64,000 nucleotides of DNA from Glutamicibacter protophormiae. GTDB taxonomy: Bacteria; Actinomycetota; Actinomycetes; Actinomycetales; Micrococcaceae. This document shows, one piece after another, positions 1-64,000 of the stretch. A program made the translations under genes and the position numbers. The stretch is taken from contig NZ_BMPH01000012.1 of the NCBI RefSeq assembly GCF_014647495.1, positions 1 to 64,000 on the forward strand, written 5' to 3'. Position 1 is the first letter of the stretch; each line of letters begins with the position of its first letter. The notes beneath the pieces were generated by a model, which was given only the letters and a program-made list of their open reading frames with translations, made no database searches and was not told where the DNA came from.

Positions 1-15
1 CTTTAATCGTGGAAG

Positions 16-59
16 TGTCACCGATGTCCTGATACAGAACTGTCACCGATGTCCCGATA
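16..59. repeat. Two direct copies of an IS-end-like 19-mer
   Basis: Two copies of TGTCACCGATGTCC(T/C)GATA, differing at one base, lie at 16-34 and 41-59 with a 25-bp period. Paired short repeats beginning TGTCA are typical of the ends of IS481/IS3-type elements in actinobacteria, from memory of such elements. No transposase is visible here, so this is either the end of an element continuing left of the window or a remnant. Confidence 0.45.
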
Positions 60-79
60 GAAAACAATTTTTGTTTTCT
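59..79. terminator. AT-rich dyad, possible terminator
   Basis: AGAAAACAA (59-67) is complementary to TTGTTTTCT (71-79) with a three-base loop. It lies past the 3' end of the minus-strand gene at 165-1229 and could end its transcript, or it could belong to the adjacent IS remnant. Confidence 0.35.
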
Positions 80-164
80 GCTGAGGTGGCAAGAAAATCA
101 GAAATGATTTGAGAATTCGGTACTGCCAGAGCGGCCGTGTGGTGAATGGCCTCGGGCGGGCAGG

Positions 165-1229
165 CTACTTGGCTCCCGAGCGCAGGATGCGCTCGGCCCC
201 GGCCTTGGACTGTTGAGCGCTCAACGCATCGTTGGCAACACCGGCTACCGTCGATTGCTGGTCGCCGGCGATATTCCCCGCCGCCGTGAGGAGCGCATCC
301 GAGTAGTCGGATTGTGCGGAAGCAGCGACTTCCTTCAGTCGGTTCAGCCCGCTCTTCGGGAGTTCGTATGCGGGCAGCCGGAGGTCGGCGCAGTCAGCGG
401 GCAGGGCCGAACGCAAGGTACGCAACTGCGCATTGAGCGCCGCCCGCTCGCTCTCTGCCGCCTGCGCCGCCGTGCTGCTTCCCCTAGCCGCCTTGAGCTG
501 CAGGGTGTAGTCCAAGGCATATCCGCGATCAAGGGCGCGGGCCAGCACGACGGGTTCAACAAGCTCCGGGTCGGAGGGTGAGGAGGGGCCACCTATCAAA
601 CTGTGGTCAGCCAGGCAGGCTACTGTTTGCGCAGCCTCCGGTGAGTCGGCGTCGGTGATTGCCTGGGGCAACTTCGCCGCCAGCTCCTTGTCCACCAGCT
701 TCATGGCGTCGCGGGCGTCGAAATTGATTTGAAATGCAATTCGTGCCAAGGTCTCGCCGCGCTGGAGATCGGGTTCGGAGAAATCGGGAATGCTGGAGCT
801 CAGGGCCGCGACCGATGACGCCAAGGCTTCCAGCTTTTCGGGGGAGTAGCTCCCCGGCTGGGCGGCCGGGGGCTGGTCGTCGAAACGCAGTTCCCCTGCC
901 AGAGCCGCACCCTGCGAGAGCGAAGCGCCCAGATCGGCCAGGGCGGCGGCGACCTTCGCGTTTTCTGCCAGCTCGGCCAGTGCTGTGGCCTGGCTCCCCA
1001 AGTCCGCCAGCTGAGCACCGTACTGCCACTGTGCCTGCTGGTCGGTCGAAGCTGCGCTGACCGCCTCCGGGAGGCCTCGGTCGACCAACGCGCCGTGGAA
1101 CACCGTGACCCCGATTCCCCAGGTAGCGGCTCCGGCAATCGATGCGAGCAGCACCGGTGCGATCCAGCCGGGGGCTCGCTTGGCCGGCGGCTGATGCGGT
1201 TCTGCGGGGCGAGGGGATGGATCAGTCAT
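165..1229 (-). CDS. Membrane-anchored Ala-rich protein, DUF4439-like
   Basis: This 354-residue protein has a Pro-rich N-terminus, one hydrophobic segment (about residues 21-45) and a long Ala/Leu-rich, probably extracytoplasmic helical region. The C-terminal third contains a YALDYTLQLKAAR stretch followed by PAYELP. In architecture and position, divergent from rimP, it resembles the DUF4439 ferritin-like protein found beside rimP in Arthrobacter, but I recognise this only loosely and no metal-binding set is obvious. It is transcribed away from rimP, with about 175 bp between the two starts. The function is unknown; the helical fold prediction is more secure than the family name. Confidence 0.7.
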   Translation of the reverse strand: MTDPSPRPAEPHQPPAKRAPGWIAPVLLASIAGAATWGIGVTVFHGALVDRGLPEAVSAASTDQQAQWQYGAQLADLGSQATALAELAENAKVAAALADLGASLSQGAALAGELRFDDQPPAAQPGSYSPEKLEALASSVAALSSSIPDFSEPDLQRGETLARIAFQINFDARDAMKLVDKELAAKLPQAITDADSPEAAQTVACLADHSLIGGPSSPSDPELVEPVVLARALDRGYALDYTLQLKAARGSSTAAQAAESERAALNAQLRTLRSALPADCADLRLPAYELPKSGLNRLKEVAASAQSDYSDALLTAAGNIAGDQQSTVAGVANDALSAQQSKAGAERILRSGAK

Positions 1230-1404
1230 AGCGAAATGATCATCCCATGAAGTCGGGCCAGCAGCGAGGCCTTTGGCCCTTGTGCCGCGGCGTGGTGCAA
1301 ACGTCTGGCGTGAGTTCCTTCACCTGAGACGGTGAACGAGTTCTCAAGCGGGGTTCGGGGAGATAGGCTTAACGGACAACATCGAATAGCGTGGGAGGAT
1401 ATCC

Positions 1405-1971
1405 ATGACCGGTATGCCGGCCGATACCGAACAGGAAGCGCAGCGTCTGAGTGCTGTGTTGAAACCGGAAGTAGAATCCCACGGATTAATTCTGGAAGAA
1501 GTCTCTCTTCGCCCGTCGGGCAAACAGATGATTATCCAGATCATCGTCGACGAGGCCGACGGCCGCGAGTCGGTGAATCTCGATGCGCTCGGTGAAGTCA
1601 CCACCACCATTTCCAACGCCCTGGACAAAGACGTCGTCTATGCCTCGGCCTCCCCCTATGAACTTGAAGTCAGCTCGCCGGGCCTGTCTCGCCCGCTGAC
1701 CGCGCCGCGCCACTGGGTGCGTGCACTGAACCGCATGGTCAAGCTCACGCTGGCCGACGGCACCAAGCTTCGCGGACGTATCAACGAGGTTTCCGACGAC
1801 GAGGTCGTTATTGCCGAGCACCGCGAGCCTGCCAAAAAGGGCATGAAGACCAAGATCCTTGATCCGGTCAGCTACTCCTTTGAAAACATCCGCAAGGCCG
1901 TCGTTGATCCGGAGCTGAACATCGACGACGAGCTGTTTGACACCATTGACACTGAAGATTGGGAGGGCTAG
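1405..1971 (+). CDS. rimP: Ribosome maturation factor RimP
   Basis: RimP assists 30S subunit maturation. The 188-residue product shows the two expected parts: an N-terminal domain with the conserved ELEVSSPGLSRPL segment near residues 92-104, and a C-terminal Sm-like domain (MVKLTLADGTKLRGRI followed by an acidic tail). The ATG follows GGGAGGATATCC. The gene stops three bases before the nusA GTG, so the two are probably translationally coupled. Order rimP-nusA-ylxR-infB-rbfA is the classic bacterial arrangement. Confidence 0.97.
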   Translation: MTGMPADTEQEAQRLSAVLKPEVESHGLILEEVSLRPSGKQMIIQIIVDEADGRESVNLDALGEVTTTISNALDKDVVYASASPYELEVSSPGLSRPLTAPRHWVRALNRMVKLTLADGTKLRGRINEVSDDEVVIAEHREPAKKGMKTKILDPVSYSFENIRKAVVDPELNIDDELFDTIDTEDWEG

Positions 1972-1973
1972 GC

Positions 1974-2957
1974 GTGGATATTGATCTCGACGCACTACGC
2001 ATTCTGGAAAAAGACCGCGACATTCCGATGGAAGTCCTGATCCCGACCATCGAGTCCGCGCTGCTGCTTGCCTACAACAAGACCGAAGGCGCGATGCCCG
2101 GCGCCCGTGCCCACATCGAACGCAGCAACGGCCACGTCTCGATCCTCGTTGAGGACCGTGACGCAGCCGGCGTGGTGCTGGGAGAATTCGACGACACCCC
2201 GCACGGTTTTGGCCGTATTGCCGCTTCGACTGCACGCCAGGTCATCATGCAGCGCCTGCGTGAAGCAGAGGACGCCCAGGTCGTCGGCGAGTACGCCGCC
2301 CGCGTAGGCACCTTGATTTCCGGCGTCATCCAGCAGGGCTACTCCTCGCACATGGTGCAGGTCAACATCGGCGCCGTCGAAGCGCTGCTGCCTCCTGTGG
2401 AGCAGGTGCCGGGGGAGAAGTACCAGCACGGCAACCGCCTGCGCGCCTACGTGGTCTCCGCCGAGCGCGGCAACAAGGGCCCGGCCGTGACGCTTTCTCG
2501 CTCGCACCCGAACCTGGTTCGCCTGCTGTTCGAAATGGAAGTTCCGGAGATCGCCGACGGCACCGTCGTGGTCGAAGCGCTGGCCCGCGAAGCCGGCCAC
2601 CGCACCAAGATCGCCGTGCGTGCCACCAAGCCTGGCGTCAACGCCAAGGGCGCTTGCATCGGTGAAATGGGCACTCGCGTGCGCGCCGTGATGAATGAGC
2701 TGAGCGACGAGAAGATCGACATCGTCGACTACAACGAGGACCCGGCCAAGTTCATCGCCGCCGCCCTCTCGCCGTCGAAGGTCGTCTCCGTGGAGATCCT
2801 GGATGAAGCCGAACGCCGCGCCCGCGTAGTGGTTCCGGATTCCCAGCTCTCGCTGGCCATCGGCAAGGAAGGGCAGAACGCCCGCCTGGCCGCCAAGCTC
2901 ACCGGCTGGCGCATCGATATCCTGGCTGCTTCGGGCGGCAAGGAGCCCCAGCTCTAG
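1974..2957 (+). CDS. nusA: Transcription termination/antitermination protein NusA
   Basis: NusA binds RNA polymerase and nascent RNA to modulate pausing, termination and antitermination. The 327-residue product has the N-terminal polymerase-binding domain ([13 protein letters not shown]...), an S1 domain (about 115-185) and two KH domains (about 200-325, with [12 protein letters not shown] and [21 protein letters not shown]). It ends just after KH2, the short actinobacterial form lacking the acidic repeats of E. coli NusA. The GTG at 1974 was preferred because GGGAGG lies just upstream. An upstream in-frame TTG at 1959 lies inside rimP and has no suitable RBS. Confidence 0.96.
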
Positions 2958-3000
2958 AACAGTCGGGACATGGTTCACGGTCTGCAGCAGTTGCGCCGGG

Positions 3001-3028
3001 GTGCGTGTGATACCAAACTCACGCGCAC
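3001..3028. other. Hairpin between nusA and ylxR
   Basis: GTGCGTGTGA (3001-3010) pairs with TCACGCGCAC (3019-3028) across an eight-base loop, with one G-T wobble. There is no T-run, so it is more likely an RNA processing or stability element than an intrinsic terminator. A possible -10 hexamer TAGACT follows at 3047-3052, upstream of ylxR. Confidence 0.4.
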
Positions 3029-3095
3029 ACCGGGGCGCAAACGCGCTAGACTGGTAGTTGGTTCATTTCAACAGGAAGGTGGCGACGGCGCTCGC

Positions 3096-3416
3096 ATGAA
3101 GCTGCATCAGCAACGCACGTGCATTGGCTGTCGGACCTCAACCTCCAGAAATGATCTGATTCGTTGGGTTCTCACCGAGCAGGCACCGCTTCCCGCGGTG
3201 CTTCTTGATGTGGGCGCTTCCGCCTCGGGGCGGGGCGCCTGGACCCACGGGATTGAAAAGTGTGTGCGGCAGGCAGTTCAGCGTCGGGCGTTCTCCAGGG
3301 CTTTCAAGTCCGCGGTCAACGCCGATACGGTGCTCGAGCAATTCACCGCATACGAAGATCGACCGGTCTCAGGCCGGCCATCTGGCAAACATGATGAAAG
3401 CGGGTCAGAAATCTGA
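3096..3416 (+). CDS. ylxR: YlxR family RNA-binding protein (DUF448)
   Basis: YlxR proteins are small nucleic-acid-binding proteins encoded between nusA and infB. The 106-residue product opens with the diagnostic QQRTCIGCRTSTSRNDLIRW, followed by the GRGAW segment and a basic QRRAFSRAFK helix, as the family has. The ATG at 3096 gives the normal N-terminus. Longer in-frame versions read through a hairpin and are improbable. The C-terminal 25 residues are polar and poorly conserved. Precise function in actinobacteria is uncertain. Confidence 0.93.
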   Translation: MKLHQQRTCIGCRTSTSRNDLIRWVLTEQAPLPAVLLDVGASASGRGAWTHGIEKCVRQAVQRRAFSRAFKSAVNADTVLEQFTAYEDRPVSGRPSGKHDESGSEI

Positions 3417-3583
3417 TGGCAACCCGATGAGTCCGCAATGTTGAGCGCACACCGATGAACAATCAGTTCTGCGTGATCCACCGTGCGGCGGAAGAATTTC
3501 ACGAATTACACAGCTGATCTGCCAGAACACCTAAGTCCCAACGGACTCGGGGTTTATGCAGATCACATCAAAACAGGAGAGAT

Positions 3584-6559
3584 GTGGCTAAACCCCGCGT
3601 TCACGAGCTCGCTAAAGAGCTCGGAATTACTTCGAAAGAAGCACTAACCAAACTGCAGGACATGGGCGAGTTCGTTCGCTCTGCGTCCTCAACCGTTGAG
3701 CCTCCGGTCGCCCGCAAGCTGCGCGACGCATTCCCGGGTGCCAACGGCGGCGGCGCAGCCAAGCCTGCTGCCGCTCGTCCGGCAGCAACCCCGGGCGCAG
3801 GCCGCCCGGCTGCTCCGAAGCCAGCTGGCACCAAGCCGGCTGCCGCCCCGAGCCCGCGCCCGGCAGCAAATCCTGCCGCCGCCGCGCCGAAGGCCGCTCC
3901 GGCTGCCCCCGCGGCACCGGCAGCCCCAGCCGCACCAGCGGCTCCGGCGACTCCGAAGGCCCAGGCCACCCCGGGAGCACCTGTTCCAGGTGCACCGAAG
4001 CCAGGCGCACGTCCGGCTCCGAAGCCGGGTACCCCGCGTCCTGGCAACAACCCGTTCAGCTCCCAGCAGGGAATGCGCGCCGGTGACTCCACCGAACGCC
4101 GCGGCGGAGGCCGCGACGGATCGCGTGCTCCTCGTCCGGGTGCTCCACGCCCAGGCGGCCCACGCCCGGGCAACAACCCATTCAGCTCGCAGCAGGGCAT
4201 GCGGACCGAAGGCGGTTCCGCTGGTCCGCGTCCACCACGCGACGGCCAGCGCGGCCCGCGCCCAGGCGGCGCCGGTGCAGCTCAGGGCGGCCCGCGCCCA
4301 CCACGCGACGGCCAGCGCGGCCCGCGCCCAGCCGGTGCAGGCGGTCCACGTCCAGCCGGTGCAGGCGGCCCGCGTCCAGCCGGCCAGGGCGGTCCACGTC
4401 CAGCCGGTGCAGGCGGCCCGCGTCCAGCAGGCGCAGGTGCACCGCGTCCGGGCGGCACCACTGCCACCCCGCGCATGATGCCTAACCGCACCGATCGTCC
4501 GGCTCCTGCCGGCGGCGGTCGTCCGGGTGCAGGCGCCGGCGGCCGTGGTCGTCCAGGCGGCGGCACCGGTGGCGGCGGCGGTACCGGTGGCGGTTTCCGC
4601 CCAGGTGCACCACGCGGCCGTGGCGGCGTGGGCGGTGCCTTCGGCAAGGGAGGCGCCGGTCGCGGCAAGCAGCGCAAGTCGAAGCGTGCCAAGCGCCAGG
4701 AATTGGAGCAGATGAGCGCTCCGTCGTTGGGCGGCGTGAATGTTCCGCGCGGCACCGGCGACACCGAGATCCGTCTGCGCCGCGGCGCATCGATCACCGA
4801 CTTCGCAGACAAGATCGGCGCAAACCCGGCAGCACTGGTGACCGTACTGTTCCACCTCGGTGAAATGGCTACCGCCACCCAGTCGCTGGACGAGGCCACC
4901 TTCGAGGTGCTGGGCCAGGAACTGGGCTACAAGGTTTCGGTCGTCTCCCCTGAGGACGAGGACCGCGAACTGCTCGAAGGCTTCGGCCTGGACCTGGATG
5001 CCGAGCTTGAGGCTGAGGGCGAGGACGAGCTCGAGGAGCGCGCCCCGGTCATCACCATCATGGGCCACGTCGACCACGGTAAGACCCGACTGCTGGATGC
5101 CATCCGCAAGTCCAACGTTATCGAGGGCGAGCACGGCGGCATCACCCAGCACATCGGTGCCTACCAGATCACCCATGAGCATGAGGGCCGCGACCGCTCC
5201 ATGACCTTCATCGATACCCCGGGCCACGAGGCGTTCACCGCCATGCGTGCCCGTGGCGCCGAGGTCACCGACGTGGCCGTGCTGGTTGTCGCAGCGGACG
5301 ACGGCGTCATGCCGCAGACCATTGAGGCGCTGAACCACGCACAGGCCGCAGGCGTGCCGATCATTGTCGCAGTGAACAAGATCGACAAGCCGGAAGCCAA
5401 CCCCGACAAGGTCATGGGCCAGCTCACCGAGTACGGTCTGGTGCCCGAGGAATACGGTGGCGACACCATGTTCGTGAAGGTCTCCGCCCTGCAGAAGCTG
5501 GGCATCGAGGAACTGCTCGACGCCGTGCTGCTGACCTCCGACGTCATGGAGCTCCAGGCCAACCCGGACAAGTCCGCCCGCGGCGTGGCCATTGAAGCCA
5601 ACCTGGACAAGGGCCGCGGTTCCGTGGTCACCGTCCTGGTGCAGTCCGGTACCCTCGCGGTCGGCGACACCATGGTGGTGGGCACCGCCCACGGCCGTGT
5701 TCGCGCCATGTTCAACGAGAACGGCGAAAACCTGGACATCGCCCTGCCATCGCGTCCGGTACAGGTCCTCGGCCTGTCCTCGGTGCCGCGTGCAGGCGAC
5801 AGCTTCCTGGTCACCGACGACGAGCGCACCGCCCGCCAGATCGCCGACAAGCGTGAAACCGCCGAGCGCAACGCCATGCTGGCCAAGCGCCGCAAGCGCA
5901 TCACGCTGGAGGACTTCGACAAGGCCGTGGCCGACGGCAAGATCGACACCCTGAACCTGATCCTCAAGGGCGACGCCTCCGGTGCTGTTGAAGCACTGGA
6001 AGACTCGCTGATGAAGATCGACGTGGGAGAGGACGTGCAGCTGCGCGTCATCCACCGCGGCGTCGGTGCGATCACCCAGAACGACGTCAACCTGGCGACC
6101 GTGGACAACGCGATCATCATTGGCTTCAACGTGCGTCCTGCCGAGCGCGTTGCCGAAATGGCCGACAAGGAAGGCGTCGACATGCGCTTCTACTCGGTCA
6201 TCTACGGCGCCATCGATGACATCGAGGCCGCGCTCAAGGGCATGCTCAAGCCGGAGTTCGAAGAAGTTGCGCTCGGCACCGCCGAGATCCGCATGGTCTT
6301 CCGCTCCTCGAAGTTCGGCAACATCGCCGGCTCGATCATCCGCTCGGGCACCATCAAGCGCAACACCAAGGCCCGCCTGGTGCGCGACGGCAACGTGGTC
6401 GCCGACAACCTGTCGATCGACTCGCTGCGCCGCGAGAAGGACGATGTCACCGAGGTCCGCGAGGGCTTCGAATGCGGTATCGGCCTGGGGTCGTTCAACG
6501 ACATCAAGGAAGGCGACATCATCGAGACCTTCGAGATGCGCGAGAAGCCACGCGTCTAG
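3584..6559 (+). CDS. infB: Translation initiation factor IF-2
   Basis: IF-2 is the GTPase that recruits initiator tRNA to the 30S subunit and promotes subunit joining. The 991-residue protein starts at GTG (AGGAGAGAT just upstream) with the IF2_N domain ([16 protein letters not shown]). A very long disordered Pro/Ala/Gly/Arg region (about 70-370) follows, then a second IF2_N motif. The GTPase domain has GHVDHGKT near residue 494, DTPGH near 545 and NKID near 598, followed by domains II-IV. The disordered part has two near-identical copies of [14 protein letters not shown] and tandem GGPRPAGA units, typical of actinobacterial IF-2 but long even so. Confidence 0.98.
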
Positions 6560-6591
6560 CAGCATCCCGCTGGTAGCTTCGTGACTTACCG

Positions 6592-6640
6592 ATTCGTGGG
6601 CGCTTGACCGCTGCCAAGCGGCCAGGCGCCCACGAATTTT
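6592..6640 (+). terminator. Intrinsic-terminator-like hairpin between infB and rbfA
   Basis: ATTCGTGGGCGC (6592-6603) is perfectly complementary to GCGCCCACGAAT (6626-6637), followed by TTT. The 22-base loop contains a smaller GC stem. Its place inside a normally continuous operon suggests partial termination or 3'-end protection of infB mRNA, with rbfA expressed by readthrough or its own promoter. Confidence 0.7.
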
Positions 6641-6659
6641 GAACCATAAGGAGAAAACC

Positions 6660-7100
6660 ATGGCTGATTCAGCCCGTGCCGCACGTCTTGCCAAGCGCGT
6701 GCAGGTCCTCATGGCCCAGTCCCTGCGCACCGTCATCAAGGACGAGCGCATCGACAACGTGACGGTGACCGATGCCCGCGTCACCAACGACCTGCAGCAC
6801 GCCACCGTGTACTACACCGTGTTCGGCGACGACGAGTTGAAGACCGACGTCGCCGCCATGCTCGAAAAGCGCGGGGGAGCCCTGCGCAAGGAGCTGGGAC
6901 GCAACCTGACCATCCGGCTGACCCCGACGCTGACCTTCGTGGCCGACGAGATCCCCGAGGGTGCTTCGCACCTTGAGGAACTGCTGGCCAAGGCCCGCGA
7001 GAAGGACGCCGAGGTCGCGGCCCTGCGCGAAGGCAAGCACTTTGCCGGCGACGAGGACCCGTACAAGAAGGACGAGGACCAGGACGCAGAACAGGCCTAG
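6660..7100 (+). CDS. rbfA: 30S ribosome-binding factor RbfA
   Basis: RbfA binds the 30S subunit near helix 1 of 16S rRNA during maturation and cold adaptation. The 146-residue product has the expected KH-like fold: RAARLAKRVQVLMAQ at the start, DARVTNDLQHATVYYTV in the middle and LRKELGRNLTIRLTPTLTF after it. A charged C-terminal tail (about 118-146) is typical of actinobacterial RbfA. The start at 6660 has AAGGAG 7 bases upstream. A longer frame from 6639 would include the RBS. Confidence 0.96.
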   Translation: MADSARAARLAKRVQVLMAQSLRTVIKDERIDNVTVTDARVTNDLQHATVYYTVFGDDELKTDVAAMLEKRGGALRKELGRNLTIRLTPTLTFVADEIPEGASHLEELLAKAREKDAEVAALREGKHFAGDEDPYKKDEDQDAEQA

Positions 7101-7145
7101 GCCTGCCTGCGCTTCCAGATCCGCTGGCCGGAGCGCCAAGCTGGG

Positions 7146-7193
7146 AAATCCCCGGCGCCCGCACGATGAACATCGTGCGGGCGCCGGGGATTT
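7146..7193. terminator. Bidirectional terminator between rbfA and the minus-strand oxidoreductase
   Basis: A perfect 23-bp stem (7146-7168 with 7171-7193) and a two-base loop separate convergent genes. Its arms begin with AAAT and end with ATTT, so a short U-tract follows on either strand. Confidence 0.85.
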
Positions 7194-7238
7194 CGCTTGT
7201 CCGGAGCAGGGGAGCGCCGCCGGGCGCGGCGTCGCGGA

Positions 7239-8795
7239 TCATTCCACGGTGAACTGCACCCGGTGCCAGCCAGAGGAGCCGTCGGGCACCGGGTCGGCAC
7301 GCTCCTCGGTCTGCAGCTTTCCGCTGAGGTCATAGGCGCGCACTGCCACCGCATGCAGGCCGGGCGCCGCTTGCTCCCAGCGGTAGCTCCACTGGCGCCA
7401 GGTATCGAGCCCGGCTGCGTCGGCCAGCTCGGCATCGCGCCACTGCCCGCCGTCGATGCTGACCTGGACCCGGGAAATGCCTCGGGTCTGCGCCCAGGCG
7501 CTGCCGCCGATATCCACCCGGCCGGCGGGCACCGTGGCAAAGGACTGCGGGGTATCCACCCGGGAGGACATCTTCACCGGGCCGCGCTCGGACCAGCCGC
7601 GGGTGGTCCAGTAGGCGGCCTTGTCCGCAAAGCGGGTCACCTCCAGGTCCACCACCCACTTGGTGGCCGACACGTATCCGTAGAGCCCGGGGACCACCAT
7701 GCGCACCGGAAAACCGTGCTCCATGGGCAGCGGCTCCCCGTTCATGCCCACGGCCAGCAGCGCCATGCGCCCATCGGTCAGCGCTTCCAGCGGAGTGGAG
7801 GCGCTGAACCCGTCAATCGAGGTGGACAGCACCATGTCCGCCCCCGCGGTCGGCTTGGCGCGGGCCAGCACCTCCCGCAGCGGATATCCCAGCCACTTCG
7901 CATTGCCCACCAGGTCCCCGCCCACAGGGTTCGAAACACAGGTCAGCGTCAGGTAGTGCTCCACCAGTTCCTGGTCGAGCAGCTCCTGGAAGCTCATCGT
8001 GAACTCGTGTTCCACCAGCCCATGGACGCGCAGCGACCACTGCGCCGGGTCGACGCCGGGCACCGTCAGCGCGGTGTCGATGCGGTAGAAATCCTGGTTC
8101 GGGGTGATGAACCGGGGCATCCCGGCGAGCTGCAGCTGGGCGCCCGGGGGCACCGCCGGGGCCGGGGTCCGGGCGGCCGGAAGCCGCAGGGCCTTGCGCG
8201 CCAGATCGGCGGCATTGCGGGTCGCGGACAGCGACCTGGACAGGAAGACCGCACCCGCCGCGAGCACCACGGACCCGGCGGCGCCGAACATGAAATTGCG
8301 CCGGGCCACCCCGTCGGAGGGATCATCGCAGTGCGCCGGATCCAGCCGTGCAGCCAGCGAACACAGCCACCGCAAGGTGAACAGCGCCGCCACGGTGCCC
8401 AGGACCGTCGGAACCAGGTCCAGCGGGCCGGTGGCGGAACGCGAGATCACTGCGGCGCCCAGGATTCCAGCCAGCACCAGCACCGCCGTCGACGCGGCAG
8501 CGGTGCTGCGCCGGCCCAGCATGCCGATCAGCGCGGCAAGCACGATAGCCACGGCTCCCATCGAAACGAACAGGGCCAGCTTGTCGTTGGTGCCGAACAG
8601 CGAAATCGCCAGGTCCTTCAGCCACGGAGGGGTGAAATCGATAACCGCGGATCCCAACGCCACCATGGGCGCGGAAGAAGCCGCGAAAAAGGCCGACGCC
8701 AGCTGGGCGACGCCGAACAGCACCCCGGCCGAGCACAGTCCCGCGAGCGCATACGCTCCGCGCGCTCCCAGGCTGCGCGTCGTTGTTTCCTTCAC
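7239..8795 (-). CDS. Membrane-anchored molybdopterin-dependent oxidoreductase (sulfite oxidase fold)
   Basis: The 518-residue protein has about five transmembrane helices in its first 190 residues, then a sulfite-oxidase-type molybdopterin domain facing outward. TCVSNPVGG contains Cys286, the expected molybdenum ligand. PVRMVVPGLYGY and the C-terminal dimerisation domain (ISRVQVSIDGGQWRDAEL) complete the family signature. A GTG start with GGAGGTG upstream was chosen. It is the last gene of the fasciclin-sigK-rskA group. Related proteins (YedY/MsrP, plant-type sulfite oxidase) repair methionine sulfoxide or oxidise sulfite; the substrate here is unknown. Link to SigK suggests envelope redox stress, by inference. 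Confidence 0.9.
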   Translation of the reverse strand: MKETTTRSLGARGAYALAGLCSAGVLFGVAQLASAFFAASSAPMVALGSAVIDFTPPWLKDLAISLFGTNDKLALFVSMGAVAIVLAALIGMLGRRSTAAASTAVLVLAGILGAAVISRSATGPLDLVPTVLGTVAALFTLRWLCSLAARLDPAHCDDPSDGVARRNFMFGAAGSVVLAAGAVFLSRSLSATRNAADLARKALRLPAARTPAPAVPPGAQLQLAGMPRFITPNQDFYRIDTALTVPGVDPAQWSLRVHGLVEHEFTMSFQELLDQELVEHYLTLTCVSNPVGGDLVGNAKWLGYPLREVLARAKPTAGADMVLSTSIDGFSASTPLEALTDGRMALLAVGMNGEPLPMEHGFPVRMVVPGLYGYVSATKWVVDLEVTRFADKAAYWTTRGWSERGPVKMSSRVDTPQSFATVPAGRVDIGGSAWAQTRGISRVQVSIDGGQWRDAELADAAGLDTWRQWSYRWEQAAPGLHAVAVRAYDLSGKLQTEERADPVPDGSSGWHRVQFTVE

Positions 8796-8902
8796 GGCAT
8801 GTCACCTCCGGTGAAATTGGCCGCCGTCCCGTGGTTCCGGGGCGGCTGGTCCTTGAGCAGGTGGTTCGGAGCCGTGCTGGCGGCGGATTGGCCCGGACGG
8901 GC

Positions 8903-9697
8903 TCAGAGTTCCTGGACCATCAGCGGTTCGGTAGTCGGCGCGGGCGAACCCGCAGCCGGTTCAACGGTGATGCCGAAATGCGAGATCCCGTCCATGGCCC
9001 CGGAGACCAGCTTCAAGCCGTCGGCGTCGGCTCCCGGAAGCATGCCGGCCGGCTGGGCGCCGTCCGCGGAGATCAGCCAGAGCTCGTAGCCCATGTCCCG
9101 GGGCAGCTCGGGCATCCCGGCGGTGGTGACGGCCATCAGGCCGCGCTCCACCGAGTAGGACAGGGTCACGCTCGCCCCGTCGGCCATGGCCTGGGTTTTG
9201 GTTTTCACGTCCGGCGCTCCCAGCAGCGCGGTGAGCTCGCTCTGGCGTGCGCCGAGATCGGTGAGCTGCGCCTGCAGCTCGCGCTGTTCCGCCTGCTGCA
9301 GGTAAACCACGGTTCCCAGCCCTGCCGAGCCCAGCAGCAGGATGGCGGCGGCCAGCGCGAAGAACTTCGCTGCACCGCGGCGGGCTGGCCGGGTTGGCCG
9401 CCCGGGGACGGGGTCCGCGGCGGGTGCCGGCCCGGCCTGCGGGTCTTGACCCGCGGGACCGTCGGCGGGCAGCTGCGGCCGCCGGGCGATCTCTTCCATG
9501 AGACGGGATTTCACCCCGGCCGGCGGCGGCACCGGTGCGCTGCCCAGCGCCAGCATGGCGGCGGTCTCATCCATGGAATCCATGTCGGCCTTCAGCTCGG
9601 GGGAGCCTGCGGCCAGTGCCAGCAGCCTGGCGCGTTCCTCCTCGCCCAGCGCATGCAGGGCGTAGCTGCCGGTCAGCTCGTTCTCGTTCCGTTCCAC
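8903..9697 (-). CDS. rskA: Anti-sigma-K factor RskA
   Basis: RskA-type proteins hold the ECF sigma factor SigK at the membrane until regulated proteolysis releases it. The 264-residue product has an N-terminal cytoplasmic sigma-binding helix bundle (ELTGSYALHALGEEERARLL), a Pro-rich linker, one transmembrane segment (about 121-142) and an extracytoplasmic RskA domain with YELWLISADGAQPAGML. The GTG start overlaps the sigK stop by one base (TAGTG), so the two are translationally coupled, fixing stoichiometry. Its length is close to that of mycobacterial RskA. Confidence 0.94.
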   Translation of the reverse strand: MERNENELTGSYALHALGEEERARLLALAAGSPELKADMDSMDETAAMLALGSAPVPPPAGVKSRLMEEIARRPQLPADGPAGQDPQAGPAPAADPVPGRPTRPARRGAAKFFALAAAILLLGSAGLGTVVYLQQAEQRELQAQLTDLGARQSELTALLGAPDVKTKTQAMADGASVTLSYSVERGLMAVTTAGMPELPRDMGYELWLISADGAQPAGMLPGADADGLKLVSGAMDGISHFGITVEPAAGSPAPTTEPLMVQEL

Positions 9698-10278
9698 TAC
9701 GCCACCCCCATCAGGTCTCGAAGCTTAATCATGCCATCGCGGATGCGCGTCTTGGCGGTGCCCACCGGGATTCTCAGGAGGTCGGCCACCTCGTGGTGCG
9801 TGTAGCCGCCGAAGTAGGCCAGCTCGATGGCGGCACGCTGGGTCTCGCTCAGGCGCTTCAGCGCCTGGACGATGCGCCGGCTCTCGTCATGGAGGATGGC
9901 GTTCTCTTCGACGTCGTTGTACTCGGTGCCGATGTCCTGCAGCCCCATGCGCAGGTCGCGGTCCCGGCTCGCCTGGCTGGAGCGGATGCGGTCCACCGTG
10001 CGGCGGTGCGCGAGGGTCAGGAGCCAGGCCGCGGCGCTGCCGCGGGCCCGGTCGAACCGCTTGGCCTGCTGCCAGGCCTCCACGAAGATTTCCTGCAGCA
10101 CTTCCTCGCTTTGCGCCTCGTCCTTGAGCAGGCGCCGGACCAGTCCAAAGACCCGTGGAGCGAGGCAGTCGTAGAACTGCTCGAAGGCGCGCTCGTCGCC
10201 GTCGGCAATACGGCGCATGAGTTCTTCGGGTGAAACCATCACCCGCTCTGGAACTGCGTCGCTCATCTCCGAAGTCAT
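9697..10278 (-). CDS. sigK: ECF RNA polymerase sigma factor SigK
   Basis: This is a group IV sigma factor of about 193 residues with region 2 (ERAFEQFYDCLAPRVFGLVRRLL...EEVLQEIFVEAW) and region 4 (LSETQRAAIELAYFGGYTHHEVA...GTAKTRIRDGM). The gene order, with overlapping rskA and a nearby fasciclin lipoprotein, matches the SigK regulon of mycobacteria. The start is uncertain. MTSEMSDAV at 10278 is used, but an in-frame GTG at 10329 and later ATGs are possible, and none has a strong RBS. The product should transcribe the fasciclin gene and perhaps its own operon. Confidence 0.93.
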   Translation of the reverse strand: MTSEMSDAVPERVMVSPEELMRRIADGDERAFEQFYDCLAPRVFGLVRRLLKDEAQSEEVLQEIFVEAWQQAKRFDRARGSAAAWLLTLAHRRTVDRIRSSQASRDRDLRMGLQDIGTEYNDVEENAILHDESRRIVQALKRLSETQRAAIELAYFGGYTHHEVADLLRIPVGTAKTRIRDGMIKLRDLMGVA

Positions 10279-10375
10279 AGACCCAAGAATCTCATGCACG
10301 ACTGGATCTTTCCCATGGTTCTCATCCACCGTTCAGTTTCAAGGGCGTTCGCCGGTGCCTGCCGCGACGCGCGGC

Positions 10376-10421
10376 GCACGGCGGCGTCCGGATCCTCCGC
10401 CGGAACCGGACGCCGCCGTGC
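10376..10421 (-). terminator. Terminator after the fasciclin gene
   Basis: A perfect 16-bp GC-rich stem (10376-10391 with 10406-10421) lies just past the fasciclin stop on the minus strand, between it and sigK. There is no strong U-tract. It suggests that sigK-rskA has its own promoter or is reached by readthrough. Confidence 0.7.
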
Positions 10422-10454
10422 CTTGGTTGGTCGGACAGGGTGCTTGCGCCGCGG

Positions 10455-11138
10455 CTACTTGTCGGCCGGCGGCATCAGGACGGTGTCGACCAGGTAGACC
10501 ACCGCGTTGGCGGTCTGGACTCCGCCGCAGACAACCTTGGCGTCATTGACCATCAGGTTGTCGCCGCTTCCGGTCACCTTCAGGTCCTGGCCTTCAACGG
10601 TGGTGTGAGTTCCTGTAATGTCTGCGGGCTGGATTTCCCCGGGAACCACGTGATAGGTGAGCACCTTGGTCAGCATGTCCGAATCCTTGACGACCGCGTT
10701 CAGGTCTTTTTCCGGAATGGCCGCGAAGGCCTCGTCAACCGGTGCGAAGACCGTGAATTCTGCGCCGTTCAAGGTGTCGACCAAGTCGACGTCCGGGTTC
10801 AGCTTTCCGGAGACCGCTTTGGTCAAGGTCTTCAGCAACGGGTTGTTGGATGCCGCGACAGCGACCGGGTCCTTGGCCATTCCGGCGACCGAACCGTCGC
10901 CGCTCGGAACGGCTTCGGCATAGGCCGAACATCCCGAGCCGACCAGGCTTCCGGCCGGATCCATGCCGCTGTCGGCGGCCGGGCTGCTTTCGGTAGCCAT
11001 GTCCGAGCTGGAAGCCGCGGGTGCGGATGAGCTCGATGATTCCGGGGTTCCGCTGTCCATTGAGCAGGCACTGAGCCCCAGCGCGGCAACCGCGATCAAT
11101 CCCAGGGCTCCGGCGAACGTTTTCTGAGTGTGCTTCAT
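10455..11138 (-). CDS. Fasciclin-domain lipoprotein (MPT83-like)
   Basis: This 227-residue secreted lipoprotein starts with a signal peptide (MKHTQKTFAGALGLIAVAAL) ending in the lipobox LSAC. A Ser/Ala-rich linker and one FAS1 domain follow (about 95-227: NPLLKTLTKAVS...TVFAPVDEAF...LTYHVVPGEI). The same plan occurs in mycobacterial MPT83, which is controlled by SigK, and sigK-rskA lies directly downstream here. The ATG at 11138 has GAGGGAGAAC upstream. FAS1 domains usually mediate adhesion; the role here is not known. Confidence 0.93.
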   Translation of the reverse strand: MKHTQKTFAGALGLIAVAALGLSACSMDSGTPESSSSSAPAASSSDMATESSPAADSGMDPAGSLVGSGCSAYAEAVPSGDGSVAGMAKDPVAVAASNNPLLKTLTKAVSGKLNPDVDLVDTLNGAEFTVFAPVDEAFAAIPEKDLNAVVKDSDMLTKVLTYHVVPGEIQPADITGTHTTVEGQDLKVTGSGDNLMVNDAKVVCGGVQTANAVVYLVDTVLMPPADK

Positions 11139-11211
11139 GTCGTTCTCCCTCTGCGGCGACGGCGAGAACCGTCGCGGTGTCCCGTCCCGGAAGGGGCGGG
11201 CTTTCACAGGG

Positions 11212-11240
11212 TATTCGGGGCGCACCGCGTTGCGGATTGG
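11212..11240 (-). promoter_or_regulatory. Candidate SigK promoter of the fasciclin gene
   Basis: Read on the minus strand, CCAATCC (11240-11234) is followed after 15 bases by CCGAATA (11218-11212). From memory, SigK promoters of mycobacteria are CCATCC near -35 and CCGAAT near -10, which this resembles. Transcription would start near 11205, about 67 bases before the ATG. Confidence 0.5.
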
Positions 11241-11275
11241 AATGAATTGAAAATAATTTGAAAATGCTCCAAATG

Positions 11276-11323
11276 GCGCAGGTGCCGGTTCCTTTCTGCA
11301 AAGGGAGGAACCGGCACCTGCGC
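11276..11323 (-). terminator. Terminator after the symporter operon
   Basis: A perfect 18-bp stem (11276-11293 with 11306-11323) lies 25 bases past the stop of the symporter's small partner gene. A T-rich stretch with several TTT/TTTT runs follows on the minus strand. Confidence 0.8.
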
Positions 11324-11347
11324 GGTATTGCGGAGGGGAAGGAATAC

Positions 11348-11473
11348 CTAGATCAGGTCCTCACCGCGGCGCTTTGCCTCGCGGACCTCGGACATGAATC
11401 CCTTGCAAATGACGACGGCGACCACGGCCACGATCACCGGCCAGATAAGAACATAGAGGCTGAGGGCTAGCAT
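11348..11473 (-). CDS. Small single-helix partner of the sodium:solute symporter
   Basis: This 41-residue protein, MLALSLYVLIWPVIVAVVAV followed by VICKGFMSEVREAKRRGEDLI, has one membrane helix (about 3-23) and a charged tail. It starts directly after the symporter stop (TAAATG, no spacer), so coupling is near certain. The YVLIWP motif and tail match the short 'putative transporter small subunit' proteins found downstream of some SSS transporters in actinobacteria. Its job, perhaps stabilising or regulating the carrier, is inferred from position only. Confidence 0.85.
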   Translation of the reverse strand: MLALSLYVLIWPVIVAVVAVVICKGFMSEVREAKRRGEDLI

Positions 11474-13174
11474 TTATTCACGCTCCTGAACGGTGGTGGT
11501 GGTGTTCCTGCTGTCGGCAGAAGGCAGGGCGACCGGCTGTTCTCCGGTGTCGAAGTCCCCAGCCCGCTCGGCGATGACCGAGAAGTCGAAGTTCTGCGTT
11601 GACTTGAAAGACATGAGATAGCAGATGATGGTACTGACCGAATAGGCGACGAGCGAGGCCGACAGTGTCGTGTAGTCGCGCAGGAATCCGAAGCAGAACG
11701 GTGCCGCGACCACGGTGGCGCCGATGCCGAGGACCAGCGCCGGACGCAGGCCGAAGAAGCCGAAGGCCATCAGGCCCAGGACGATGCCGATGCCCAGGAC
11801 GGCCAGCAGCTCGATCAGCACGGCGGTGACGCCGGTCATCGGGATCATGTCGAAGCGCACCGGAATGAACACCGCCAGCGCGGCGATGACGGAAACGGTA
11901 AAGGCCTTGTTGGTGACCTTCTTCCAGTAGAAGCTGGCGAGCACCGGGAAAACCAGCGCGCCCCACAGTGCGCCGACGAAGACCAGCAGATCGAGGATGT
12001 TCATCTGCATGCTGGCCAATGCGACGGCCAGCGCGGTCGCGGCGACCATGGTCAGCCGTCCGATCAGCAGCATGGTTTTCGGGTTGGCCTTCTTCTTGCC
12101 TGCAATGTTCTGGCCGTAGATGTCGGCCATCATGATGGAAGACAGTGCGGACAGGTCGGAGTCGGCAGTCGAGGACAGCGCGCCGATGATCATGATGAAG
12201 AACAGCGCCAGCAGGATGCCCGGAAGGTAGCTTGCAGCCATTTCAGGGATGATGTTGTTCAGGTCCCCGCCGGTCGGCTCGAAGCCCAGGTACAGGGCCA
12301 GTACGCCGAGCATGCCGACGCCGATGACCATGGCGCCGTAGCCGATGGTTGCGGTGATGAATGTCGGCTTGATCAGGTCCTCGCGCACTGCGAACAGGCG
12401 CTGGGCGATGGTCTGGTTGCCGATGGCGTAGGCCAGGACCGCTGCGATGTACGGGGCGCCCTGGTTCAGGAAGGCCTCGGAGGAGAAGAAGTTCGACTGC
12501 TGCGCGGTGAGGTTCGACGCCCCTGTCTCGAAGGCTGCGGGGAATCCCGCCGCGAAGAAGATGAACGGCACGATGATTGCCACTGCGCCGAGCATTGCGA
12601 TGACCTGCATGAAGTCGGTAAGCACCGAGGCACGGAAGCCCGACCACAGGGTGTACAACAGCACGCCGCCGGCCACGGCGAACACGCCCTGGATGAAGTT
12701 GAAGGGGGAGAGCATGGAAATCAGCACGCCGCCAGCGATGAAGTTGGACATCAGCGAGATCACCGAGCCGACCACGTTGGAACCTGCCAGCATCAGCTGG
12801 CTGGAGCGGCCGTGACGGACATACATGACCTCTGCCAGCGTATGCGCCTTGGGAGCCACCTTGCGGATGCGTTTGCCGAAGGGGTAGATGAACAGGATCA
12901 TCAGGGCGCCCCATAAGCCGTAGTGGATGGGGCCGCTGATTCCGTAGGTGTAGCCGGACGAGGCCGAGGCGTACATGGAAGAGGCCCAGATCCAGGTAGC
13001 GGTCATACTTGCCGCTGATATGCCGAAGCCGATTTTGTTGCCGGCGGTCATGTACCCGTCGGCGTTTTCATTCTTCTTACCAATACGGGTGGAAACGTAG
13101 AAAGTTCCGCCGTAAAACAAAACCAATAGAAGTACAACGGTCAGAGCGCTGAAACCGACTGTTTCCGGGTTCAC
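11474..13174 (-). CDS. Sodium:solute symporter (SSS family, DUR3-like)
   Basis: This 566-residue carrier has about 13 transmembrane segments. TAGNKIGFGISAASMTATWIW and SGYTYGISGPIHYG followed by KAPKAHTLAEV-type residues (KVAPKAHTLAEVMYVRHG) resemble the urea-type DUR3 branch of SSS transporters. The likely sodium-site helix contains ALSSTADSDLSALSS. The hydrophilic tail is about 40 residues. The GTG at 13174 has GGAGGTGGA upstream, whereas a longer frame would add a basic N-terminus before the first helix. The substrate is not determined; urea or another small solute is possible. It forms an operon with a 41-residue partner. Confidence 0.88.
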   Translation of the reverse strand: MNPETVGFSALTVVLLLVLFYGGTFYVSTRIGKKNENADGYMTAGNKIGFGISAASMTATWIWASSMYASASSGYTYGISGPIHYGLWGALMILFIYPFGKRIRKVAPKAHTLAEVMYVRHGRSSQLMLAGSNVVGSVISLMSNFIAGGVLISMLSPFNFIQGVFAVAGGVLLYTLWSGFRASVLTDFMQVIAMLGAVAIIVPFIFFAAGFPAAFETGASNLTAQQSNFFSSEAFLNQGAPYIAAVLAYAIGNQTIAQRLFAVREDLIKPTFITATIGYGAMVIGVGMLGVLALYLGFEPTGGDLNNIIPEMAASYLPGILLALFFIMIIGALSSTADSDLSALSSIMMADIYGQNIAGKKKANPKTMLLIGRLTMVAATALAVALASMQMNILDLLVFVGALWGALVFPVLASFYWKKVTNKAFTVSVIAALAVFIPVRFDMIPMTGVTAVLIELLAVLGIGIVLGLMAFGFFGLRPALVLGIGATVVAAPFCFGFLRDYTTLSASLVAYSVSTIICYLMSFKSTQNFDFSVIAERAGDFDTGEQPVALPSADSRNTTTTVQERE

Positions 13175-14401
13175 ACTCCACCTCCTTAGGATCGACGAGT
13201 TCGAGAATCGACACCTAGGCGGGACAGAGCCCGCCAAGGCGCATGGTTCTGCACGTCTCATCCCGCGCACTGCGATGGCGGGGTTCGATTAGCCGACGCA
13301 CACAAGCCCTGTGGCCATTAATCACTCTCCGTCCTTTGCTCGGTTCATATCTTGCCTAAACCAGCCTATTTTTAAGCGCGCTGAGTCAGCTCGCAGTCGT
13401 GCTCTCGCTTGCCTTGCGAAGGCATAATGCTCGTTGAATGATCGATAATTCGATCTTGAATGAATCGAACGCGCCGAACAAACAGTTCGGCGGCAAAATC
13501 ACCATTCACCCTTGGTTCTGCCCCATTTGACGGCGAAATTCAAGCCAGTCAAAGAGCCAGTCGATGATCCGCATCGTCGGGCAGGAGGCCGCTCTGCGTC
13601 TGCAGTTCACCGGAAAATAGGTGTTGTTGAGCCTGCCGTATCCGACTTGCGTCGTAGACCTGGCGGGATCATCGACTGCTTGAGCGTAGCATGAATCAGA
13701 GAACCCTGCTCAAATCGTTCCAGATTAAGATCTCTGATCAAGGATCGTTTTAGATCGTTTCGACATCAAATCCAATAACTCAAAAATGATGACTAATCGT
13801 TTTATTGCGATGAAATTTCATGAAATGCAATATTCATTTATGTCTGTATTTGTTGTTTAGTTGCCTGGTTTTTGATGTCGTATCATCGGCGGAGAATTCG
13901 TCTCGGGCCGGCGTGGAAAACGGGTTTGTGACGACGTGCACTGCAATGCATGGCACGACCGCCGAGCGTCGTATTCCAGCGCCAGGCCTTGACCGGTCGA
14001 CTTGGAGGAAACACGGCTGGGCGTGGCCCTACTGCACCAAACGGCCCGTGTTTCCCAAATTTGATCGAGGAGGGCAAGCCACAGCTGCGCAGTTCTGCAG
14101 CTATGCCGCCCTGCTCAAGGTATTGATAGTAAGCGCCGCATCCGGGGGAACGCCGCCGCGGTAAAGAACACCATCACTTTGCCCATGCCGCATGCCGGTG
14201 GGTGGACGCCGTCAAGGATTTGCCGCCCTGGCAAGGAGCAGTGCCTCCAACAAGTTCCGGCGTTCACCAGTGCCAGGTTTGCGGCGTGGGATTTCCCCAT
14301 CGAGCGATCGGTGCGCTGCCAACAGGGATTCTTCGCCGGACAAGAGAAATCCGTGCAGGTCTCCCCAGAGCCCTGCACGGATTCAATTCCCGTGGTTCAG
14401 A
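13175..14401. other. 1.2-kb intergenic region with dyads, no convincing gene
   Basis: No open frame here has family features, and its AT-rich part (about 13740-13870) contrasts with its surroundings. It holds GATCGA-TAAT-TCGATC at 13440-13455, a hairpin CGCCGAAC/GTTCGGCG at 13472-13492, and two close ATCGTTT-type repeats near 13747-13762. These could be regulatory sites for the symporter, whose start is at 13174. A 114-codon plus-strand frame at 13820-14164 has an odd hydrophobic start and no recognisable domain, so it is not called. Confidence 0.5.
14348..14383 (-). terminator. Terminator of the ScyD/ScyE-type gene
   Basis: AATCCGTGCAGG (14348-14359) pairs perfectly with CCTGCACGGATT (14372-14383) 18 bases beyond the stop of the minus-strand gene. 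TCTCTT follows on that strand. Confidence 0.7.
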
Positions 14402-15523
14402 TTAGTGATGACCGTGGTGGCTGCGTCCCAACGTTGCAGTGACAATCGATCCGGATGGCGCCAGCGCATTCGTGCTGACAGCGATCCGGTGCCCGCTGAT
14501 TGCCACGTCGGAGGCCATCTGCGCAGGCAACACGTTGACCGCCTTGCCCTTGACGATCTTGGACACGCCTCCGCCGAACAGCTCGGTAACGAAGACGGTT
14601 CCGCGTTCATCCACTGCGACGCCGGTAGGCGCGCTCAGGTTGCTGGCCACGACGTAGCTCCTCTTGCTATGGAGATTCATCTTGTAGACCTTGCCCTTGG
14701 ACATGGATTCACCCGGAGATCCCGGCAGCACGGTGTAGTACAGCCAGTCACCCCTCAGCGTGATGTCGGTGGGAACGGGCTGGGCCCAGTAGGTGCGTCC
14801 CATCATGCATTCCGGAACGGTCAGGCCGGCCTCCGCAGCTGCGGCGACGACTGCGTCATCGATCACCACGGGCTCGGCGGGGAGCAGCTTGAGCACGCTG
14901 GCCTTGCCGCGAGCATCCACCTTCCACAGCGCGTTGCCGCCCGCGTCGCCCACGTAGACATTGCCGCGCGACACCGCGGTGGAATACGGATGGGAATAGA
15001 CCTCGCCGGTGGACTGCAGCCACGGTGCCTGGTCCAGGCAGGTTTGCGGGGCATCGCGGACACCGTAGACGGTCTTTCCGTCCGGGTTGAGCTTGACTTC
15101 CCACTTGGTCATGTCGGTGATGGTCCGGGTCTTGCCGTGGTGGCTGATGGATTTGAGCAATGCCGGGCCGACGACTTCGGGATTTTCATCGGTGCCCGCC
15201 ACGTTTTCAAAGTAGTACGTGGTGCCGTGCGAGTACGACACTGCACCGATTTCCTTGCCCGGCGCGGAAGCCAGAACCTTCTTGGTTCCGTCCGGTGCCA
15301 CCGATGAAAGCATGCCTGCGAAGGACTCTGTGACCAAGATGCTGCCTCGAGGTCCATGCGCCACCTTCAACGGTCCGCCGAGGCCCTCGATCAGGGTTTC
15401 GACATTCTTCACCGTTGTCCGGGAGTCATGGTGGGATCCGCCTCCGGCTTGTGCCGGGGCGATATTCAACGTTGTTGCCAGAAGCGCCCCCGCAGCGACC
15501 GCTGCGAATGCACGGAATTTCAT
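14402..15523 (-). CDS. Secreted ScyD/ScyE family beta-propeller protein
   Basis: This 373-residue protein has a Sec signal peptide (MKFRAFAAVAAGALLATTLN, cleavage after APAQA). The body is made of propeller-like blades of the NHL type: GPLKVAHGPRGSILVTESF, then PTDITLRGDWLYYTVLPGSPG and SAPTGVAVDERGTVFVTELF. Actinobacterial proteins of this plan are annotated ScyD/ScyE family after cyanobacterial scytonemin genes, although a scytonemin role is not implied. The C-terminus is His-rich (RSHHGHH). The ATG at 15523 gives a complete signal peptide. It stands alone with its own terminator. Function is unknown. Confidence 0.85.
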   Translation of the reverse strand: MKFRAFAAVAAGALLATTLNIAPAQAGGGSHHDSRTTVKNVETLIEGLGGPLKVAHGPRGSILVTESFAGMLSSVAPDGTKKVLASAPGKEIGAVSYSHGTTYYFENVAGTDENPEVVGPALLKSISHHGKTRTITDMTKWEVKLNPDGKTVYGVRDAPQTCLDQAPWLQSTGEVYSHPYSTAVSRGNVYVGDAGGNALWKVDARGKASVLKLLPAEPVVIDDAVVAAAAEAGLTVPECMMGRTYWAQPVPTDITLRGDWLYYTVLPGSPGESMSKGKVYKMNLHSKRSYVVASNLSAPTGVAVDERGTVFVTELFGGGVSKIVKGKAVNVLPAQMASDVAISGHRIAVSTNALAPSGSIVTATLGRSHHGHH

Positions 15524-16105
15524 GGGGTGTTCCTTGCCTTGCTGGTGACTCGCGGTCCGATATGGGACCGCGCGAAGTGGATCTTCACCCGCAAGATCGA
15601 TGGAAGTCATCACACGGCAATGCACCCCTGATGGCGTACGGCCATGGGGAACAGGTTTTGATAGCCCCAAGAATTTTGCGAGTGAATGGAAGCCGTGCGA
15701 GGCGGCTCGCGGCGAAGCGCCCCAGTCACCTCGTCCCCAACAACACCGGCGTGAAAAGCCACGCAAGTGTTTAGATTCTAGGAGCGTAGCCGCCACTGGT
15801 CAATCGTTTCCCACCGGTAACCTGCGGCTCCGTCCAAACAGGGACCAGGAGGCAGCGACGGGTCACCGGAAGATCTGTCGTGAACAAATTTTTTGTTCAC
15901 TTCGCACGCCGCGGACTGCTGCTTGGCGATTTCCGGCGGGGTGGAAGTCGCGCTGCAGCCGGCAGCGTGCCGGAGCGCTATCCGGCAGCCGAAATCCGCG
16001 CCGGAAAACCGCGGTCCGAGGGGCCAAGCGCGCACCGGTGATGGGATCGACCACATCTGCGCCCCAAAAAGGTCATTGACCGGGGCAGCGCCTATACTGG
16101 AACGC
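15524..16105. other. 582-bp divergent intergenic region
   Basis: No convincing gene lies between the ScyD/ScyE-type gene and truB. A perfect 9-bp dyad GTGAACAAA-TTT-TTTGTTCAC at 15880-15900 is the clearest feature and could be a terminator or an operator. The promoters of both flanking genes must lie here. Confidence 0.5.
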
Positions 16106-16108
16106 GTG
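16093..16108 (+). promoter_or_regulatory. Candidate leaderless -10 of truB
   Basis: TATACT (16093-16098) lies 7 bases before the truB GTG at 16106, and no RBS is present. Transcription would begin at or next to the start codon. No good -35 is seen at 17 bp. Confidence 0.55.
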
Positions 16109-17029
16109 AGTAAAGCCGGGCAGAACACTGAAGAGCAGGCCTCTGGCCTCGTACTAGTCGATAAAGAACAGGGCATGACCTCCCACGATGTGGTCGGCCG
16201 CATCCGCCGACTGGCGGGCACCCGCAAGGTGGGCCATGCCGGAACGCTGGATCCGATGGCCACGGGCGTCCTGGTCATCGGCATCAACAAGGCGACCCGT
16301 TTGCTCACCTACATCGTCGGGCACGACAAGACCTATACGGCCACCATCCGCTTGGGCCAGAGCACCGTCACCGATGACGCCGAGGGAGACATCGTCTCCG
16401 AGCGCATCGCCGCCGCCGTGACCGATGAGGACATCGAACGCGAAGTGGCCAAGCTGCGCGGCGAGATCCAGCAAGTCCCCAGCCAGGTCTCCGCGATCAA
16501 GGTCGACGGCAAGCGCTCCTACGCCCGGGTTCGCGCCGGCGAGCAGGTGGAACTGAAGTCCCGCCCGGTCACGATCAAGCGCTTCGACATCCACGAGATC
16601 CGCCGCGAAAACGGCGGCAAGATCCTCGACGTTGACGTCACCGTCTCCTGCACCTCCGGAACCTACATCCGGGCGCTGGCCCGCGACCTGGGCGAAGCGC
16701 TGAACGTCGGCGGCCACCTGACCGCGCTGCGCCGCACCGAGGTCGGCCCGTACAAGATCAAGCTGACCCGCACCCTGGAGCAGCTGGCACAGGAGTTCGA
16801 GATCCTGCCCCTGGAAAAGGCCGCCGCCGCGATCTTCCCGAACCGCACCGTGAGCGTCGACGAAGCCGTGGAGCTGTCCTTCGGGCGTCCCATCGCCGCG
16901 TCAGCCAAGACCATGGACGTTCCCGCAGGCGAGCCCGTCGCGGCTTTCGCGCCCAACGGCGTACTGGTGGCACTGTTGGAAGACAAGGGCGACAAGGCCC
17001 GCACCACGCTGGTATTCACCGCCAAGTAA
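16106..17029 (+). CDS. truB: tRNA pseudouridine(55) synthase TruB
   Basis: TruB converts U55 of tRNA to pseudouridine. The 307-residue product has GLVLVDKEQGMTSHDVV at the start and the catalytic Asp49 in GHAGTLDPMATGVL, then SQVSAIKVDGKRSYARVR and GTYIRALARDLGEAL. A C-terminal PUA-like domain ends the protein. The GTG at 16106 gives the standard N-terminus; it has no Shine-Dalgarno sequence but a TATACT hexamer 7 bases upstream, pointing to a leaderless transcript. The usual rbfA neighbour is about 9 kb away here. Confidence 0.96.
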   Translation: MSKAGQNTEEQASGLVLVDKEQGMTSHDVVGRIRRLAGTRKVGHAGTLDPMATGVLVIGINKATRLLTYIVGHDKTYTATIRLGQSTVTDDAEGDIVSERIAAAVTDEDIEREVAKLRGEIQQVPSQVSAIKVDGKRSYARVRAGEQVELKSRPVTIKRFDIHEIRRENGGKILDVDVTVSCTSGTYIRALARDLGEALNVGGHLTALRRTEVGPYKIKLTRTLEQLAQEFEILPLEKAAAAIFPNRTVSVDEAVELSFGRPIAASAKTMDVPAGEPVAAFAPNGVLVALLEDKGDKARTTLVFTAK

Positions 17030-17067
17030 GCTGCGGCCCAGCTCGTAATCCAGGGAGGATTGCCCTT

Positions 17068-17430
17068 TTGATTGTCATGAACGGCTTTTTCATTGCCGGC
17101 GCGATTGTCTGCGCGGTGGCGCTGCTTGTCGCGGTTATCGCCACGGCCATCCGCAGGCATCCCGACGACTGGGCCCTGGTCGGCGCGATCGCCACCGAGG
17201 TGTTCCTGATCGTCTACGGCATTGCCGCGGCCATCCGCCAGGCCGGGGGAAAGGCGGTGGCCGGAGACCCGATCGAATTCTGGGGCTATTTCATCACCGC
17301 GCTGATCATGCCGCCGATCGCGTTCTTCTGGGCGGTCAGCGAGAAAAGCCGCTGGTCAAACGCCGTGCTCGCGGCCTCGTCCCTGGTCACGTTCGTAATG
17401 TTGTTCCGCATGGAACAGATCTGGCAGTAG
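17068..17430 (+). CDS. Four-helix membrane protein, unknown
   Basis: This 120-residue protein has four predicted helices (about 6-28, 35-57, 68-90, 96-115). No family is recognised. The TTG at 17068 is preferred, because GGGAGGA lies 8 bases upstream, over an ATG three codons later. It sits 38 bp after truB and is followed 10 bp later by another membrane protein gene, so the three genes may share a transcript up to a weak hairpin before ribF. Confidence 0.7.
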   Translation: MIVMNGFFIAGAIVCAVALLVAVIATAIRRHPDDWALVGAIATEVFLIVYGIAAAIRQAGGKAVAGDPIEFWGYFITALIMPPIAFFWAVSEKSRWSNAVLAASSLVTFVMLFRMEQIWQ

Positions 17431-17440
17431 GAGCCATCAC

Positions 17441-17908
17441 ATGAGTCAGAAGCCACGCAATTCGCGCATCCTGCAGGCGGCCGAAGCCAAGAAATCCGCA
17501 GCCGGGCCCAAACCCAGCCGTACCACGGGTCTGGGCCGGGTCATCATCGCCGTCTACGGCATTCTCGCGCTGGCCGCGACGGTGCGTGCGGTCTACCAGA
17601 TCGTGAGCAAGTTCGATGAAGCCCCGGAAGCCTACGTCCTTTCGCTGATCTCCGGCCTGATCTACTTCGTTGCGACCTTCTCGCTGTCCTCGGCCAAGCC
17701 GCATGCCTGGCTGGTGTCGCTGTGGGCGGTGAGCATCGAATTGGCCGGTGTGCTGGTGGTCGGCACGCTGTCGCTGACCCACCCGGAGATTTTCGCGCAC
17801 CCGTCGGTATGGAGCGGTTTCGGCGAGGGCTATGGATACATCCCGCTGGTGCTCCCGATCGTCGGCCTGTGGTGGCTGTACCGTAATCGTAGTGAGCGTC
17901 ACAGCTAA
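17441..17908 (+). CDS. Membrane protein with basic cytoplasmic N-terminus, unknown
   Basis: This 155-residue protein has a hydrophilic basic N-terminus (about 30 residues) and four hydrophobic segments (about 32-54, 66-84, 88-110, 129-147). No family is recognised. It probably forms a unit with the preceding membrane protein, from which it is separated by 10 bp. AAACCCG and CGGGTTT arms with a T-run follow the stop (17905-17940) and may terminate the transcript before ribF. Confidence 0.72.
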   Translation: MSQKPRNSRILQAAEAKKSAAGPKPSRTTGLGRVIIAVYGILALAATVRAVYQIVSKFDEAPEAYVLSLISGLIYFVATFSLSSAKPHAWLVSLWAVSIELAGVLVVGTLSLTHPEIFAHPSVWSGFGEGYGYIPLVLPIVGLWWLYRNRSERHS

Positions 17909-17974
17909 ACCCGTGTAAGAATTGCTACGGCGGGTTTTTTGATCGGCCGAAGAAAGTACCCATAAAGGAGCAAA

Positions 17975-18928
17975 GTGCACTATTGGAAGGGCCTGGACGC
18001 AGTCCCCACAGACGTGGCTCCCACCGTTGTGACCATTGGCAACTTCGACGGGGTCCATCTGGGGCACTGCGAAGTCCTGGACGCCGTCGTTTCACTGGCG
18101 AAGCAGCGTGCGGCCAAATCGGTGGCCATCACCTTTGAACCCCACCCGGCACTGGTGCACCGCCCGGACAGCGCGCCGGAACTGATCATGGGTCTTGCCG
18201 ACCGCGTGGACACCCTGGCCAGCGTGGGCCTGGATGCGGTCCTGATGATCCACTACACCCTGGAATTCGCAGACCAGAGCGCCGAAGAGTTCGTGAAGTC
18301 CATCATCGTGGACACGCTGCACGCCACTGCCGTCGTGGTGGGCCATGACGTGCGCTTCGGCCGCAACAACTCCGGCGACTTCGAATACATGCAGGAACTG
18401 GGCCGGACGTACGGTTTCGACGTCATCGGCGTGGACGACGTGGGCGACAAGCGCCGCCTGTCCTCCACCTGGGTGCGCGAAGAGCTGGCCGCCGGCAATG
18501 TCGAAGCCGCCGCTTCGATCCTCGGCCGCCCGCACCGCATGCGCGGCGAAGTGGTCCACGGGGCCGCCCGGGGACGGGAACTCGGCTTCCCCACCGCGAA
18601 CCTGTCCGCGGATGCTTCGGGCATCATTCCGGCCGACGGCGTCTATGCCGGCTGGCTGGTCGACGAGGCCGACGTGCGCTGGCCCGCCGCCATTTCGGTG
18701 GGTTCCAACCCGACCTTCGACGGCATCTCCCGCGTCGTGGAGGCCCATGTCATGGACCGTCCGGACGAGGGAGTCGAGGACTTCGACCTCTACGGCCAGC
18801 AGGTCGTCATCGAGTTCGTCTCCCACCTTCGTCCGATGGTCGCCTACCGCGGCATCGAGGCCTTGATCGACCAGATGGCCGAAGACGTCGAGCAGGCCCG
18901 CTCGGTTTTGGCCCTGGAGCAGCACTAG
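17975..18928 (+). CDS. ribF: Bifunctional riboflavin kinase/FAD synthetase
   Basis: RibF phosphorylates riboflavin to FMN and adenylylates FMN to FAD. The 317-residue protein has the N-terminal FAD synthetase domain (VVTIGNFDGVHLGH with the nucleotide-binding motif, then SSTWVREELAAGNV) and a C-terminal riboflavin kinase domain (RGRELGFPTANL, later VGSNPTFDG). The GTG at 17975 has AAAGGAG 7 bases upstream. The truB-ribF-rpsO neighbourhood is standard. It supplies cofactor for many flavoproteins in this window, though no FMN riboswitch was seen upstream. Confidence 0.96.
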   Translation: MHYWKGLDAVPTDVAPTVVTIGNFDGVHLGHCEVLDAVVSLAKQRAAKSVAITFEPHPALVHRPDSAPELIMGLADRVDTLASVGLDAVLMIHYTLEFADQSAEEFVKSIIVDTLHATAVVVGHDVRFGRNNSGDFEYMQELGRTYGFDVIGVDDVGDKRRLSSTWVREELAAGNVEAAASILGRPHRMRGEVVHGAARGRELGFPTANLSADASGIIPADGVYAGWLVDEADVRWPAAISVGSNPTFDGISRVVEAHVMDRPDEGVEDFDLYGQQVVIEFVSHLRPMVAYRGIEALIDQMAEDVEQARSVLALEQH

Positions 18929-18933
18929 GCTCG

Positions 18934-19719
18934 ATGGCTGAAATTCCTTCCCTGCCGCAGCGCGCCTTCACCGTCGATGCTGCGCGGCGCACCGAGCTGG
19001 CCTCCGCCTTCCAGAGCGGGGCGGACAGCTACGACAAGATCCGCCCGTCCTATCCGCCGCAGGCGCTGGACTTCGCGCTGCAGGCGCGGCCGCGAACCGC
19101 GGTGGACATCGGCTGCGGCTCCGGCATCTTCACCGAGCAGCTCGCGTCCCGCGGACTGGAAGTCAGCGCGGTCGACCCCTCGGCCGACATGCTCCGGGTG
19201 CTGGCCGAGCGCCTGCCGCAGGTGGCGCGCACCTGCGCGGCGGGAGAGGACACCGGGTTGCCGGAGAACGCTTTCGACCTGGTCAGCTATGCGCAGGCCT
19301 GGCACTGGGTGGACCATGCCAAGGCCAGCGCGGAAGCCGCGCGGCTGCTGCGCAACGACGGCTGGCTGACGCTGCTGTGGAACCAGCTGGACGTCACCAT
19401 TCCCTGGGTGCATCGGCTGGCGCGGATCATGCATGCCGGCGACGTCCACCGCCCAGAGCTGGAGCCGCCCCTCGGCACCCAGTTCGAAAAGCCCGAACAC
19501 GGCATCTGGCATTGGTCCATGGAGCTCGACTTCGCAGAGATCATCGAACTGACCAAATCCCGCAGCTACTATCGCCGATCAAGCGAGAACACTCGAACCA
19601 AGGTGGAGGGAAACCTCGCCTGGTACTGGCTGGATCATCTGGGCCACGCGGCCGGGGACAAGGTCCAGGTGCCCTATCTCACGCATGCCTGGAGGGCGCG
19701 CCGGCGCACCCGTCGATGA
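18934..19719 (+). CDS. Class I SAM-dependent methyltransferase
   Basis: This 261-residue protein contains the SAM-binding motif VDIGCGSGIFTEQLA (about 50-64), the acidic residue of motif II in VSAVDPS, and the SYAQAWHWVD segment seen in the Methyltransf_11 group. It starts 5 bp after ribF and is probably co-transcribed. The substrate is unknown. The extreme C-terminus (RARRRTRR) is basic. It separates ribF from rpsO, which are usually adjacent in relatives. Confidence 0.85.
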   Translation: MAEIPSLPQRAFTVDAARRTELASAFQSGADSYDKIRPSYPPQALDFALQARPRTAVDIGCGSGIFTEQLASRGLEVSAVDPSADMLRVLAERLPQVARTCAAGEDTGLPENAFDLVSYAQAWHWVDHAKASAEAARLLRNDGWLTLLWNQLDVTIPWVHRLARIMHAGDVHRPELEPPLGTQFEKPEHGIWHWSMELDFAEIIELTKSRSYYRRSSENTRTKVEGNLAWYWLDHLGHAAGDKVQVPYLTHAWRARRRTRR

Positions 19720-19767
19720 TATGATTGTTGACGGCCTTCGCTGCAGTCCGCGGTTGCGAGATGCCAC

Positions 19768-19788
19768 CGCGAGCGTTTGACGCTCGCG
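19768..19788 (+). promoter_or_regulatory. Hairpin in the rpsO leader
   Basis: CGCGAGCGT (19768-19776) pairs perfectly with ACGCTCGCG (19780-19788) with a TTG loop, 36 bases before the rpsO ATG. S15 controls its own leader in several bacteria, so this is a candidate autoregulatory structure. Confidence 0.5.
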
Positions 19789-19824
19789 TCTGAATGAAAC
19801 GCGGTCCAACTCTAGGAGTTTGTT

Positions 19825-20094
19825 ATGGCACTGGATGCCGCAATCAAGAACGAGATCATCAAGGCTTACGCCACCCACGAGGGTGACACCGGTTCGCCTG
19901 AGGTTCAGATCGCCGTCATGTCCCGTCGTATTTCGGACCTGACCGAGCACCTGAAGATGCACAAGCATGACCACCACACCCGCCGTGGCCTGATGGCCCT
20001 GGTTGGTCGTCGTCGTCGTATGCTCGGCTACCTCAAGAACACCGACATCGAGCGCTACCGCGCGCTGATCGAGCGTCTGGGCCTGCGCAAGTAG
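19825..20094 (+). CDS. rpsO: 30S ribosomal protein S15
   Basis: S15 binds the central domain of 16S rRNA early in 30S assembly. The 89-residue product is full length and strongly conserved ([59 protein letters not shown]). The ATG is preceded by CTAGGAGTTTGTT. It has its own leader and a strong terminator. pnp, which usually follows rpsO, is about 25 kb downstream in this genome. Confidence 0.98.
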
Positions 20095-20112
20095 TCTCCG
20101 GCTGTTCAGCCG

Positions 20113-20147
20113 AAACCCCCGGTTCCTTCTGGAACCGGGGGTTTTCG
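20113..20147 (+). terminator. rpsO terminator
   Basis: A perfect 14-bp stem (20113-20126 with 20131-20144) with a TTCT loop ends in a T-run. It is a classic intrinsic terminator 18 bases after the rpsO stop. Confidence 0.9.
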
Positions 20148-20167
20148 CATCCCAAGGGAACCTCCGG

Positions 20168-20908
20168 CTACTCGGCGGGCTGGGCTGCGGTTTCAGCCGC
20201 GGCTTGGGCCTGCGCAGCGGCCTTCTCCTGATGGATCGCCTCGGCCAGGAGCTTCTCCATTTCCTTGGCCACGCCGCCGGCGGAGGCAGGGTTCTGCCCC
20301 GTCACGAGCCGGTCGGAGACCTGCACATTCTCCTCGAAGTCGTCCGCTGCCAAGTGGGTGGCTCCCTGCTCTTCCAAGCGGTCCGCCAGCAGGAACGGGA
20401 CGATCTTTTCCTTGCCCACCGCGACTTCTTCGGAATTCGTGAAGGCGGCGACCTGTTTGCCCGTCAATAGCTTCATCCCGTGGTCGAGTTCCACATCAAG
20501 CAGCCCGGCCGGGCCGTGGCAGACCGCGCCAACGATGCCGCCCTTGAGGTAGATGCTGGAAATCAGCGACTGCAGGCCTTCGTTGTCCGGGAAGTCCCAC
20601 ATGGTGCCGTGCCCGCCGACGAGGTAAACCGCGTCATACTGTTCCGGGTCGATGACTTCAACCCTGGCGGTGTTGTAGAGGCCCGCCCGGGTCGTCTCAT
20701 CCTGGGTAAACGCCACCTGGATCGGGTCGGAAGAATCTACGGTGTCCTGTGGCGGCTGGCCTCCCTTGATGGAGGCGAAATCCACGAAATGCCCTGAGTC
20801 GCGGAAGACTTTCCACGGATGGGCTGCTTCGGCGACGTTGTAGCCGGTTGGCTCTCCAGTGTCGCCGAGTTCAGAAACGCTGGTAAGGACCATGAGGATT
20901 TTCTTCAA
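20168..20908 (-). CDS. DJ-1/PfpI family protein, Hsp31-like
   Basis: This 246-residue protein has the class I glutamine-amidotransferase-like fold. Its nucleophilic elbow is AVCHGPAG with Cys130 and His131, and YDAVYLVGGHGTMWDF precedes it, as in Hsp31/glyoxalase III proteins. An acidic residue in GEPTGYNVAEAAHPW (Glu19) fits the catalytic set. Such proteins act as glutathione-independent glyoxalases or deglycases. The TTG start is chosen because AAAGGAG lies 6 bases upstream. The Ala/Gln-rich tail is about 20 residues. Two TGATCA-N7-TGATCA dyads lie 127-208 bp upstream and may control it. Confidence 0.87.
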   Translation of the reverse strand: MKKILMVLTSVSELGDTGEPTGYNVAEAAHPWKVFRDSGHFVDFASIKGGQPPQDTVDSSDPIQVAFTQDETTRAGLYNTARVEVIDPEQYDAVYLVGGHGTMWDFPDNEGLQSLISSIYLKGGIVGAVCHGPAGLLDVELDHGMKLLTGKQVAAFTNSEEVAVGKEKIVPFLLADRLEEQGATHLAADDFEENVQVSDRLVTGQNPASAGGVAKEMEKLLAEAIHQEKAAAQAQAAAETAAQPAE

Positions 20909-21034
20909 GGTGTACTCCTTTCGCTTTCGTGCTTCCAGCCTTGTAGATGGAAACGGAGGGTTCAAGGAAATGGAGGGACTTGCCAGTTAGGGCATTGGGC
21001 TTGATGGCCTATGCCCAGGGTTCGTGCCTGAAGC

Positions 21035-21053
21035 TGATCAAAAAATTTGATCA
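21035..21053. promoter_or_regulatory. Candidate operator 1: TGATCA-N7-TGATCA
   Basis: TGATCA (21035-21040) recurs at 21048-21053 with an A/T-only 7-bp spacer, forming a near-palindrome. A second copy begins exactly 63 bp further on. The site lies between the divergent DJ-1/PfpI and DUF2127 genes. Confidence 0.6.
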
Positions 21054-21097
21054 GGAATTCCGCTCAGGAACTTCGTCCGAAACCAGTGGCGGGAATC

Positions 21098-21116
21098 TGA
21101 TCAAAAAAATTGATCA
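21098..21116. promoter_or_regulatory. Candidate operator 2: TGATCA-N7-TGATCA
   Basis: This second copy (TGATCA at 21098-21103 and 21111-21116) has the same 7-bp A/T spacer length. The 63-bp offset from the first is six helical turns, so a bound protein pair would face the same side of the DNA. Confidence 0.6.
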
Positions 21117-21274
21117 AAAAAACGGTTCACCCGATGATTGGGCCGGGATCCTAGGTCGGGGAAATGCTCCAGCCTCGAAAATGCTCGGATTCGACGGACT
21201 CCGGGGGCGGATGTGCAAGAATCCGATTCATTGACGGTGCAGGAAACTGCGTGGGAGATGAGAGGGGCGTGGGA

Positions 21275-21796
21275 ATGGCCGGACGACACCAGCGGCGTCC
21301 GCCGCTTCTCGAATGGATCTTTCGGGTCGCCCTGTTGTTCAAGGGACTCGACGGTATCTTGGAGATCGTCGGCGGCGTGCTGTTCCTCTTGTTCAATCCC
21401 GGCCAGCTGGATTCACTGGCCAAGATGCTCACGCAGCATGAGCTGTCTAAGGACCCGGGGGATCTGATCGCAAACCTGTTGCTGCATGCCAGCGGTTCGC
21501 TCACCGTTTCCGGATCTTGGTTCGCAGCCGCCTATCTTCTGCTCCACGGGGTGGTCAAAGTAGTCCTGGTGTGGGCGGTGCTGCTCGACAAGCTGTGGGC
21601 TTATCCGTGGATGCTCGGGTTCCTGGCGATCTTCATCGGTTACCAGGCCTACACCCTTTTTGCCGGCTTCAGCGCATGGATGCTGCTGCTGACGTTGTTC
21701 GACGTGTTCATCCTCTGGCTCACGTTACGCGAGTATCGGATCAAGCGCCGTCGAGGCCCGGAGAGCCCGGGACCAAGTGCTGAGCTGGTTCCCTGA
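21275..21796 (+). CDS. DUF2127 family membrane protein
   Basis: This 173-residue protein has four hydrophobic segments and the family features of DUF2127: PLLEWIFRVALLFKGLDGIL at the start, HGVVKVVLVWAVLLDKLWAY in the middle and a terminal LREYRIKRRR. The ATG at 21275 has AGAGGGG 7 bases upstream; a GTG two codons earlier is also possible. It is divergent from the DJ-1/PfpI gene. Function of the family is unknown. Confidence 0.82.
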   Translation: MAGRHQRRPPLLEWIFRVALLFKGLDGILEIVGGVLFLLFNPGQLDSLAKMLTQHELSKDPGDLIANLLLHASGSLTVSGSWFAAAYLLLHGVVKVVLVWAVLLDKLWAYPWMLGFLAIFIGYQAYTLFAGFSAWMLLLTLFDVFILWLTLREYRIKRRRGPESPGPSAELVP

Positions 21797-21853
21797 CACC
21801 GGCGCAATTTTGTCATACGGAAGTTAACTTTCGTTTTAGTTTGGGTGTGCCGT

Positions 21854-21859
21854 TAGGCT
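21854..21859 (+). promoter_or_regulatory. Candidate -10 of the aminotransferase gene
   Basis: TAGGCT lies 43 bases upstream of the ATG at 21903. The same hexamer serves as the candidate -10 at 28248, 43351 and 44816. No clear -35 is seen. Confidence 0.4.
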
Positions 21860-21902
21860 TGAGGCACGTTCGAGCTTCACCGTGTCAAGAAAGCGAGCCG
21901 TC

Positions 21903-23000
21903 ATGACCCAGCCAGTTCTCCAGCGCCAACTTTTCGGTCCTGGTCCCAGCAACCCGTATCCGGAAGCCACCGCGGCACTGGGCCTGCCGCTACTCGGACA
22001 TCTTGATCCGGCATTCATTGCCCGCATGGACCGGGTCTGCGATTCGCTGCGCATCCTGTGGGGAACCTCCAATGCCCGCACCCTGCCGCTGAGCGCTACC
22101 GGATCCGCCGGCATGGAAGCCGCGTTCGTCAACACCATCAACCCGGGCGATGTAGCAGTGATCGCCGTCAACGGCTTGTTCGGCGAGCGCATGTGCGAGG
22201 TGGCCTCGCGCGTGGGCGCCGAGGTAGTCCGCGTGGACCACGACTACGGAACCCCGGTCGACGCGCAGCGCGTGGCGGAGGCCCACCCGAATCCAACCGT
22301 CATTGCGGCAGTCCACGCAGAGACCAGTACCGGTGTGCTGTCCGACATTGCCGCGCTGGGTGCGATCAAGGGCGACGCCCTGCTGATCACCGACGCGGTG
22401 ACCTCCATCGGAGGCATGCCGGTGCAGGCCGACGACTGGGGTATCGACGTGGGCTACGCCGGCACCCAGAAGTGCATCGGCGTGGCTCCGGGTCTGGCGC
22501 CTTTCACGATTTCGGACCGCGCCTTCGAGCGACGCGTGCAGAAGCCGCAGTCCTGGTATCTGGACCTCGGCCTGCTGGGCGGGTACACCACCGGTTCCAC
22601 CGGCGGCGGCCGCACCTACCACCACACGGCCCCGGTGGCCATGGTCGCATCGCTGGAAGCAGGGCTGGACCGCATCCTCAGCGAAGGCCTTGATTCGGTC
22701 ACCGCGCGCCACCAGTCCGCCGGCACCGCCCTGCAGGACGGCCTGCAGGAAATGGGGCTGGAACTGTTCGCGGCCGAGGGCTACCGCCTGCCGCAGCTGA
22801 CTACCGTCAAGGTCCCGGAGCACGTGGACTCCGCCAAGGTCCGCGGCTACCTTCTGGAGCGATTCAACATCGAGATCGGCGGCGGCGTGGGACAGTACGC
22901 CAACACCGTGTGGCGCATCGGCCTGATGGGCCCCAACGCCAACCCCGCCTCCGTGGCGCTGCTGCTGGCAGCACTGAAGGAAGCGATCGACAAGGCGTAG
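21903..23000 (+). CDS. Class V aminotransferase (alanine-glyoxylate type)
   Basis: This 365-residue PLP enzyme has the fold-type I features of the AGXT/serine-glyoxylate group: LFGPGPSNPYPE at the start, SATGSAGMEAAF phosphate-binding region, TDAVTSIGGMPV with the PLP-contacting Asp, and AGTQKCIGVAPG with Lys190 as the Schiff-base lysine. A typical C-terminal GGGVGQYANTVWRIGLMG follows. It stands alone between DUF2127 and a convergent S66 peptidase. Likely transamination of glyoxylate with alanine or serine; substrate assignment is inference. Start choice 21903 gives the usual N-terminus. Confidence 0.92.
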   Translation: MTQPVLQRQLFGPGPSNPYPEATAALGLPLLGHLDPAFIARMDRVCDSLRILWGTSNARTLPLSATGSAGMEAAFVNTINPGDVAVIAVNGLFGERMCEVASRVGAEVVRVDHDYGTPVDAQRVAEAHPNPTVIAAVHAETSTGVLSDIAALGAIKGDALLITDAVTSIGGMPVQADDWGIDVGYAGTQKCIGVAPGLAPFTISDRAFERRVQKPQSWYLDLGLLGGYTTGSTGGGRTYHHTAPVAMVASLEAGLDRILSEGLDSVTARHQSAGTALQDGLQEMGLELFAAEGYRLPQLTTVKVPEHVDSAKVRGYLLERFNIEIGGGVGQYANTVWRIGLMGPNANPASVALLLAALKEAIDKA

Positions 23001-23042
23001 CTGCAACGCCGCCTTGCCGCGGCAATCACGCACAAGATGCTG

Positions 23043-23086
23043 ACGGGCCGGCGCTCGCCGAAGGAATTCGGTGGGTGCCGGCCCGT
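23043..23086. terminator. Bidirectional terminator
   Basis: ACGGGCCGGC (23043-23052) pairs with GCCGGCCCGT (23077-23086) between convergent genes, the aminotransferase (plus) and the S66 peptidase (minus). Confidence 0.65.
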
Positions 23087-23106
23087 TGCGCCTTTCCGGC
23101 TGGAAA

Positions 23107-24126
23107 TCAGCCAGCAAGGCCCTCTGGCTCATGCGCGAAGTCCAGCCGGACGCTGCCGCCGGTGGTATCCAGTGCCGCCCAGCCTCCGATGGGCAATGTG
23201 AACATCGGGCTGGTATGCCCGAAATCCAGATTGGCGACAACCGGCACGGTGGACAGCATCGGATGCTTGGCGAGGACCTGTTCCAACAGCGAGCGGGTGA
23301 TCTTGGATTCGAGCTGGAACCTGCCGAGGGCCAGGCCCCGGATCCTGGAAGCCGCCGGCATTTGCAGCAGCGAGGCGAGGTTTCGCGCGAATTCATCGAC
23401 GTCCGCGGCGCAGTCGTCTTCGAGGAACAGGAACGCGCCAGCCAGCTGGGGCAGCAGCTCGCCGCCCTGCAGCAGCCGCAGGGTCCCGAGATTTCCGCCG
23501 ACGACCCGGCCGGCCGCCTGCCCGGGATTCAGTACCCATGGGCCGTCGGTGTCATGCACGGTGCGGCGGTCCTGGTCCATGAACCACAGATCGTCGGTGA
23601 ACTGGGCGGCATGCTCAATGGACCACGAGAGTTCGTGGGTGGCCTGCCGGAACCACCATCCGGTGGGTTCGAAATGGTCCCGCATCCCGAAGGATGACCA
23701 ATGGGCGCCGACATAGGTGATCAGCCCGGTCTTCGCATAGATGGCGTTGGCCAGGACGGTGAAGTCCGAGTACCCGCAGAAGACCTTTGGGTTGGCGGCG
23801 ATCAGCTCCCAATCCAGGTAGGGCAGCAGCTCGTTGGCGTTGAATCCGCCGATGACGCTGATGATCCCGTCGACTCCCGGATCCGCGAACGCGGCGTGCA
23901 GGTCCGCCAGCCGGGAGGCAATGGGGGAGCTGTCGAAGTCGTCCAGCTCATCCACGTGCTCGCCGAATTGCAGCTGCAGGCCCATGCCGGCAAAGCGTTC
24001 GTTGATCCATTGCGTGTTGTCGTGTTCCATCACATAGGCACGCGAGCAGGACGGGGCGATGGCCCGCAGGGTGGCTCCGGGGACAAGCCTGCGGGCGATC
24101 TGCGGTGGCGGGGTCGAGGCTGTCAT
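23107..24126 (-). CDS. S66 family peptidase (LD-carboxypeptidase/MccF-like)
   Basis: This 339-residue protein has the S66 serine-peptidase triad Ser120 (CGYSDFT), Glu236 (FLFLEDD) and His304 (LDFGHTSPM). LRAIAPSCSRA and ISVIGGFNANELLPYLDW are also typical. The MccF branch cleaves microcin C-type and other aminoacyl-nucleotides, while LdcA recycles murein tetrapeptides; the sequence looks closer to the MccF side (GFNANELL, GYSDFTVL), an inference. The start lies 6 bases from a TAGGAT hexamer with no clear RBS, suggesting a leaderless transcript. Confidence 0.88.
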   Translation of the reverse strand: MTASTPPPQIARRLVPGATLRAIAPSCSRAYVMEHDNTQWINERFAGMGLQLQFGEHVDELDDFDSSPIASRLADLHAAFADPGVDGIISVIGGFNANELLPYLDWELIAANPKVFCGYSDFTVLANAIYAKTGLITYVGAHWSSFGMRDHFEPTGWWFRQATHELSWSIEHAAQFTDDLWFMDQDRRTVHDTDGPWVLNPGQAAGRVVGGNLGTLRLLQGGELLPQLAGAFLFLEDDCAADVDEFARNLASLLQMPAASRIRGLALGRFQLESKITRSLLEQVLAKHPMLSTVPVVANLDFGHTSPMFTLPIGGWAALDTTGGSVRLDFAHEPEGLAG

Positions 24127-24138
24127 TTTCCCATCCTA
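24124..24138 (-). promoter_or_regulatory. Candidate leaderless -10 of the S66 peptidase gene
   Basis: On the minus strand TAGGAT (24138-24133) is followed by GGGAAA and the ATG, leaving 6 bases between -10 and start. Confidence 0.45.
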
Positions 24139-24408
24139 GGCCTGCAGCCGGCCGGACTGGGTGCTGCGAAGACCGGGAAGGCAGTTTCCGGCGGGGCGTC
24201 ATGGGACGGGGAAAGGACCTCGACCGGCTGCCAGCCGCAGGTCCGCCGGGGGAGCCCGGGACAACGCGCTGGAGCTGAACGAGCTCTGCCAGGTCCCGGG
24301 GCTTGGTGCAATTGATGGAAAATCCGAGTGAACTCTCTTATCAAGCGACGATTTGTTGGGTAGTCTCGGCATCATCATCCGCAGTGGCATGAGAAAGCAG
24401 GCAAAACA

Positions 24409-24849
24409 GTGAAAGCCCTTTTCGATTTCGACTTCAGGAAATTCATTACCCCGTCGATCATCAAGATCGTCTACATCTTGATTATGGTGTTGCTCGTCAT
24501 CGGCTACCTCGTGTTCGTGATCGCCAGTTTCAGGGCCAATGGCGCCCTTGGATTCACGGTGCTGATCTTGGTCGGTCCGCTGTTCGTTCTCATCTATCTG
24601 GTGCTGGCGCGTGCAGGGCTTGAATCCCTGATCGCACAGATCCGCACCGCAGAAAACACCGCCGAGCTGGTTCGCCTGGCAGGCGGCACTCCACCAAGCG
24701 AGCAGGGTTCGTTCCAGATCAATCCGGCCCCGCCATCGGGACCGGCCGCTCCGCGAATGCCGAATCCAGGGCCTTCCGCACCCCGGCCTCCGGCGGGGCC
24801 GACTACTGAGGGCGGTCCCTCAGCGCCACCGAACCCGTACAAGCAGTAG
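24409..24849 (+). CDS. DUF4282 domain membrane protein
   Basis: This 146-residue protein begins with FDFDFRKFITPSIIKIVYIL, the hallmark of DUF4282. It has two helices (about 17-40 and 49-66) and a cytoplasmic-looking LESLIAQIRTAENT segment. The C-terminal 60 residues are Pro-rich and disordered (many PGPSAP/PPAGP units). A candidate -10 TAGTCT lies at 24361-24366. Function of the family is unknown; the Pro-rich tail may be a protein-binding platform. Confidence 0.87.
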   Translation: MKALFDFDFRKFITPSIIKIVYILIMVLLVIGYLVFVIASFRANGALGFTVLILVGPLFVLIYLVLARAGLESLIAQIRTAENTAELVRLAGGTPPSEQGSFQINPAPPSGPAAPRMPNPGPSAPRPPAGPTTEGGPSAPPNPYKQ

Positions 24850-24863
24850 ACGGCAGGGCCCAA

Positions 24864-24900
24864 CCACCGCCCCGGGCCAGTTGACGGCCCGGGGCGGTGG
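24864..24900 (+). terminator. Terminator after the DUF4282 gene
   Basis: A perfect 15-bp GC-rich stem (24864-24878 with 24886-24900) and a 7-base loop lie 15 bases past the stop. No long U-tract. Confidence 0.75.
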
Positions 24901-25063
24901 TGTACGCAGGTGCCTTCGCCAGAGGGCATTGCACTCTCCTGCGGGTCCTGCGCGGCCGATGGAATCGCGTCGGCTGGCGGGCAGACGGCTGGCAGCGTTT
25001 GGGTTATGATCTAAGACACTGGGCGCGGCCCCGCGATGCCGTGCGTCTTAGCGAGGAGGCGTG

Positions 25064-25807
25064 GTGTCACAGCCTACGTTGATCGGCTCGGTACAAAAGG
25101 CACTGAGGTTGTTGGAGGCGGTGGCTTCAAGCAGCACGATCGTGCCTGCCAAGAAATTGGCCCGGCTCACCGATCTGCCGCTTCCCACGACCTACCACCT
25201 CCTGCGTACCCTGGAATTCGAAGGCTACCTGTGCAAGGTGGACGGAGGATACCTGCTTGGCACGGCGGCAGTCGCCAGAACCCGGCCAGCGCGGCAGGAG
25301 CTCCTTGCGCGCGTCCGGCCCGTCCTGCGCTCCTTGAGCGAAGAATTGGGCGGCGCCACCTATCTGGCGGCATTCGAGGAGGGGGAGATCCGCCTGGTCG
25401 CGATTGCCGAGGAATCAGAGGCCCAGCGTGTAGACCTGTGGGTGGGGGTTCACGAGTCCGCCCATGCGACGGCGTTCGGCAAGGCAATCCTGGCCGGCAT
25501 GGATCCAGCGCAACGCGATGACTACCTCAGCAGGCATGACCTGTACGATCTCACCCCGCACACGATCACGAGCAAGGCAGACCTCGCCCGCAGCCTGGCC
25601 AGCGGCGTCACGGTCTGGAGCGATGCAGAGGAATATCTGCTGGGTGTATCCTGCCTGGCGGTCCCGATTCCCAGCGAGGATTTGCTCGGGGCGGTTGCCG
25701 TGTCCCTGCCCTCGCGCCGAGCGGTTGCGGAGTCCGACGTGCAGAGCCTGCAACGGGCTGCACGCCGTCTGGGGGCATCGATGAGCAACGGGCTTATCAC
25801 TATCTGA
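25064..25807 (+). CDS. IclR family transcriptional regulator
   Basis: This 247-residue regulator has an N-terminal winged helix (IGSVQKALRLLEAVAS, LPLPTTYHLLRTLEFEGYL) and a C-terminal IclR effector domain with VHESAHATAFGKAILAGM, EEYLLGVSCLAVPI and LGAVAVSLPSRR. GTG at 25064 was taken over GTG at 25061 because AGGAGG ends at 25059. It is followed after 88 bp by the E1-alpha/E1-beta/lipoyl genes in the same orientation and is their likely regulator. The effector is unknown. Confidence 0.9.
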   Translation: MSQPTLIGSVQKALRLLEAVASSSTIVPAKKLARLTDLPLPTTYHLLRTLEFEGYLCKVDGGYLLGTAAVARTRPARQELLARVRPVLRSLSEELGGATYLAAFEEGEIRLVAIAEESEAQRVDLWVGVHESAHATAFGKAILAGMDPAQRDDYLSRHDLYDLTPHTITSKADLARSLASGVTVWSDAEEYLLGVSCLAVPIPSEDLLGAVAVSLPSRRAVAESDVQSLQRAARRLGASMSNGLITI

Positions 25808-25851
25808 AATCCCCGCCCTTGAAGCGCCGAAGCGACTGGGCCCATCATGAA

Positions 25852-25895
25852 CTCCTAGGCAACGGGAGGAACGCTCCTAGGCAACGGGAGGAACG
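25852..25895 (+). repeat. Perfect 22-bp tandem duplication carrying the E1-alpha RBS
   Basis: A 22-bp unit starting CTCCTAGGCAACGGGAGG and ending AACG occurs at 25852-25873 and again at 25874-25895 with no mismatch. The second copy abuts the ATG at 25896 so that GGGAGG is correctly spaced. The first copy provides a spare Shine-Dalgarno sequence with no start. Confidence 0.95.
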
Positions 25896-26876
25896 ATGGA
25901 ACAAACGGTGCAACGCGACCTGTACCAGCAGATGGTGCTGATTCGCGCCTACGAAGAAGCGATCCTGCGCGAATACCATGCGGACAAGAAGCCCGTCTTT
26001 GACATCGGGGCCGGGCTGATCCCCGGTGAGATGCACCTTTCAGCCGGCCAGGAGCCCGTAGCCGCGGGGGTCTGCGCCCATTCGATTCCCGGCGACTCCG
26101 TCACCGCGACGCACCGCCCGCACCACTTCGCGTTGGCCCACGGCGTGGACATGAAGGCCATGACCGCGGAGATCTTCGGACGCGTGGACGGCCTGGGCCG
26201 CGGACGCGGCGGGCACATGCACCTGTTCGACCCCATGACGAAGTTCTCCTGTTCGGGAATCGTCGGCGAAGGACTGCCGGTGGCCGTGGGGCAGGCGCTG
26301 GCCTTCAGCCGGCGCGGCACGGGGAATGTCGCCATCGCGGTGGCCGGAGAGGGCGCGGCCAACCAGGGGGCCTTCCATGAAGCCCTGAACCTCGCCGCTG
26401 TCTGGAAGCTTCCGGTGCTGTTCGTCATCGAGGACAATGACTGGGGCATTTCGGTTCCCCGCTCCGCCGCCACCTCCGTTCCCTCCAACGCCACACGGGC
26501 GCAGGCCTACGGGATCCCCGGGGTGCGGGTCGAGGACAATGCCGTCGAGGCGGTCTACGCAGCGGCCGGTTCCGCTGTCGAACGGGCACGTAACGGCGGT
26601 GGACCGACATTGCTAGAGGTCCATACCTTGCGCCTCTGGGGGCATTTCGAAGGCGACGCCCAGGGGTACCGCGACGATCTGGAACAGGTTCCCGGCCGCG
26701 ACCCCATCCCGGGATACGAGCAGCATCTGCGCTCCGCCGGAGTGCTGGATGACGCGGCGGTAGCGCGGATCCGCGGTGCGGCGGTCGAACTGGTCGAACA
26801 GGCCATCGACTTCGCCAAGAGCAGCCCCGAGCCGGACCCTTCCACCGTCGGAAACTACGTTTTCGCCCAGGCCTAG
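25896..26876 (+). CDS. TPP-dependent 2-oxoacid/acetoin dehydrogenase E1, alpha subunit
   Basis: This 326-residue protein carries the E1-alpha TPP-binding motif GEGAANQG followed about 20 residues later by IEDNDW. It also has PGEMHLSAGQEPVAAGV and RGRGGHMHLFD with a phosphorylation-loop-like region. The overall pattern is closest to acetoin dehydrogenase AcoA. The E1-beta gene follows after 12 bp. Together they should decarboxylate a small 2-oxoacid or cleave acetoin and pass the acyl group to a lipoyl carrier. The substrate is not set by sequence. A duplicated RBS precedes it. Confidence 0.9.
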   Translation: MEQTVQRDLYQQMVLIRAYEEAILREYHADKKPVFDIGAGLIPGEMHLSAGQEPVAAGVCAHSIPGDSVTATHRPHHFALAHGVDMKAMTAEIFGRVDGLGRGRGGHMHLFDPMTKFSCSGIVGEGLPVAVGQALAFSRRGTGNVAIAVAGEGAANQGAFHEALNLAAVWKLPVLFVIEDNDWGISVPRSAATSVPSNATRAQAYGIPGVRVEDNAVEAVYAAAGSAVERARNGGGPTLLEVHTLRLWGHFEGDAQGYRDDLEQVPGRDPIPGYEQHLRSAGVLDDAAVARIRGAAVELVEQAIDFAKSSPEPDPSTVGNYVFAQA

Positions 26877-26888
26877 AGGAGCAGGAAC

Positions 26889-27914
26889 ATGAGCAGCAAC
26901 GCAGCGCCAACCCGCCGGCTGAACACGGCCAAGGCCATGGTGGAGGCCATCGCCAGGGAAATGGAACGCGACGAGGACGTGTGCGTCATGGGAGAAGACG
27001 TCGGCGCCTACGGCGGCATCTTCTCCTCGACCACCGGGCTGCTGGAGCGCTTCGGCCCCCAGCGGGTCATGGATACGCCGATATCCGAAACCGGTTTCAT
27101 CGGGGCGGCCATCGGCGCGGCCACCGAGGGCATGAGGCCCATCGTGGAGCTCATGTTCGTCGACTTCTTCGGGGTCTGCATGGACCAGATCTACAACCAC
27201 ATGGCGAAGATCCACTACGAATCCGGCGGCAACGTGAAGGTGCCGCTGGTCTTGACCACCGCGGTCGGCGGCGGGTACTCGGACGGCGCCCAGCATTCGC
27301 AGTGCCTGTGGGGGACCTTCGCCCACCTGCCGGGCCTGAAGGTCGTGGTGCCCAGCAACCCGGCGGACGCGGCGGGGCTGATGACCGCAGCCATCCGTGA
27401 CGACAACCCGGTGGTCTTCATGTTCCACAAGGGGGTGCAGGGACTGCCGTGGATGGCCAAGAACCGCCGCTCCATCGGTCCGGTGCCCGAAGGGGAACAC
27501 GTGGTGCCGATCGGCAAGGCCGCCGTGGCGCGCGAGGGCAGGGACGTGAGCATCGTGACGCTGTCGCTGTCGGTGCACCATGCGCTGGATGTGGCCGAGG
27601 AGCTGGCCGCCGAGGGAGTCGACGTGGAAGTGCTGGACCTGCGCAGCCTGGTCCCGCTGGACACCGAGGCGATACTCGCCACCGTGGCCAAAACCGGACG
27701 CCTGGTCATCGTGGACGAGGACTACCAGTCCTTCGGGCTCTCCGGGGAGATCGCGGCCCGGATCGTCGAGCACGACCCGGGCCTGCTGACCGTGCCAATC
27801 CAGAGGGTTGCCAACCCGGACGTGCCGATACCCTATGCCCGTGCGCTGGAATACGCGGCGCTGCCCACGCCGGCGCGCATCAAGGCCGCGGTGCTCAAGG
27901 CGGTGGCACGATGA
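26889..27914 (+). CDS. TPP-dependent 2-oxoacid/acetoin dehydrogenase E1, beta subunit
   Basis: This 341-residue protein matches E1-beta: MGEDVGAYGGIF, DTPISETGFIGAAIGAA, IVELMFVDFFG and a transketolase C-terminal domain (VSIVTLSLSVHHALDVAEEL...VDVEVLDLRSLVPLD...GRLVIVDEDY). It forms the alpha2beta2 partner of the preceding E1-alpha. Its TGA overlaps the ATG of the lipoyl-domain gene (ATGA), so all three are translationally coupled. Closest in pattern to AcoB. Confidence 0.91.
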   Translation: MSSNAAPTRRLNTAKAMVEAIAREMERDEDVCVMGEDVGAYGGIFSSTTGLLERFGPQRVMDTPISETGFIGAAIGAATEGMRPIVELMFVDFFGVCMDQIYNHMAKIHYESGGNVKVPLVLTTAVGGGYSDGAQHSQCLWGTFAHLPGLKVVVPSNPADAAGLMTAAIRDDNPVVFMFHKGVQGLPWMAKNRRSIGPVPEGEHVVPIGKAAVAREGRDVSIVTLSLSVHHALDVAEELAAEGVDVEVLDLRSLVPLDTEAILATVAKTGRLVIVDEDYQSFGLSGEIAARIVEHDPGLLTVPIQRVANPDVPIPYARALEYAALPTPARIKAAVLKAVAR

Positions 27915-28144
27915 CCGAGATCCTGTTTCCGATCCTGTCCGAGAAGAACCCCGAAGCCGAAGGGACCGTCGCCACCTGGTTCGCCCCCGACGGCGCCGCA
28001 GTGGCCCGGGGCGAGCTGATTGCGGAGGTCGCCGTGGACAAGGTGGACATGGAGATCACCGCCCCCGAAGCCGGGACCCTGACCCACCTGGTGGAGGAGG
28101 GAGCCATCGTCAAACAGCAAACGGTTATCGCGACCATCGGCTGA
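27911..28144 (+). CDS. Stand-alone lipoyl-domain protein
   Basis: This 77-residue protein is a single lipoyl/biotinyl domain: ILFPILSEKNPEAEGTVATW, then EVAVDKVDMEITAPEAGTL with Lys44 as the likely lipoylation site, and VKQQTVIATIG. It ends where an E2 would continue into the peripheral-subunit-binding and acyltransferase domains. The 116 bp to the next gene cannot encode them, so this is not a simple frameshift. It overlaps E1-beta by 4 bases. It may be a mobile acyl carrier used with an E2 core or other acceptor encoded elsewhere. No E3 is nearby. Confidence 0.88.
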   Translation: MTEILFPILSEKNPEAEGTVATWFAPDGAAVARGELIAEVAVDKVDMEITAPEAGTLTHLVEEGAIVKQQTVIATIG

Positions 28145-28247
28145 CTCCCAGCGCCGATGCCCAGTTCATCGGCGGCCGCCGGACCGGCCCCCAACGGTTC
28201 CGCGGCCGCCGGTGCGCGCCCGGCGCCGAACCGTCGGTGCCGCCTCC

Positions 28248-28263
28248 TAGGCTGGGTCCCATG
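28248..28263 (+). promoter_or_regulatory. Candidate leaderless -10
   Basis: TAGGCT (28248-28253) lies 7 bases before the ATG at 28261. No Shine-Dalgarno sequence is present. Confidence 0.5.
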
Positions 28264-28755
28264 ATTGATACTTCACAAGCCGTGGGCCTGCTGGATCTGC
28301 ACCACCTGCGCGAGTGGTATTCCGCGGAGGAGCTGAACCTCCTGCTGGAGGATCCTGAGCCGGTTGAAGAGATGTTCTGGACAACCAGCGAAACGCCCGT
28401 GTGGGAAGAGCTCGAATCGATCCCGCAGATTGCCGAGGTGCTGCACTCGCTGACGGAGCCGGGACAAACCTTCACTTTCCAGGGGGAGGAACCGATCAAC
28501 AAATATGCGCAGGGCGCACGCCTGGACGACGGCAATTTCATGCTGGAACTGGCAGTGGTCGACGGCCGGGCCTACAACATGCGCATCACCTATGGTCCGG
28601 ATGCGGACCAGATGTCCAGCCATCCGGATGACGACGTGGAGCGCTACGGACCGCAGTCGCTGACACTGGCCCAGGTCTACGAGGTCCTGGCCGGGTGGGT
28701 TTCCGGGCGCGGACTTCCCGCCGGGTACGGTGGAAGCATCCATATCTACGGGTAG
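28261..28755 (+). CDS. Acidic protein of unknown function
   Basis: This 164-residue, strongly acidic soluble protein begins MIDTSQAVGLLDLHHLREWY. Near residues 70-75 is a TFTFQG motif, and a later Tyr/Gly-rich segment ends GLPAGYGGSIHIYG. No domain is recognised and there are no membrane segments. The ATG at 28261 has a TAGGCT hexamer 7 bases upstream, suggesting its own leaderless promoter independent of the E1 operon. Function unknown. Confidence 0.7.
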   Translation: MIDTSQAVGLLDLHHLREWYSAEELNLLLEDPEPVEEMFWTTSETPVWEELESIPQIAEVLHSLTEPGQTFTFQGEEPINKYAQGARLDDGNFMLELAVVDGRAYNMRITYGPDADQMSSHPDDDVERYGPQSLTLAQVYEVLAGWVSGRGLPAGYGGSIHIYG

Positions 28756-28813
28756 CCAGTGCCGGTGACGGCCCGGCAACAGGGACATGCGGAAGTTGCA
28801 GTCCTCGGATCGG

Positions 28814-30049
28814 CTAAGCCAGGCCCGACGCGGCCAGCGGTTCGTAGGCCGGGTCGCTCATCATCGCCTGGAGCTGGCGGCGGCGTACGCCGACGTTGCC
28901 GCCTTCGATGATCGGGTAGGCCAGGACGTCCATCAGGTGGCGGAGCATGGGGAAATTGCCGTCGTAGGCGGTGACTCCGACGGCCTTGATAAGCGCGTTG
29001 ATCACCTCGACCCCGGTTTCGGAGCCGAAGATCTTCGCGTGCAGCGCCAGTTCGGGGGCGCCGGGCCGCCCGGAGAACACCGCATCCAGCGCCGACCACG
29101 ACAGCAGGCGCACCGCTTCGATTTTTCCCTTGGCGTCGGCGAGGATATCGGCGACTGCCTGGTGCTCGATGACGGGGACCAGGCCGCCGCGCTTCTCGCC
29201 GTGGGCGAAACGCAGGGCGATGTCGAAGGCCTGGCGCATGGCCGCCACCGAAAAGGTCCCGATGGAGGCCCCGCTGGCCTGGAACGCATTGCGCGTCAGC
29301 CGGACTCCGTCTCCTTCGTCCCCCAGCAGGTGGTCCTTGGGGACCCGCACATCCCGCAGCGTGACCCGCGTGGTGAGGCAGCCGCGCAGGCCGGGAAGAT
29401 CGTAGTACTCGTCCACGTCGATATGCCCGCGAAGCTGTTCGCGTTCGGCAACGATGAGCGATACGCCCTTGTCCGTCCGGCAGACGATGGTCATCAGGTC
29501 AGGCCCCTCGCCGTCCCAGCCGCCCAGATGCGAGGCCCAGGCCTTGGATCCGTTGATCACCCATTCATCGCCGTCCAGGACCGCGCGCGTCCGCACGCCC
29601 TCGGCCGGCGCCTCGGCATCGAAGTTCGCGCTGCCGCCGGGTTCGCTGTAGGCCATGGCCGCTACGGGTGCCCCGTGATCGGTTAGGAACGGCGCGACGA
29701 AGCGGGCAATCTGCTCGGGGGTTCCCACTTCGTAAACCGGCGCCAGGGCGATCAGCGGTCCGGCCATCGAGATCACGAAGTCCGGGCTTTCGGAAGCCAG
29801 TTCCTCAATGAAGATCGCTGCGTCCACGCCGCTGCTGGCCAGGCCGCCGAAGGGGACCGGGATCAGGGACTTCAGGAAGCCGGCCTGCACTGCCTGCTCC
29901 ATCACCGGGCGCAGCAGCAGCGCACGCTGCAGCGGGTCCGCACTTTGGCCGACGGCGGTCATGAGCGGCCGCAGCTGCTCGCGGGCGAAGCTGCGGGCCT
30001 GCCGCTTCAGCTGTTCCTGGTCTGCGGTGAGCGAAAATGAAACGGTCAT
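28814..30049 (-). CDS. Acyl-CoA dehydrogenase
   Basis: This 411-residue flavoprotein has the three acyl-CoA dehydrogenase domains: N-terminal helices (LTADQEQLKRQARSFAREQL), middle beta domain (AMAYSEPGGSANFDAEAPAEG, WVINGSKAWASHLGG) and C-terminal helical domain (GASIGTFSVAAMRQAFDIAL...YDGNFPMLRHLMDVLAYPIIEGGN). EGGN occupies the region of the usual catalytic/FAD-binding segment. The catalytic base is not placed with confidence. The start at 30049 has a GAGAGATCATC leader. It is a single gene; an IS110 element lies just upstream and may have altered its promoter. Confidence 0.88.
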   Translation of the reverse strand: MTVSFSLTADQEQLKRQARSFAREQLRPLMTAVGQSADPLQRALLLRPVMEQAVQAGFLKSLIPVPFGGLASSGVDAAIFIEELASESPDFVISMAGPLIALAPVYEVGTPEQIARFVAPFLTDHGAPVAAMAYSEPGGSANFDAEAPAEGVRTRAVLDGDEWVINGSKAWASHLGGWDGEGPDLMTIVCRTDKGVSLIVAEREQLRGHIDVDEYYDLPGLRGCLTTRVTLRDVRVPKDHLLGDEGDGVRLTRNAFQASGASIGTFSVAAMRQAFDIALRFAHGEKRGGLVPVIEHQAVADILADAKGKIEAVRLLSWSALDAVFSGRPGAPELALHAKIFGSETGVEVINALIKAVGVTAYDGNFPMLRHLMDVLAYPIIEGGNVGVRRRQLQAMMSDPAYEPLAASGLA

Positions 30050-30227
30050 GATGATCTCTCTCAAATTTCCTGGGCGCTGGTGGCCCGAGCGAACTGGTCT
30101 TGAGATCCATATCACTGTTTTTTCCGTGCAATAGCTATGCAGTTCGTGCGGCGGTCCTATGCAGTTTGCGCAGCGCGGGCGCGGCGCAGCTCTGATATGT
30201 AGTTGATTTTGTCAAGGTAGGCATGGC

Positions 30228-30265
30228 AAGGCGACCCCGCATCCGAAAGGGTGCGTGGTCGCCTT
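30228..30265. other. Stem-loop in the 3' non-coding part of the IS110 element
   Basis: AAGGCGACC (30228-30236) pairs with GGTCGCCTT (30257-30265); inner bases (CGCATCC, GGGTGCG) also pair around a GAAA loop. It may be a terminator for the transposase transcript or part of the element's end structure. Confidence 0.55.
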
Positions 30266-30541
30266 ACTGGTTCCCGTGGACCTCGATCTGCAGGCCGGGT
30301 CGTGACTCGTGCTGTGTTTCAGCGACGACGTGGTCGATTCTGATATCCGCGGGTTGGTTACCGCATGACGACGTTTCGGCGGGAAGTAGAGCCGCTGGTC
30401 TAGGAGCGAACGTCGCGGGCTATCAGCGCCTGGGGCAGGCAGCAGAGAGCCGCGGTTCATAGAGCCGACGCGGGTTGCTCCCACGCTGTCACGAACCTCT
30501 CCGTCGAGTCAGCGGTTCACGGGAAGTCTGGGGGAGAAGAT

Positions 30542-31663
30542 TCAGGACTCCATGACCGTGTCCTCGGTGGTGCGCTGCTGGGGTTCGGCCAGTGCCCAGC
30601 ACCAGCCGGCCAGTTCACGGGCGATCGCGACGTTCGCCACGCACCGGTTCTTCTTGCGTGCCTCGAACGCTTCCCATCGCTGGTGCAGCCGCTGGTTTGC
30701 CCGGTGCGCCTGGGCCCTGGTTTCCGGTGTCGCGGCATCCCATTGCCGGCGTAGGGTGCTGCTGGGCTCGTAGTACGGGCGGGCGTGGTGCCAGGCAGCC
30801 TCGACCAGCAACCGGCGTGCATGCTTGTTCCCGGTCTTCGTCACCGGTCCTTGGGAGCGGGTCTGCCCCGAGGAATGCTCACTGGGCACCAGGCCCAGGT
30901 AAGCGCCGATGCTGTTCCCGGTAAACCGGGTCCAGTCCCCAATCTCCACGGCCAGGCCAAACGCGGTCAGGGGGCCGACCCCGCGCAGGCACTCCAACGC
31001 GGTGACCACCGGCGCATAACTGCTGGTCGTGGCCATCAGCTCGATCTGTGCATCGAGTCGGTCCCTGCGTTCGATGACGGTGTCGACCATCCCGATGGAC
31101 TCGTGCAGGGTCATCTGCAGGGGCGGGATATCGAAGCTGATCGCCTCCAGCCAGGCCCGGTGGTCCGCGGTCCAGGCTTTGCCGCCGGGATAGAGCACGT
31201 CGTGGCGCAGCAGTAGTTTCGAGAGACGGTGCCGGGAACGCATCAAATCCATCCGGGCGTCTTCGCGCAGCCGTACCAGGTCCCGGGCCGCTTCTTCGTC
31301 CAGGTCCGGGACCCGCACCTCGGTGACCTGGCCCAAGGAGAGCAGCCTGGCCAGGTGCTCGGCGTCCCGGGCATCGGTCTTGATCCTGTCTCCGGAAGGC
31401 CGGATCAACCGGGACGGGGCCGCGACGACGCACTCGATCCCGGCCGCAGTCAATGTGCGGGCCAGGCCGTACCCTGTCGGTCCGGCCTCGTAGGTGGCCC
31501 GGAGGGTGGAGATCTCGCCACCATGGGTCAGGATCCAGTGGCGGACACCGGCTGCGTCCATGGCCAAGGCTGCGCGTTGCACTTGGCCGGTTTCCGGGGT
31601 GATGGCACAGATTTTCACGCTACGGGCATGCACGTCCATGCCGATGAAAGTACGCTGGTACAT
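30542..31663 (-). CDS. IS110-family transposase (DEDD recombinase)
   Basis: This 373-residue protein starts MYQRTFIGMDVHARSVKIC with the first catalytic Asp of the RuvC-like DEDD domain. It continues with LRATYEAGPTGYGLARTL and IKTDARDAEHLARLL, and has a C-terminal Transposase_20 domain with LRGVGPLTAFGLAVEIGDWTRF. The catalytic Ser expected near SSGQTRSQG is present. The coding frame looks intact. The ATG at 31663 has GAGGAGGTTCC upstream. IS110 enzymes are guided by an RNA made from the element itself. Confidence 0.95.
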   Translation of the reverse strand: MYQRTFIGMDVHARSVKICAITPETGQVQRAALAMDAAGVRHWILTHGGEISTLRATYEAGPTGYGLARTLTAAGIECVVAAPSRLIRPSGDRIKTDARDAEHLARLLSLGQVTEVRVPDLDEEAARDLVRLREDARMDLMRSRHRLSKLLLRHDVLYPGGKAWTADHRAWLEAISFDIPPLQMTLHESIGMVDTVIERRDRLDAQIELMATTSSYAPVVTALECLRGVGPLTAFGLAVEIGDWTRFTGNSIGAYLGLVPSEHSSGQTRSQGPVTKTGNKHARRLLVEAAWHHARPYYEPSSTLRRQWDAATPETRAQAHRANQRLHQRWEAFEARKKNRCVANVAIARELAGWCWALAEPQQRTTEDTVMES

Positions 31664-31691
31664 AGCTGGAACCTCCTCGTTCATCTGTTGG

Positions 31692-31756
31692 CACCAACAC
31701 AACAGTGGCGCCACAGACCCGGGGAAATCCACGGGTTCGTGGTGATTGTGTTGGTG
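31692..31756 (-). ncRNA. Candidate IS110 guide (bridge/seek) RNA structure
   Basis: CACCAACACAA (31692-31702) pairs perfectly with TTGTGTTGGTG (31746-31756). The 43-base interior has a further CCACG/CGTGG-type stem and GGCGCC. It lies 29 bases upstream of the transposase start, where IS110 elements of the LE-type encode their guide RNA. Structure is seen; the RNA role is inferred. Confidence 0.5.
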
Positions 31757-31779
31757 ATCCACGCTACGCCGTAGAGCGT

Positions 31780-32754
31780 TCAATCATTATGAAGCGGAGG
31801 TTCCAGCCCTGACCAGACCTGCCGAGCCCTACACCTCATATCGTCTAGGGGGCTCACATCGAAGTGCCGCCGAAACGCCCTGGAGAAGGAACTGGGGTCG
31901 TAGAATCCGCAGATTCGGGCCAGCTCGGTCACGGACAGCGAGCAGGAGGGATCCGAGAGCACGTCGAACGCGTGCTGGAGCCGAAGCTGCCTGACCAGCT
32001 TCGCGAAGGAGGTGCCGGTGCCCTCGAAAAGAGTGTGCAGGGTGCGCGGGGAAATCGCGAATACGCGGCTGACGAGGTCAACACCCAGGCCCGGATCCCC
32101 GTAGTTCCGCTTCACGAATTCCATGACGGCGGCCCGCAGGGGGGTCGTGCCGATGGCGTCGCCGGCCGGGCCGGGAGCCGCCGCCAGGGTTCCGATGACC
32201 GCGGACTCGAACGCCTGGACCAAGGCTTCTGCCGAAGCCGGCGGGAGGTCGTCGGGCAGGGAGCTCAAGCTGGTCATCAGGCTGGTGACCGCCGCACCGG
32301 CGCCGGTTGAGCCGATCGAAGTGCCCAGCCGGGAGCGGAAAGCCGCCAGCCGATGGGCGAGGCTGGCATGCTGCACGCGGAAGGAGAGCATCCTCCAATC
32401 GCCCTTGAACTCGAATTCATAGGGCTCGGTGGTGTCGACAACCATGAAATCCCCCGGAGCAACCACGGAGCAGGTTCCTCCGACACGGGCCAGGCATTGC
32501 CCGGCAAGCTGCAGGTTCACGAAGAAATACGCCTGGTCCGAAACCGCGATTTCCCGGGAACTGCGCCGGGTGATCTGCGCCTTGGACATGATGCTGGCGC
32601 GGTTGATCGAACCGAGCGCGGAGGTTTCGACCTTCGAAGCGAAGCCCGTGATCTCGCCGGTCTTGACGGCCGACAAGGGCACGAACTCGCGGCAAATGAC
32701 ATCCTGCCAGTAGTCGAATTGTTCACGTGTAGGAACGTCCGTCCCGTCCCACAG
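31780..32754 (-). CDS. AraC family regulator, probable CTG start
   Basis: This is an AraC regulator with an N-terminal AraC_binding_2-like domain and a C-terminal double HTH (ISPRTLHTLFEGTGTSFAKL, ELARICGFYDPSSFSRAFRRHF). The first GTG (32682) would cut into the conserved TREQFDYWQDVICREFVPL segment that starts this family. The frame continues upstream to CTG at 32754, directly after a TGA, with GGGAGG 7 bases before it. I therefore use CTG (324 residues); a GTG start gives 300. Alternatively the gene lost its original start. The IS110 element lies past its 3' end. Confidence 0.75.
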   Translation of the reverse strand: MWDGTDVPTREQFDYWQDVICREFVPLSAVKTGEITGFASKVETSALGSINRASIMSKAQITRRSSREIAVSDQAYFFVNLQLAGQCLARVGGTCSVVAPGDFMVVDTTEPYEFEFKGDWRMLSFRVQHASLAHRLAAFRSRLGTSIGSTGAGAAVTSLMTSLSSLPDDLPPASAEALVQAFESAVIGTLAAAPGPAGDAIGTTPLRAAVMEFVKRNYGDPGLGVDLVSRVFAISPRTLHTLFEGTGTSFAKLVRQLRLQHAFDVLSDPSCSLSVTELARICGFYDPSSFSRAFRRHFDVSPLDDMRCRARQVWSGLEPPLHND

Positions 32755-32938
32755 TCACATCATGCCTCCCGACGTCCAGAAGCTCTGCCAACGGTGGTGC
32801 AAGCCAACGCACTGCGGCGGGTGATCGCCGCCCGATGGATGGCGGGCGTCGTCGTGGGCGCAAGGCCGGCATGCTGGACGGATTAACGCGCAAGCCGCGC
32901 CACCCCGAGGGGGCGGCGCGGCGTGGAAACCTCGTGGG

Positions 32939-33358
32939 CTAGTGCGCGGACTTGCGTCCCACGGCAACGAACCAGGCGATGGCGCTGACGACGTGCATCA
33001 GGCCGAGCCAGGTGCCAGCGGCAAAGCTGTCGGTTGCGATGTAGGAGCTGGCGATGGAGCCCAGGGCCACGATGACGCCGATCCAGCGGGCTGCCGGGAG
33101 GATGGACGGCTTGAGCCAGCCCAGATACAGCGCGATGGTGCCCATCAGCAGGAGCGGCACGAAACTTGCCACGCCCACCAGGGTGTAGGTGATTTCGTCC
33201 ATCGGCGCCCCGGTGACATCGAAAGAGGCCCCGGCGGCCATGCCGGTGAAGTACAGCGCGGAGTTCACGGTTGTCGCGCCCACAGCAAGGATCAGCAGTT
33301 CGACCATGCTGACTCTGTACTTGGGTCGTGCTTCGGCCCGGGTGATGACGGCACTCAT
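32939..33358 (-). CDS. DUF6069-like four-helix membrane protein
   Basis: This 139-residue protein has four hydrophobic segments (about 17-39, 52-75, 81-103, 109-129) and the pattern of DUF6069 proteins (VELLILAVGATTVNSALYF, GVASFVPLLLMGTIALYLGW, LMHVVSAIAWFVAVGR). The ATG at 33358 has AGGAG upstream. It stands alone between the AraC gene and oleD. Function is unknown. Confidence 0.75.
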   Translation of the reverse strand: MSAVITRAEARPKYRVSMVELLILAVGATTVNSALYFTGMAAGASFDVTGAPMDEITYTLVGVASFVPLLLMGTIALYLGWLKPSILPAARWIGVIVALGSIASSYIATDSFAAGTWLGLMHVVSAIAWFVAVGRKSAH

Positions 33359-33554
33359 GTTTTTCGCTTCTCCTGGTTGGTGGGATTCTCCACACCACCA
33401 TACGTGGCGCCTCGAGGGAAAGAGCAGAAACCCGGGGAAGTGAGAGGGACACCACCTTTGGCCCGGCCACAATGAAAAAAGCCTAGTGAAAGTGCCTAAA
33501 CGCTTTACCAATGGGTAATATTCCCTGGGCGGAACTCAGCGGTTTCACACAACG

Positions 33555-33582
33555 GGCCCTGCCTCGGGAACGGGGCAGGGCC
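33555..33582 (-). terminator. Terminator of the ole operon
   Basis: GGCCCTGCC (33555-33563) pairs with GGCAGGGCC (33574-33582) a few bases past the oleD stop on the minus strand. There is no strong U-tract. Confidence 0.6.
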
Positions 33583-33588
33583 AGCGAA

Positions 33589-34617
33589 TCAGCGGGCCGG
33601 CAGCGGGGCTTTCCCACCGTAGTGCGCCGCCAGCTTTTCCAGTCCGTGATCGATCGTGACCTCGGGCTGCCAATCCAGCACCCGGCGGGTTTCGCGCTGG
33701 TCGAACCAGTGCGCGGTGGACAGCTGCTCGGCCAGGAACCGTGTCATCGGCGGCTCGTCATGGACCAGGTTGCGCGCCCCGGCGGCAAGCCAGACGCGTT
33801 CGATGACCGCGCCGGCGCCCCGGGCCAGCCAGCCAGGCACGCTGAACTTCGGGGATGGCGCGCCTCCGGCGCGGCAGATGCCGGCGATGAGCTCGCCGAC
33901 CTGGCGCGGCTCGCCGTTGGTGACGACCAGCGCAAGTCCCTGCGCCTGCTCCATGCGCTCCAGCCCGCGGACAATGGCGGCGGCCGCGTTGTCGATGTAG
34001 GTGGTGTCGATCAACGCCGCCCCCTGGTCCAGCAACGGCAGCCGGCCGCTCTTGGCCCGCTCCAGGACCCGCTCGACCAGTTGCGTATCGCCCGGTCCCC
34101 ACACCACGTGGGGGCGGATCGCGGCGACCCGGAACTCCTGGCTGTTGCGCGAGAGCGCGTCGAGCTCCGCAGCGGCCTTGGACCGGGCATAGCTGCCGCG
34201 GGCCTTGGCCGGGTCGGCCGTTCCGGCGTCGGCCCCGGCCAATGGCTCGCCGAAGTGGGCGACGGAGGGGGAGGAGACGAACACGAAGTCCCTGGCTCCG
34301 GCGGCCTCGGCGGCATCCAGCAGGTGCTTGGTCCCCTCGATGTTCGTGGCGACGAACTCCTCCCAGCGGCCGGTGAAGGAGACCTTGGCGGCCAGGTGGA
34401 TGACGGCGTCCATGGAGTCCACCGCCCGGGCGAGCTGCCCCGGGTCGGTCAGCGAACCGAGCACCTCGTCGGTGGCGCCCTGGGAGGCGCGTCGCTGGAA
34501 GGTGCGCACGTGGTGGCCCTGTTCGCGCAGCAGCTGCGCGACGGCGCCGCCGAGCATGCCGCTAGCGCCGGTAACCAGCACCCGGCGTGCAGGGGCGGGG
34601 CGATTCACTGGATTCAC
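33589..34617 (-). CDS. oleD: OleD, 2-alkyl-3-ketoalkanoate reductase (SDR, 3-beta-HSD type)
   Basis: OleD reduces the beta-keto acid made by OleA to a beta-hydroxy acid with NADPH. The 342-residue protein has the Rossmann motif VLVTGASGMLGGAVAQLL, AVIHLAAKVSFTG and YARSKAAAE with the catalytic Tyr and Lys. Its GTG overlaps the oleBC stop by 4 bases (GTGA). It is the last gene of oleA-oleBC-oleD. Identity rests on the operon as much as on the protein, since 3-beta-HSD-type SDRs are many. Confidence 0.92.
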   Translation of the reverse strand: MNPVNRPAPARRVLVTGASGMLGGAVAQLLREQGHHVRTFQRRASQGATDEVLGSLTDPGQLARAVDSMDAVIHLAAKVSFTGRWEEFVATNIEGTKHLLDAAEAAGARDFVFVSSPSVAHFGEPLAGADAGTADPAKARGSYARSKAAAELDALSRNSQEFRVAAIRPHVVWGPGDTQLVERVLERAKSGRLPLLDQGAALIDTTYIDNAAAAIVRGLERMEQAQGLALVVTNGEPRQVGELIAGICRAGGAPSPKFSVPGWLARGAGAVIERVWLAAGARNLVHDEPPMTRFLAEQLSTAHWFDQRETRRVLDWQPEVTIDHGLEKLAAHYGGKAPLPAR

Positions 34618-37196
34618 GGCTTGCGGATCCTTCCTCCGGCCAGCGTCGCGGCGGCCCAGCCGGCCAGGTGCGCGCGGTCGATCTTCGAATTGTGGCGGAT
34701 GTCCGTGGGAAGCTCGGGGACCACCAGCACGGCACAGACCTCGATGCCCGCCGCGGCCACCGCGGCGCGGACCTGCCCGGAGAACTCGGGGTTGGCGGGA
34801 CCCGGTTTGCGCACCGGCGGCACGGTTTCCATCACGAGCACCGCACGCTGCGCCCCGGCCGGGCCGACCGGCACCAGCGCCGCGCGTCCGGCGCCGGGCA
34901 CCGACTGCGCCAGGTGCTCGGCTTCCACCGGGGTCAGCGGTCCGCTGGCGGTGCGCAGCACATGGCCCAGGCGTCCTTCGACCCACAGGCGGCCCTGGGC
35001 GTCGAGATGCCCCACGTCGCCGGTGCGATGCCACCCCGGGATGGAGGTGCTGTGCTGCTCGGTGATCCACAACCGGTCGTAGCGGTCCTTCACGTGCGGG
35101 GCGCGGACCAGGATCTCGCCGGTCAGACCGGGTTCGGTGGACGGTTCGGTGGCGGGCTCGCCCTCGGCGTCCAGCACCGCGACGGCAACGCTGGCCCCGG
35201 CCACCGGGGTGCCCACGCAGACGCCGTTGCCGGAACCTGCTGCGCGGATCCCGGCCAGGTCGATGTCGGTGACCGGCAGCGCCTCGGTCATGCCGTAGGG
35301 GGTGTGCACCGCGGCGTTCGGGGCCAGCTGCTGGACTTCGGCCAGCAGCGGCTCGGGGATCGGGGCCCCGGCCGAAAGCAGCAGGGACACCTTCTGCAGC
35401 GCCCGGCGCTGCGCCCCGGTCAGCTGGTTGCGGGTTTCCAGCACATTGGCCAGAGCCGCCGGGGAAGCGAAGACCACGGTGGCCTCCACCGCGGCGGCCG
35501 CATCGGCCAGCGCCGCGGCGGTCAGCGTTTTCGGGGAGGTGACGTCCATGTCCGGGGTCACCGAGGTGGCGCCCAGGGCCGGGCCCAGCAGCGCGAAGGG
35601 GGCGAAGCCGGCCACCAGGGCGGAGCCGGGCTCCAGGCCGTAGGTGGCGGCCAGGGTATCGCGCATGGCGGCGAGCTGGCGGTGGGTGTACACCACGCCC
35701 TTGGCCGGGCCGGTGGAGCCGGAGGTGAAGAGCACCGCCGCATCCGCGTCGGGATCCGCCGGGGTGAAGTCCGCGGCCGCCGGCGCACCGGCGGCGCCGG
35801 CCGCCAGCAGCTCGGGCACCGTGTGCTCGATGCCCAGCACCTTGGCCAGGACCGGCGGCAGCTGGGTGGCGGCGATGCGCGTACCCGGCCAGTTCAGCGC
35901 CTTGGCTCCGATGAGCGCACGCTGGATGCCGATCAGGAACTGCGGTCCGGCGCCCTTGATGGCGCGGCCCAGCCCCTTGGTGCCCAGCCCGGCGTCGGCC
36001 ACCACGATCACCGCGCCCAGGCGCAGGCAGGCGTAGATCAGGGTGGTCAGTTCGATGCCCGGCGGGACCAGCAGGTTCACGCGCGAGCCGGGGCGCACGC
36101 CGATCTGCTCCAGGCCCCTGGCCAGGTCGTTCACGCGCTGCCCGAGCTGCGCCCAGGACAGCGAACGCGGCGGGTTGACGTCCACCACGGCGGCGCTGTG
36201 GTCCGCGGTGCGCTCATCGAGCTGCGCGAGCATCGGCCGGTAGTCCTGCAGGCTTGCCGCCCGCGCGGCATCGCCGGCACCGGCGGCCAGCCAGTGGAAG
36301 ATCGGGGTGGCGATGTCGCGGTCCTCGGCCACCAGGTGCCCGGCGCCCTCGAAGCGGTGCACCTTGGCCTGGGGCAGGCGGTCCATCAGATCGCGCAGGT
36401 AGCGGTCGGAGAACACCGGGTCCTTCGGACCCCAGAGCAGCAGGGCCGGCACTGTCAGCTCGCGGACGGCCGCGGAGATGGAATCTAGGGCCGGGCGGCT
36501 GGGGTGGTCGGCGGCGAAGGGGATGTCGGCCACGAAGTTGCCCACCCCGGTGCGCTGCGCGGCGGTGGTATAAGGGGCCATGTAGGCCTCGCGGATCTCC
36601 GGGGCCAGCGCCGGGGTGGCCAGCGAATGGGTGACGCGCAGGAACGCGTCGGTGCTGGTGGTTCCCCAGCCGTGCACCGCCGGGTGGGAGGCCAGCTGCA
36701 GGGCGGCGGGCAGCTCGAATCCCGCCGGGTGCACCGCGGTGTTGGTCAGCACCACGCCGGCCAGCTGCTCGCGGTGGGCAGCGGCCCAGCCCAGCGAGAT
36801 GATCCCGCCCCAGTCATGCCCCACGGTGGTGACCGGGCCGTCCAGGCCCAGCGCGTCGGTCAGGTCGCCCAGGTCGTTGACCCGGTCGGCCAGCCGGCGG
36901 AAGACGCCGGTGCGTTCGGAGAAGCCCATGTCCAGCTGGTCGACCGCGATGATGCGCCAGGGCAGGGCGTGCTGGGAGACATGGGAGAACAAGGATCGCC
37001 AGAGATAGGACCAGGTGGGGTTGCCGTGCACGCACAGCAGGGTCCCGGCCGGGGTGATGCCGGCGGCCTCAAGTTCGGCGCCGTTGTCCAGCAGGTGCCA
37101 GCGGTGGCTGGTGCCCGGAACGTCGACCAGGGAGGTGGACGGGATGGTCAGATGGCGGGAATGCTGTTCGGCGACGCCGGGGAACGGGCCGGTCAC
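34614..37196 (-). CDS. oleBC: OleBC fusion: beta-lactone decarboxylase + beta-lactone synthetase
   Basis: This 860-residue protein joins two enzymes. Residues 1 to about 310 are an alpha/beta-hydrolase of the haloalkane-dehalogenase type (HGNPTWSYLW; nucleophile Asp128 in VGHDWGG; His in GAGHLVAEDRD), as in OleB. Residues about 325-860 are an AMP-forming ligase (VLFTSGSTGPAKGVVYTH; GWHRTGDVGHLDAQGRLWVEGR), as in OleC. OleC closes the beta-hydroxy acid to a beta-lactone and OleB decarboxylates it to a cis-olefin. Such fusions are known in Micrococcus and related genera. The GTG overlaps the oleA stop (GTGA). Confidence 0.95.
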   Translation of the reverse strand: MTGPFPGVAEQHSRHLTIPSTSLVDVPGTSHRWHLLDNGAELEAAGITPAGTLLCVHGNPTWSYLWRSLFSHVSQHALPWRIIAVDQLDMGFSERTGVFRRLADRVNDLGDLTDALGLDGPVTTVGHDWGGIISLGWAAAHREQLAGVVLTNTAVHPAGFELPAALQLASHPAVHGWGTTSTDAFLRVTHSLATPALAPEIREAYMAPYTTAAQRTGVGNFVADIPFAADHPSRPALDSISAAVRELTVPALLLWGPKDPVFSDRYLRDLMDRLPQAKVHRFEGAGHLVAEDRDIATPIFHWLAAGAGDAARAASLQDYRPMLAQLDERTADHSAAVVDVNPPRSLSWAQLGQRVNDLARGLEQIGVRPGSRVNLLVPPGIELTTLIYACLRLGAVIVVADAGLGTKGLGRAIKGAGPQFLIGIQRALIGAKALNWPGTRIAATQLPPVLAKVLGIEHTVPELLAAGAAGAPAAADFTPADPDADAAVLFTSGSTGPAKGVVYTHRQLAAMRDTLAATYGLEPGSALVAGFAPFALLGPALGATSVTPDMDVTSPKTLTAAALADAAAAVEATVVFASPAALANVLETRNQLTGAQRRALQKVSLLLSAGAPIPEPLLAEVQQLAPNAAVHTPYGMTEALPVTDIDLAGIRAAGSGNGVCVGTPVAGASVAVAVLDAEGEPATEPSTEPGLTGEILVRAPHVKDRYDRLWITEQHSTSIPGWHRTGDVGHLDAQGRLWVEGRLGHVLRTASGPLTPVEAEHLAQSVPGAGRAALVPVGPAGAQRAVLVMETVPPVRKPGPANPEFSGQVRAAVAAAGIEVCAVLVVPELPTDIRHNSKIDRAHLAGWAAATLAGGRIRKP

Positions 37197-38218
37197 CAGG
37201 CCAGCTCCATCATCGCGGTGTTCAGCCCGGAGCCCACGCCCATGCACAGCACCCGGTCCCCGGGTTTCAGGGTCTTGGCTTCCTGCCACAGCGTCATCGG
37301 CAGCGAGGCCGGCCCCACGTTGCCCCACTTGGGGAAGGTGACCGGAACCCTGTCCCGGACCAGTCCCACGGCCTTGATGATGGCGTTGGTGTAGGACTTG
37401 GAGACCTGGTGGGTGACGTAGCGGTCCATGGACGTCCAGTTCCACCCGGCGGCGTGCGCCTCGTCCCAGGCGTCGACCACCAGTTCCAGCCCGTTGTCCA
37501 GCAGGCCCTTGCTGTCGGTGTACATGCCGGCCGGCCCGCCCACGCACAACTCGTGGTGCGCGGTGCCGGCGCGGGAGACCCCGCCCAGGATCTTCGGCTT
37601 GCCCGGGTGCGCATCGGCAGGGCCGATGACCGCGGCCGCCGCGCCGGAGCCCAAGGTGAGGGTGGCGAACTGGCGCAGGTAGTCTTCGCGGGTGGAGTTC
37701 GGGTCGTTCAGCCGCTGGAAGGTGACCTCCTGGGTGGGCTGGGCGTCCTCGCCGGCGACGATCAACGCGTAGCTGATCTGCCCGGAATCGATCATGTTCG
37801 CGGCCAGGGTCATGCCGTTGACGAAGCCCAGGCAGGCGTTGGCGATATCGAAGTTCATCGCGGAGGAGGGCAGGCCCAGGCCGTGGTGGATCTTGGACGC
37901 CACCGAGGGCTCCAGGTTGCGGCGGGTCACCGAGGTGTTGATCAGCAACCCGATCTGCCCCGGCTCGATGCCGGAGGCCTCCAGCGCCTGCTTGCCGGCC
38001 TTCACCGCCGCGTCGTCGAAGGTGGTTCCCTCGGACCACCAGCGGCGTTCGGCGACGCCGGAAACGCGTTCCAGCAGTTTCTTGGACAGGCGCAGCCGCT
38101 TCAGACTCGGGGCCAGCCGCTCGTCGAATTCGGCCGAGCTGAGCACCTGATCGGCCAGCACGCTGTTCACCGAGAGGAGGGCTACATTGTTGTGTCTGAA
38201 GGTTGCATTGCCGTTCAA
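37193..38218 (-). CDS. oleA: OleA, long-chain acyl-CoA condensing enzyme
   Basis: OleA performs head-to-head Claisen condensation of two acyl-CoAs to a 2-alkyl-3-ketoacid. The 341-residue thiolase-fold protein has the nucleophile Cys129 (FDIANACLGF), His270 (RYVTHQVSKSY) and Asn300 (PKWGNVGPAS). GVAERRWW is typical of OleA. A TTG start at 38218 is used: it yields MNGNATFRHNNVALLSV and has AAAGG about 7 bases upstream. It is the first gene of the ole operon. Confidence 0.93.
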   Translation of the reverse strand: MNGNATFRHNNVALLSVNSVLADQVLSSAEFDERLAPSLKRLRLSKKLLERVSGVAERRWWSEGTTFDDAAVKAGKQALEASGIEPGQIGLLINTSVTRRNLEPSVASKIHHGLGLPSSAMNFDIANACLGFVNGMTLAANMIDSGQISYALIVAGEDAQPTQEVTFQRLNDPNSTREDYLRQFATLTLGSGAAAAVIGPADAHPGKPKILGGVSRAGTAHHELCVGGPAGMYTDSKGLLDNGLELVVDAWDEAHAAGWNWTSMDRYVTHQVSKSYTNAIIKAVGLVRDRVPVTFPKWGNVGPASLPMTLWQEAKTLKPGDRVLCMGVGSGLNTAMMELAW

Positions 38219-38538
38219 AATTAAGCCTTTACAGGGGGATAGGCGTGCCAAACGGGGCCACGGCGCCGGGTGCTCGGTGGGCCCGTCGGGGAGCCAACGA
38301 GCGGGTTTCCTCCTCTAACGGTATTCCCTCGGGAGCGGTTCACCCTATTTCCTGCGAAATTTCAGCCAATAGCCCGAAAAAACCCCTGCGTTGCTGTGCA
38401 GGTCCTGATAACCAGCCATGAGTATGGGTGGTGATCCGGGCCTCCCGGAGGCCTCGTGGATTCCGCACTCGGCCTGGAACCGGTTTCGGGACCCCCGGAG
38501 CGGGATCCGAGCGGCTGGCGGCGGGCACCGATAAACTC
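38219..38538. other. Divergent promoter region oleA / pRiA4b-type gene
   Basis: This 320-bp spacer has no gene. Its plus-strand right end holds TAAACT at 38532-38537, a leaderless -10 candidate. The ole promoter must lie in the left part. No clear operator was seen. Confidence 0.5.
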
Positions 38539-38547
38539 GTGGCCATG
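38532..38547 (+). promoter_or_regulatory. Candidate leaderless -10
   Basis: TAAACT (38532-38537) lies 7 bases before the ATG at 38545, with no RBS. Confidence 0.5.
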
Positions 38548-39948
38548 CAACCCGTGATACCACTGCGTCGAATGCTTACACTGCGCATCGTGCTGGAAGG
38601 CTCCGAACCGGCCATCTGGCGCACCCTGGAAATCGATGACGGCATCATGCTCGACGAGGCAGGGCTGGCGCTGCAATGCGCGATGGGATGGGAGCACGCG
38701 CACCTGCAGGCCTTCCACAGCGCCCCGCCGTATGAGCGCCGGGGCGCCGCGGACCCCATCACCTGGTACGAAGAGCGCAGCCGGTGGGAGATCGGGATCG
38801 GCGAACCGCAGGAGACCACGACGCTGGGCCAGGCGCTGAACGCAGCGGACGGCGAACTGTACTTCGAATACGACTTCGGCGATTGCTGGATGCACAAGAT
38901 CACCGTCGAGTCGCAGCGGGCCAAGGCCCGGGACGAGGCTCCCTACCGCGTCATGGACGGGCAGCTGCGCGCCCCGCTGGAGGACAGCGGCGGGATCCAT
39001 GGCTGGCAGGAGAAGCTCTCGATCTTCCACGGCGCCCCGGCCCCGGATTTCCTCGATGCCCAGCACATCGTGGACTGGATGCACTGGCGCGGGGGACGCT
39101 GGAATTCGCTGGATCCCGCCGAGTTCCGCAGGGAGGTGGCCAACCTGCGTCTGGACATGCTTGCCGCGCAATTCACCGGCGGCAACGGCCTGGGCCGCTG
39201 GTTCGAAACAATGGAACCGGAGCTGCGCAGGGCGCTGTCCGTGCCTGCCGCGCAGATCGGCTTGGGCCTGGACCCGGCAGACGGCGCCGCACCGCCGTGG
39301 TTCGTGGAGCTGCTCCGCCCCTTCGCGGTGCTGATCGAGCTGTGCAGCGCGCCGGTGAAGCTCACCGCCGCCGGCTGGCTGCCTCCGAAGGTCGTCGGCG
39401 AGCTGCTGGACCGCGCGCAGCTGGCGGGCATCAACTACGAACGCGGGGCCACCCAGCGCGAGAACAACATGCCTGCGGTGATCCGGCTGCGCGAAGCGGC
39501 CCAGCAGATGGGACTGCTGCGCAAGGCCAAGGGGGTGCTCGCCGCGACCCAGCGCGGCCGCAAGCTCATGGACGATCCGGCGGCGCTGGCCTGCTACGTG
39601 GCCCAACGGCTGGCCCGGCCCAAGGGAGAAGGTCCGAAGGGCCGGGACATCGAGAGCGATTCGACGTTCGCCGGGTGGATGATCCGCGCCGGCGGCTTCA
39701 TCCCGGACCGGATGCAGAAGTACTCGCGGCACCCTGAGCTGTTCATGGACAAGTCCGAGCTGCTGGAGATGTTCGGCTACTGGGATCCGAACCAGGGTGG
39801 ACCGGTCAACGACCAGTCCCGCCTGCCCGCCCTGCAGTTCTGGTACCTCATCGAACGCCTGCTGGAATTCCGGATGCGCGCGGCGGGGATGGAAGCGCAC
39901 GTCCCGCAACGGCTGGCCGAGCTGTCGCGCTACCTGCTCCAGGAATAG
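38545..39948 (+). CDS. Plasmid pRiA4b ORF-3 family protein
   Basis: This 467-residue protein contains the PF07929 domain in its first 180 residues: LRIVLEGSEPAIWRTLEI, LQCAMGWEHAHLQAF, FEYDFGDCWMHKITVE. A longer Arg/Leu-rich C-terminal region (about 210-467) includes PAVIRLREAAQQMGLLRKAKG. The domain is also called IS1096 passenger TnpR-like, but no transposase gene lies beside it here, so it is treated as a chromosomal gene. The ATG at 38545 is preceded by a TAAACT -10-like hexamer. Function is unknown. Confidence 0.85.
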   Translation: MQPVIPLRRMLTLRIVLEGSEPAIWRTLEIDDGIMLDEAGLALQCAMGWEHAHLQAFHSAPPYERRGAADPITWYEERSRWEIGIGEPQETTTLGQALNAADGELYFEYDFGDCWMHKITVESQRAKARDEAPYRVMDGQLRAPLEDSGGIHGWQEKLSIFHGAPAPDFLDAQHIVDWMHWRGGRWNSLDPAEFRREVANLRLDMLAAQFTGGNGLGRWFETMEPELRRALSVPAAQIGLGLDPADGAAPPWFVELLRPFAVLIELCSAPVKLTAAGWLPPKVVGELLDRAQLAGINYERGATQRENNMPAVIRLREAAQQMGLLRKAKGVLAATQRGRKLMDDPAALACYVAQRLARPKGEGPKGRDIESDSTFAGWMIRAGGFIPDRMQKYSRHPELFMDKSELLEMFGYWDPNQGGPVNDQSRLPALQFWYLIERLLEFRMRAAGMEAHVPQRLAELSRYLLQE

Positions 39949-40072
39949 CCGGCCGGATGTTCCCCGCAGGGCAGGACCGAGTGGCCGACCAGAGGGACCG
40001 AACTGTCGCAGCCGTTCGATAGATTGGCAACAGGCCCACGGGCCGGGGAACGCCTGACGACAAGGGGAATGC

Positions 40073-41071
40073 ATGAAGAATGAAACCGACCGCGACAACC
40101 GCGTATGCGGGGTGCTGCTGGGGCTGGCCGCGGGCGACGCGCTGGGCGCCGGCTACGAATTTAAACCGGCCATGGAAGCCGGCGAACCGGTCGGCATGAT
40201 CGGCGGCGGCCTGGGGGACTTCGCACCCGGCGAATGGACCGATGACACCTCCATGGCGATTGTCATGGCGCAGGCGCTGGCGGCCTCCGGCGGGACGGCG
40301 TCGGAGGAAGCCTGCACGCAGATGGTGCGGGGGTGGGCCGACTGGGCCAAGAGCGCACCGGATGTCGGTGTGCAGACCAGCGCGGTGTTGCGGGCGGCGG
40401 AATCCCTCGCGCGGCGCGGTGGGCGGGAGCTGCCGGTGGCCGCGGATGCCATCCAGGCTGCGGAGGACGCGCACCAGCGAACGGGCCGCTCGGGCGGCAA
40501 CGGGAGCCTGATGCGCACCGCACCGGTCGCCTTGGCGTACCTGCATCGCCCGGTCGAGGAAGCCTTCGCGGCCGCCGCAAAGCTCAGCGCGCTGACGCAC
40601 TTCGACCCGGAGGCCGCAGAGGCCTGCGGGCTGTGGACTGCGGCCATCCGCCATGCGGTGCTCACCGGGCAGCTGGACCTGCGCTGCGGGCTGCACCTGC
40701 TGGAACCGGCCCGCGCAGGACTCTGGGAACAGCGCATCAGTGCCGCCGAAGCAGGTGAGCCGAAGGACTTCAGCAACAACGGGTGGGTGGTCGAAGCCTT
40801 CCAGGGTGCGTGGAGCGCCATCAGCGCCGCCACCGGCCACGGCACCGGGCAGGCTCCGCTGGACCGGCGGGTGCTGGTCGAAGCGCTGGAAGCCGCGGTG
40901 CGCGGCGGGGTGGATACCGACACCGTGGCGGCCATCGCCGGATCGCTGGTCGGGGCCGCCTGCGGCGCCCGCGCGATTCCGGGGGAGTGGCTGGGCATGC
41001 TGCACGGCTGGCCGGGGCTCAAAGCTGTGGACCTTGGCGATGCGGCGCTGGAACTGGCTGCAGGCCATTGA
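40073..41071 (+). CDS. ADP-ribosylglycohydrolase family protein
   Basis: This 332-residue protein matches the DraG/ARH group: GVLLGLAAGDALGAGYEF, then EWTDDTSMAIVMAQAL carrying the metal-binding Asp/Thr set, RSGGNGSLMRTAPVAL, and the C-terminal GGVDTDTVAAIAGSLVGAACG with the second Asp pair. These enzymes remove ADP-ribose from proteins or small molecules. The substrate is unknown. It is a single gene between the pRiA4b-type gene and the MFS transporter, with no sign of a partner ADP-ribosyltransferase. Confidence 0.92.
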   Translation: MKNETDRDNRVCGVLLGLAAGDALGAGYEFKPAMEAGEPVGMIGGGLGDFAPGEWTDDTSMAIVMAQALAASGGTASEEACTQMVRGWADWAKSAPDVGVQTSAVLRAAESLARRGGRELPVAADAIQAAEDAHQRTGRSGGNGSLMRTAPVALAYLHRPVEEAFAAAAKLSALTHFDPEAAEACGLWTAAIRHAVLTGQLDLRCGLHLLEPARAGLWEQRISAAEAGEPKDFSNNGWVVEAFQGAWSAISAATGHGTGQAPLDRRVLVEALEAAVRGGVDTDTVAAIAGSLVGAACGARAIPGEWLGMLHGWPGLKAVDLGDAALELAAGH

Positions 41072-41252
41072 CCCATAGCCGCGCAGCGGCTGAGCAGATA
41101 CTCCGTCCGGCCCTCCGCGGCTGGGTCCCTCTCGGATTGGAGCGGCGGTGCTGGTATCCATGGCACGTCGGCGGTGCCCGGATGCCCGCCAGCGGGTGAG
41201 GTTGCCAGTCGAGCAGCGAGGGGCTCAGCGCGGCGCCGCAGCTGGCGGCAGC

Positions 41253-41292
41253 TTGACCGGCAAAACGTAAGACGTCTAACGTTTGAACAATG
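41253..41292 (+). promoter_or_regulatory. Promoter and GntR-type palindrome of the MFS operon
   Basis: TTGACC (41253-41258) and TAACGT (41277-41282) are 18 bp apart, and the ATG at 41290 follows after 7 bases, so the transcript is probably leaderless. AAACGT (41263-41268) and ACGTTT (41279-41284) flank AAGACGTCTA, a 22-bp near-palindrome overlapping the -10. A bound repressor, probably the GntR protein encoded downstream, would block transcription. Confidence 0.6.
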
Positions 41293-42576
41293 ACCGAACA
41301 GGTAGATTCCCTCCCAGCTCCATCTCCCGCAGCAGCGGATCCGGCCCCGCCGGCCGATCACAGCGGATACCGCAGGGCCACCATGGCGCTCGCCCTGGCA
41401 ATTGTCGTTCTTCTGGGTTTGAATCTCCGCGTCGCCGTGGCCAGCGCTGCGGCGCTGTTTCCTGCCTTGCAGGAACTGCTGGGCTACGGTCCCGTGGTGG
41501 CGGCGCTCCTGCCGACGATTCCCGTTCTGTGTTTCGCCTTTGCCGGGTTGGCGACAACCCGGCTGATGCGGTGGTTAGGGCTGGAACGGTCAATGATGCT
41601 GGCGCTGGTGCTGCTTACCGCGGGGCTGTCGATCCGCTTGGCGCCCACCACGTCCATGCTGTTGCTGGGAACTATCGTGGCGATGTCGGGGCTGGCTGTG
41701 TGCAATGTGGCCATGCCGTCGTTTGTCCGCAAGTATTTCCCGCAGCGCACGGCGGGCATCACCAGCCTGTATTCCATCACCATGTCCGCGGGAGCTGCCC
41801 TGGCATCCGGAATCAGCGTTCCCATCGCCCTGCAGCTGGATTCGCCGTTGGCGGCGTTGGGCGTCTGGGCCATTCCCACGCTGGCGACCCTGGTCGTGGT
41901 GGCTCCGCTGGCGATCGGCGCGCGCCGTGAAAAGCCGGAGGTTGGCGCTGCGGGCCAAGTGTCGCCCTGGCCGCTGTTGGCGACCCGCCGCGGCCTGCTG
42001 ATCACCGGGCTCTTCACGCTGCAGGCCCTGCTGGTGTACAGCATCGTGGGCTGGCTGCCCTCGATCCTGGTTGACCGGGGCATGGATCCCACGGCCGCCG
42101 GCATGCTGCTCGGCGGGCTTCAGCTGGTCACCATTCCCGCCACGGTGCTGGTCATGGCCCTGGCCGCCCGGGGACTGCTCCGGGCTGCCTTCATGATTGC
42201 CAGCTGCGCCGCGTTGGCGGGTTTCGTGTCCCTTGAGCTGCTGCCGGTTCAGCTGGCCCTGCTCCCGACCGTGTTCCTCGGAATTGGCTTCACCATGTTC
42301 CCGCTGGTGATGCTCTCCATCAGCCGCAGCGGCGAGAGTGTCGAGGAGTCCTCTGCCATGTCGAGCCTTGCCCAATCGGTGGGCTACATTGTGGCAGCCA
42401 TCGGGCCGTTCTCGCTGGGGCTGCTCTCCTCGAAGCTGGGCAGCTGGAGCGTGCCGCTGTGGCTCCTCGTGGCAGCGGCGGTGCTGCAGGTGCTCCTGGC
42501 CCTGTGGCTCAGTGCGGGGACGCGCACGCGCCGTGCCGGCCGGCTTCAGCAAGTCGACGCGGGCGCAGGAAAGTAG
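41290..42576 (+). CDS. MFS transporter, CynX/NimT family
   Basis: This 428-residue carrier has 12 hydrophobic segments and the CynX/NimT pattern: LALAIVVLLGLNLRVAVASAA at the first helix and VCNVAMPSFVRKYFPQRTAG after helix 4. The family includes cyanate and 2-nitroimidazole transporters; the substrate cannot be assigned. It is followed after 5 bp by a GntR regulator, and a palindrome overlaps its promoter. The Pro/Ala-rich N-terminus (about 28 residues) precedes the first helix. Confidence 0.9.
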   Translation: MTEQVDSLPAPSPAAADPAPPADHSGYRRATMALALAIVVLLGLNLRVAVASAAALFPALQELLGYGPVVAALLPTIPVLCFAFAGLATTRLMRWLGLERSMMLALVLLTAGLSIRLAPTTSMLLLGTIVAMSGLAVCNVAMPSFVRKYFPQRTAGITSLYSITMSAGAALASGISVPIALQLDSPLAALGVWAIPTLATLVVVAPLAIGARREKPEVGAAGQVSPWPLLATRRGLLITGLFTLQALLVYSIVGWLPSILVDRGMDPTAAGMLLGGLQLVTIPATVLVMALAARGLLRAAFMIASCAALAGFVSLELLPVQLALLPTVFLGIGFTMFPLVMLSISRSGESVEESSAMSSLAQSVGYIVAAIGPFSLGLLSSKLGSWSVPLWLLVAAAVLQVLLALWLSAGTRTRRAGRLQQVDAGAGK

Positions 42577-42581
42577 GCGGG

Positions 42582-43271
42582 ATGTCTTCCATGCAGCACT
42601 TTTCGCGCCGCGGCCCGCTGTCGCATGAAGTCACCGACTGGTTGCGTGAACGCATCGTGTCCGGCCAATGGAAGCGCGACGAACGCATCCCCTCGGAATT
42701 CGAGCTCATGGAGCAGCTGCAGGTGTCCCGTGGCACCCTGCGCGAGGCCATCAAGGCCCTGAGCCATGCGGGCATGCTGGAGGTCCTGCGCGGCGACGGC
42801 ACCTACGTCCGGGCGGCGAATGAATTCGACGGCGCCGCCCAACAGGTGTACCGGGAGCACAAGGACACCGACGTGCTCCAGCTGCGCTTCGCATTGGACA
42901 CCCAGGCCGCACGGCTCGCGGCGCTCCGTGCGGATGCCGGTGAGATGGCCACACTGCGCGAACTGCTCGACGATCGACGCCGCGCCTGGCATGCAGGGGA
43001 CATCCAGGCCTGGATCGACGCGGACTGGAAGTTCCACCTGGTGGTCGCCGAAGCTTCCGGGAACCGGCTGCTGCACGAGGTCTACACGAGTTTCAACGAC
43101 ATCTTCCACGGAACCAAGATGCACCAGCGGCTGCTCGACGGCTTCGACGGATGCCTGGCGGCCGGGCATGAGGAGCTACTCGGGGCCATCGAGGCACGCG
43201 ACGAGGAGACGGCCGCCGCCAGCGTTCTGGCCAATCTGGAGTACTGCATGAGCTGGGCGCAACGCGGCTGA
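42582..43271 (+). CDS. GntR family regulator (FCD type)
   Basis: This 229-residue regulator has an N-terminal GntR winged helix (EVTDWLRERIVSGQWKRDERI, LMEQLQVSRGTLREAIKALSHAGML) and a C-terminal helical FCD domain (VLQLRFALDTQAARLAAL, DWKFHLVVAEASGNRLLHEVY). It starts 5 bases after the transporter stop and so is part of the same operon. It is the natural candidate to bind the palindrome at 41263-41284 and repress its own operon until effector binds. Confidence 0.92.
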   Translation: MSSMQHFSRRGPLSHEVTDWLRERIVSGQWKRDERIPSEFELMEQLQVSRGTLREAIKALSHAGMLEVLRGDGTYVRAANEFDGAAQQVYREHKDTDVLQLRFALDTQAARLAALRADAGEMATLRELLDDRRRAWHAGDIQAWIDADWKFHLVVAEASGNRLLHEVYTSFNDIFHGTKMHQRLLDGFDGCLAAGHEELLGAIEARDEETAAASVLANLEYCMSWAQRG

Positions 43272-43326
43272 GCGCTCCGCCGCACCCCGGGTTCCGCGCC
43301 GGCCTGTCCGGCAGGATCAAAATGCC

Positions 43327-43365
43327 GTGAAAATCGTCGGTCGGTGCTCGTAGGCTACGGGCATG
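43327..43365 (+). promoter_or_regulatory. Candidate leaderless promoter of the ExoVII-like gene
   Basis: GTGAAA (43327-43332), 18 bp, then TAGGCT (43351-43356), 6 bases before the ATG at 43363. No RBS is seen. Confidence 0.5.
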
Positions 43366-44781
43366 GAGACCGATCAATGGTTCGGGGATGACCCAATCGC
43401 CTCAATAGATAGGCAGCGACGACTCTTGGCGCAGGCCATCGAGGATGTGGGGCCCTCCAGTTTCACCGGGGAAGTCGTGGGCAAGGTACGCTCGTTCTCC
43501 GGGACCAGCTACCTGACCCTCGTGGGGCTGGACAGTGATATCGAACTCAGGACCCCGGATCGCTTCATTCCACCGCGGACCAGGCAAGGCCAGGTGCTGC
43601 GTGTTTTTGCACGGCCACGCTACGGGCCCCATGACCGCAACCCGGTGTGGCAGGTGGAGGAACCGGGCCAGCACCACCAGTGCCCTTCGAGCATCGTGCG
43701 TGTTGCTTCCATGGGGCCCTTTGCGCGGCAGCGGGAGAATACTGCCCGGGAATTTGCGCTGCCGGCGCAGCCCATTTCAACTCTGGAAGACCTGCGGCTG
43801 CCGCCCAAGGTGCGGCGCATCGCCCTGATCTGCGGTCGCCAGTCTCAAGTGCTCCAGGACTTCAAGAATGCTGTCGGCGCCAAGAAAGACCCTGCGCTGA
43901 AGGTGGACGCGTACACCGGTGGCATCCAGGGCGCAGACGCGGTCAGGAGCATTTCCCAGACCATTCGCGCGGAGAATGCCAAAGACGCCGCGCACCGCGC
44001 GGATCTGATTGTACTCGTGCGTGGCGGGGGATCCTACGCTGATTTCCTGCTCTTTGACGACCGGCTGCTCGTGCAGCATATCCTCGACAGCCAGATTCCC
44101 GTGGCCACTGCCCTGGGCCACAGCGAGCATCAGCCGCTCGCAGCCCGGGCCGCGGCCGTCAACTTCGACACCCCCGGGAGGGCCGGCACCGAGATCAGGG
44201 ACTACAACTGGCGTAACGCGCCGCGCAAGGGACCGAAGTATTGGGAACTGCGCACGCAGGTCGCCGAACTCGGTCAGGAGAAGGAACGGCTCCGGGTGGA
44301 ACTGGACCAGCTGTGCGGGAAAGCGCAGGCAGATCGGCGCCAAACCGAAATGCTGCATGGCGAGAACCATCGTCTGAGGGAAACGAACGAGTGGTTGCGT
44401 GCGCAGGAGGCACGCTCGCTGTCTTGCCGGTTCGATGAGTCCAGGCGGGCCGCCCAGGCGCGGGTGGACCTCAAGTCGCTGGGCAACGGGCTGTGGTGGA
44501 CGTTATGGGCGGCGCTCACCCTCGCCGCCGCGGTCCTCGGGCATCTGGCAACACCGGCCGTGGTGTTGTGGGGCTTCGCCCCAGCACTATGGGCGCTGCT
44601 CACCTTCAGCGGCGGGGCCAGAACGGCGCGATTCCTACGCGCCCACCCCACGCCCCCGCTTCGGGGGTCGGAAGCCGAACGGTTCATCGCGGACCTTGCC
44701 GCGGCCCGCAACCCGCGGCAAGTGCGGCAGGCAGTCCGCCGGTTTTCGGACAAGCCGTCCCCCTCGGGGCGCGCCACGTGA
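43363..44781 (+). CDS. Membrane-anchored protein related to exonuclease VII large subunit
   Basis: This 472-residue protein has an N-terminal OB-fold-like region (about 35-105), then a segment matching the XseA catalytic core: VRRIALICGRQSQVLQDF, LIVLVRGGGSYADFLLFDDR, PVATALGHSEHQPLAARAA (about 150-285). A coiled coil follows (about 300-365, rich in QEKERLRVELDQL). Two close hydrophobic segments (about 376-412) and a basic tail then end it. Normal XseA (about 400 residues) has no membrane segments and works with XseB, of which there is no copy nearby. It has its own leaderless promoter. It could process DNA at the membrane; that is inference. Confidence 0.75.
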   Translation: METDQWFGDDPIASIDRQRRLLAQAIEDVGPSSFTGEVVGKVRSFSGTSYLTLVGLDSDIELRTPDRFIPPRTRQGQVLRVFARPRYGPHDRNPVWQVEEPGQHHQCPSSIVRVASMGPFARQRENTAREFALPAQPISTLEDLRLPPKVRRIALICGRQSQVLQDFKNAVGAKKDPALKVDAYTGGIQGADAVRSISQTIRAENAKDAAHRADLIVLVRGGGSYADFLLFDDRLLVQHILDSQIPVATALGHSEHQPLAARAAAVNFDTPGRAGTEIRDYNWRNAPRKGPKYWELRTQVAELGQEKERLRVELDQLCGKAQADRRQTEMLHGENHRLRETNEWLRAQEARSLSCRFDESRRAAQARVDLKSLGNGLWWTLWAALTLAAAVLGHLATPAVVLWGFAPALWALLTFSGGARTARFLRAHPTPPLRGSEAERFIADLAAARNPRQVRQAVRRFSDKPSPSGRAT

Positions 44782-44815
44782 TACCTGGCCCACTGCAGCT
44801 TTGGCGGTTTCCCGG

Positions 44816-44821
44816 TAGGCT
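44816..44821 (+). promoter_or_regulatory. Candidate -10 of pnp
   Basis: TAGGCT lies 219 bases upstream of the pnp ATG, leaving a long leader (about 44828-45040) with several small stems, for example TCGCT-TGGG-AGCGA near 45007-45020. PNPase autoregulates through its leader in other bacteria. Confidence 0.4.
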
Positions 44822-45040
44822 TAGACATGGGTCGGTGCATCGTGCGCCGCGCCCCGAATGAAAACAACTCCCAGGACTGACCGACCGTTGGTCCCGACCG
44901 CCAGCTTCGCGGTCCTCGGTAGTGATCTTCGCAGGGCCCCATATGGGTCACGCGCGGGTCTCGATCGAAGACCAGATCTGGGTAGGGCCACACGGTTCGC
45001 TCACCGTCGCTTGGGAGCGATCGAAAGGAGCACCCCCTTA

Positions 45041-47269
45041 ATGGAGGGTCCAGAAATCCAGTTCGCCGAGGCCGTTATCGACAACGGCCGATTCGGCTCC
45101 CGCACCATCCGCTTCGAGACCGGCCGCCTTGCCAAGCAGGCCGCCGGCTCCGCCTTGGTCTACATCGACGAAGAAACCGCGCTGCTGTCGGCAACCACCG
45201 CCGGCAAGCACCCGCGCGAAGGCTTCGACTTCTTCCCGCTGACCGTGGACGTCGAGGAGCGCATGTACGCTGCCGGCCGCATCCCGGGCAGCTTCTTCCG
45301 CCGCGAAGGCCGTCCGTCGACCGAGGCCATCCTGGCCTGCCGTCTGATGGACCGCCCGCTGCGCCCGGCATTCGTCAAGGGCCTGCGCAACGAGGTCCAG
45401 GTAGTTGTCACCGTCCTGGCCATCGATCCGGACGAGCTGTACGACGTGGTGGCCATCAACGCCTCCTCGATGTCGACCCAGCTGTCGGGCCTGCCATTCT
45501 CCGGCCCGATCGGCGGCGTTCGCGTTGCCCTGGTCGACGACGGAAACGGCGCCCAGTGGGTTGCCTTCCCGCGCCACTCCGACCTGAAGAACTCGGTCTT
45601 CAACATGGTTGTCGCCGGCCGCATCGCCGGGGATGACGTTGCCATCATGATGGTGGAAGCCGAAGCTACCGACAACGCTTGGGAACTGATCAAGGAACGC
45701 GGCGCCCAGGCACCGACCGAAGAGGTTGTCGCGCAGGGCCTTGAGGCCGCCAAGCCGTTCATCAAGGTGCTGTGCGAGGCGCAGGCCGACCTGGCTTCCC
45801 GCGCCGCCAAGGAAACCGTCGAGTTCCCTGTCTTCCGCGACTACGAAGAGGATGCCTACGCAGCAGTCGAGGCCGCCGCTTCGACCCGCCTGGCAGAGAT
45901 CTACACCATCGCCGACAAGCAGGACCGCGACAACGCCGCCAGCGACTACAAGGACGAGATCCTTGCCGAGCTGGCCGGCGAAGGCAAGGCTTTCGAGGAG
46001 CGCGCAGGCGAGATCTCCAAGGCCTTCGGCTCGCTGACCAAGCACATCGTGCGCCAGCGCATCCTGACCGAGCAGGTCCGCATCGACGGCCGCGGCCTGG
46101 CGGACATCCGCCAGCTGTCCGCCGAGGTCGAGGTCCTGCCTCGCGTGCACGGTTCGGCCATCTTCGAGCGCGGCGAAACCCAGATCATGGGCGTCACCAC
46201 CTTGAACATGCTGAAGATGGAGCAGCAGATCGACTCGCTGTCCCCAGTGAAGTCCAAGCGCTACATGCACAACTACAACTTCCCGCCATACTCGACCGGT
46301 GAGACCGGCCGCGTGGGTTCGCCGAAGCGCCGCGAAATCGGCCACGGCGCACTGGCCGAGCGCGCACTGGTTCCAGTGCTGCCTAGCCGCGAGGAATTCC
46401 CGTACGCCATCCGCCAGGTCTCCGAGGCACTGGGCTCCAACGGCTCGACCTCCATGGGCTCGGTCTGCGCCTCGACCCTGTCGCTGCTGAACGCCGGCGT
46501 GCCGCTGAAGGCGGCCGTGGCAGGCATCGCCATGGGCTTGGTTTCGGACACCGTTGACGGAGAAACCCGCTACGCCGCCCTGACCGATATCCTGGGCGCC
46601 GAAGACGCCATGGGCGACATGGACTTCAAGGTCGCAGGTACCTCCGAGTTCGTGACCGCCATCCAGCTGGACACCAAGCTGGACGGCATCCCTGCCTCGG
46701 TGCTGGCAGCTGCGCTGACCCAGGCCCGCGAAGCACGCCTGCACATCCTGAACGTGCTGAACCAGGCCATCGACGCTCCGGACGAGCTGAACGTCAACGC
46801 TCCGCGCATCATCTCGGTGAAGATCCCGGTTGACAAGATCGGCGAGGTCATCGGCCCTAAGGGCAAGATGATCAACCAGATCCAGGAAGACACCGGAGCA
46901 GACATCTCGATCGAGGATGACGGCACCGTGCTGATCGGCGCAACCAACGGCGAATCCGCCGAGGCTGCCCGTTCGGCCATCAACGCCATCGCCAACCCTC
47001 AGGTTCCTGAGGTCGGCGAGCGTTACCTGGGCACCGTCGTGAAGCTGACCACCTTCGGTGCGTTCGTTTCGCTGACCCCGGGCAAGGACGGCCTGCTGCA
47101 CATCTCCGAGCTGCGCAAGATCAACGACGGCAAGCGTGTCGAGGACGTCGAAGACGTTGTCGGCGTGGGCCAGAAGATCCAGGTCGAGATCACCAAGATC
47201 GATGACCGCGGCAAGCTGTCGCTGGCACCGGTCGTCGATGACGAAGCCGAGGCCGTAGCCGCCGAGTAA
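45041..47269 (+). CDS. pnp: Polyribonucleotide nucleotidyltransferase (PNPase)
   Basis: PNPase degrades RNA phosphorolytically from the 3' end. The 742-residue protein has two RNase PH domains (first about 15-150; second about 345-555 with [30 protein letters not shown] and the catalytic-region Asp in [13 protein letters not shown]), a KH domain ([20 protein letters not shown], about 590-650) and an S1 domain ([28 protein letters not shown]). The ATG at 45041 has AAAGGAG 10 bases upstream. It lies about 25 kb from rpsO, although the two are adjacent in most relatives. Confidence 0.98.
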
Positions 47270-47291
47270 TCTCGCTGGCTGACGTCTGATG

Positions 47292-47327
47292 GGCCCCGTT
47301 CCACCCACGAGGTGGAGCGGGGCCTTT
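47292..47327 (+). terminator. pnp terminator
   Basis: A 14-bp stem with one G-T wobble (47292-47305 with 47311-47324) and a CACGA loop is followed by TTT. Confidence 0.85.
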
Positions 47328-47354
47328 CCCGTACCCGGATGGCGGCAAACGCAA

Positions 47355-47392
47355 AACGGTGCCCCGCTGGACAAAGCCGGCGGGGCACCGTT
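47355..47392 (-). terminator. Terminator of the aromatic-acid transporter gene
   Basis: AACGGTGCCCCGC (47355-47367) pairs with GCGGGGCACCGTT (47380-47392). On the minus strand the stem ends in TTTT, 20 bases after the stop at 47413. Confidence 0.85.
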
Positions 47393-47412
47393 GCAGGGAC
47401 GTCGCACTGGAG

Positions 47413-48756
47413 CTAGTCTGCGACGAGCTCCTCGTCCGTACGGGCCACGCGAGGCTGGGCCTCGGTGATGCGCGGCGGGATCAATGCGACGGCACCAGCC
47501 GCAATCACGCCGACGACGGCGAAGAAGATGAAGTTGAACTCGAAGCTGACCCCGGTGGCGGCGATCCAGCCGCCGATGATCGGCCCGGAGATCGCGCCGA
47601 TGCGGGCGAAGGACAGCGCCCAACCGGTTGCAGTGCCGCGCTGTGCCGCCGGGTAGTAGTCGGCGATGTAGCCGGTCAGCACCAGCGACGTGGAGATCGA
47701 CCCGATGCCGGCGAAAGCCACGAGGCACAGGTTCACGAACATGGAATTCGGGAACATCAGCAGCAGGATGCCGCCGGCGCCGAGCAGGTAGAACACCACC
47801 AGGATGATCTTTTGGCCGTACTTGTCGGCGAGATAGCCGAGGATCAGTCCGCCAACTGCGGAAGCCAGCGAGAAGACCAGCAGGAAGGTTAACGACGAGC
47901 CCAGGTCGTAGCCGGCCTTGCGCATGATCTGCGGGAGCCAGGTGTTCAGGCCGTAGACCAGGACCATGCCGCAGAACAGCGAGATCCAGAAGAACACGGT
48001 TGAACGCAGGTACTTGCCGGAGAACATCGCACCCATGACTTCGCGCCAAGGCACCTTCTTGCCAGGGGCCTTGGGTGCCTGCGGCTGGTAGTCGCGGACG
48101 TTGAGTTTTGCTGCCAAGGATTTCGCTTCGGCAATCCGCCCCTTGGACACCAGGTATTCGAGGGATTCGGGTAGCATCCAGGCGATGACCGGCAGGATGA
48201 GCACTGGCAGGGAACCGACGGCGATGACCCAGCGCCAGCCGAGCACCGGCAGCAGCGCCATGGCGACAAGGGCCGCGGCCACGATGCCCAGCGAATAGCC
48301 CGAGTACATGATGCCGTAGTTCAGCGAGCGCTTCTTCGGCGCCGAGTATTCAATGGTCAGAGCCGCGGCGACCGGGATGATGCCACCCATGCCCAGGCCG
48401 CCCAGTAGGCGGAAGAGCCCGAAAAGCTCCGGAGTCGGAGCGAGCGCCGCGCCGGCTTGGGTGATGGTGAAGATGACCATCGAGGCGAGCAGCATCTTCT
48501 TGCGCCCGATGACGTCGCTGAGCGTTCCGATGAACAGCGCGCCGATGAGCATGCCGACCAGCGCGTACGCACCCAGACCGCCAAGCTCAAGCGGGGTCAG
48601 CGACCATTCCTTGTATTCGGCCAGTGCCGGGAGCACCGCACCGAGCACGCCCACGTCGTAGCCTTCGGCCAGAATGGCCATCCAACAGGCGAACAGCACC
48701 AGGCCCGTGGTTCGTTTGGGAATGTTCCATTCCTCGACGTTCTTGACTGTCGCCAT
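47413..48756 (-). CDS. MFS transporter, aromatic acid:H+ symporter type
   Basis: This 447-residue carrier has 12 hydrophobic segments. AILAEGYDVGVLGAVLP in helix 1 carries the Glu/Asp residues typical of AAHS transporters. GTLSDVIGRKK follows helix 2 and YLADKYGQK is the mirrored loop. Such proteins import benzoate-like aromatic acids, for example 4-hydroxybenzoate or indole-3-acetate in other bacteria. It is divergent from the thioesterase gene across a 115-bp region holding a GTGA-N6-TTAC dyad. It is the likely uptake system of the aromatic cluster. The start at 48756 has GAGGAG upstream. Confidence 0.9.
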   Translation of the reverse strand: MATVKNVEEWNIPKRTTGLVLFACWMAILAEGYDVGVLGAVLPALAEYKEWSLTPLELGGLGAYALVGMLIGALFIGTLSDVIGRKKMLLASMVIFTITQAGAALAPTPELFGLFRLLGGLGMGGIIPVAAALTIEYSAPKKRSLNYGIMYSGYSLGIVAAALVAMALLPVLGWRWVIAVGSLPVLILPVIAWMLPESLEYLVSKGRIAEAKSLAAKLNVRDYQPQAPKAPGKKVPWREVMGAMFSGKYLRSTVFFWISLFCGMVLVYGLNTWLPQIMRKAGYDLGSSLTFLLVFSLASAVGGLILGYLADKYGQKIILVVFYLLGAGGILLLMFPNSMFVNLCLVAFAGIGSISTSLVLTGYIADYYPAAQRGTATGWALSFARIGAISGPIIGGWIAATGVSFEFNFIFFAVVGVIAAGAVALIPPRITEAQPRVARTDEELVAD

Positions 48757-48814
48757 GTTGCTCCTCAATTACATGATGCGAAGGAAAACTGATTCCAAAC
48801 ATTATTGCGTTAAC

Positions 48815-48828
48815 GTGACGAGCGTTAC
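48815..48828. promoter_or_regulatory. Crp/GlxR-like site 1 (GTGA-N6-TTAC)
   Basis: GTGACGAGCGTTAC lies between the divergent transporter and thioesterase genes. It differs by one base from the perfect GTGA-N6-TCAC dyads at 56074 and 56955, and has the same CG..CG flanks in the spacer. Confidence 0.5.
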
Positions 48829-48871
48829 AATAGTTCGAGAGAAGATATTTTTGGAACCAGGGGAGTACGAA

Positions 48872-49336
48872 ATGAGCGAAGCGGGACAGGCGCGGCGAAT
48901 TGAAGACGTGATCGAAGACTGCCTTTCGGGGGCAGTGGCCGGTACGGCCAGCGAACGCATCATCGAGTGGGTGGACACCGATGCTGCAGGCCACCAGCAC
49001 AACTCGGTCATCATGAGGTTCGTCGAAGCCGCGGAATCAAAGCTGTTCCGTGAACTTGAACTTCCTGAATACTTTCCCATCGCGCCACGCGTGCGCCAGG
49101 AAGTCGACTACAAGGCCAAGCTCTTTTTCGGGCAGCATGTCACGACTGTGCTGCGCATCGATCGACTGGGGGAGAAATCCCTGAGCTTTTCGTTCAAGGT
49201 TTTCGGCCATGAGCACGAAGGGCGGCCAATCGTTGAAGCCGCTTCGGGCAAGTTCGTCACCGCATGCGTCCCGCTGGGCGCGTTGTCTTCGGCTTCGTGG
49301 CCGGACAATGTCCGCCGCGCAATTATGGGTGGCTAA
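48872..49336 (+). CDS. Hotdog-fold thioesterase-like protein
   Basis: This 154-residue protein has the small helical start and beta-strand pattern of the 4-hydroxybenzoyl-CoA thioesterase family (PRVRQEVDYKAKLFFGQHV, LRIDRLGEKSLSFSFKVFG, FVTACVPLG). Its substrate could be an aromatic acyl-CoA formed downstream of the cluster. The catalytic Asp/Glu is not placed with confidence. The ATG has AGGGGAG upstream. It is divergent from the transporter and convergent with the AraC gene (11 bp between the stops). Confidence 0.75.
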   Translation: MSEAGQARRIEDVIEDCLSGAVAGTASERIIEWVDTDAAGHQHNSVIMRFVEAAESKLFRELELPEYFPIAPRVRQEVDYKAKLFFGQHVTTVLRIDRLGEKSLSFSFKVFGHEHEGRPIVEAASGKFVTACVPLGALSSASWPDNVRRAIMGG

Positions 49337-49347
49337 TAAGGCCGGCG

Positions 49348-50364
49348 CTAATTGCCTTTTCCACGCAGCGTTGCCGAAGGCGAAACGCCGAACTGGTGCT
49401 TGTAGCTCTGCGCGAAGCGCCCCAAATGGGCGAACCCGCAGTCCTGGGCAATCTGCGAAACATTCGCCGACTGCGGGTCGGCCGCAATTAGCAGATCACG
49501 CGCCCGTTCCAGCCGCACCTTGCGCAGCTGGGCGGACGGCGTCGAATTCAGCTCCCGCGCCACGGCTACCTGCAAAGTCCTCGCCGCGACGCCCAGCGCC
49601 TCCGCCATATCCGAAACCGTGAGATCCTCCGCTGAATGGGCCCGCAACAGGGTGAGGAACTCCTGGACCAAACGCGAAGAATAACCGTTGGCAGTCGGGG
49701 CATTCCATTGCTCCATGCTCTGCGCGAGATTCGAGCGATTGGCCATAAGCCAGCGAGCCAGGACCAGCTCGTGCTGCAGCCTTCGCGCGTAATCGCTGTG
49801 CCTGCCGTTTTTCTCATTGTGCATGTCGTGCAGTTCAAAGATTGAACGCATGAATGCCTGCCCCTCGGCGCTGGAAAGATCCATGGACGGTGCCAGTCGC
49901 AGCGAGCCGTCGATCTGCGCCCCATAGAGGCTCTGCGCCGCGGATTCCAGCGCCGCGCGTGGCGCGGTCAGAATCACCTGCGGGGTATTTTTCTCCCAAT
50001 TCATGGAGAACTCGGCATCAATCGGCGGCACCGAGGCGATCTGCGGCGTGGAAACCACCTGCTGGCGACCGATTTGGAGGTCCGCGCGCCCTGAGAGCGG
50101 AATCTGCACCATGTAGAAAGTCTTCAGAGCCTCGGGGCTGATTTTCACGGACGCGCCGTAATCCAGCAGGTGCAGGCCGATGCCGGCGCCAGTTGAACGC
50201 AGATTCATCTTCAGTGTGCCCTGGGAAGCGCCCTTCTGCAGCTTGTGCGGGCAGAAGAGTGTGCCAATTTTCTCCCGCGCCTCGTGCAGGTCCGCGGTGG
50301 CAAGGGTCGGCAGCTGATCCAGAACGCGAGTTGAAGCTGGGCTCGCAAGAGGCTGGCTGAGCAT
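49348..50364 (-). CDS. AraC family regulator of the aromatic cluster
   Basis: This 338-residue regulator has an N-terminal AraC_binding_2-like domain (FYMVQIPLSGRADLQIGRQQ) and a C-terminal AraC double HTH (VSDMAEALGVAARTLQVAV, VSQIAQDCGFAHLGRFAQSYK). The ATG at 50364 has AAGGAG 8 bases upstream. It is divergent from the SDR gene, sharing a 141-bp region with a 42-bp dyad and one Crp/GlxR-like site. Its position at the head of the monooxygenase operon suggests that it activates it. The effector (indole, isatin or a related compound) is not known. Confidence 0.88.
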   Translation of the reverse strand: MLSQPLASPASTRVLDQLPTLATADLHEAREKIGTLFCPHKLQKGASQGTLKMNLRSTGAGIGLHLLDYGASVKISPEALKTFYMVQIPLSGRADLQIGRQQVVSTPQIASVPPIDAEFSMNWEKNTPQVILTAPRAALESAAQSLYGAQIDGSLRLAPSMDLSSAEGQAFMRSIFELHDMHNEKNGRHSDYARRLQHELVLARWLMANRSNLAQSMEQWNAPTANGYSSRLVQEFLTLLRAHSAEDLTVSDMAEALGVAARTLQVAVARELNSTPSAQLRKVRLERARDLLIAADPQSANVSQIAQDCGFAHLGRFAQSYKHQFGVSPSATLRGKGN

Positions 50365-50388
50365 GACGGGCGCTCCTTCGGGTGTCCA

Positions 50389-50430
50389 TGCGTACTTTGG
50401 ATATCTGCTGCGTGCAGCGGATAGTACGCA
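50389..50430. promoter_or_regulatory. 42-bp nested dyad in the AraC leader
   Basis: TGCGTACT (50389-50396) is the exact complement of AGTACGCA (50423-50430). Inside, ATCTGCTGC (50403-50411) pairs with GCAGCGGAT (50414-50422) with one wobble. It lies 25-66 bp before the AraC start and could be an autoregulatory site. Confidence 0.5.
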
Positions 50431-50468
50431 CCCCTGAGGCGAAGTAAGTTCTATCCAGAACACCAATT

Positions 50469-50482
50469 ATGACATGCGTCAC
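50469..50482. promoter_or_regulatory. Crp/GlxR-like site 2 (ATGA-N6-TCAC)
   Basis: ATGACATGCGTCAC lies 23 bp before the SDR start. The right half matches the perfect sites; the left half has two changes. Confidence 0.4.
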
Positions 50483-50505
50483 AGCATGGGAAAGTCGAGG
50501 GTGCA

Positions 50506-51294
50506 ATGGAAGTACTGCAGGATCGCGTTGTTCTGGTGACCGGAGGTGCCACCAAGGTAGGCGTGGGAATTGTCCAGTGCCTGGCACGCTCCGGAGCGCA
50601 CGTCATCGTTGTGGACATCGACGCCGAGGGCGGCGCCCAACTGACCGAGCAGATTCCGCAGGTCGAATTCCACACCCTGGACATCACCGACGACAGTGCC
50701 ATCGGCTCGCTGATGGACTCCATCTCGCAGCGCTTTGGCAAGCTCGACGGACTGGTCAACCTGGCCTGCAGCTACCTCGACGAAGGCGCAAACTCGCCGC
50801 GCGCCGACTGGCTGACCGCATTGAACATCAACGTGGTCTCCGCCGTGGTGCTGGCCAACTCGGCACGGCCGCTGCTGGCAGCATCCGGCCATGGCGCCAT
50901 CGTCAACTTCACCTCGATCTCCAGCTCCGTGGCGCAGACCGGCCGCTGGCTGTACCCGGCCAGCAAGGCGTCGCTGGTGCAGATCACCCGCTCCATGGCG
51001 GCTGACCTCGCCGCCGACGGCATTCGTGTGAACTCGGTCAGCCCGGGCTGGACCTGGTCCAAGATCATGGACACGCTCAGCGGCGGCAACCTTGAGAAGA
51101 CCGACTCAGTGGCGGCCCCATTCCACATCCTGGGTCGAGTCGGTCGCCCCGAGGAAGTCGGCGAGGTCGTCGCATTCCTGCTCTCGGACAAGGCCTCTTT
51201 CGTGACCGGTGCCGACTGGGCCGCCGACGGCGGATACTCCGCCCTGGGCCCGGAACGCAATGAACCCGCCATCCCGCTGCTCGCCGCTGAATAG
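50506..51294 (+). CDS. Short-chain dehydrogenase/reductase
   Basis: This 262-residue SDR has VVLVTGGATKVGVGIVQCL (cofactor-binding Gly motif), VVDIDAE (an Asp favouring NAD), NFTSISSSVAQTGRWLYPASKASL with the catalytic Ser, Tyr and Lys, and a typical SPGWTWSKIMD segment. It is the first gene of the StyA1/StyA2B operon (52 bp before styA1). In the described indole clusters an SDR next to the monooxygenase handles the dihydrodiol or hydroxy-indolinone, so the same role is inferred here. Confidence 0.9.
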   Translation: MEVLQDRVVLVTGGATKVGVGIVQCLARSGAHVIVVDIDAEGGAQLTEQIPQVEFHTLDITDDSAIGSLMDSISQRFGKLDGLVNLACSYLDEGANSPRADWLTALNINVVSAVVLANSARPLLAASGHGAIVNFTSISSSVAQTGRWLYPASKASLVQITRSMAADLAADGIRVNSVSPGWTWSKIMDTLSGGNLEKTDSVAAPFHILGRVGRPEEVGEVVAFLLSDKASFVTGADWAADGGYSALGPERNEPAIPLLAAE

Positions 51295-51346
51295 CCAGCC
51301 TGCCAAGCAACACCCGCACACCGCAAAACCCGAAGGATTGACGAAC

Positions 51347-52582
51347 ATGGATTCACGACACATCACCATCGTCGGCGCCGGACAGTCCGGCCTGCAGCTG
51401 GGCATCGGCCTGCTTGATGCCGGCTACCAGGTCACCCTGATTTCCAACCGCACCCCGGAACAGATCCGCGACGGCTCCATCGCCTCCAGCCAGTGCATGT
51501 TCGACCAGGCGCTGGGACACGAACGCGCCCTGGGCCTGGACCTCTGGCCGGATGCACCGGTTGTGGAAGGTATTTCCTTCACCATTGCCCCCACCGAAGC
51601 ACCGGGTGTGAAGGCCATCAGCTGGGACCACCGGCTGGACGCCACGGCGCAGTCCATCGACCAGCGAGTCAAGTTCCCGGCCTTCATGGCCGAATTCGAG
51701 AAGCGCGGCGGCACCTTGGTCTTCGAGGACGCCGGTATCGCGGAACTGGAACGCTACGCGGAAAACAGCGACATGGTCCTGGTTGCCGCCGGCAAGGGCG
51801 AAATTGCCCAGCTGTTCACCCGCGACGACCAGCGCAGCCACTACGCGGCCCCGCAGCGCGCGCTGGCCTTAACTTACGTGAACGGCATGACCCCGCGCGA
51901 GGAATTCTCCGCCGTGAACTTCAACGTCATCCCGGGCGTCGGCGAATACTTCGTCTTCCCGGCGCTGACCACCACCGGGCCCTGCGAGATCATGGTCTTC
52001 GAAGGATTGCCCGGATCCGACATGGATTCCTGGAAGGGGCTGACCCCGGCGGAGCACCTGGAAAACTCGCTGCGCATCCTGCGCACCCACCTGCCATGGG
52101 AATACGAGCGCAGCGCCAACGTCGAACTCACCGATGCCAACGGCGTGCTGCAGGGACGCTTCCCGCCAACAGTCCGCCACCCGCTGGCCACCCTGCCCTC
52201 GGGCAAGACCGTGGTCGGCATGGCCGATGTAGTGGTGCTCAACGACCCGATCACCGGCCAGGGCTCGAACAACGCCTCCAAGTGCGCCGCCAGCTACCTG
52301 GCCTCGATCATCGGCCACGGGGACGCCGCATACGACGACTCCTTCAAGACCTCGATGTTCGAAGAGTACTGGAAGTACGCGCAGCACGTGGCCCGCTGGA
52401 CCAACACCATGCTGGCCCCGCCGGCCGAGCACGCACTGAGCCTGTTCGCCGCAGCGCAGCAGAACCCCTCCATCGCCCAGCGCTTCGCCAACGGCTTCGA
52501 CTACCCGCCGGACTTCGGCTCGTGGTTCCTGGACGCCCAGGGCGCCGCAGACTACCAGGCCTCGTTCAACACCGTGGCCTAG
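51347..52582 (+). CDS. styA1: Styrene/indole monooxygenase component StyA1
   Basis: This 411-residue FAD-dependent monooxygenase has the Rossmann motif VGAGQSGLQL, the conserved SSQCMFDQALGHERALGL segment, PGVGEYFVFPAL and the late VVLNDPITGQGSNNASKCA motif. It lacks a reductase domain, so it needs reduced FAD from elsewhere. Proteins of this type epoxidise styrene or, for the actinobacterial StyA1/StyA2B pair, preferentially indoles. It stops 20 bases before the StyA2B fusion. An indole role is inferred from context. Confidence 0.92.
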   Translation: MDSRHITIVGAGQSGLQLGIGLLDAGYQVTLISNRTPEQIRDGSIASSQCMFDQALGHERALGLDLWPDAPVVEGISFTIAPTEAPGVKAISWDHRLDATAQSIDQRVKFPAFMAEFEKRGGTLVFEDAGIAELERYAENSDMVLVAAGKGEIAQLFTRDDQRSHYAAPQRALALTYVNGMTPREEFSAVNFNVIPGVGEYFVFPALTTTGPCEIMVFEGLPGSDMDSWKGLTPAEHLENSLRILRTHLPWEYERSANVELTDANGVLQGRFPPTVRHPLATLPSGKTVVGMADVVVLNDPITGQGSNNASKCAASYLASIIGHGDAAYDDSFKTSMFEEYWKYAQHVARWTNTMLAPPAEHALSLFAAAQQNPSIAQRFANGFDYPPDFGSWFLDAQGAADYQASFNTVA

Positions 52583-52602
52583 ATCAGCCAAGGAGCAACA
52601 TC

Positions 52603-54330
52603 ATGCGAAAAATTGCAATCGTCGGAGCCGGCGAATCCGGCGCCCAGCTGGCCCTGGAACTGCAGCGGCTGGAACACGAAGTCACCCTGTTCTCCGACCG
52701 CTCCGCGGCCGAAATCCGCAGCGGAACGATCACCTCCAGCCAGTGCGTCTTCTCCTCCGCGCTGCGGGTCCAGCTGCCGCTGGAGATCCCCGGCGCAGAC
52801 AGCACGTCGATAGGCATCACCGGGATGACCTTCAACATCAAGCCAGAAGAAGGCGAAGCCATCTCCTGGCATGGATCGCTGGAAAACCCGGCGATGTCCG
52901 TGGACCAGCGCGTGAAGTGCGCGCTCTGGATTGAGCAGTTCATCACCCGCGGAGGCGACTTCCGCATCGAGAAGCTCAACGTCAAGCGCCTGGATGAACT
53001 GGCCGCGCTCTACGACCTGGTGGTCGTCTGCACCGGCAAGGGCGAACTCGGGCAGATCTTCTCCACCGACAAGTCGCGCAGCCCCTACGACCGTCCGCAG
53101 CGCGCCGTCGCGGTGACCTACGTGAAGCCGGCCCAGAACAGCGGGCCGGAGAACACGAACGAAATCCGCATGAACATGCTCCCGGGCATCGGCGAATTCT
53201 TCACCTTCCCGGGGTTGAGCACCGAAGGCGCCTGCCAGATGATGGTCTTCGAGGGCATCCCGGGCGGGCCGATGGATTGCTGGGACACCGTCTCGGATGC
53301 CGACGGGCACTGGGAGACCTCCCTGTCCATCCTGCGCGAGCACTTCCAGGCTGAATACGAGCTGTTCAAGGACAGCAAGCTCAACGATCCCGGAGCCTGC
53401 CTGCGCGGGCGCATCACCCCGGTGGTGCGCCATGCGGTGGGCAGCCTGCCCGGCGGGCGCTCCGTGCTGGGCCTGGGCGACGCCATCATGCTCAATGACC
53501 CGGTGACCGGCCAGGGATCCAACAACGCGACCCTCGCGGCCGACCACTACGCCCGGGCGATCCACATCCACGGCGACGCGCCCTTCGACGAGGCATGGAT
53601 GACGCGGACCTTCGACGAATACTGGCGCGGCTGGGGCCAGTTCTCCACGGTGTGGACCAACTCGATGCTGCGCAGCAAGGACGGATGGCAGCTGGAGGTG
53701 CTGGCCAAGGCCAGCGAGCACCAGGCGCTCGCCGACTCCTTCGCCAACGGCTTCGACGACCCGCGGACGCTGTTCCCCTGGTGGTTCGACCGCCAGGAAG
53801 CCTCGGGCTTCGTCGAGCGGATCGTCGCCGAGGAAGGCGCGGCCTTCGACCTGCGCGACTTCCGCACCACCCTGGGCCAGTTCGCCACCGGAGTGACAGT
53901 GGTGACCACCCGCACCCCGCAGGGCGCGAAGGTCGGCATGACCGCCAACTCCTTCACCTCGGTGTCGATGGATCCGCCGCTGGTGCTGTGGTGCCCGAGC
54001 AAATTCGCCCCGTCGCTGCCTGACTTCGAGGCGGCAACGCACTTCGCCATCAATGTGCTTGAATCCTCGCAGCACGTGCTCTCGCGCCAGTTCGCCACCC
54101 CCGCCGATGACAAGTTTGCCGGAGTGAGCATTTCCGAGGGCGTCGCCGGGCTGCCGTTGCTCGACGGTTCGGTGGCAACGTTCGAATGCCGGACAGTGGC
54201 TCGCCACGAGGCAGGGGATCACGTAATTTACGTGGGTGAGGTGGAGAAGTACTCTCGGGCCGACGGGGATCCGCTGGTATTCCACGCCGGGGCCTACCAC
54301 AGCACCGAGCTTCATCCGGATTTCAAGTAG
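52603..54330 (+). CDS. styA2B: StyA2B: styrene/indole monooxygenase fused to flavin reductase
   Basis: This 575-residue protein combines a StyA-type FAD monooxygenase (1 to about 405; VGAGESGAQLALEL, SSQCVFSSALRVQLPLEI, MLNDPVTGQGSNNATLA) with a StyB-type flavin reductase (about 425-575; GQFATGVTVVTTRTP, MTANSFTSVSMDPPLVLWC). Such self-sufficient fusions were first described in Rhodococcus opacus 1CP, where a StyA1 is encoded just before it, exactly as here. The reductase half can also feed StyA1. It is placed 20 bases after styA1 and has AAGGAG upstream. It oxidises indole or styrene in vitro. Confidence 0.95.
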   Translation: MRKIAIVGAGESGAQLALELQRLEHEVTLFSDRSAAEIRSGTITSSQCVFSSALRVQLPLEIPGADSTSIGITGMTFNIKPEEGEAISWHGSLENPAMSVDQRVKCALWIEQFITRGGDFRIEKLNVKRLDELAALYDLVVVCTGKGELGQIFSTDKSRSPYDRPQRAVAVTYVKPAQNSGPENTNEIRMNMLPGIGEFFTFPGLSTEGACQMMVFEGIPGGPMDCWDTVSDADGHWETSLSILREHFQAEYELFKDSKLNDPGACLRGRITPVVRHAVGSLPGGRSVLGLGDAIMLNDPVTGQGSNNATLAADHYARAIHIHGDAPFDEAWMTRTFDEYWRGWGQFSTVWTNSMLRSKDGWQLEVLAKASEHQALADSFANGFDDPRTLFPWWFDRQEASGFVERIVAEEGAAFDLRDFRTTLGQFATGVTVVTTRTPQGAKVGMTANSFTSVSMDPPLVLWCPSKFAPSLPDFEAATHFAINVLESSQHVLSRQFATPADDKFAGVSISEGVAGLPLLDGSVATFECRTVARHEAGDHVIYVGEVEKYSRADGDPLVFHAGAYHSTELHPDFK

Positions 54331-54336
54331 ACCAAA

Positions 54337-54363
54337 GCGCCTGCGCCTTTTCGGCGCAGGCGC
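54337..54363 (+). terminator. Hairpin after styA2B
   Basis: GCGCCTGCGCC (54337-54347) pairs perfectly with GGCGCAGGCGC (54353-54363) with a TTTTC loop. The next gene starts 34 bases later, and no U-tract follows, so it may only attenuate the transcript. Confidence 0.55.
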
Positions 54364-54397
54364 CTGGGCAACCAGAATTGCAACAGTAGGGGAGAAG

Positions 54398-56005
54398 ATG
54401 CACAGCGACTACGTCATCATCGGTTCGGGAATCAATTCCCTGGTGGCCGCCGCGGAACTGGCAGGCGCCGGGGCCTCGGTCACGCTGCTGGAGCAGCACG
54501 AGAAGATCGGCGGATTCATCGATTCCGGGGAATTGACGTTGCCCGGATTCATCCACGATACGTATTCCTCCTGGCATCCGCTGTTCGTCTCAGGATCGGG
54601 TTATGCGGCCCTGGGCGAAGACCTCCACCGCCATGGCCTGCGCTACCGCAACACCGAGGACGTCGGCACACAGTGGGTGACCGCCAGTATCGGAACCGAC
54701 GCCGAAGGCAGGCGGCTCACGTCGATGGCCACCCGCGACCCGAAGGCTACCGCGGACCTGTTCGAAAATGACGGCGACCGGCTGGCCTACCTGCAGATGA
54801 TGGAGGAGTTCGGCGCCCAAGCGCCTGTGGTCTTCGGAGCCTTGAGCAGCGAGATGACCTGGCCGGCCCTGGCCAAGCTCGGATTCAAGGCGCTGCGCAT
54901 GGGGGTGGGCAATGCGCAGAACCTGGTGAGGCAGGCGCTGATGAGCGGGCGCAACTACACCCGGAGCCGTTACGCAGGAACTGAAGCAGACCAGCTGTGG
55001 GCCCCGTGGCTGCTGCACGCCGGGTTGGGCCCGGAACAGGCCAGCGGCGGCATCATGCTCCCCGTGATGGCCGCCAGCATGCACCAGTTCGGGCTTCCGG
55101 TGGTTGAAGGCGGCGCCGGGAACTTCCTGAAGGCCTTCGAAGCGCTGCTGATCGAACGCGGAGTCGATATCCGCACCGGAACGAAGGCACAGCGCATCGG
55201 CGCTTTGAACGCCGGCGCCCGGAGCGTGTCCACCGACCAGGGCGAATTCGCCGCCGACATCGCGGTGCTGGCCTCCGTCTCGGTACCGGGGCTCTACGAC
55301 GGGCTGCTCGAAGGCGAGGACACCTCAAAATCCTTCCCGCGCGAGACGAAATCCTATCTTCCCGGACGCGCCGCGATGCAGGTGCACCTGGCACTGGACG
55401 CGCCGGTTCCCTGGGTCGACCAGAGGCTTGCCACCACACCGCTGGTCCATCTGACCACCGGTTCGGATTCCACGGCCATTGCCTGCGCCCAAGCTGAAGC
55501 CGGGCTGCTACCAGCGGAGCCCACGGTTGTGGTGGGCCAACAATGCGTGCTGGACCCGAGTCGCGCGCCGGAGGGCAAGGCGACGCTGTGGATCCAACTG
55601 CAGGAACTCCCGTTCGCCCCACGCGGCGATGCCTCCGGCGAGCTGGAGACTTCCAACGGCTGGGACGAGGACCTGGTTGAGAAGTACATGGATCGAGTGC
55701 TGGATCGCATCGAGCAGTTCGCACCGGGATTCCGGGACCTCGTGCTGGCCCGCACGGCGATCAGCCCTGCGGCGCTCGCCGAAGCCAACCCCAACGCGGT
55801 GGCCGGGGATCCCTATGGGGGCTCGGCCGAGTTGTTCCAGAACCTGCTGTGGAGGCCGGTGCCCAGCGCCGGTCGGGGCCGGCAGCCGGCCAAGGGTGTC
55901 TGGCATATTGGCGCTGCAAGCCACCCCGGCCCGGGCCTGGGCGGCGGCTCCGGCCATCTGGCGGCGCAGCAGCTGATCCGCGCGGCCAAACGTGGCAGGA
56001 AATAG
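54398..56005 (+). CDS. FAD-dependent oxidoreductase, phytoene-desaturase-like
   Basis: This 535-residue flavoprotein has an N-terminal dinucleotide motif (YVIIGSGINSLVAAAELAGAGASVTLLEQHEKIGG), a central substrate domain and the C-terminal FAD contact GVWHIGAASHPGPGLGGGSGHLAAQ. This is the pattern of the phytoene dehydrogenase/amine-oxidase-like superfamily (also PYROXD2). No signal peptide. It could oxidise a cluster intermediate such as the indole dihydrodiol or dioxindole; that is inferred from its position between StyA2B and the cyclase. It is probably in the same operon as styA2B. Confidence 0.85.
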   Translation: MHSDYVIIGSGINSLVAAAELAGAGASVTLLEQHEKIGGFIDSGELTLPGFIHDTYSSWHPLFVSGSGYAALGEDLHRHGLRYRNTEDVGTQWVTASIGTDAEGRRLTSMATRDPKATADLFENDGDRLAYLQMMEEFGAQAPVVFGALSSEMTWPALAKLGFKALRMGVGNAQNLVRQALMSGRNYTRSRYAGTEADQLWAPWLLHAGLGPEQASGGIMLPVMAASMHQFGLPVVEGGAGNFLKAFEALLIERGVDIRTGTKAQRIGALNAGARSVSTDQGEFAADIAVLASVSVPGLYDGLLEGEDTSKSFPRETKSYLPGRAAMQVHLALDAPVPWVDQRLATTPLVHLTTGSDSTAIACAQAEAGLLPAEPTVVVGQQCVLDPSRAPEGKATLWIQLQELPFAPRGDASGELETSNGWDEDLVEKYMDRVLDRIEQFAPGFRDLVLARTAISPAALAEANPNAVAGDPYGGSAELFQNLLWRPVPSAGRGRQPAKGVWHIGAASHPGPGLGGGSGHLAAQQLIRAAKRGRK

Positions 56006-56073
56006 TTGGACTTTCAACCGCGAGTACTTCCCAGCGCGAATTTCCGCTGATAGATTATATTCATGCAAATGTT

Positions 56074-56087
56074 GTGACGCTCGTCAC
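56074..56087. promoter_or_regulatory. Crp/GlxR-like site 3 (GTGA-N6-TCAC)
   Basis: GTGACGCTCGTCAC is a perfect dyad, and the flanking T at 56073 gives TGTGA. It lies 41 bp before the cyclase start. Confidence 0.6.
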
Positions 56088-56128
56088 GATTATTCTATAT
56101 GCAGTTCTTTCCCGTTCTTGGAGGCGTA

Positions 56129-56896
56129 ATGACTCAGGTAAACCAGGTATTGGCATCATTGGCTACCGGCGCGGTAACCGTCCATGACCTCACCGCTCCA
56201 CTGTCCAAAGACACCCCGACGTTGGTTCTGCCCGAGCCCTTCTCGAATCTGATCGACTTCAGCCTCGATGAGGTATCGGCCTACAACGAGCCCGGCCCGT
56301 TCTGGAAGCATCACAACATCCATACCGGCGAGCACATCGGGACCCACATCGATGCCCCGGTGCACTGGATCTCGGGGCGCGAGGGCAAGGACGTCTCCCA
56401 GATCGACCCGCAGCGCCTGGTCGGCCCGGCGGTGGTGCTGGACTTCAGTGCCGAGGCCGCGGCGGATCCGGACTACCTGATCAGCGTCGAGGACCTGAAG
56501 TCGTGGCAGAAGACCCATGGGGAGTTCCCGGCTAATGCCTGGCTGCTCTTCCGTACCGGCTGGGACCAGTATGGCGAGGACCGTGCGGCCTTCCTGAACC
56601 TGGATGAAAACGGTTCGCACACCCCGGGGTTCACAGCCGAGTGCGCCAAATACATCGCCGAGGAACTCGACGTCTCCGGAGTCGGCGTGGAGACCGTGGG
56701 CATTGATGCGGGCAACGCGGCACTGCTCGACCCGCCGTTCCCTATGCACTATTTCCTGCTGGGCAACGACAAGTACGGCATCACGTCGCTGAAGAACCTG
56801 GACAAGCTGCCGGCGTTCGGAGCGATGATCGTTGTCGCGCCGCTGCCGATCGTGGGCGGCACCGGTGCGCCGACGCGCGTGCTGGCACTGATGTAG
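56129..56896 (+). CDS. Cyclase-family metal hydrolase, isatin-hydrolase-like
   Basis: This 255-residue protein has the family metal motif HxGTHxDxPxH as HIGTHIDAPVH (His69, His73, Asp75, His79). NIHTGEHIGTHIDAPVHW resembles isatin hydrolase and kynurenine formamidase relatives. Isatin hydrolase opens isatin to isatinate. In a cluster with indole monooxygenases, this is the likeliest role. GIDAGNAALLDPPFPMHYFLLGND follows. The ATG at 56129 has GGAGGC upstream. A perfect GTGA-N6-TCAC dyad lies 41 bp before it. Confidence 0.88.
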   Translation: MTQVNQVLASLATGAVTVHDLTAPLSKDTPTLVLPEPFSNLIDFSLDEVSAYNEPGPFWKHHNIHTGEHIGTHIDAPVHWISGREGKDVSQIDPQRLVGPAVVLDFSAEAAADPDYLISVEDLKSWQKTHGEFPANAWLLFRTGWDQYGEDRAAFLNLDENGSHTPGFTAECAKYIAEELDVSGVGVETVGIDAGNAALLDPPFPMHYFLLGNDKYGITSLKNLDKLPAFGAMIVVAPLPIVGGTGAPTRVLALM

Positions 56897-56923
56897 TCAC
56901 GCGCTCCGGAGGTCATCGCAAAG

Positions 56924-56952
56924 CGGATAGCGGATAGCGCCGAACGGATAGC
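56924..56952. repeat. Three CGGATAGC repeats upstream of the reductase gene
   Basis: CGGATAGC occurs at 56924-56931, 56931-56938 and 56945-56952, offset by 7 and 14 bases. The third copy ends 3 bp before the Crp/GlxR-like dyad at 56955. It may be an activator-binding array, for example for one of the AraC proteins. Confidence 0.5.
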
Positions 56953-56954
56953 TG

Positions 56955-56968
56955 GTGACGTACGTCAC
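56955..56968. promoter_or_regulatory. Crp/GlxR-like site 4 (GTGA-N6-TCAC)
   Basis: GTGACGTACGTCAC is a perfect 14-bp palindrome, 62 bp before the flavin reductase start. Confidence 0.6.
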
Positions 56969-57029
56969 TTGCCATTATTGATCCAACAACGCAGAAGCGT
57001 TGGGACATCGATACTGCGAGGTAGCCATC

Positions 57030-57488
57030 ATGACAACGTCGACAGCCCTGAAGGAACCCGACACCCAGGTTTCCGGGCAGGAACTCCGCGAGGCAATGCG
57101 CGTCTGGACCACCGGCACCACGATCGTGACCGCCCGCGAGCCGGGCGGTCAGCGGATCGGGCTGGTATCCAACTCGTTCACCTCGGTCTCGCTGAATCCG
57201 CCGCTGGTCTCCTGGTGCGTGGACAAGGGATCTTCGGCGATCGACGCATGGATGGCCGCCGAGGCGTTCTCGGTCCACATCCTGGCTGACGGCCAGGAAC
57301 ACTGGATCCGGAAGTTCGCCACCCGCGGAGCCGACAAATTCCAGGGTGTGGAAACAACCTCCAGCCTGCTCGGCACCCCGGTGCTGGAGATTCCGGGAAC
57401 CCGGATGGACTGCCAGGTAGTCCAGCTCCACGAGGCGGGGGACCACTACATCCTGTTGGGCCAGGTCCACCGGATCGAAGCACGATGA
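57030..57488 (+). CDS. Flavin reductase (StyB/HpaC-like)
   Basis: This 152-residue protein is a stand-alone flavin reductase: REAMRVWTTGTTIVTAREP, IGLVSNSFTSVSLNPPLVSWCV and HEAGDHYILLGQVHRIEA. It supplies reduced flavin to a two-component monooxygenase. Its stop overlaps the start of the LLM-class monooxygenase gene (ATGA), so that is the natural partner. It may also help StyA1. The ATG at 57030 follows GAGGTAGCCATC. Its promoter region has a Crp/GlxR-like palindrome. Confidence 0.91.
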   Translation: MTTSTALKEPDTQVSGQELREAMRVWTTGTTIVTAREPGGQRIGLVSNSFTSVSLNPPLVSWCVDKGSSAIDAWMAAEAFSVHILADGQEHWIRKFATRGADKFQGVETTSSLLGTPVLEIPGTRMDCQVVQLHEAGDHYILLGQVHRIEAR

Positions 57489-58624
57489 CCAGCAACCACA
57501 ATTTCGGACAGGACAACACCATGACTCGACAGATTCTCGACCGCAAGGATTTCAAGCTCGGACTGTTCTCCTCGAACTGCTCCGGCGGTCTGGCAGTGAC
57601 CAAGATCGACGAACGCTGGGGAGCCACCTGGGAAGAGAATCTGGCGATGGCCAAGGCCGCGGACCGGTTGGGCTTCGACTTCCTGCTTCCCATCGCCCGC
57701 TGGATCGGCTACAAGGGCGACACCAACTTCCACGGCAGCGTCCTGGACCCAATAGTCTGGGCCGCAGCGCTGATCAGCAGCACAGAGCGGATCAACGTCT
57801 TCTCCACCATCCACACCGCGTTCAACCACCCGATGGTCACCGCCAAGCAGATGGCGACCCTCGACCAGCTCGGCGGCGGCGGCCGCGCCGGATTGAACAT
57901 CGTCGCCGGCTGGAACCAGCCGGAATACGAGGCCATGGGAACCCTCATGCCGCACGAGCACGATGACCGCTACAGCTTCGCCCAGGAATGGGCCGACGTC
58001 GTCCTGGCCGCCTGGCAGGAACCGGGAATCTTCAACATGGAGACCAAGCACTTCAAGCTGCGCGGGGCCGAATCCGAACCGAAGCCGCAGGGCAACAAGG
58101 TGCCGATCCTTAACGCCGGATCTTCGGGCCAGGGCCGGGCCTACGCCGCCAAGAACTCGGACTTCGTGTTCACCATCGTGCCTGACGTGGCCACCGGCGC
58201 CACGATCGCCGCGACCGTGAAGGAACAGGCCCGCACCGAATTCGACCGCGAGGTCGGCGTCTTCACCCTGGGTCACGTGGTCTGCCGCGACACCCGCGAA
58301 GAGGCCGAGGAATACCTAAAGTACTACGCCCGGGACAACGCCGACTGGGGCGCGGTGGACTACCTGATGGGCCTGCAGGGCCTGCATGCCCAGTCCTTCA
58401 CCCCGGAAATGCTCGCCACCATGCGCGACCGCTTCGCCTCCGGCCACGGCTCGCTGCCGCTGGTGGGCACCCCGGAGGATGTCGCGGACCAGATCACCGC
58501 CTTGTACGAGGCGGGTTTCGAGGGCATGACGCTGGCATTCGTCGACTACGTGACCGAGCTTGAATACTTCGGGCAGAAGGTGCTTCCGATCCTGGAAGCC
58601 AGAGGTGTACGGTTGCCGCGTTAG
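57485..58624 (+). CDS. LLM-class flavin monooxygenase, RutA-like
   Basis: This 379-residue protein has the TIM-barrel pattern of bacterial luciferase-like flavoproteins: FDFLLPIARWIGYKGDT, ERINVFSTIHTAFNHPMV, GGRAGLNIVAGWNQPEYEAMG, PILNAGSSGQGRAYAA. The pattern is closest to the RutA branch, whose members can hydrolytically cleave amide bonds through a flavin-N5-oxide. It uses the flavin reductase encoded 4 bases before. A role in opening an indole-derived lactam ring is a hypothesis. A terminator follows. Confidence 0.9.
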   Translation: MTSNHNFGQDNTMTRQILDRKDFKLGLFSSNCSGGLAVTKIDERWGATWEENLAMAKAADRLGFDFLLPIARWIGYKGDTNFHGSVLDPIVWAAALISSTERINVFSTIHTAFNHPMVTAKQMATLDQLGGGGRAGLNIVAGWNQPEYEAMGTLMPHEHDDRYSFAQEWADVVLAAWQEPGIFNMETKHFKLRGAESEPKPQGNKVPILNAGSSGQGRAYAAKNSDFVFTIVPDVATGATIAATVKEQARTEFDREVGVFTLGHVVCRDTREEAEEYLKYYARDNADWGAVDYLMGLQGLHAQSFTPEMLATMRDRFASGHGSLPLVGTPEDVADQITALYEAGFEGMTLAFVDYVTELEYFGQKVLPILEARGVRLPR

Positions 58625-58640
58625 GCGGCTAAGGACGGCA

Positions 58641-58664
58641 GGGCCCCGCAATGGTGCGGGGCCC
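58641..58664 (+). terminator. Terminator after the LLM monooxygenase gene
   Basis: A perfect 10-bp stem GGGCCCCGCA/TGCGGGGCCC (58641-58650 with 58655-58664) with an ATGG loop. No clear U-tract. Confidence 0.7.
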
Positions 58665-58705
58665 ATGCCCCGTGCTACAGGGAAAACTCGCTAAGGAGGA
58701 TGATC

Positions 58706-59707
58706 ATGACTGAGTTGTCGACGACCGGTCATTCGGCGGCAGGTGGGATGCTGACCCAGCACCCGGTCGCCCGGAGCACCGATCCGCGCATCATCCGCGA
58801 TGCAGTTAACGAACTGACCCTCGACCAGCACGCCCTGCGCCTGAACAGCGGGGTGGCTTTGAACGGCTCCGTCAACGGCACCAGCCTGGGCCCGCTGTCC
58901 CTGGTCCACGTGGCCTATGGCGAAGAAGTCACCATCACCTCCCCGCCGACCGGTGAGCGCATCCTGGTTGTCTTCCCGCTCGGCCCGATGGCCGTCGAAT
59001 CCAGTTCGCACCAGTGGAAATCCGTAGCCCCCTTCGCACTGAGCACCTCCCGGACCACGCTGATGATCCCGGACGCCGGACGCGGGGCGCTGATCGGCGG
59101 GATGGAATCGAAGGTCGCCGCGGAGTACTTCGCCCGCATCAGCGGCAGGAACCTGGCCGCCGGCATCAGCCTGGATTCGAGCACGCCCCTGCAGCTTGCC
59201 GCACCGAACCTGGTGGCCCACACCTGGATGGAATCCTGTCTGGCCCTGGGCGAGCTGGGTGTCGCCCCCGAAGCGCATATCGGACAGACCCTGCTGAACA
59301 CGTTCATCTCGACCCTGCTGCTCGGATTGACCCCGCATCTGGACTGCTTTGAGCAGCCGCAGCAGGCGCCCAGCGGATATCCCGACTACCTGCAGGCGGC
59401 CAAGAATTTCATCGACGAGAATTTCGCGCACATCACGCGGATCTCGACGGTGGCCCAAACCGTCGGCATCAGCTCGCGGCAGCTGCAGCATGTCTTCACC
59501 CGGCACCTGGGCACCACGCCGGTCCAGTACCTGCGCGAGGTGCGCCTGCTGGCGGCCCACCAACTGCTGCTGGGAGCCAACCCGGCCCAGGGCGACAGCG
59601 TCAGCTCCATCGCCTCCAAGGTGGGCTTCGACCACCTCGGACGCTTCTCTGCCTACTACGGGCAGAAGTTCGGCTCCGCCCCTTCGCGGACCCTCGCCGC
59701 GGCCTGA
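58706..59707 (+). CDS. Second AraC family regulator of the aromatic cluster
   Basis: This 333-residue regulator has an N-terminal AraC_binding_2-type domain and a C-terminal HTH pair (ISTVAQTVGISSRQLQHVFT, SSIASKVGFDHLGRFSAYYG). The ATG at 58706 is 6 bases after AAGGAGG; ATG 58700 would be too close. It stands 47 bp before the TPP enzyme gene and is likely co-transcribed with it. It differs from the first AraC protein, so two inputs may converge on the cluster. Confidence 0.88.
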   Translation: MTELSTTGHSAAGGMLTQHPVARSTDPRIIRDAVNELTLDQHALRLNSGVALNGSVNGTSLGPLSLVHVAYGEEVTITSPPTGERILVVFPLGPMAVESSSHQWKSVAPFALSTSRTTLMIPDAGRGALIGGMESKVAAEYFARISGRNLAAGISLDSSTPLQLAAPNLVAHTWMESCLALGELGVAPEAHIGQTLLNTFISTLLLGLTPHLDCFEQPQQAPSGYPDYLQAAKNFIDENFAHITRISTVAQTVGISSRQLQHVFTRHLGTTPVQYLREVRLLAAHQLLLGANPAQGDSVSSIASKVGFDHLGRFSAYYGQKFGSAPSRTLAAA

Positions 59708-59754
59708 CATTTCGACCAGTTTGTAATTACCACTCGCCATCAAAGGAACCGTCC

Positions 59755-61407
59755 ATGAATGTTGCAGAACTTGTAGGAAAAACCCTCGCGGAGCTCGGCG
59801 TAGGACATGTCTTCGGTGTTGTCGGCAGCGGCAACTTCGCCATTACCAATGCCCTAATCCAGCAGGGTGTGCCCTACACGGCCGCGCGCCACGAGGGCGG
59901 GGCGGCGACGATGGCCGATTCCTACTCCCGCACCAGCGGGCAGGTCGGCGTAGTCTCGGTGCACCAGGGATGCGGCCTGACCAATGCGGCCACCGGCATC
60001 GGTGAGGCGGCCAAGTCGCGCACGCCGATGATCGTGCTGGCCGCCGAAGCTGCCCCGAGCGCCGTGTATTCGAACTTCGCCATGGACCAAGACTCGTTCT
60101 CCACCTCCGTCTACGCGGTGTCGGAGCGGATCCACAGCGCGCAGACCGCGGTGGCAGATACGGTGCGCGCCTACCGCACCGCTGTCAACGACCGCCGGAC
60201 CGTGGTGCTCAACCTTCCGCTGAACGTGCAGGCGCTGCCGGCCCCCGAAACCGTGGAGCCCATCGAGGTGGTGCCCCGCGAACCGATCCGCCCATCGCGC
60301 GATGCCGCGCGCGCCCTGGCGGTCCTCTTGGAGAACGCGCAGCGCCCGGTCTTCGTTGCCGGGCGCGGCGGCCGCGGCGCCAAGCAGGAGATCCTCGCCC
60401 TGGCCCGCCACACCGGCGCGCTGGTGGCCACCTCGGCAGTGGCCAAGGGATTGTTCAACGAGGACGACTTCAACCTGGGCATTTCCGGCGGCTTTTCCTC
60501 GCCGCTGACCGCCGAGCTCATCTCCTCGGCGGACCTGATCGTCGGGTTTGGCTGCGCGCTGAACATGTGGACGATGCGCCACGGGCACCTGATCGGCCAG
60601 GACGCCAAGGTGGTCCAGGTGGATCTGGACGAGCCGGCGCTGGGAGCCAACCGCCCCATCGACCTGGGTGTCGTGGCGGACAGCGCCGAATGCGCCAAGG
60701 ACGTGCTGGAGCTGCTGCTCGCCCAGAAGACCGCTGTCCGCGAAAGCTACCGCACCGCCGAGGTGAAGGAGCGCCTTGACGCCCAGGCCCGTTGGCAGCA
60801 GGTCGACTATGCGGATCTGGGCACCGATTCCTCGATCGATCCGCGGACGCTGACCAAGGCCCTGGACGAGATCCTCCCGGCCGACCGCGTAGTGAGCGTC
60901 GATTCGGGCAACTTCATGGGATACCCGAGCCAGTTCCTCGACGTGCCCGACGAGCACGGCTTCTGCTTCACCCAGGCGTTCCAGTCCATCGGCCTGGGCC
61001 TCTACACCGCGATCGGCGCGGCGCTGGCGCAGCCGGAGCGGCTGCCGGTGCTGGGCACCGGCGACGGCGGCTTCCACATGGCGATCGCCGAGCTGGATAC
61101 CGCGGTGCGCCTGAAGCTCCCGCTGGTCTGCATTGTCTACAACGACGCGGCCTACGGCGCCGAGGTGCACCACTTCGGCGAGGCCGAGGATGTTCCGGAC
61201 ATGGGCTCGGTGGTGTTCCCCGAAACTGATTTCGCCGCCATTGGCAGCGGCTTCGGTGCCGACGGCATCACCGTGCGCACCCTCGCGGACCTGGATGCCG
61301 TGAAGCATTGGGTGGATTCAAACCCTGCCAAGCCCTTGGTGATCGACGCGAAGATCGCCTCGGATGGCGGCGCGTGGTGGCTAGCCGAGGCCTTCAAGGG
61401 GCACTAG
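59755..61407 (+). CDS. Thiamine-diphosphate-dependent decarboxylase-type enzyme
   Basis: This 550-residue protein belongs to the acetolactate synthase/benzoylformate decarboxylase group: [39 protein letters not shown] with the activating Glu, and the TPP motif [20 protein letters not shown] ending in [11 protein letters not shown]. Three domains of the usual lengths are present. Isatinate is a 2-aminophenylglyoxylate, an analogue of benzoylformate, so decarboxylation of it to 2-aminobenzaldehyde or an equivalent is the natural hypothesis here. Direct evidence is absent; the central FAD-like domain could still be structural. Confidence 0.88.
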
Positions 61408-61639
61408 ACCCGGGCATGCATAGTCGCTGGGGCGCGGTCGCCGACGTAATCCACGACCGCGCACCATTTGCCTTGAACCTATCGGCCGCAGGTACCGGAC
61501 TTCGGCGGCGGCGAGGCCGCCGCAGGTATTTGCGGCCAGCCGGAGCCCAGCGTTGTGAACCCTGACAGGACGGGAATCGATGCCGGTCGGGCTTGTGCTG
61601 CGCCGTCTGAAAAGATGGTTCATGGATCCCTGTTGCGTC

Positions 61640-62999
61640 ATGTCAATACCTCCGGGAGCCTTGATACGTTGCCTCAGATGAAAACCTCCGCGAAATAGGT
61701 GGTTCATTGCACTGCCTTCCTCGCCTGCCGGGCCGAGGACCCGGACTTCGCAACGGATAACTTCTCCAGACGGCCGGTGAGCTCCAGGATCTGCTGGGAC
61801 AAGGCCATGACCCGGATTTTCTTGAACGCGGCGTTCATCCGGATGACCGGCATCTTCCGCACTGCTGGATGCGCTACCGCCCGCTGATGCGGTGTGGCTG
61901 GCCGGTCATGGACCATGGTGACCTTCGCGCCGTGGCGGGTCTTGGAAACCAGCTTCTGCTGCGGCAGCAGGTAGTTCGTGAAGATCCGATCCAGTTCCCA
62001 AATCTGGTTGAGTAGCTCCAGTTCCTCGGGGCTGTCGTAGCGTTGGTAGCCGACCAGTTCGCGGACCCGTGACCAGTTCTTCTGCTCCACGTGCGCGCCG
62101 TCATTCTTGTTCCCTGCCCGGGAACGGGTGAACGTGATCTGCTGCTCCTGGCAGAAGCGCAGCAGCTCCTGATTGATGAACTCGCTGCCGTTATCCGAGT
62201 CGATGCCGATGATCGGGAACGGGAAGACCTCCATGACATGCATCAACGCGGCGAACACGTGCTTCTGTGCCTTGTTGCGCACCGAGCGGTTCACGGTCCA
62301 CCCGGTGCTGATATCGGTGACGGTCAGGGTGAAGCAGAACTCGCCTTGGCTGACACCGCCTTCCTGGCCGACCAGATCGATCTCCACGAAGCCGGGGACC
62401 GCGTCGTCCCATTCGGCCCAGGTGCGCACCGGGATCTGGGACTTGAGTAGGGAACCGGGCTTGGTATGCGAACGGCCCCGAAGGGCTATCTTCTTCCGTT
62501 CGTTCGCCAGCCTGCGGTCGATGGTCGAGGCGCTCATCCGCAGCAACAGTGCTGCTTGCGCGTCGGTGACGTCCAAGGCTTTCTCGCTGCGTAGCTTGGG
62601 CACGAGGTAGGGCATGGAAGCCACCAGCAGTTTGGAGGCCGGGCCGCGCAGCACCGCCCAGCACACGATCAGCGCCGGTTGCAGGTCTGCCGGGTAGGTG
62701 GGTTTCCGGCCGGCCCGCACGATGCGCGGCGTGGGCGGTTTCAGTGCTTGGCGCAGGGCGGCGCGGGCGTAGTCGCGGTGCCAGCCGGTCAGCGCGGTCA
62801 GCTCGTCCAGGATCTGTGATTTGCTGGGCTTGTCCGCGCGTTGGTAGCGGTGGGCGAGCTTCTTGGTGACTTCTTTGCGTGCGCTCATTGTCAGTCCCAT
62901 GGTGCTGAGCAGATACCCGAAGATCCCGAGAATCAAGAGCTGTTGTGCCGGAGGTTTTCTTGTGACGCAGCGTAGTATCCGTGCCGGAGGCTTTTTATG
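61640..62999 (-). mobile_element. DDE insertion sequence with about 50-bp imperfect terminal repeats
   Basis: Both ends carry CCTCCGG and, 36 bases further in, AAAACCTCCG: left at 61649-61655 and 61681-61690, right on the minus strand at 62990-62984. The arms match at roughly two thirds of 46 positions. The single intact transposase lies between. No target duplication could be placed with confidence. The element marks the right border of the aromatic cluster. Confidence 0.75.
61704..62888 (-). CDS. IS transposase, integrase (rve) DDE type, IS481/IS1202-like
   Basis: This 394-residue protein starts MSARKEVTKKLAHRYQRADK with an N-terminal HTH region (ILDELTALTGWHRDYARAAL). The rve core has the DDE residues in FVEIDLVGQEGG, IGIDSDNGSEFINQEL and NDGAHVEQKNW. 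A basic C-terminal part follows. ATG at 62888 is used; ATG at 62900 would add four residues. The frame is open and looks intact. Naming the family is by resemblance; a database comparison would settle IS481 versus IS1202. Confidence 0.9.
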   Translation of the reverse strand: MSARKEVTKKLAHRYQRADKPSKSQILDELTALTGWHRDYARAALRQALKPPTPRIVRAGRKPTYPADLQPALIVCWAVLRGPASKLLVASMPYLVPKLRSEKALDVTDAQAALLLRMSASTIDRRLANERKKIALRGRSHTKPGSLLKSQIPVRTWAEWDDAVPGFVEIDLVGQEGGVSQGEFCFTLTVTDISTGWTVNRSVRNKAQKHVFAALMHVMEVFPFPIIGIDSDNGSEFINQELLRFCQEQQITFTRSRAGNKNDGAHVEQKNWSRVRELVGYQRYDSPEELELLNQIWELDRIFTNYLLPQQKLVSKTRHGAKVTMVHDRPATPHQRAVAHPAVRKMPVIRMNAAFKKIRVMALSQQILELTGRLEKLSVAKSGSSARQARKAVQ

Positions 63000-63050
63000 A
63001 GTCAACGCGGGATCTTCCGGCCTCGGAGCTATCGGCGTACCCTGCGTTCC

Positions 63051-63841
63051 ATGGAAGAACTGGAAATGGTTCACGAGTCGCATCCCGGGAGCAAACGCCG
63101 GATCCGGCTGGCCCGCATCATTGCGGGTTTCTTTTGTTTGGTGGCGCTGTTTCCCATGTTCGGGCTCATTGATCTTGAAACCCTGCTGGGGTGGGCTCCT
63201 CCCGAGTACCTCTGGGCTGTGCCGCTGGAATCGAGCTGGGGATCACTATTCACCTTTATCATCGGCTCAGCGCTGGGCTTCATCGCCCTGTGGCCCGCGC
63301 GCTCGCGCACCGCGCTGGTGATGCTGGCTGCGGCCACCGGCGTGATCCTTCTCTTTGCCCTGCTATGGCGGGAACAGGAACCTGGGTGGGTGGGCCTGAC
63401 GGTGGGCATGGCGACCGCCGTGCTTGCCTGGCTGCTGCGCAGCCGGCTGGTTCCCGGCCCGGTGCCGGTGCCGGTGCCGGTGCCGGCGATGGCTTGGCCG
63501 CGGCTTGCCTGGGCGCTGCTCGGCGTGGTGTTGTGGGCGCCGGTGGCCTGGGGGCCTTCCAGCATTCGATTTCCGCCGGCCCGGAAGAATTGGAGATCAC
63601 CAACGACGTTGACCACTGGCCAATGCACGCTGCGGTGGCGCTACTGATGATCCTGTTCTTCTTCTGGCTGGTCTGGCGCAGGCAGTCTGAGCGTCTGGTT
63701 TTCTGGGCAGTAGGCATGTCGGCCAGCTGGATCGGGACGGCGATGCTCGCCCACCCGGACCGGGCAGGCGCTCTGGTCTCTCCGGCGGCGGGGGCTGCGA
63801 TGATGCTCTGGGGACTGGTGGGAGCGCTGTTGAAGCGCTGA
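63051..63841 (+). pseudogene. Membrane protein gene with a single-base frameshift
   Basis: Two frames together give one about 264-residue protein with six or more hydrophobic segments. The first part runs from MEELEMVHESHPGSKRR to LGVVLWAPVAWG. The second continues AFQHSISAGPEELEITNDVD and ends GLVGALLKR at 63841. The join lies in the G-run at 63550-63554, which is one base too short. It is either a recent mutation or a sequence error. A (GGTGCC)4 repeat at 63461-63484 encodes PVPVPVPV. The family is not recognised. The IS element ends just upstream and may have displaced its promoter. Confidence 0.6.
63461..63484 (+). repeat. Hexanucleotide repeat (GGTGCC)4
   Basis: Four perfect GGTGCC units lie inside the frameshifted membrane protein gene and encode alternating Pro-Val. 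Copy changes would keep frame. Confidence 0.9.
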
Positions 63842-63868
63842 CGACCGCTCCATCGTACAAAACAATAA

Positions 63869-63914
63869 GCGGGAGTGCCCCGAACAGCCATACGGCGGTT
63901 CGGGGCGCTCCCGC
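63869..63914 (-). terminator. Terminator of the gene at the right edge
   Basis: A 17-bp stem with one wobble (63869-63885 with 63898-63914). On the minus strand TTATTGTTTT follows, a good U-tract. Confidence 0.85.
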
Positions 63915-63934
63915 GTGCCAGCATCCAGCTGGCG

Positions 63935-64000
63935 CTAGACGGTTGGCATCAGGTCGTCCTGTGCGGCGTCCTTGGCCGGGGTCCAGCGCAGGTGGACCTG
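63935..64000 (-). CDS. C-terminal end of an unknown gene (partial)
   Basis: The last 21 codons (QVHLRWTPAKDAAQDDLMPT then V) and a TAG at 63937-63935 are in the window; the gene continues to the right. A strong terminator just after the stop supports it as a real gene. Too short to identify. Confidence 0.6.
   Translation of the reverse strand, partial: QVHLRWTPAKDAAQDDLMPTV

Follow-up and report, generated by a model that had tools for sequence, protein, structure and literature searches.

Described clusters for indole and IAA degradation

The closest described systems are the iif/ind clusters of Acinetobacter, Cupriavidus and Burkholderia, which lead to anthranilate and share with the locus described here an indole monooxygenase (IMO), an IifB-like SDR, a flavin reductase and an AraC regulator. 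They contain IifA, a dienelactone-hydrolase-like oxygenase, where the present locus has an FAD oxidoreductase, a cyclase and a ThDP enzyme, and their monooxygenase differs from the StyA1/StyA2B pair found here. In the passages of a 2018 review dealing with this point, the iif cluster is described as lacking genes for the formation or the use of isatin, and no decision is made between isatin as a true intermediate of indole breakdown and isatin as an artefact (PMC6221969). The StyA1/StyA2B layout is common to our locus and to IndA1/IndA2B of R. opacus 1CP, now classed as indole monooxygenase (PMC13101518).

Isatin was detected in Providencia rettgeri GS-2, whose cluster has in common with the present one a cyclase (PF04199), an SDR, a StyA-like oxygenase, a flavin reductase and an AraC regulator. 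Unlike our locus, it is described without a ThDP enzyme in the part of the report devoted to the cluster, and its authors proposed N-formylanthranilate (PMC9871250). The iad pathway of IAA degradation (Variovorax, Bradyrhizobium) passes through C8H7NO2 and C8H7NO3, formulae that fit dioxindole and isatinate, to anthranilate, as would the route proposed below; unlike in the latter, the initial substrate is IAA and the first enzyme a Rieske oxygenase. IadI of this pathway is annotated as a kynurenine formamidase, and the relevant sections of the two papers on IAA degradation assign no enzyme to the step after IadI or to the conversion of isatinate to anthranilate (PMC9613470, PMC12633357).

The island analysed here belongs to Glutamicibacter protophormiae (NZ_BMPH01000012.1) and occupies positions 47413-61407 of the window, i.e. 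of the whole 64,000-nucleotide stretch of DNA that was analysed. It probably encodes the upper steps of a pathway that degrades indole via isatin to anthranilate. It appears to be a new form of indole catabolism, in which candidates can be named for the genes that convert dioxindole to isatin and isatinate to anthranilate.

Gene content and recurrence of the island

The features of the island and of the adjoining region are as follows.

47413-48756, (-) strand: MFS transporter of the aromatic acid/H+ symporter type (TIGR00895, 311 bits, below the cut-off of 418.55)
48815-48828: palindrome GTGACGAGCGTTAC between the MFS and thioesterase genes, with 1 mismatch to GTGACGNNCGTCAC
48872-49336, (+) strand: hotdog (4HBT) thioesterase (PF13279, 39 bits)
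49348-50364, (-) strand: AraC-family regulator 1 (AraC1; best model AndR NF041686, 148 bits, below the cut-off of 350)
50469-50482: imperfect palindrome ATGACATGCGTCAC between AraC1 and the SDR gene, with 2 mismatches
50506-51294, (+) strand: IifB-like SDR dehydrogenase (NF006121, 386.7 bits)
51347-52582, (+) strand: StyA1, an indole-monooxygenase-type oxygenase (IndA1; Smoa_sbd PF17885, 145 bits)
52603-54330, (+) strand: StyA2B, an oxygenase fused to a flavin reductase (Smoa_sbd, 118.8 bits; Flavin_Reduct, 141.1 bits)
54398-56005, (+) strand: CrtI/CrtO-like FAD oxidoreductase (by family searches), candidate dioxindole-to-isatin oxidase
56074-56087: perfect palindrome GTGACGCTCGTCAC upstream of the cyclase gene
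56099-56896, (+) strand: isatin-hydrolase-like cyclase (251 bits to LaIHA, 5nnb)
56955-56968: perfect palindrome GTGACGTACGTCAC upstream of the flavin reductase gene
57030-57488, (+) strand: flavin reductase of the accessory cassette (PF01613, 110 bits)
57521-58624, (+) strand: LLM (RutA/SfnG-like) monooxygenase of the accessory cassette (PF00296, 191 bits)
58706-59707, (+) strand: AraC-family regulator 2 (AraC2) of the accessory cassette (HTH_18, 77.8 bits)
59755-61407, (+) strand: ThDP enzyme with TPP_enzyme N, M and C domains, candidate isatinate decarboxylase
61649-62990, (-) strand: insertion sequence with an rve transposase and imperfect 42-nt terminal inverted repeats
63935-64000, (-) strand: 3' end of the anthraniloyl-CoA hydroxylase/reductase gene (63941-66331); the operon continues past the window
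66413-68029, outside the window: CoA ligase

All twelve island genes are open and intact, and family searches agree with their identities; the gene set named in the sequence-only reading was thereby confirmed at these positions. When the set was sought in other genomes, as that reading had proposed, the run SDR-StyA1-StyA2B-FAD enzyme-cyclase-ThDP enzyme was found in 11 others, from four genera, and this recurrence places the arrangement beyond chance. Among 295 genomes of the family, StyA1 (E <= 1e-60) occurs in 16, all of which also carry the cyclase (83/295; p = 5e-10) and the ThDP enzyme (97/295; p = 8e-9), both p values being uncorrected for kinship. The FAD enzyme was found in 15 of the 295 genomes, 14 of these having StyA1 (Fisher p = 6e-21), and is thus present in all but two of the 16 StyA1 genomes.

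The LLM enzyme, its reductase and AraC2 are an accessory cassette. They are absent from a sister genome; moreover, the LLM enzyme is found in 8 of the 295 family genomes (E <= 1e-130), and five of these eight are without StyA1 at the threshold given above. A reading in which the LLM enzyme and its reductase provide a core step is thus not supported.

By its sequence, StyA1 is of the indole-monooxygenase type and resembles IMO more than styrene monooxygenase. It scores 537 bits to 7z4x, which we take to be an indole monooxygenase, versus 132 bits to the styrene monooxygenase 3ihm, and its 224 bits against the StyA model NF045732 fall below the cut-off of 550. Identity to oxygenases of indole-type clusters is 56-59% (56% to that of the Burkholderia iif-like cluster). 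Aligned by eye with the fingerprint S46-Q48-M50-V/I73-I76-A96 listed for IMO group E2 (PMC13101512), StyA1 shows S, Q, M, V and I, position 96 being not placed. The SDR is 59% identical to its counterpart in the same Burkholderia cluster (DLH-SDR-IMO-reductase); its gene adjoins that of the monooxygenase and an AraC regulator is present, an arrangement by which iif operons are recognized. No protein in the PDB is closely related to the FAD enzyme, whose predicted structure is a poor model and which occurs without a StyA-type gene in 11 cyclase loci.

Cyclase, ThDP enzyme and the lower operon

The cyclase is the sole PF04199 match (E <= 0.001) of the genome and is 47% identical to the isatin hydrolases LaIHA and RsIHA, the two included in our 43-row alignment (LaIHB was not aligned). 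The motif HxGTHxDxPxH, noted before, was borne out and reads HIGTHIDAPVH. The enzyme keeps Trp80, the metal ligands His69, His73 and Asp75 and the catalytic residues His79, Asp193 and His207, these last three being identical in 43/43 rows, but differs from the isatin hydrolases by the replacements of Gln219 by Thr, Tyr204 by Phe and Trp61 by His. At the position of Gln219, the fourth protein metal ligand, Thr is found in 35, Gln in 7 and Ala in 1 of the 43 rows. Since this ligand is Thr in the island cyclase, we regard the protein as a homologue, and not as a member, of the isatin hydrolases; the likeness first seen holds as homology, with one metal ligand of the characterized enzymes changed. 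The changed ligand counts against the route proposed below, but the cyclase probably works like isatin hydrolase. In an Azospirillum locus with the order AraC-SDR-IMO-reductase-transporter-FAD enzyme-cyclase, the cyclase keeps 11/11 of the LaIHA residues checked, the canonical Gln included.

The ThDP enzyme is within the ThDP decarboxylase superfamily, as it has the N, M and C domains and the activating Glu47, which, like H70, does not vary among the 22 homologues aligned. All of the 50 structural matches listed for its model (pLDDT 81) are ThDP enzymes, and its score against the benzoylformate decarboxylase model NF005485 is 155 bits, below the cut-off of 493. The cyclase gene is present in 21 of the 23 loci fetched around the ThDP gene. 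The ThDP enzyme is encoded at 39 of 75 cyclase loci and indolepyruvate ferredoxin oxidoreductase (IOR) at 16, the two never occurring together; in Alloyangia and Tsukamurella, IOR stands in place of the ThDP enzyme next to the cyclase, the FAD enzyme and anthraniloyl-CoA genes. Isatinate best fits as a substrate suiting both enzymes. Of the loci with the hydroxylase gene within range, 9/10 of those with the ThDP enzyme also have a CoA ligase, versus 0/7 of the other cyclase loci; this is the pattern predicted for a ThDP enzyme that releases free anthranilate and an IOR that makes its CoA ester. The joint presence of IOR and CoA ligase in Tsukamurella counts against the proposed route, as do five Leucobacter loci that have indole genes, the FAD enzyme and the hydroxylase but neither the ThDP enzyme nor IOR in range. 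Aldehyde dehydrogenases were found near 5 of 75 ThDP loci (one query), so that the oxidation step would be unexplained if the product were an aldehyde.

The ligase of the lower operon is followed by genes for TesB, cupin, FAH, RidA and PaaX, up to about position 71900. Its ligase and hydroxylase are, respectively, 72% and 76% identical to those of Arthrobacter Rue61a pAL1, of which they are orthologues, and the anthranilate-CoA ligase activity of pAL1 has been assayed (PMC3534580). The pAL1 operon is fed by quinaldine, whereas the one described here is presumably fed by the indole island. The insertion sequence at 61649-62990 lies between the island and the lower operon and is outside the pathway.

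Proposed route and its alternatives

From the observed gene content, linkage, co-occurrence and homology, we infer the following reactions for genes of this genome. StyA1, using reduced FAD from StyA2B, would convert indole to its epoxide, and the SDR would oxidize the resulting 2,3-dihydrodiol to 3-hydroxyindolin-2-one (dioxindole), from which the CrtI-like FAD enzyme may form isatin by a further oxidation. The cyclase would hydrolyze isatin to isatinate (2-aminophenylglyoxylate), and the ThDP enzyme may remove CO2 to give anthranilate, either directly or via 2-aminobenzaldehyde; anthranilate would then enter the CoA operon directly past the window end. Of the route claimed earlier, the core, from indole via isatin and isatinate to anthranilate, is supported by the linkage, the ThDP/IOR exchange and the adjoining anthranilate operon. 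More broadly, we lean slightly towards a second aerobic indole route via isatin that is assembled from exchangeable modules, in which an as yet unnamed ThDP subfamily acts as the missing isatinate decarboxylase, IOR leads directly to anthraniloyl-CoA, a CrtI-like flavoenzyme is the missing dioxindole-to-isatin oxidase and the cyclase/ThDP pair also supplies the steps lacking in IAA degradation. As one operon offers a candidate gene for each step and relatives carry the same set, the isatin question becomes testable.

A StyA-type gene is in range at only 3 of the 39 ThDP/cyclase loci, which argues that this pair serves more than indole. It is conceivable, if unlikely, that cyclase and ThDP enzyme are a general isatin/isatinate module fed mainly by other indoles such as IAA, skatole or plant indoles, and that the StyA1 module acts on such a substrate instead of indole. 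A thiolase gene lies nearby in Agrobacterium pusense and, together with a CoA ligase gene, in R. erythropolis R138, and thiolase-like and CoA-ligase-like genes in two Micrococcaceae loci resemble IadG/IadF of IAA degradation (PMC12633357). However, both StyA1 and the SDR agree with the iif type, and the skatole monooxygenase SkaA is only 27.7-35.1% identical to indole monooxygenases (PMC13101512), well below the values given above for StyA1 and indole-type oxygenases. Somewhat less probable still is the known iif-type route, in which dioxindole would give anthranilate directly, isatin being a dead-end by-product and the cyclase and ThDP enzyme serving for salvage only. Passages of the 2018 review do judge isatin a dead end or artefact in iif strains (PMC6221969), but the family search found among the twelve island genes no dienelactone-hydrolase-like iifA gene, whose product catalyses this direct conversion in iif clusters and which has a counterpart in the Burkholderia iif-like cluster; in addition, the cyclase gene lies within the operon, and the FAD enzyme goes along with StyA1. 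Very improbable is a cyclase shifted from isatin to another cyclic amide or ester, the ThDP enzyme acting on that product: all aligned sequences from actinobacteria and Deinococcus do carry the Gln219-to-Thr and Tyr204-to-Phe changes, but a similar set with FAD enzyme and IMO has the canonical Gln in Azospirillum, and the neighboring operon requires anthranilate.

Within the preferred route from indole via isatin to anthranilate, AraC1, which is 31-33% identical to AraC proteins of the Burkholderia, Azospirillum and Alloyangia indole clusters, probably controls the upper genes. CRP/GlxR-like palindromes may mark the promoters of the cyclase and the transporter; sites like that at 48815-48828 were also found upstream of the MFS gene in relatives. 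Orthologues of the transporter (82-87%) occur in four relatives, at loci with the cyclase and ThDP genes and without StyA1, and the thioesterase is 48% identical to a hotdog protein near the Rue61a pAL1 anthranilate operon.

Gene layout and mosaic structure of the island

The host genome (Glutamicibacter protophormiae, 3.83 Mb in 38 contigs) carries the window on contig 12. All twelve island genes listed by the sequence-only reading were found there with open reading frames, and the nine from the short-chain dehydrogenase (SDR, 50506) to the thiamine diphosphate (ThDP) enzyme (61407) run in a single direction, with gaps of 20-133 bp. Two features lie downstream:

window 61649-62990: insertion sequence separating the ThDP gene from the anthranilate operon; it encodes an rve transposase and is bounded by imperfect 42-nt terminal inverted repeats (74% complementary)
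G000:C12:63935 to ~71900 (host contig 12; L113:3935-11900 in the fetched locus): anthranilate operon of hydroxylase/reductase, CoA ligase, TesB, small cupin, FAH, RidA and PaaX; first 66 bases in the window

Taken as a whole, a route leading from indole through isatin and isatinate to anthranilate, each reaction of which we infer, is probable. The component families are each known or near a known one; what is new is their arrangement, a variant way of breaking down indole that offers candidate enzymes both for forming isatin and for converting isatinate.

The palindromes GTGACGNNCGTCAC, presumably CRP/GlxR-like half sites, occur between genes of the island at four places (window 48815, 50469, 56074 and 56955), and similar ones also stand upstream of the cyclase and MFS genes in close relatives without StyA1. 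Among the genomes compared, G009 (the sister genome Glutamicibacter soli NHPC-3), G010 and G017 belong to the genus of the host, and G039 (Paeniglutamicibacter gangotriensis) to another genus of the same family. DNA identity to G009, taken in 500-bp steps, is 90-100% at 49.5-55.0 kb and 79-88% at 55.0-61.4 kb. This shift falls inside the FAD gene at ~55000, a likely recombination point, and makes the island a mosaic. Flavin reductase, LLM and AraC2 form an accessory cassette, which sits between the cyclase and ThDP genes in the window and in G039; G009 is without this cassette, and its cyclase gene directly adjoins the ThDP gene. LLM (E <= 1e-130) is found in 8 of the 295 family genomes sampled, accompanied by the cyclase in 8/8 and by StyA1 in 3/8, and may serve in a putative oxidation of 2-aminobenzaldehyde or in isatin formation from another indole.

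The upper module: StyA1, SDR and FAD enzyme

StyA1 scores 537 bits to structure 7z4x, whose database title gives only a flavoprotein oxygenase subunit and which we take to be an indole monooxygenase, versus 132 bits to styrene monooxygenase 3ihm. Burkholderia, Azospirillum and Alloyangia each have an oxygenase beside a related SDR, and StyA1 is 56-59% identical to these oxygenases; the window and Burkholderia SDRs share 59% identity. According to the accessible part of a review, IifC/IifD convert indole to the 2,3-dihydrodiol, from which IifB forms 3-hydroxyindolin-2-one (PMC6221969).

The FAD enzyme, a distant relative of CrtI/CrtO, fits the role of candidate isatin-making oxidase, because its gene stands between oxygenase and cyclase. 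Of the 295 family genomes, 16 have StyA1 (E <= 1e-60), 15 have the FAD enzyme (E <= 1e-100) and 14 have both; G024 and G206 have StyA1 without the FAD enzyme, and G115 the reverse. StyA1 and ThDP genes share a contig, ~10 kb apart or less, in 13 of the 16 StyA1 genomes, and lie on separate contigs in G024, G206 and G221.

The cyclase/ThDP core and exchange of the ThDP enzyme for IOR

With the isatin hydrolases LaIHA and RsIHA the cyclase shares 47% identity, and all 43 rows of its alignment are identical at His69, His73, Asp75, His79, Trp80, Asp193 and His207. Position Gln219, a metal ligand in LaIHA according to the part of that study available (PMC6117287), is Thr in 35 rows (the window included) and Gln in seven, LaIHA and RsIHA among them; the Alloyangia row has Ala. 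In 21 of 23 Micrococcaceae loci fetched around the ThDP gene the cyclase is present, either adjacent or separated by the LLM cassette, and the pair occurs also in Deinococcus, R. erythropolis R138 and Nonomuraea. On a Deinococcus psychrotolerans plasmid it lies inside an anthranilate operon, with an indole-monooxygenase-type gene ~195 kb off (L135:8902-10179, L002:9222-11635). The 295 family genomes hold the cyclase (E <= 1e-60) in 83 cases and the ThDP enzyme (E <= 1e-120) in 97. The predicted structure of the latter (mean pLDDT 81) matches ThDP enzymes with several different activities to a similar degree. Within the open literature covered (titles, beginnings of abstracts and passages, a scope outside which most subscription papers fall), no mention of an isatinate decarboxylase gene or of the cyclase/ThDP pair was found.

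IOR-type enzymes (indolepyruvate ferredoxin oxidoreductases) convert 2-oxo acids to acyl-CoA, and ThDP decarboxylases yield an aldehyde or acid. In Tsukamurella and Alloyangia, IorA/IorB replace the ThDP enzyme beside the cyclase, the FAD enzyme and anthraniloyl-CoA genes. Named genomes were scanned by pattern, not exhaustively; of the 76 cyclase loci obtained, 75 were analysed (a Brucella locus was excluded), partner genes being scored up to 10 kb either side. In this set, which contains near-duplicates (L190/L191 on one contig, three Nocardia carnea, many Rhizobium), the ThDP enzyme is present in 39 loci and IOR in 16, the two never together, and 20 loci lack both. The FAD gene is present in 11/11 loci with a StyA-type gene and in 11 without. 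Where a hydroxylase gene is in range, a CoA ligase accompanies 9 of 10 loci with the ThDP enzyme and 0 of 7 without it (2 with IOR, 5 with neither); the tenth ThDP locus, L139, ends early, and the ligase of its genome, G009, is visible in another fetched stretch. The Tsukamurella plasmid record, outside the 75-locus set, has IOR and CoA ligase together. Isatinate would be the best-fitting substrate common to both enzymes, leading to anthranilate or its CoA ester.

Five Leucobacter loci (L148, L153, L161, L168 and L169) have indole genes, FAD enzyme, cyclase and hydroxylase; ThDP enzyme, IOR and CoA ligase are all absent within range.

Proposed steps from isatinate to the anthranilate operon

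In work on the iad genes of indole-3-acetate degradation, the accessible text reports C8H7NO3 and C7H7NO between IadI and anthranilate (PMC12633357). These formulas, to which the authors attach neither name in that text, fit isatinate and 2-aminobenzaldehyde, and would therefore offer a chemical precedent for decarboxylation to the aldehyde. Direct formation of anthranilate by the ThDP enzyme is a conceivable alternative; an aldehyde dehydrogenase lies nearby in 5 of 75 ThDP loci (single query, several loci sharing genomes).

A relative of the hydroxylase/reductase in L063 reaches the NF006101 cut-off, and hydroxylase and ThDP genes share one 19-20 kb stretch in 12 of the 23 loci fetched around the ThDP gene. 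Identity to proteins of pAL1, a plasmid of Arthrobacter Rue61a, is 72% for the CoA ligase and 76% for the hydroxylase; we infer from its position beside the hydroxylase gene that the ligase compared is ARUE_113p00220. For this gene and ARUE_c41730, the part of the Rue61a study available reports anthranilate-CoA ligase activity, and anthranilate breakdown apparently solely via CoA thioesters (PMC3534580). No beta-oxidation genes were seen in the anthranilate-operon loci (Deinococcus, L002, has such genes beside the hydroxylase), which suggests ring cleavage of a 5-hydroxyanthranilate/gentisate-like kind. Against this counts that Rue61a, with a similar operon on pAL1, only co-metabolised 5-hydroxyanthranilate, according to the same portion of the study (PMC3534580).

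A Streptomyces angustmyceticus plasmid (L133:8998-14315) carries two styrene/indole monooxygenase genes of StyA1 and StyA2B sizes. What follows them, where the cyclase would be, is one more FAD monooxygenase plus a VOC protein; this set is possibly a further indole route.
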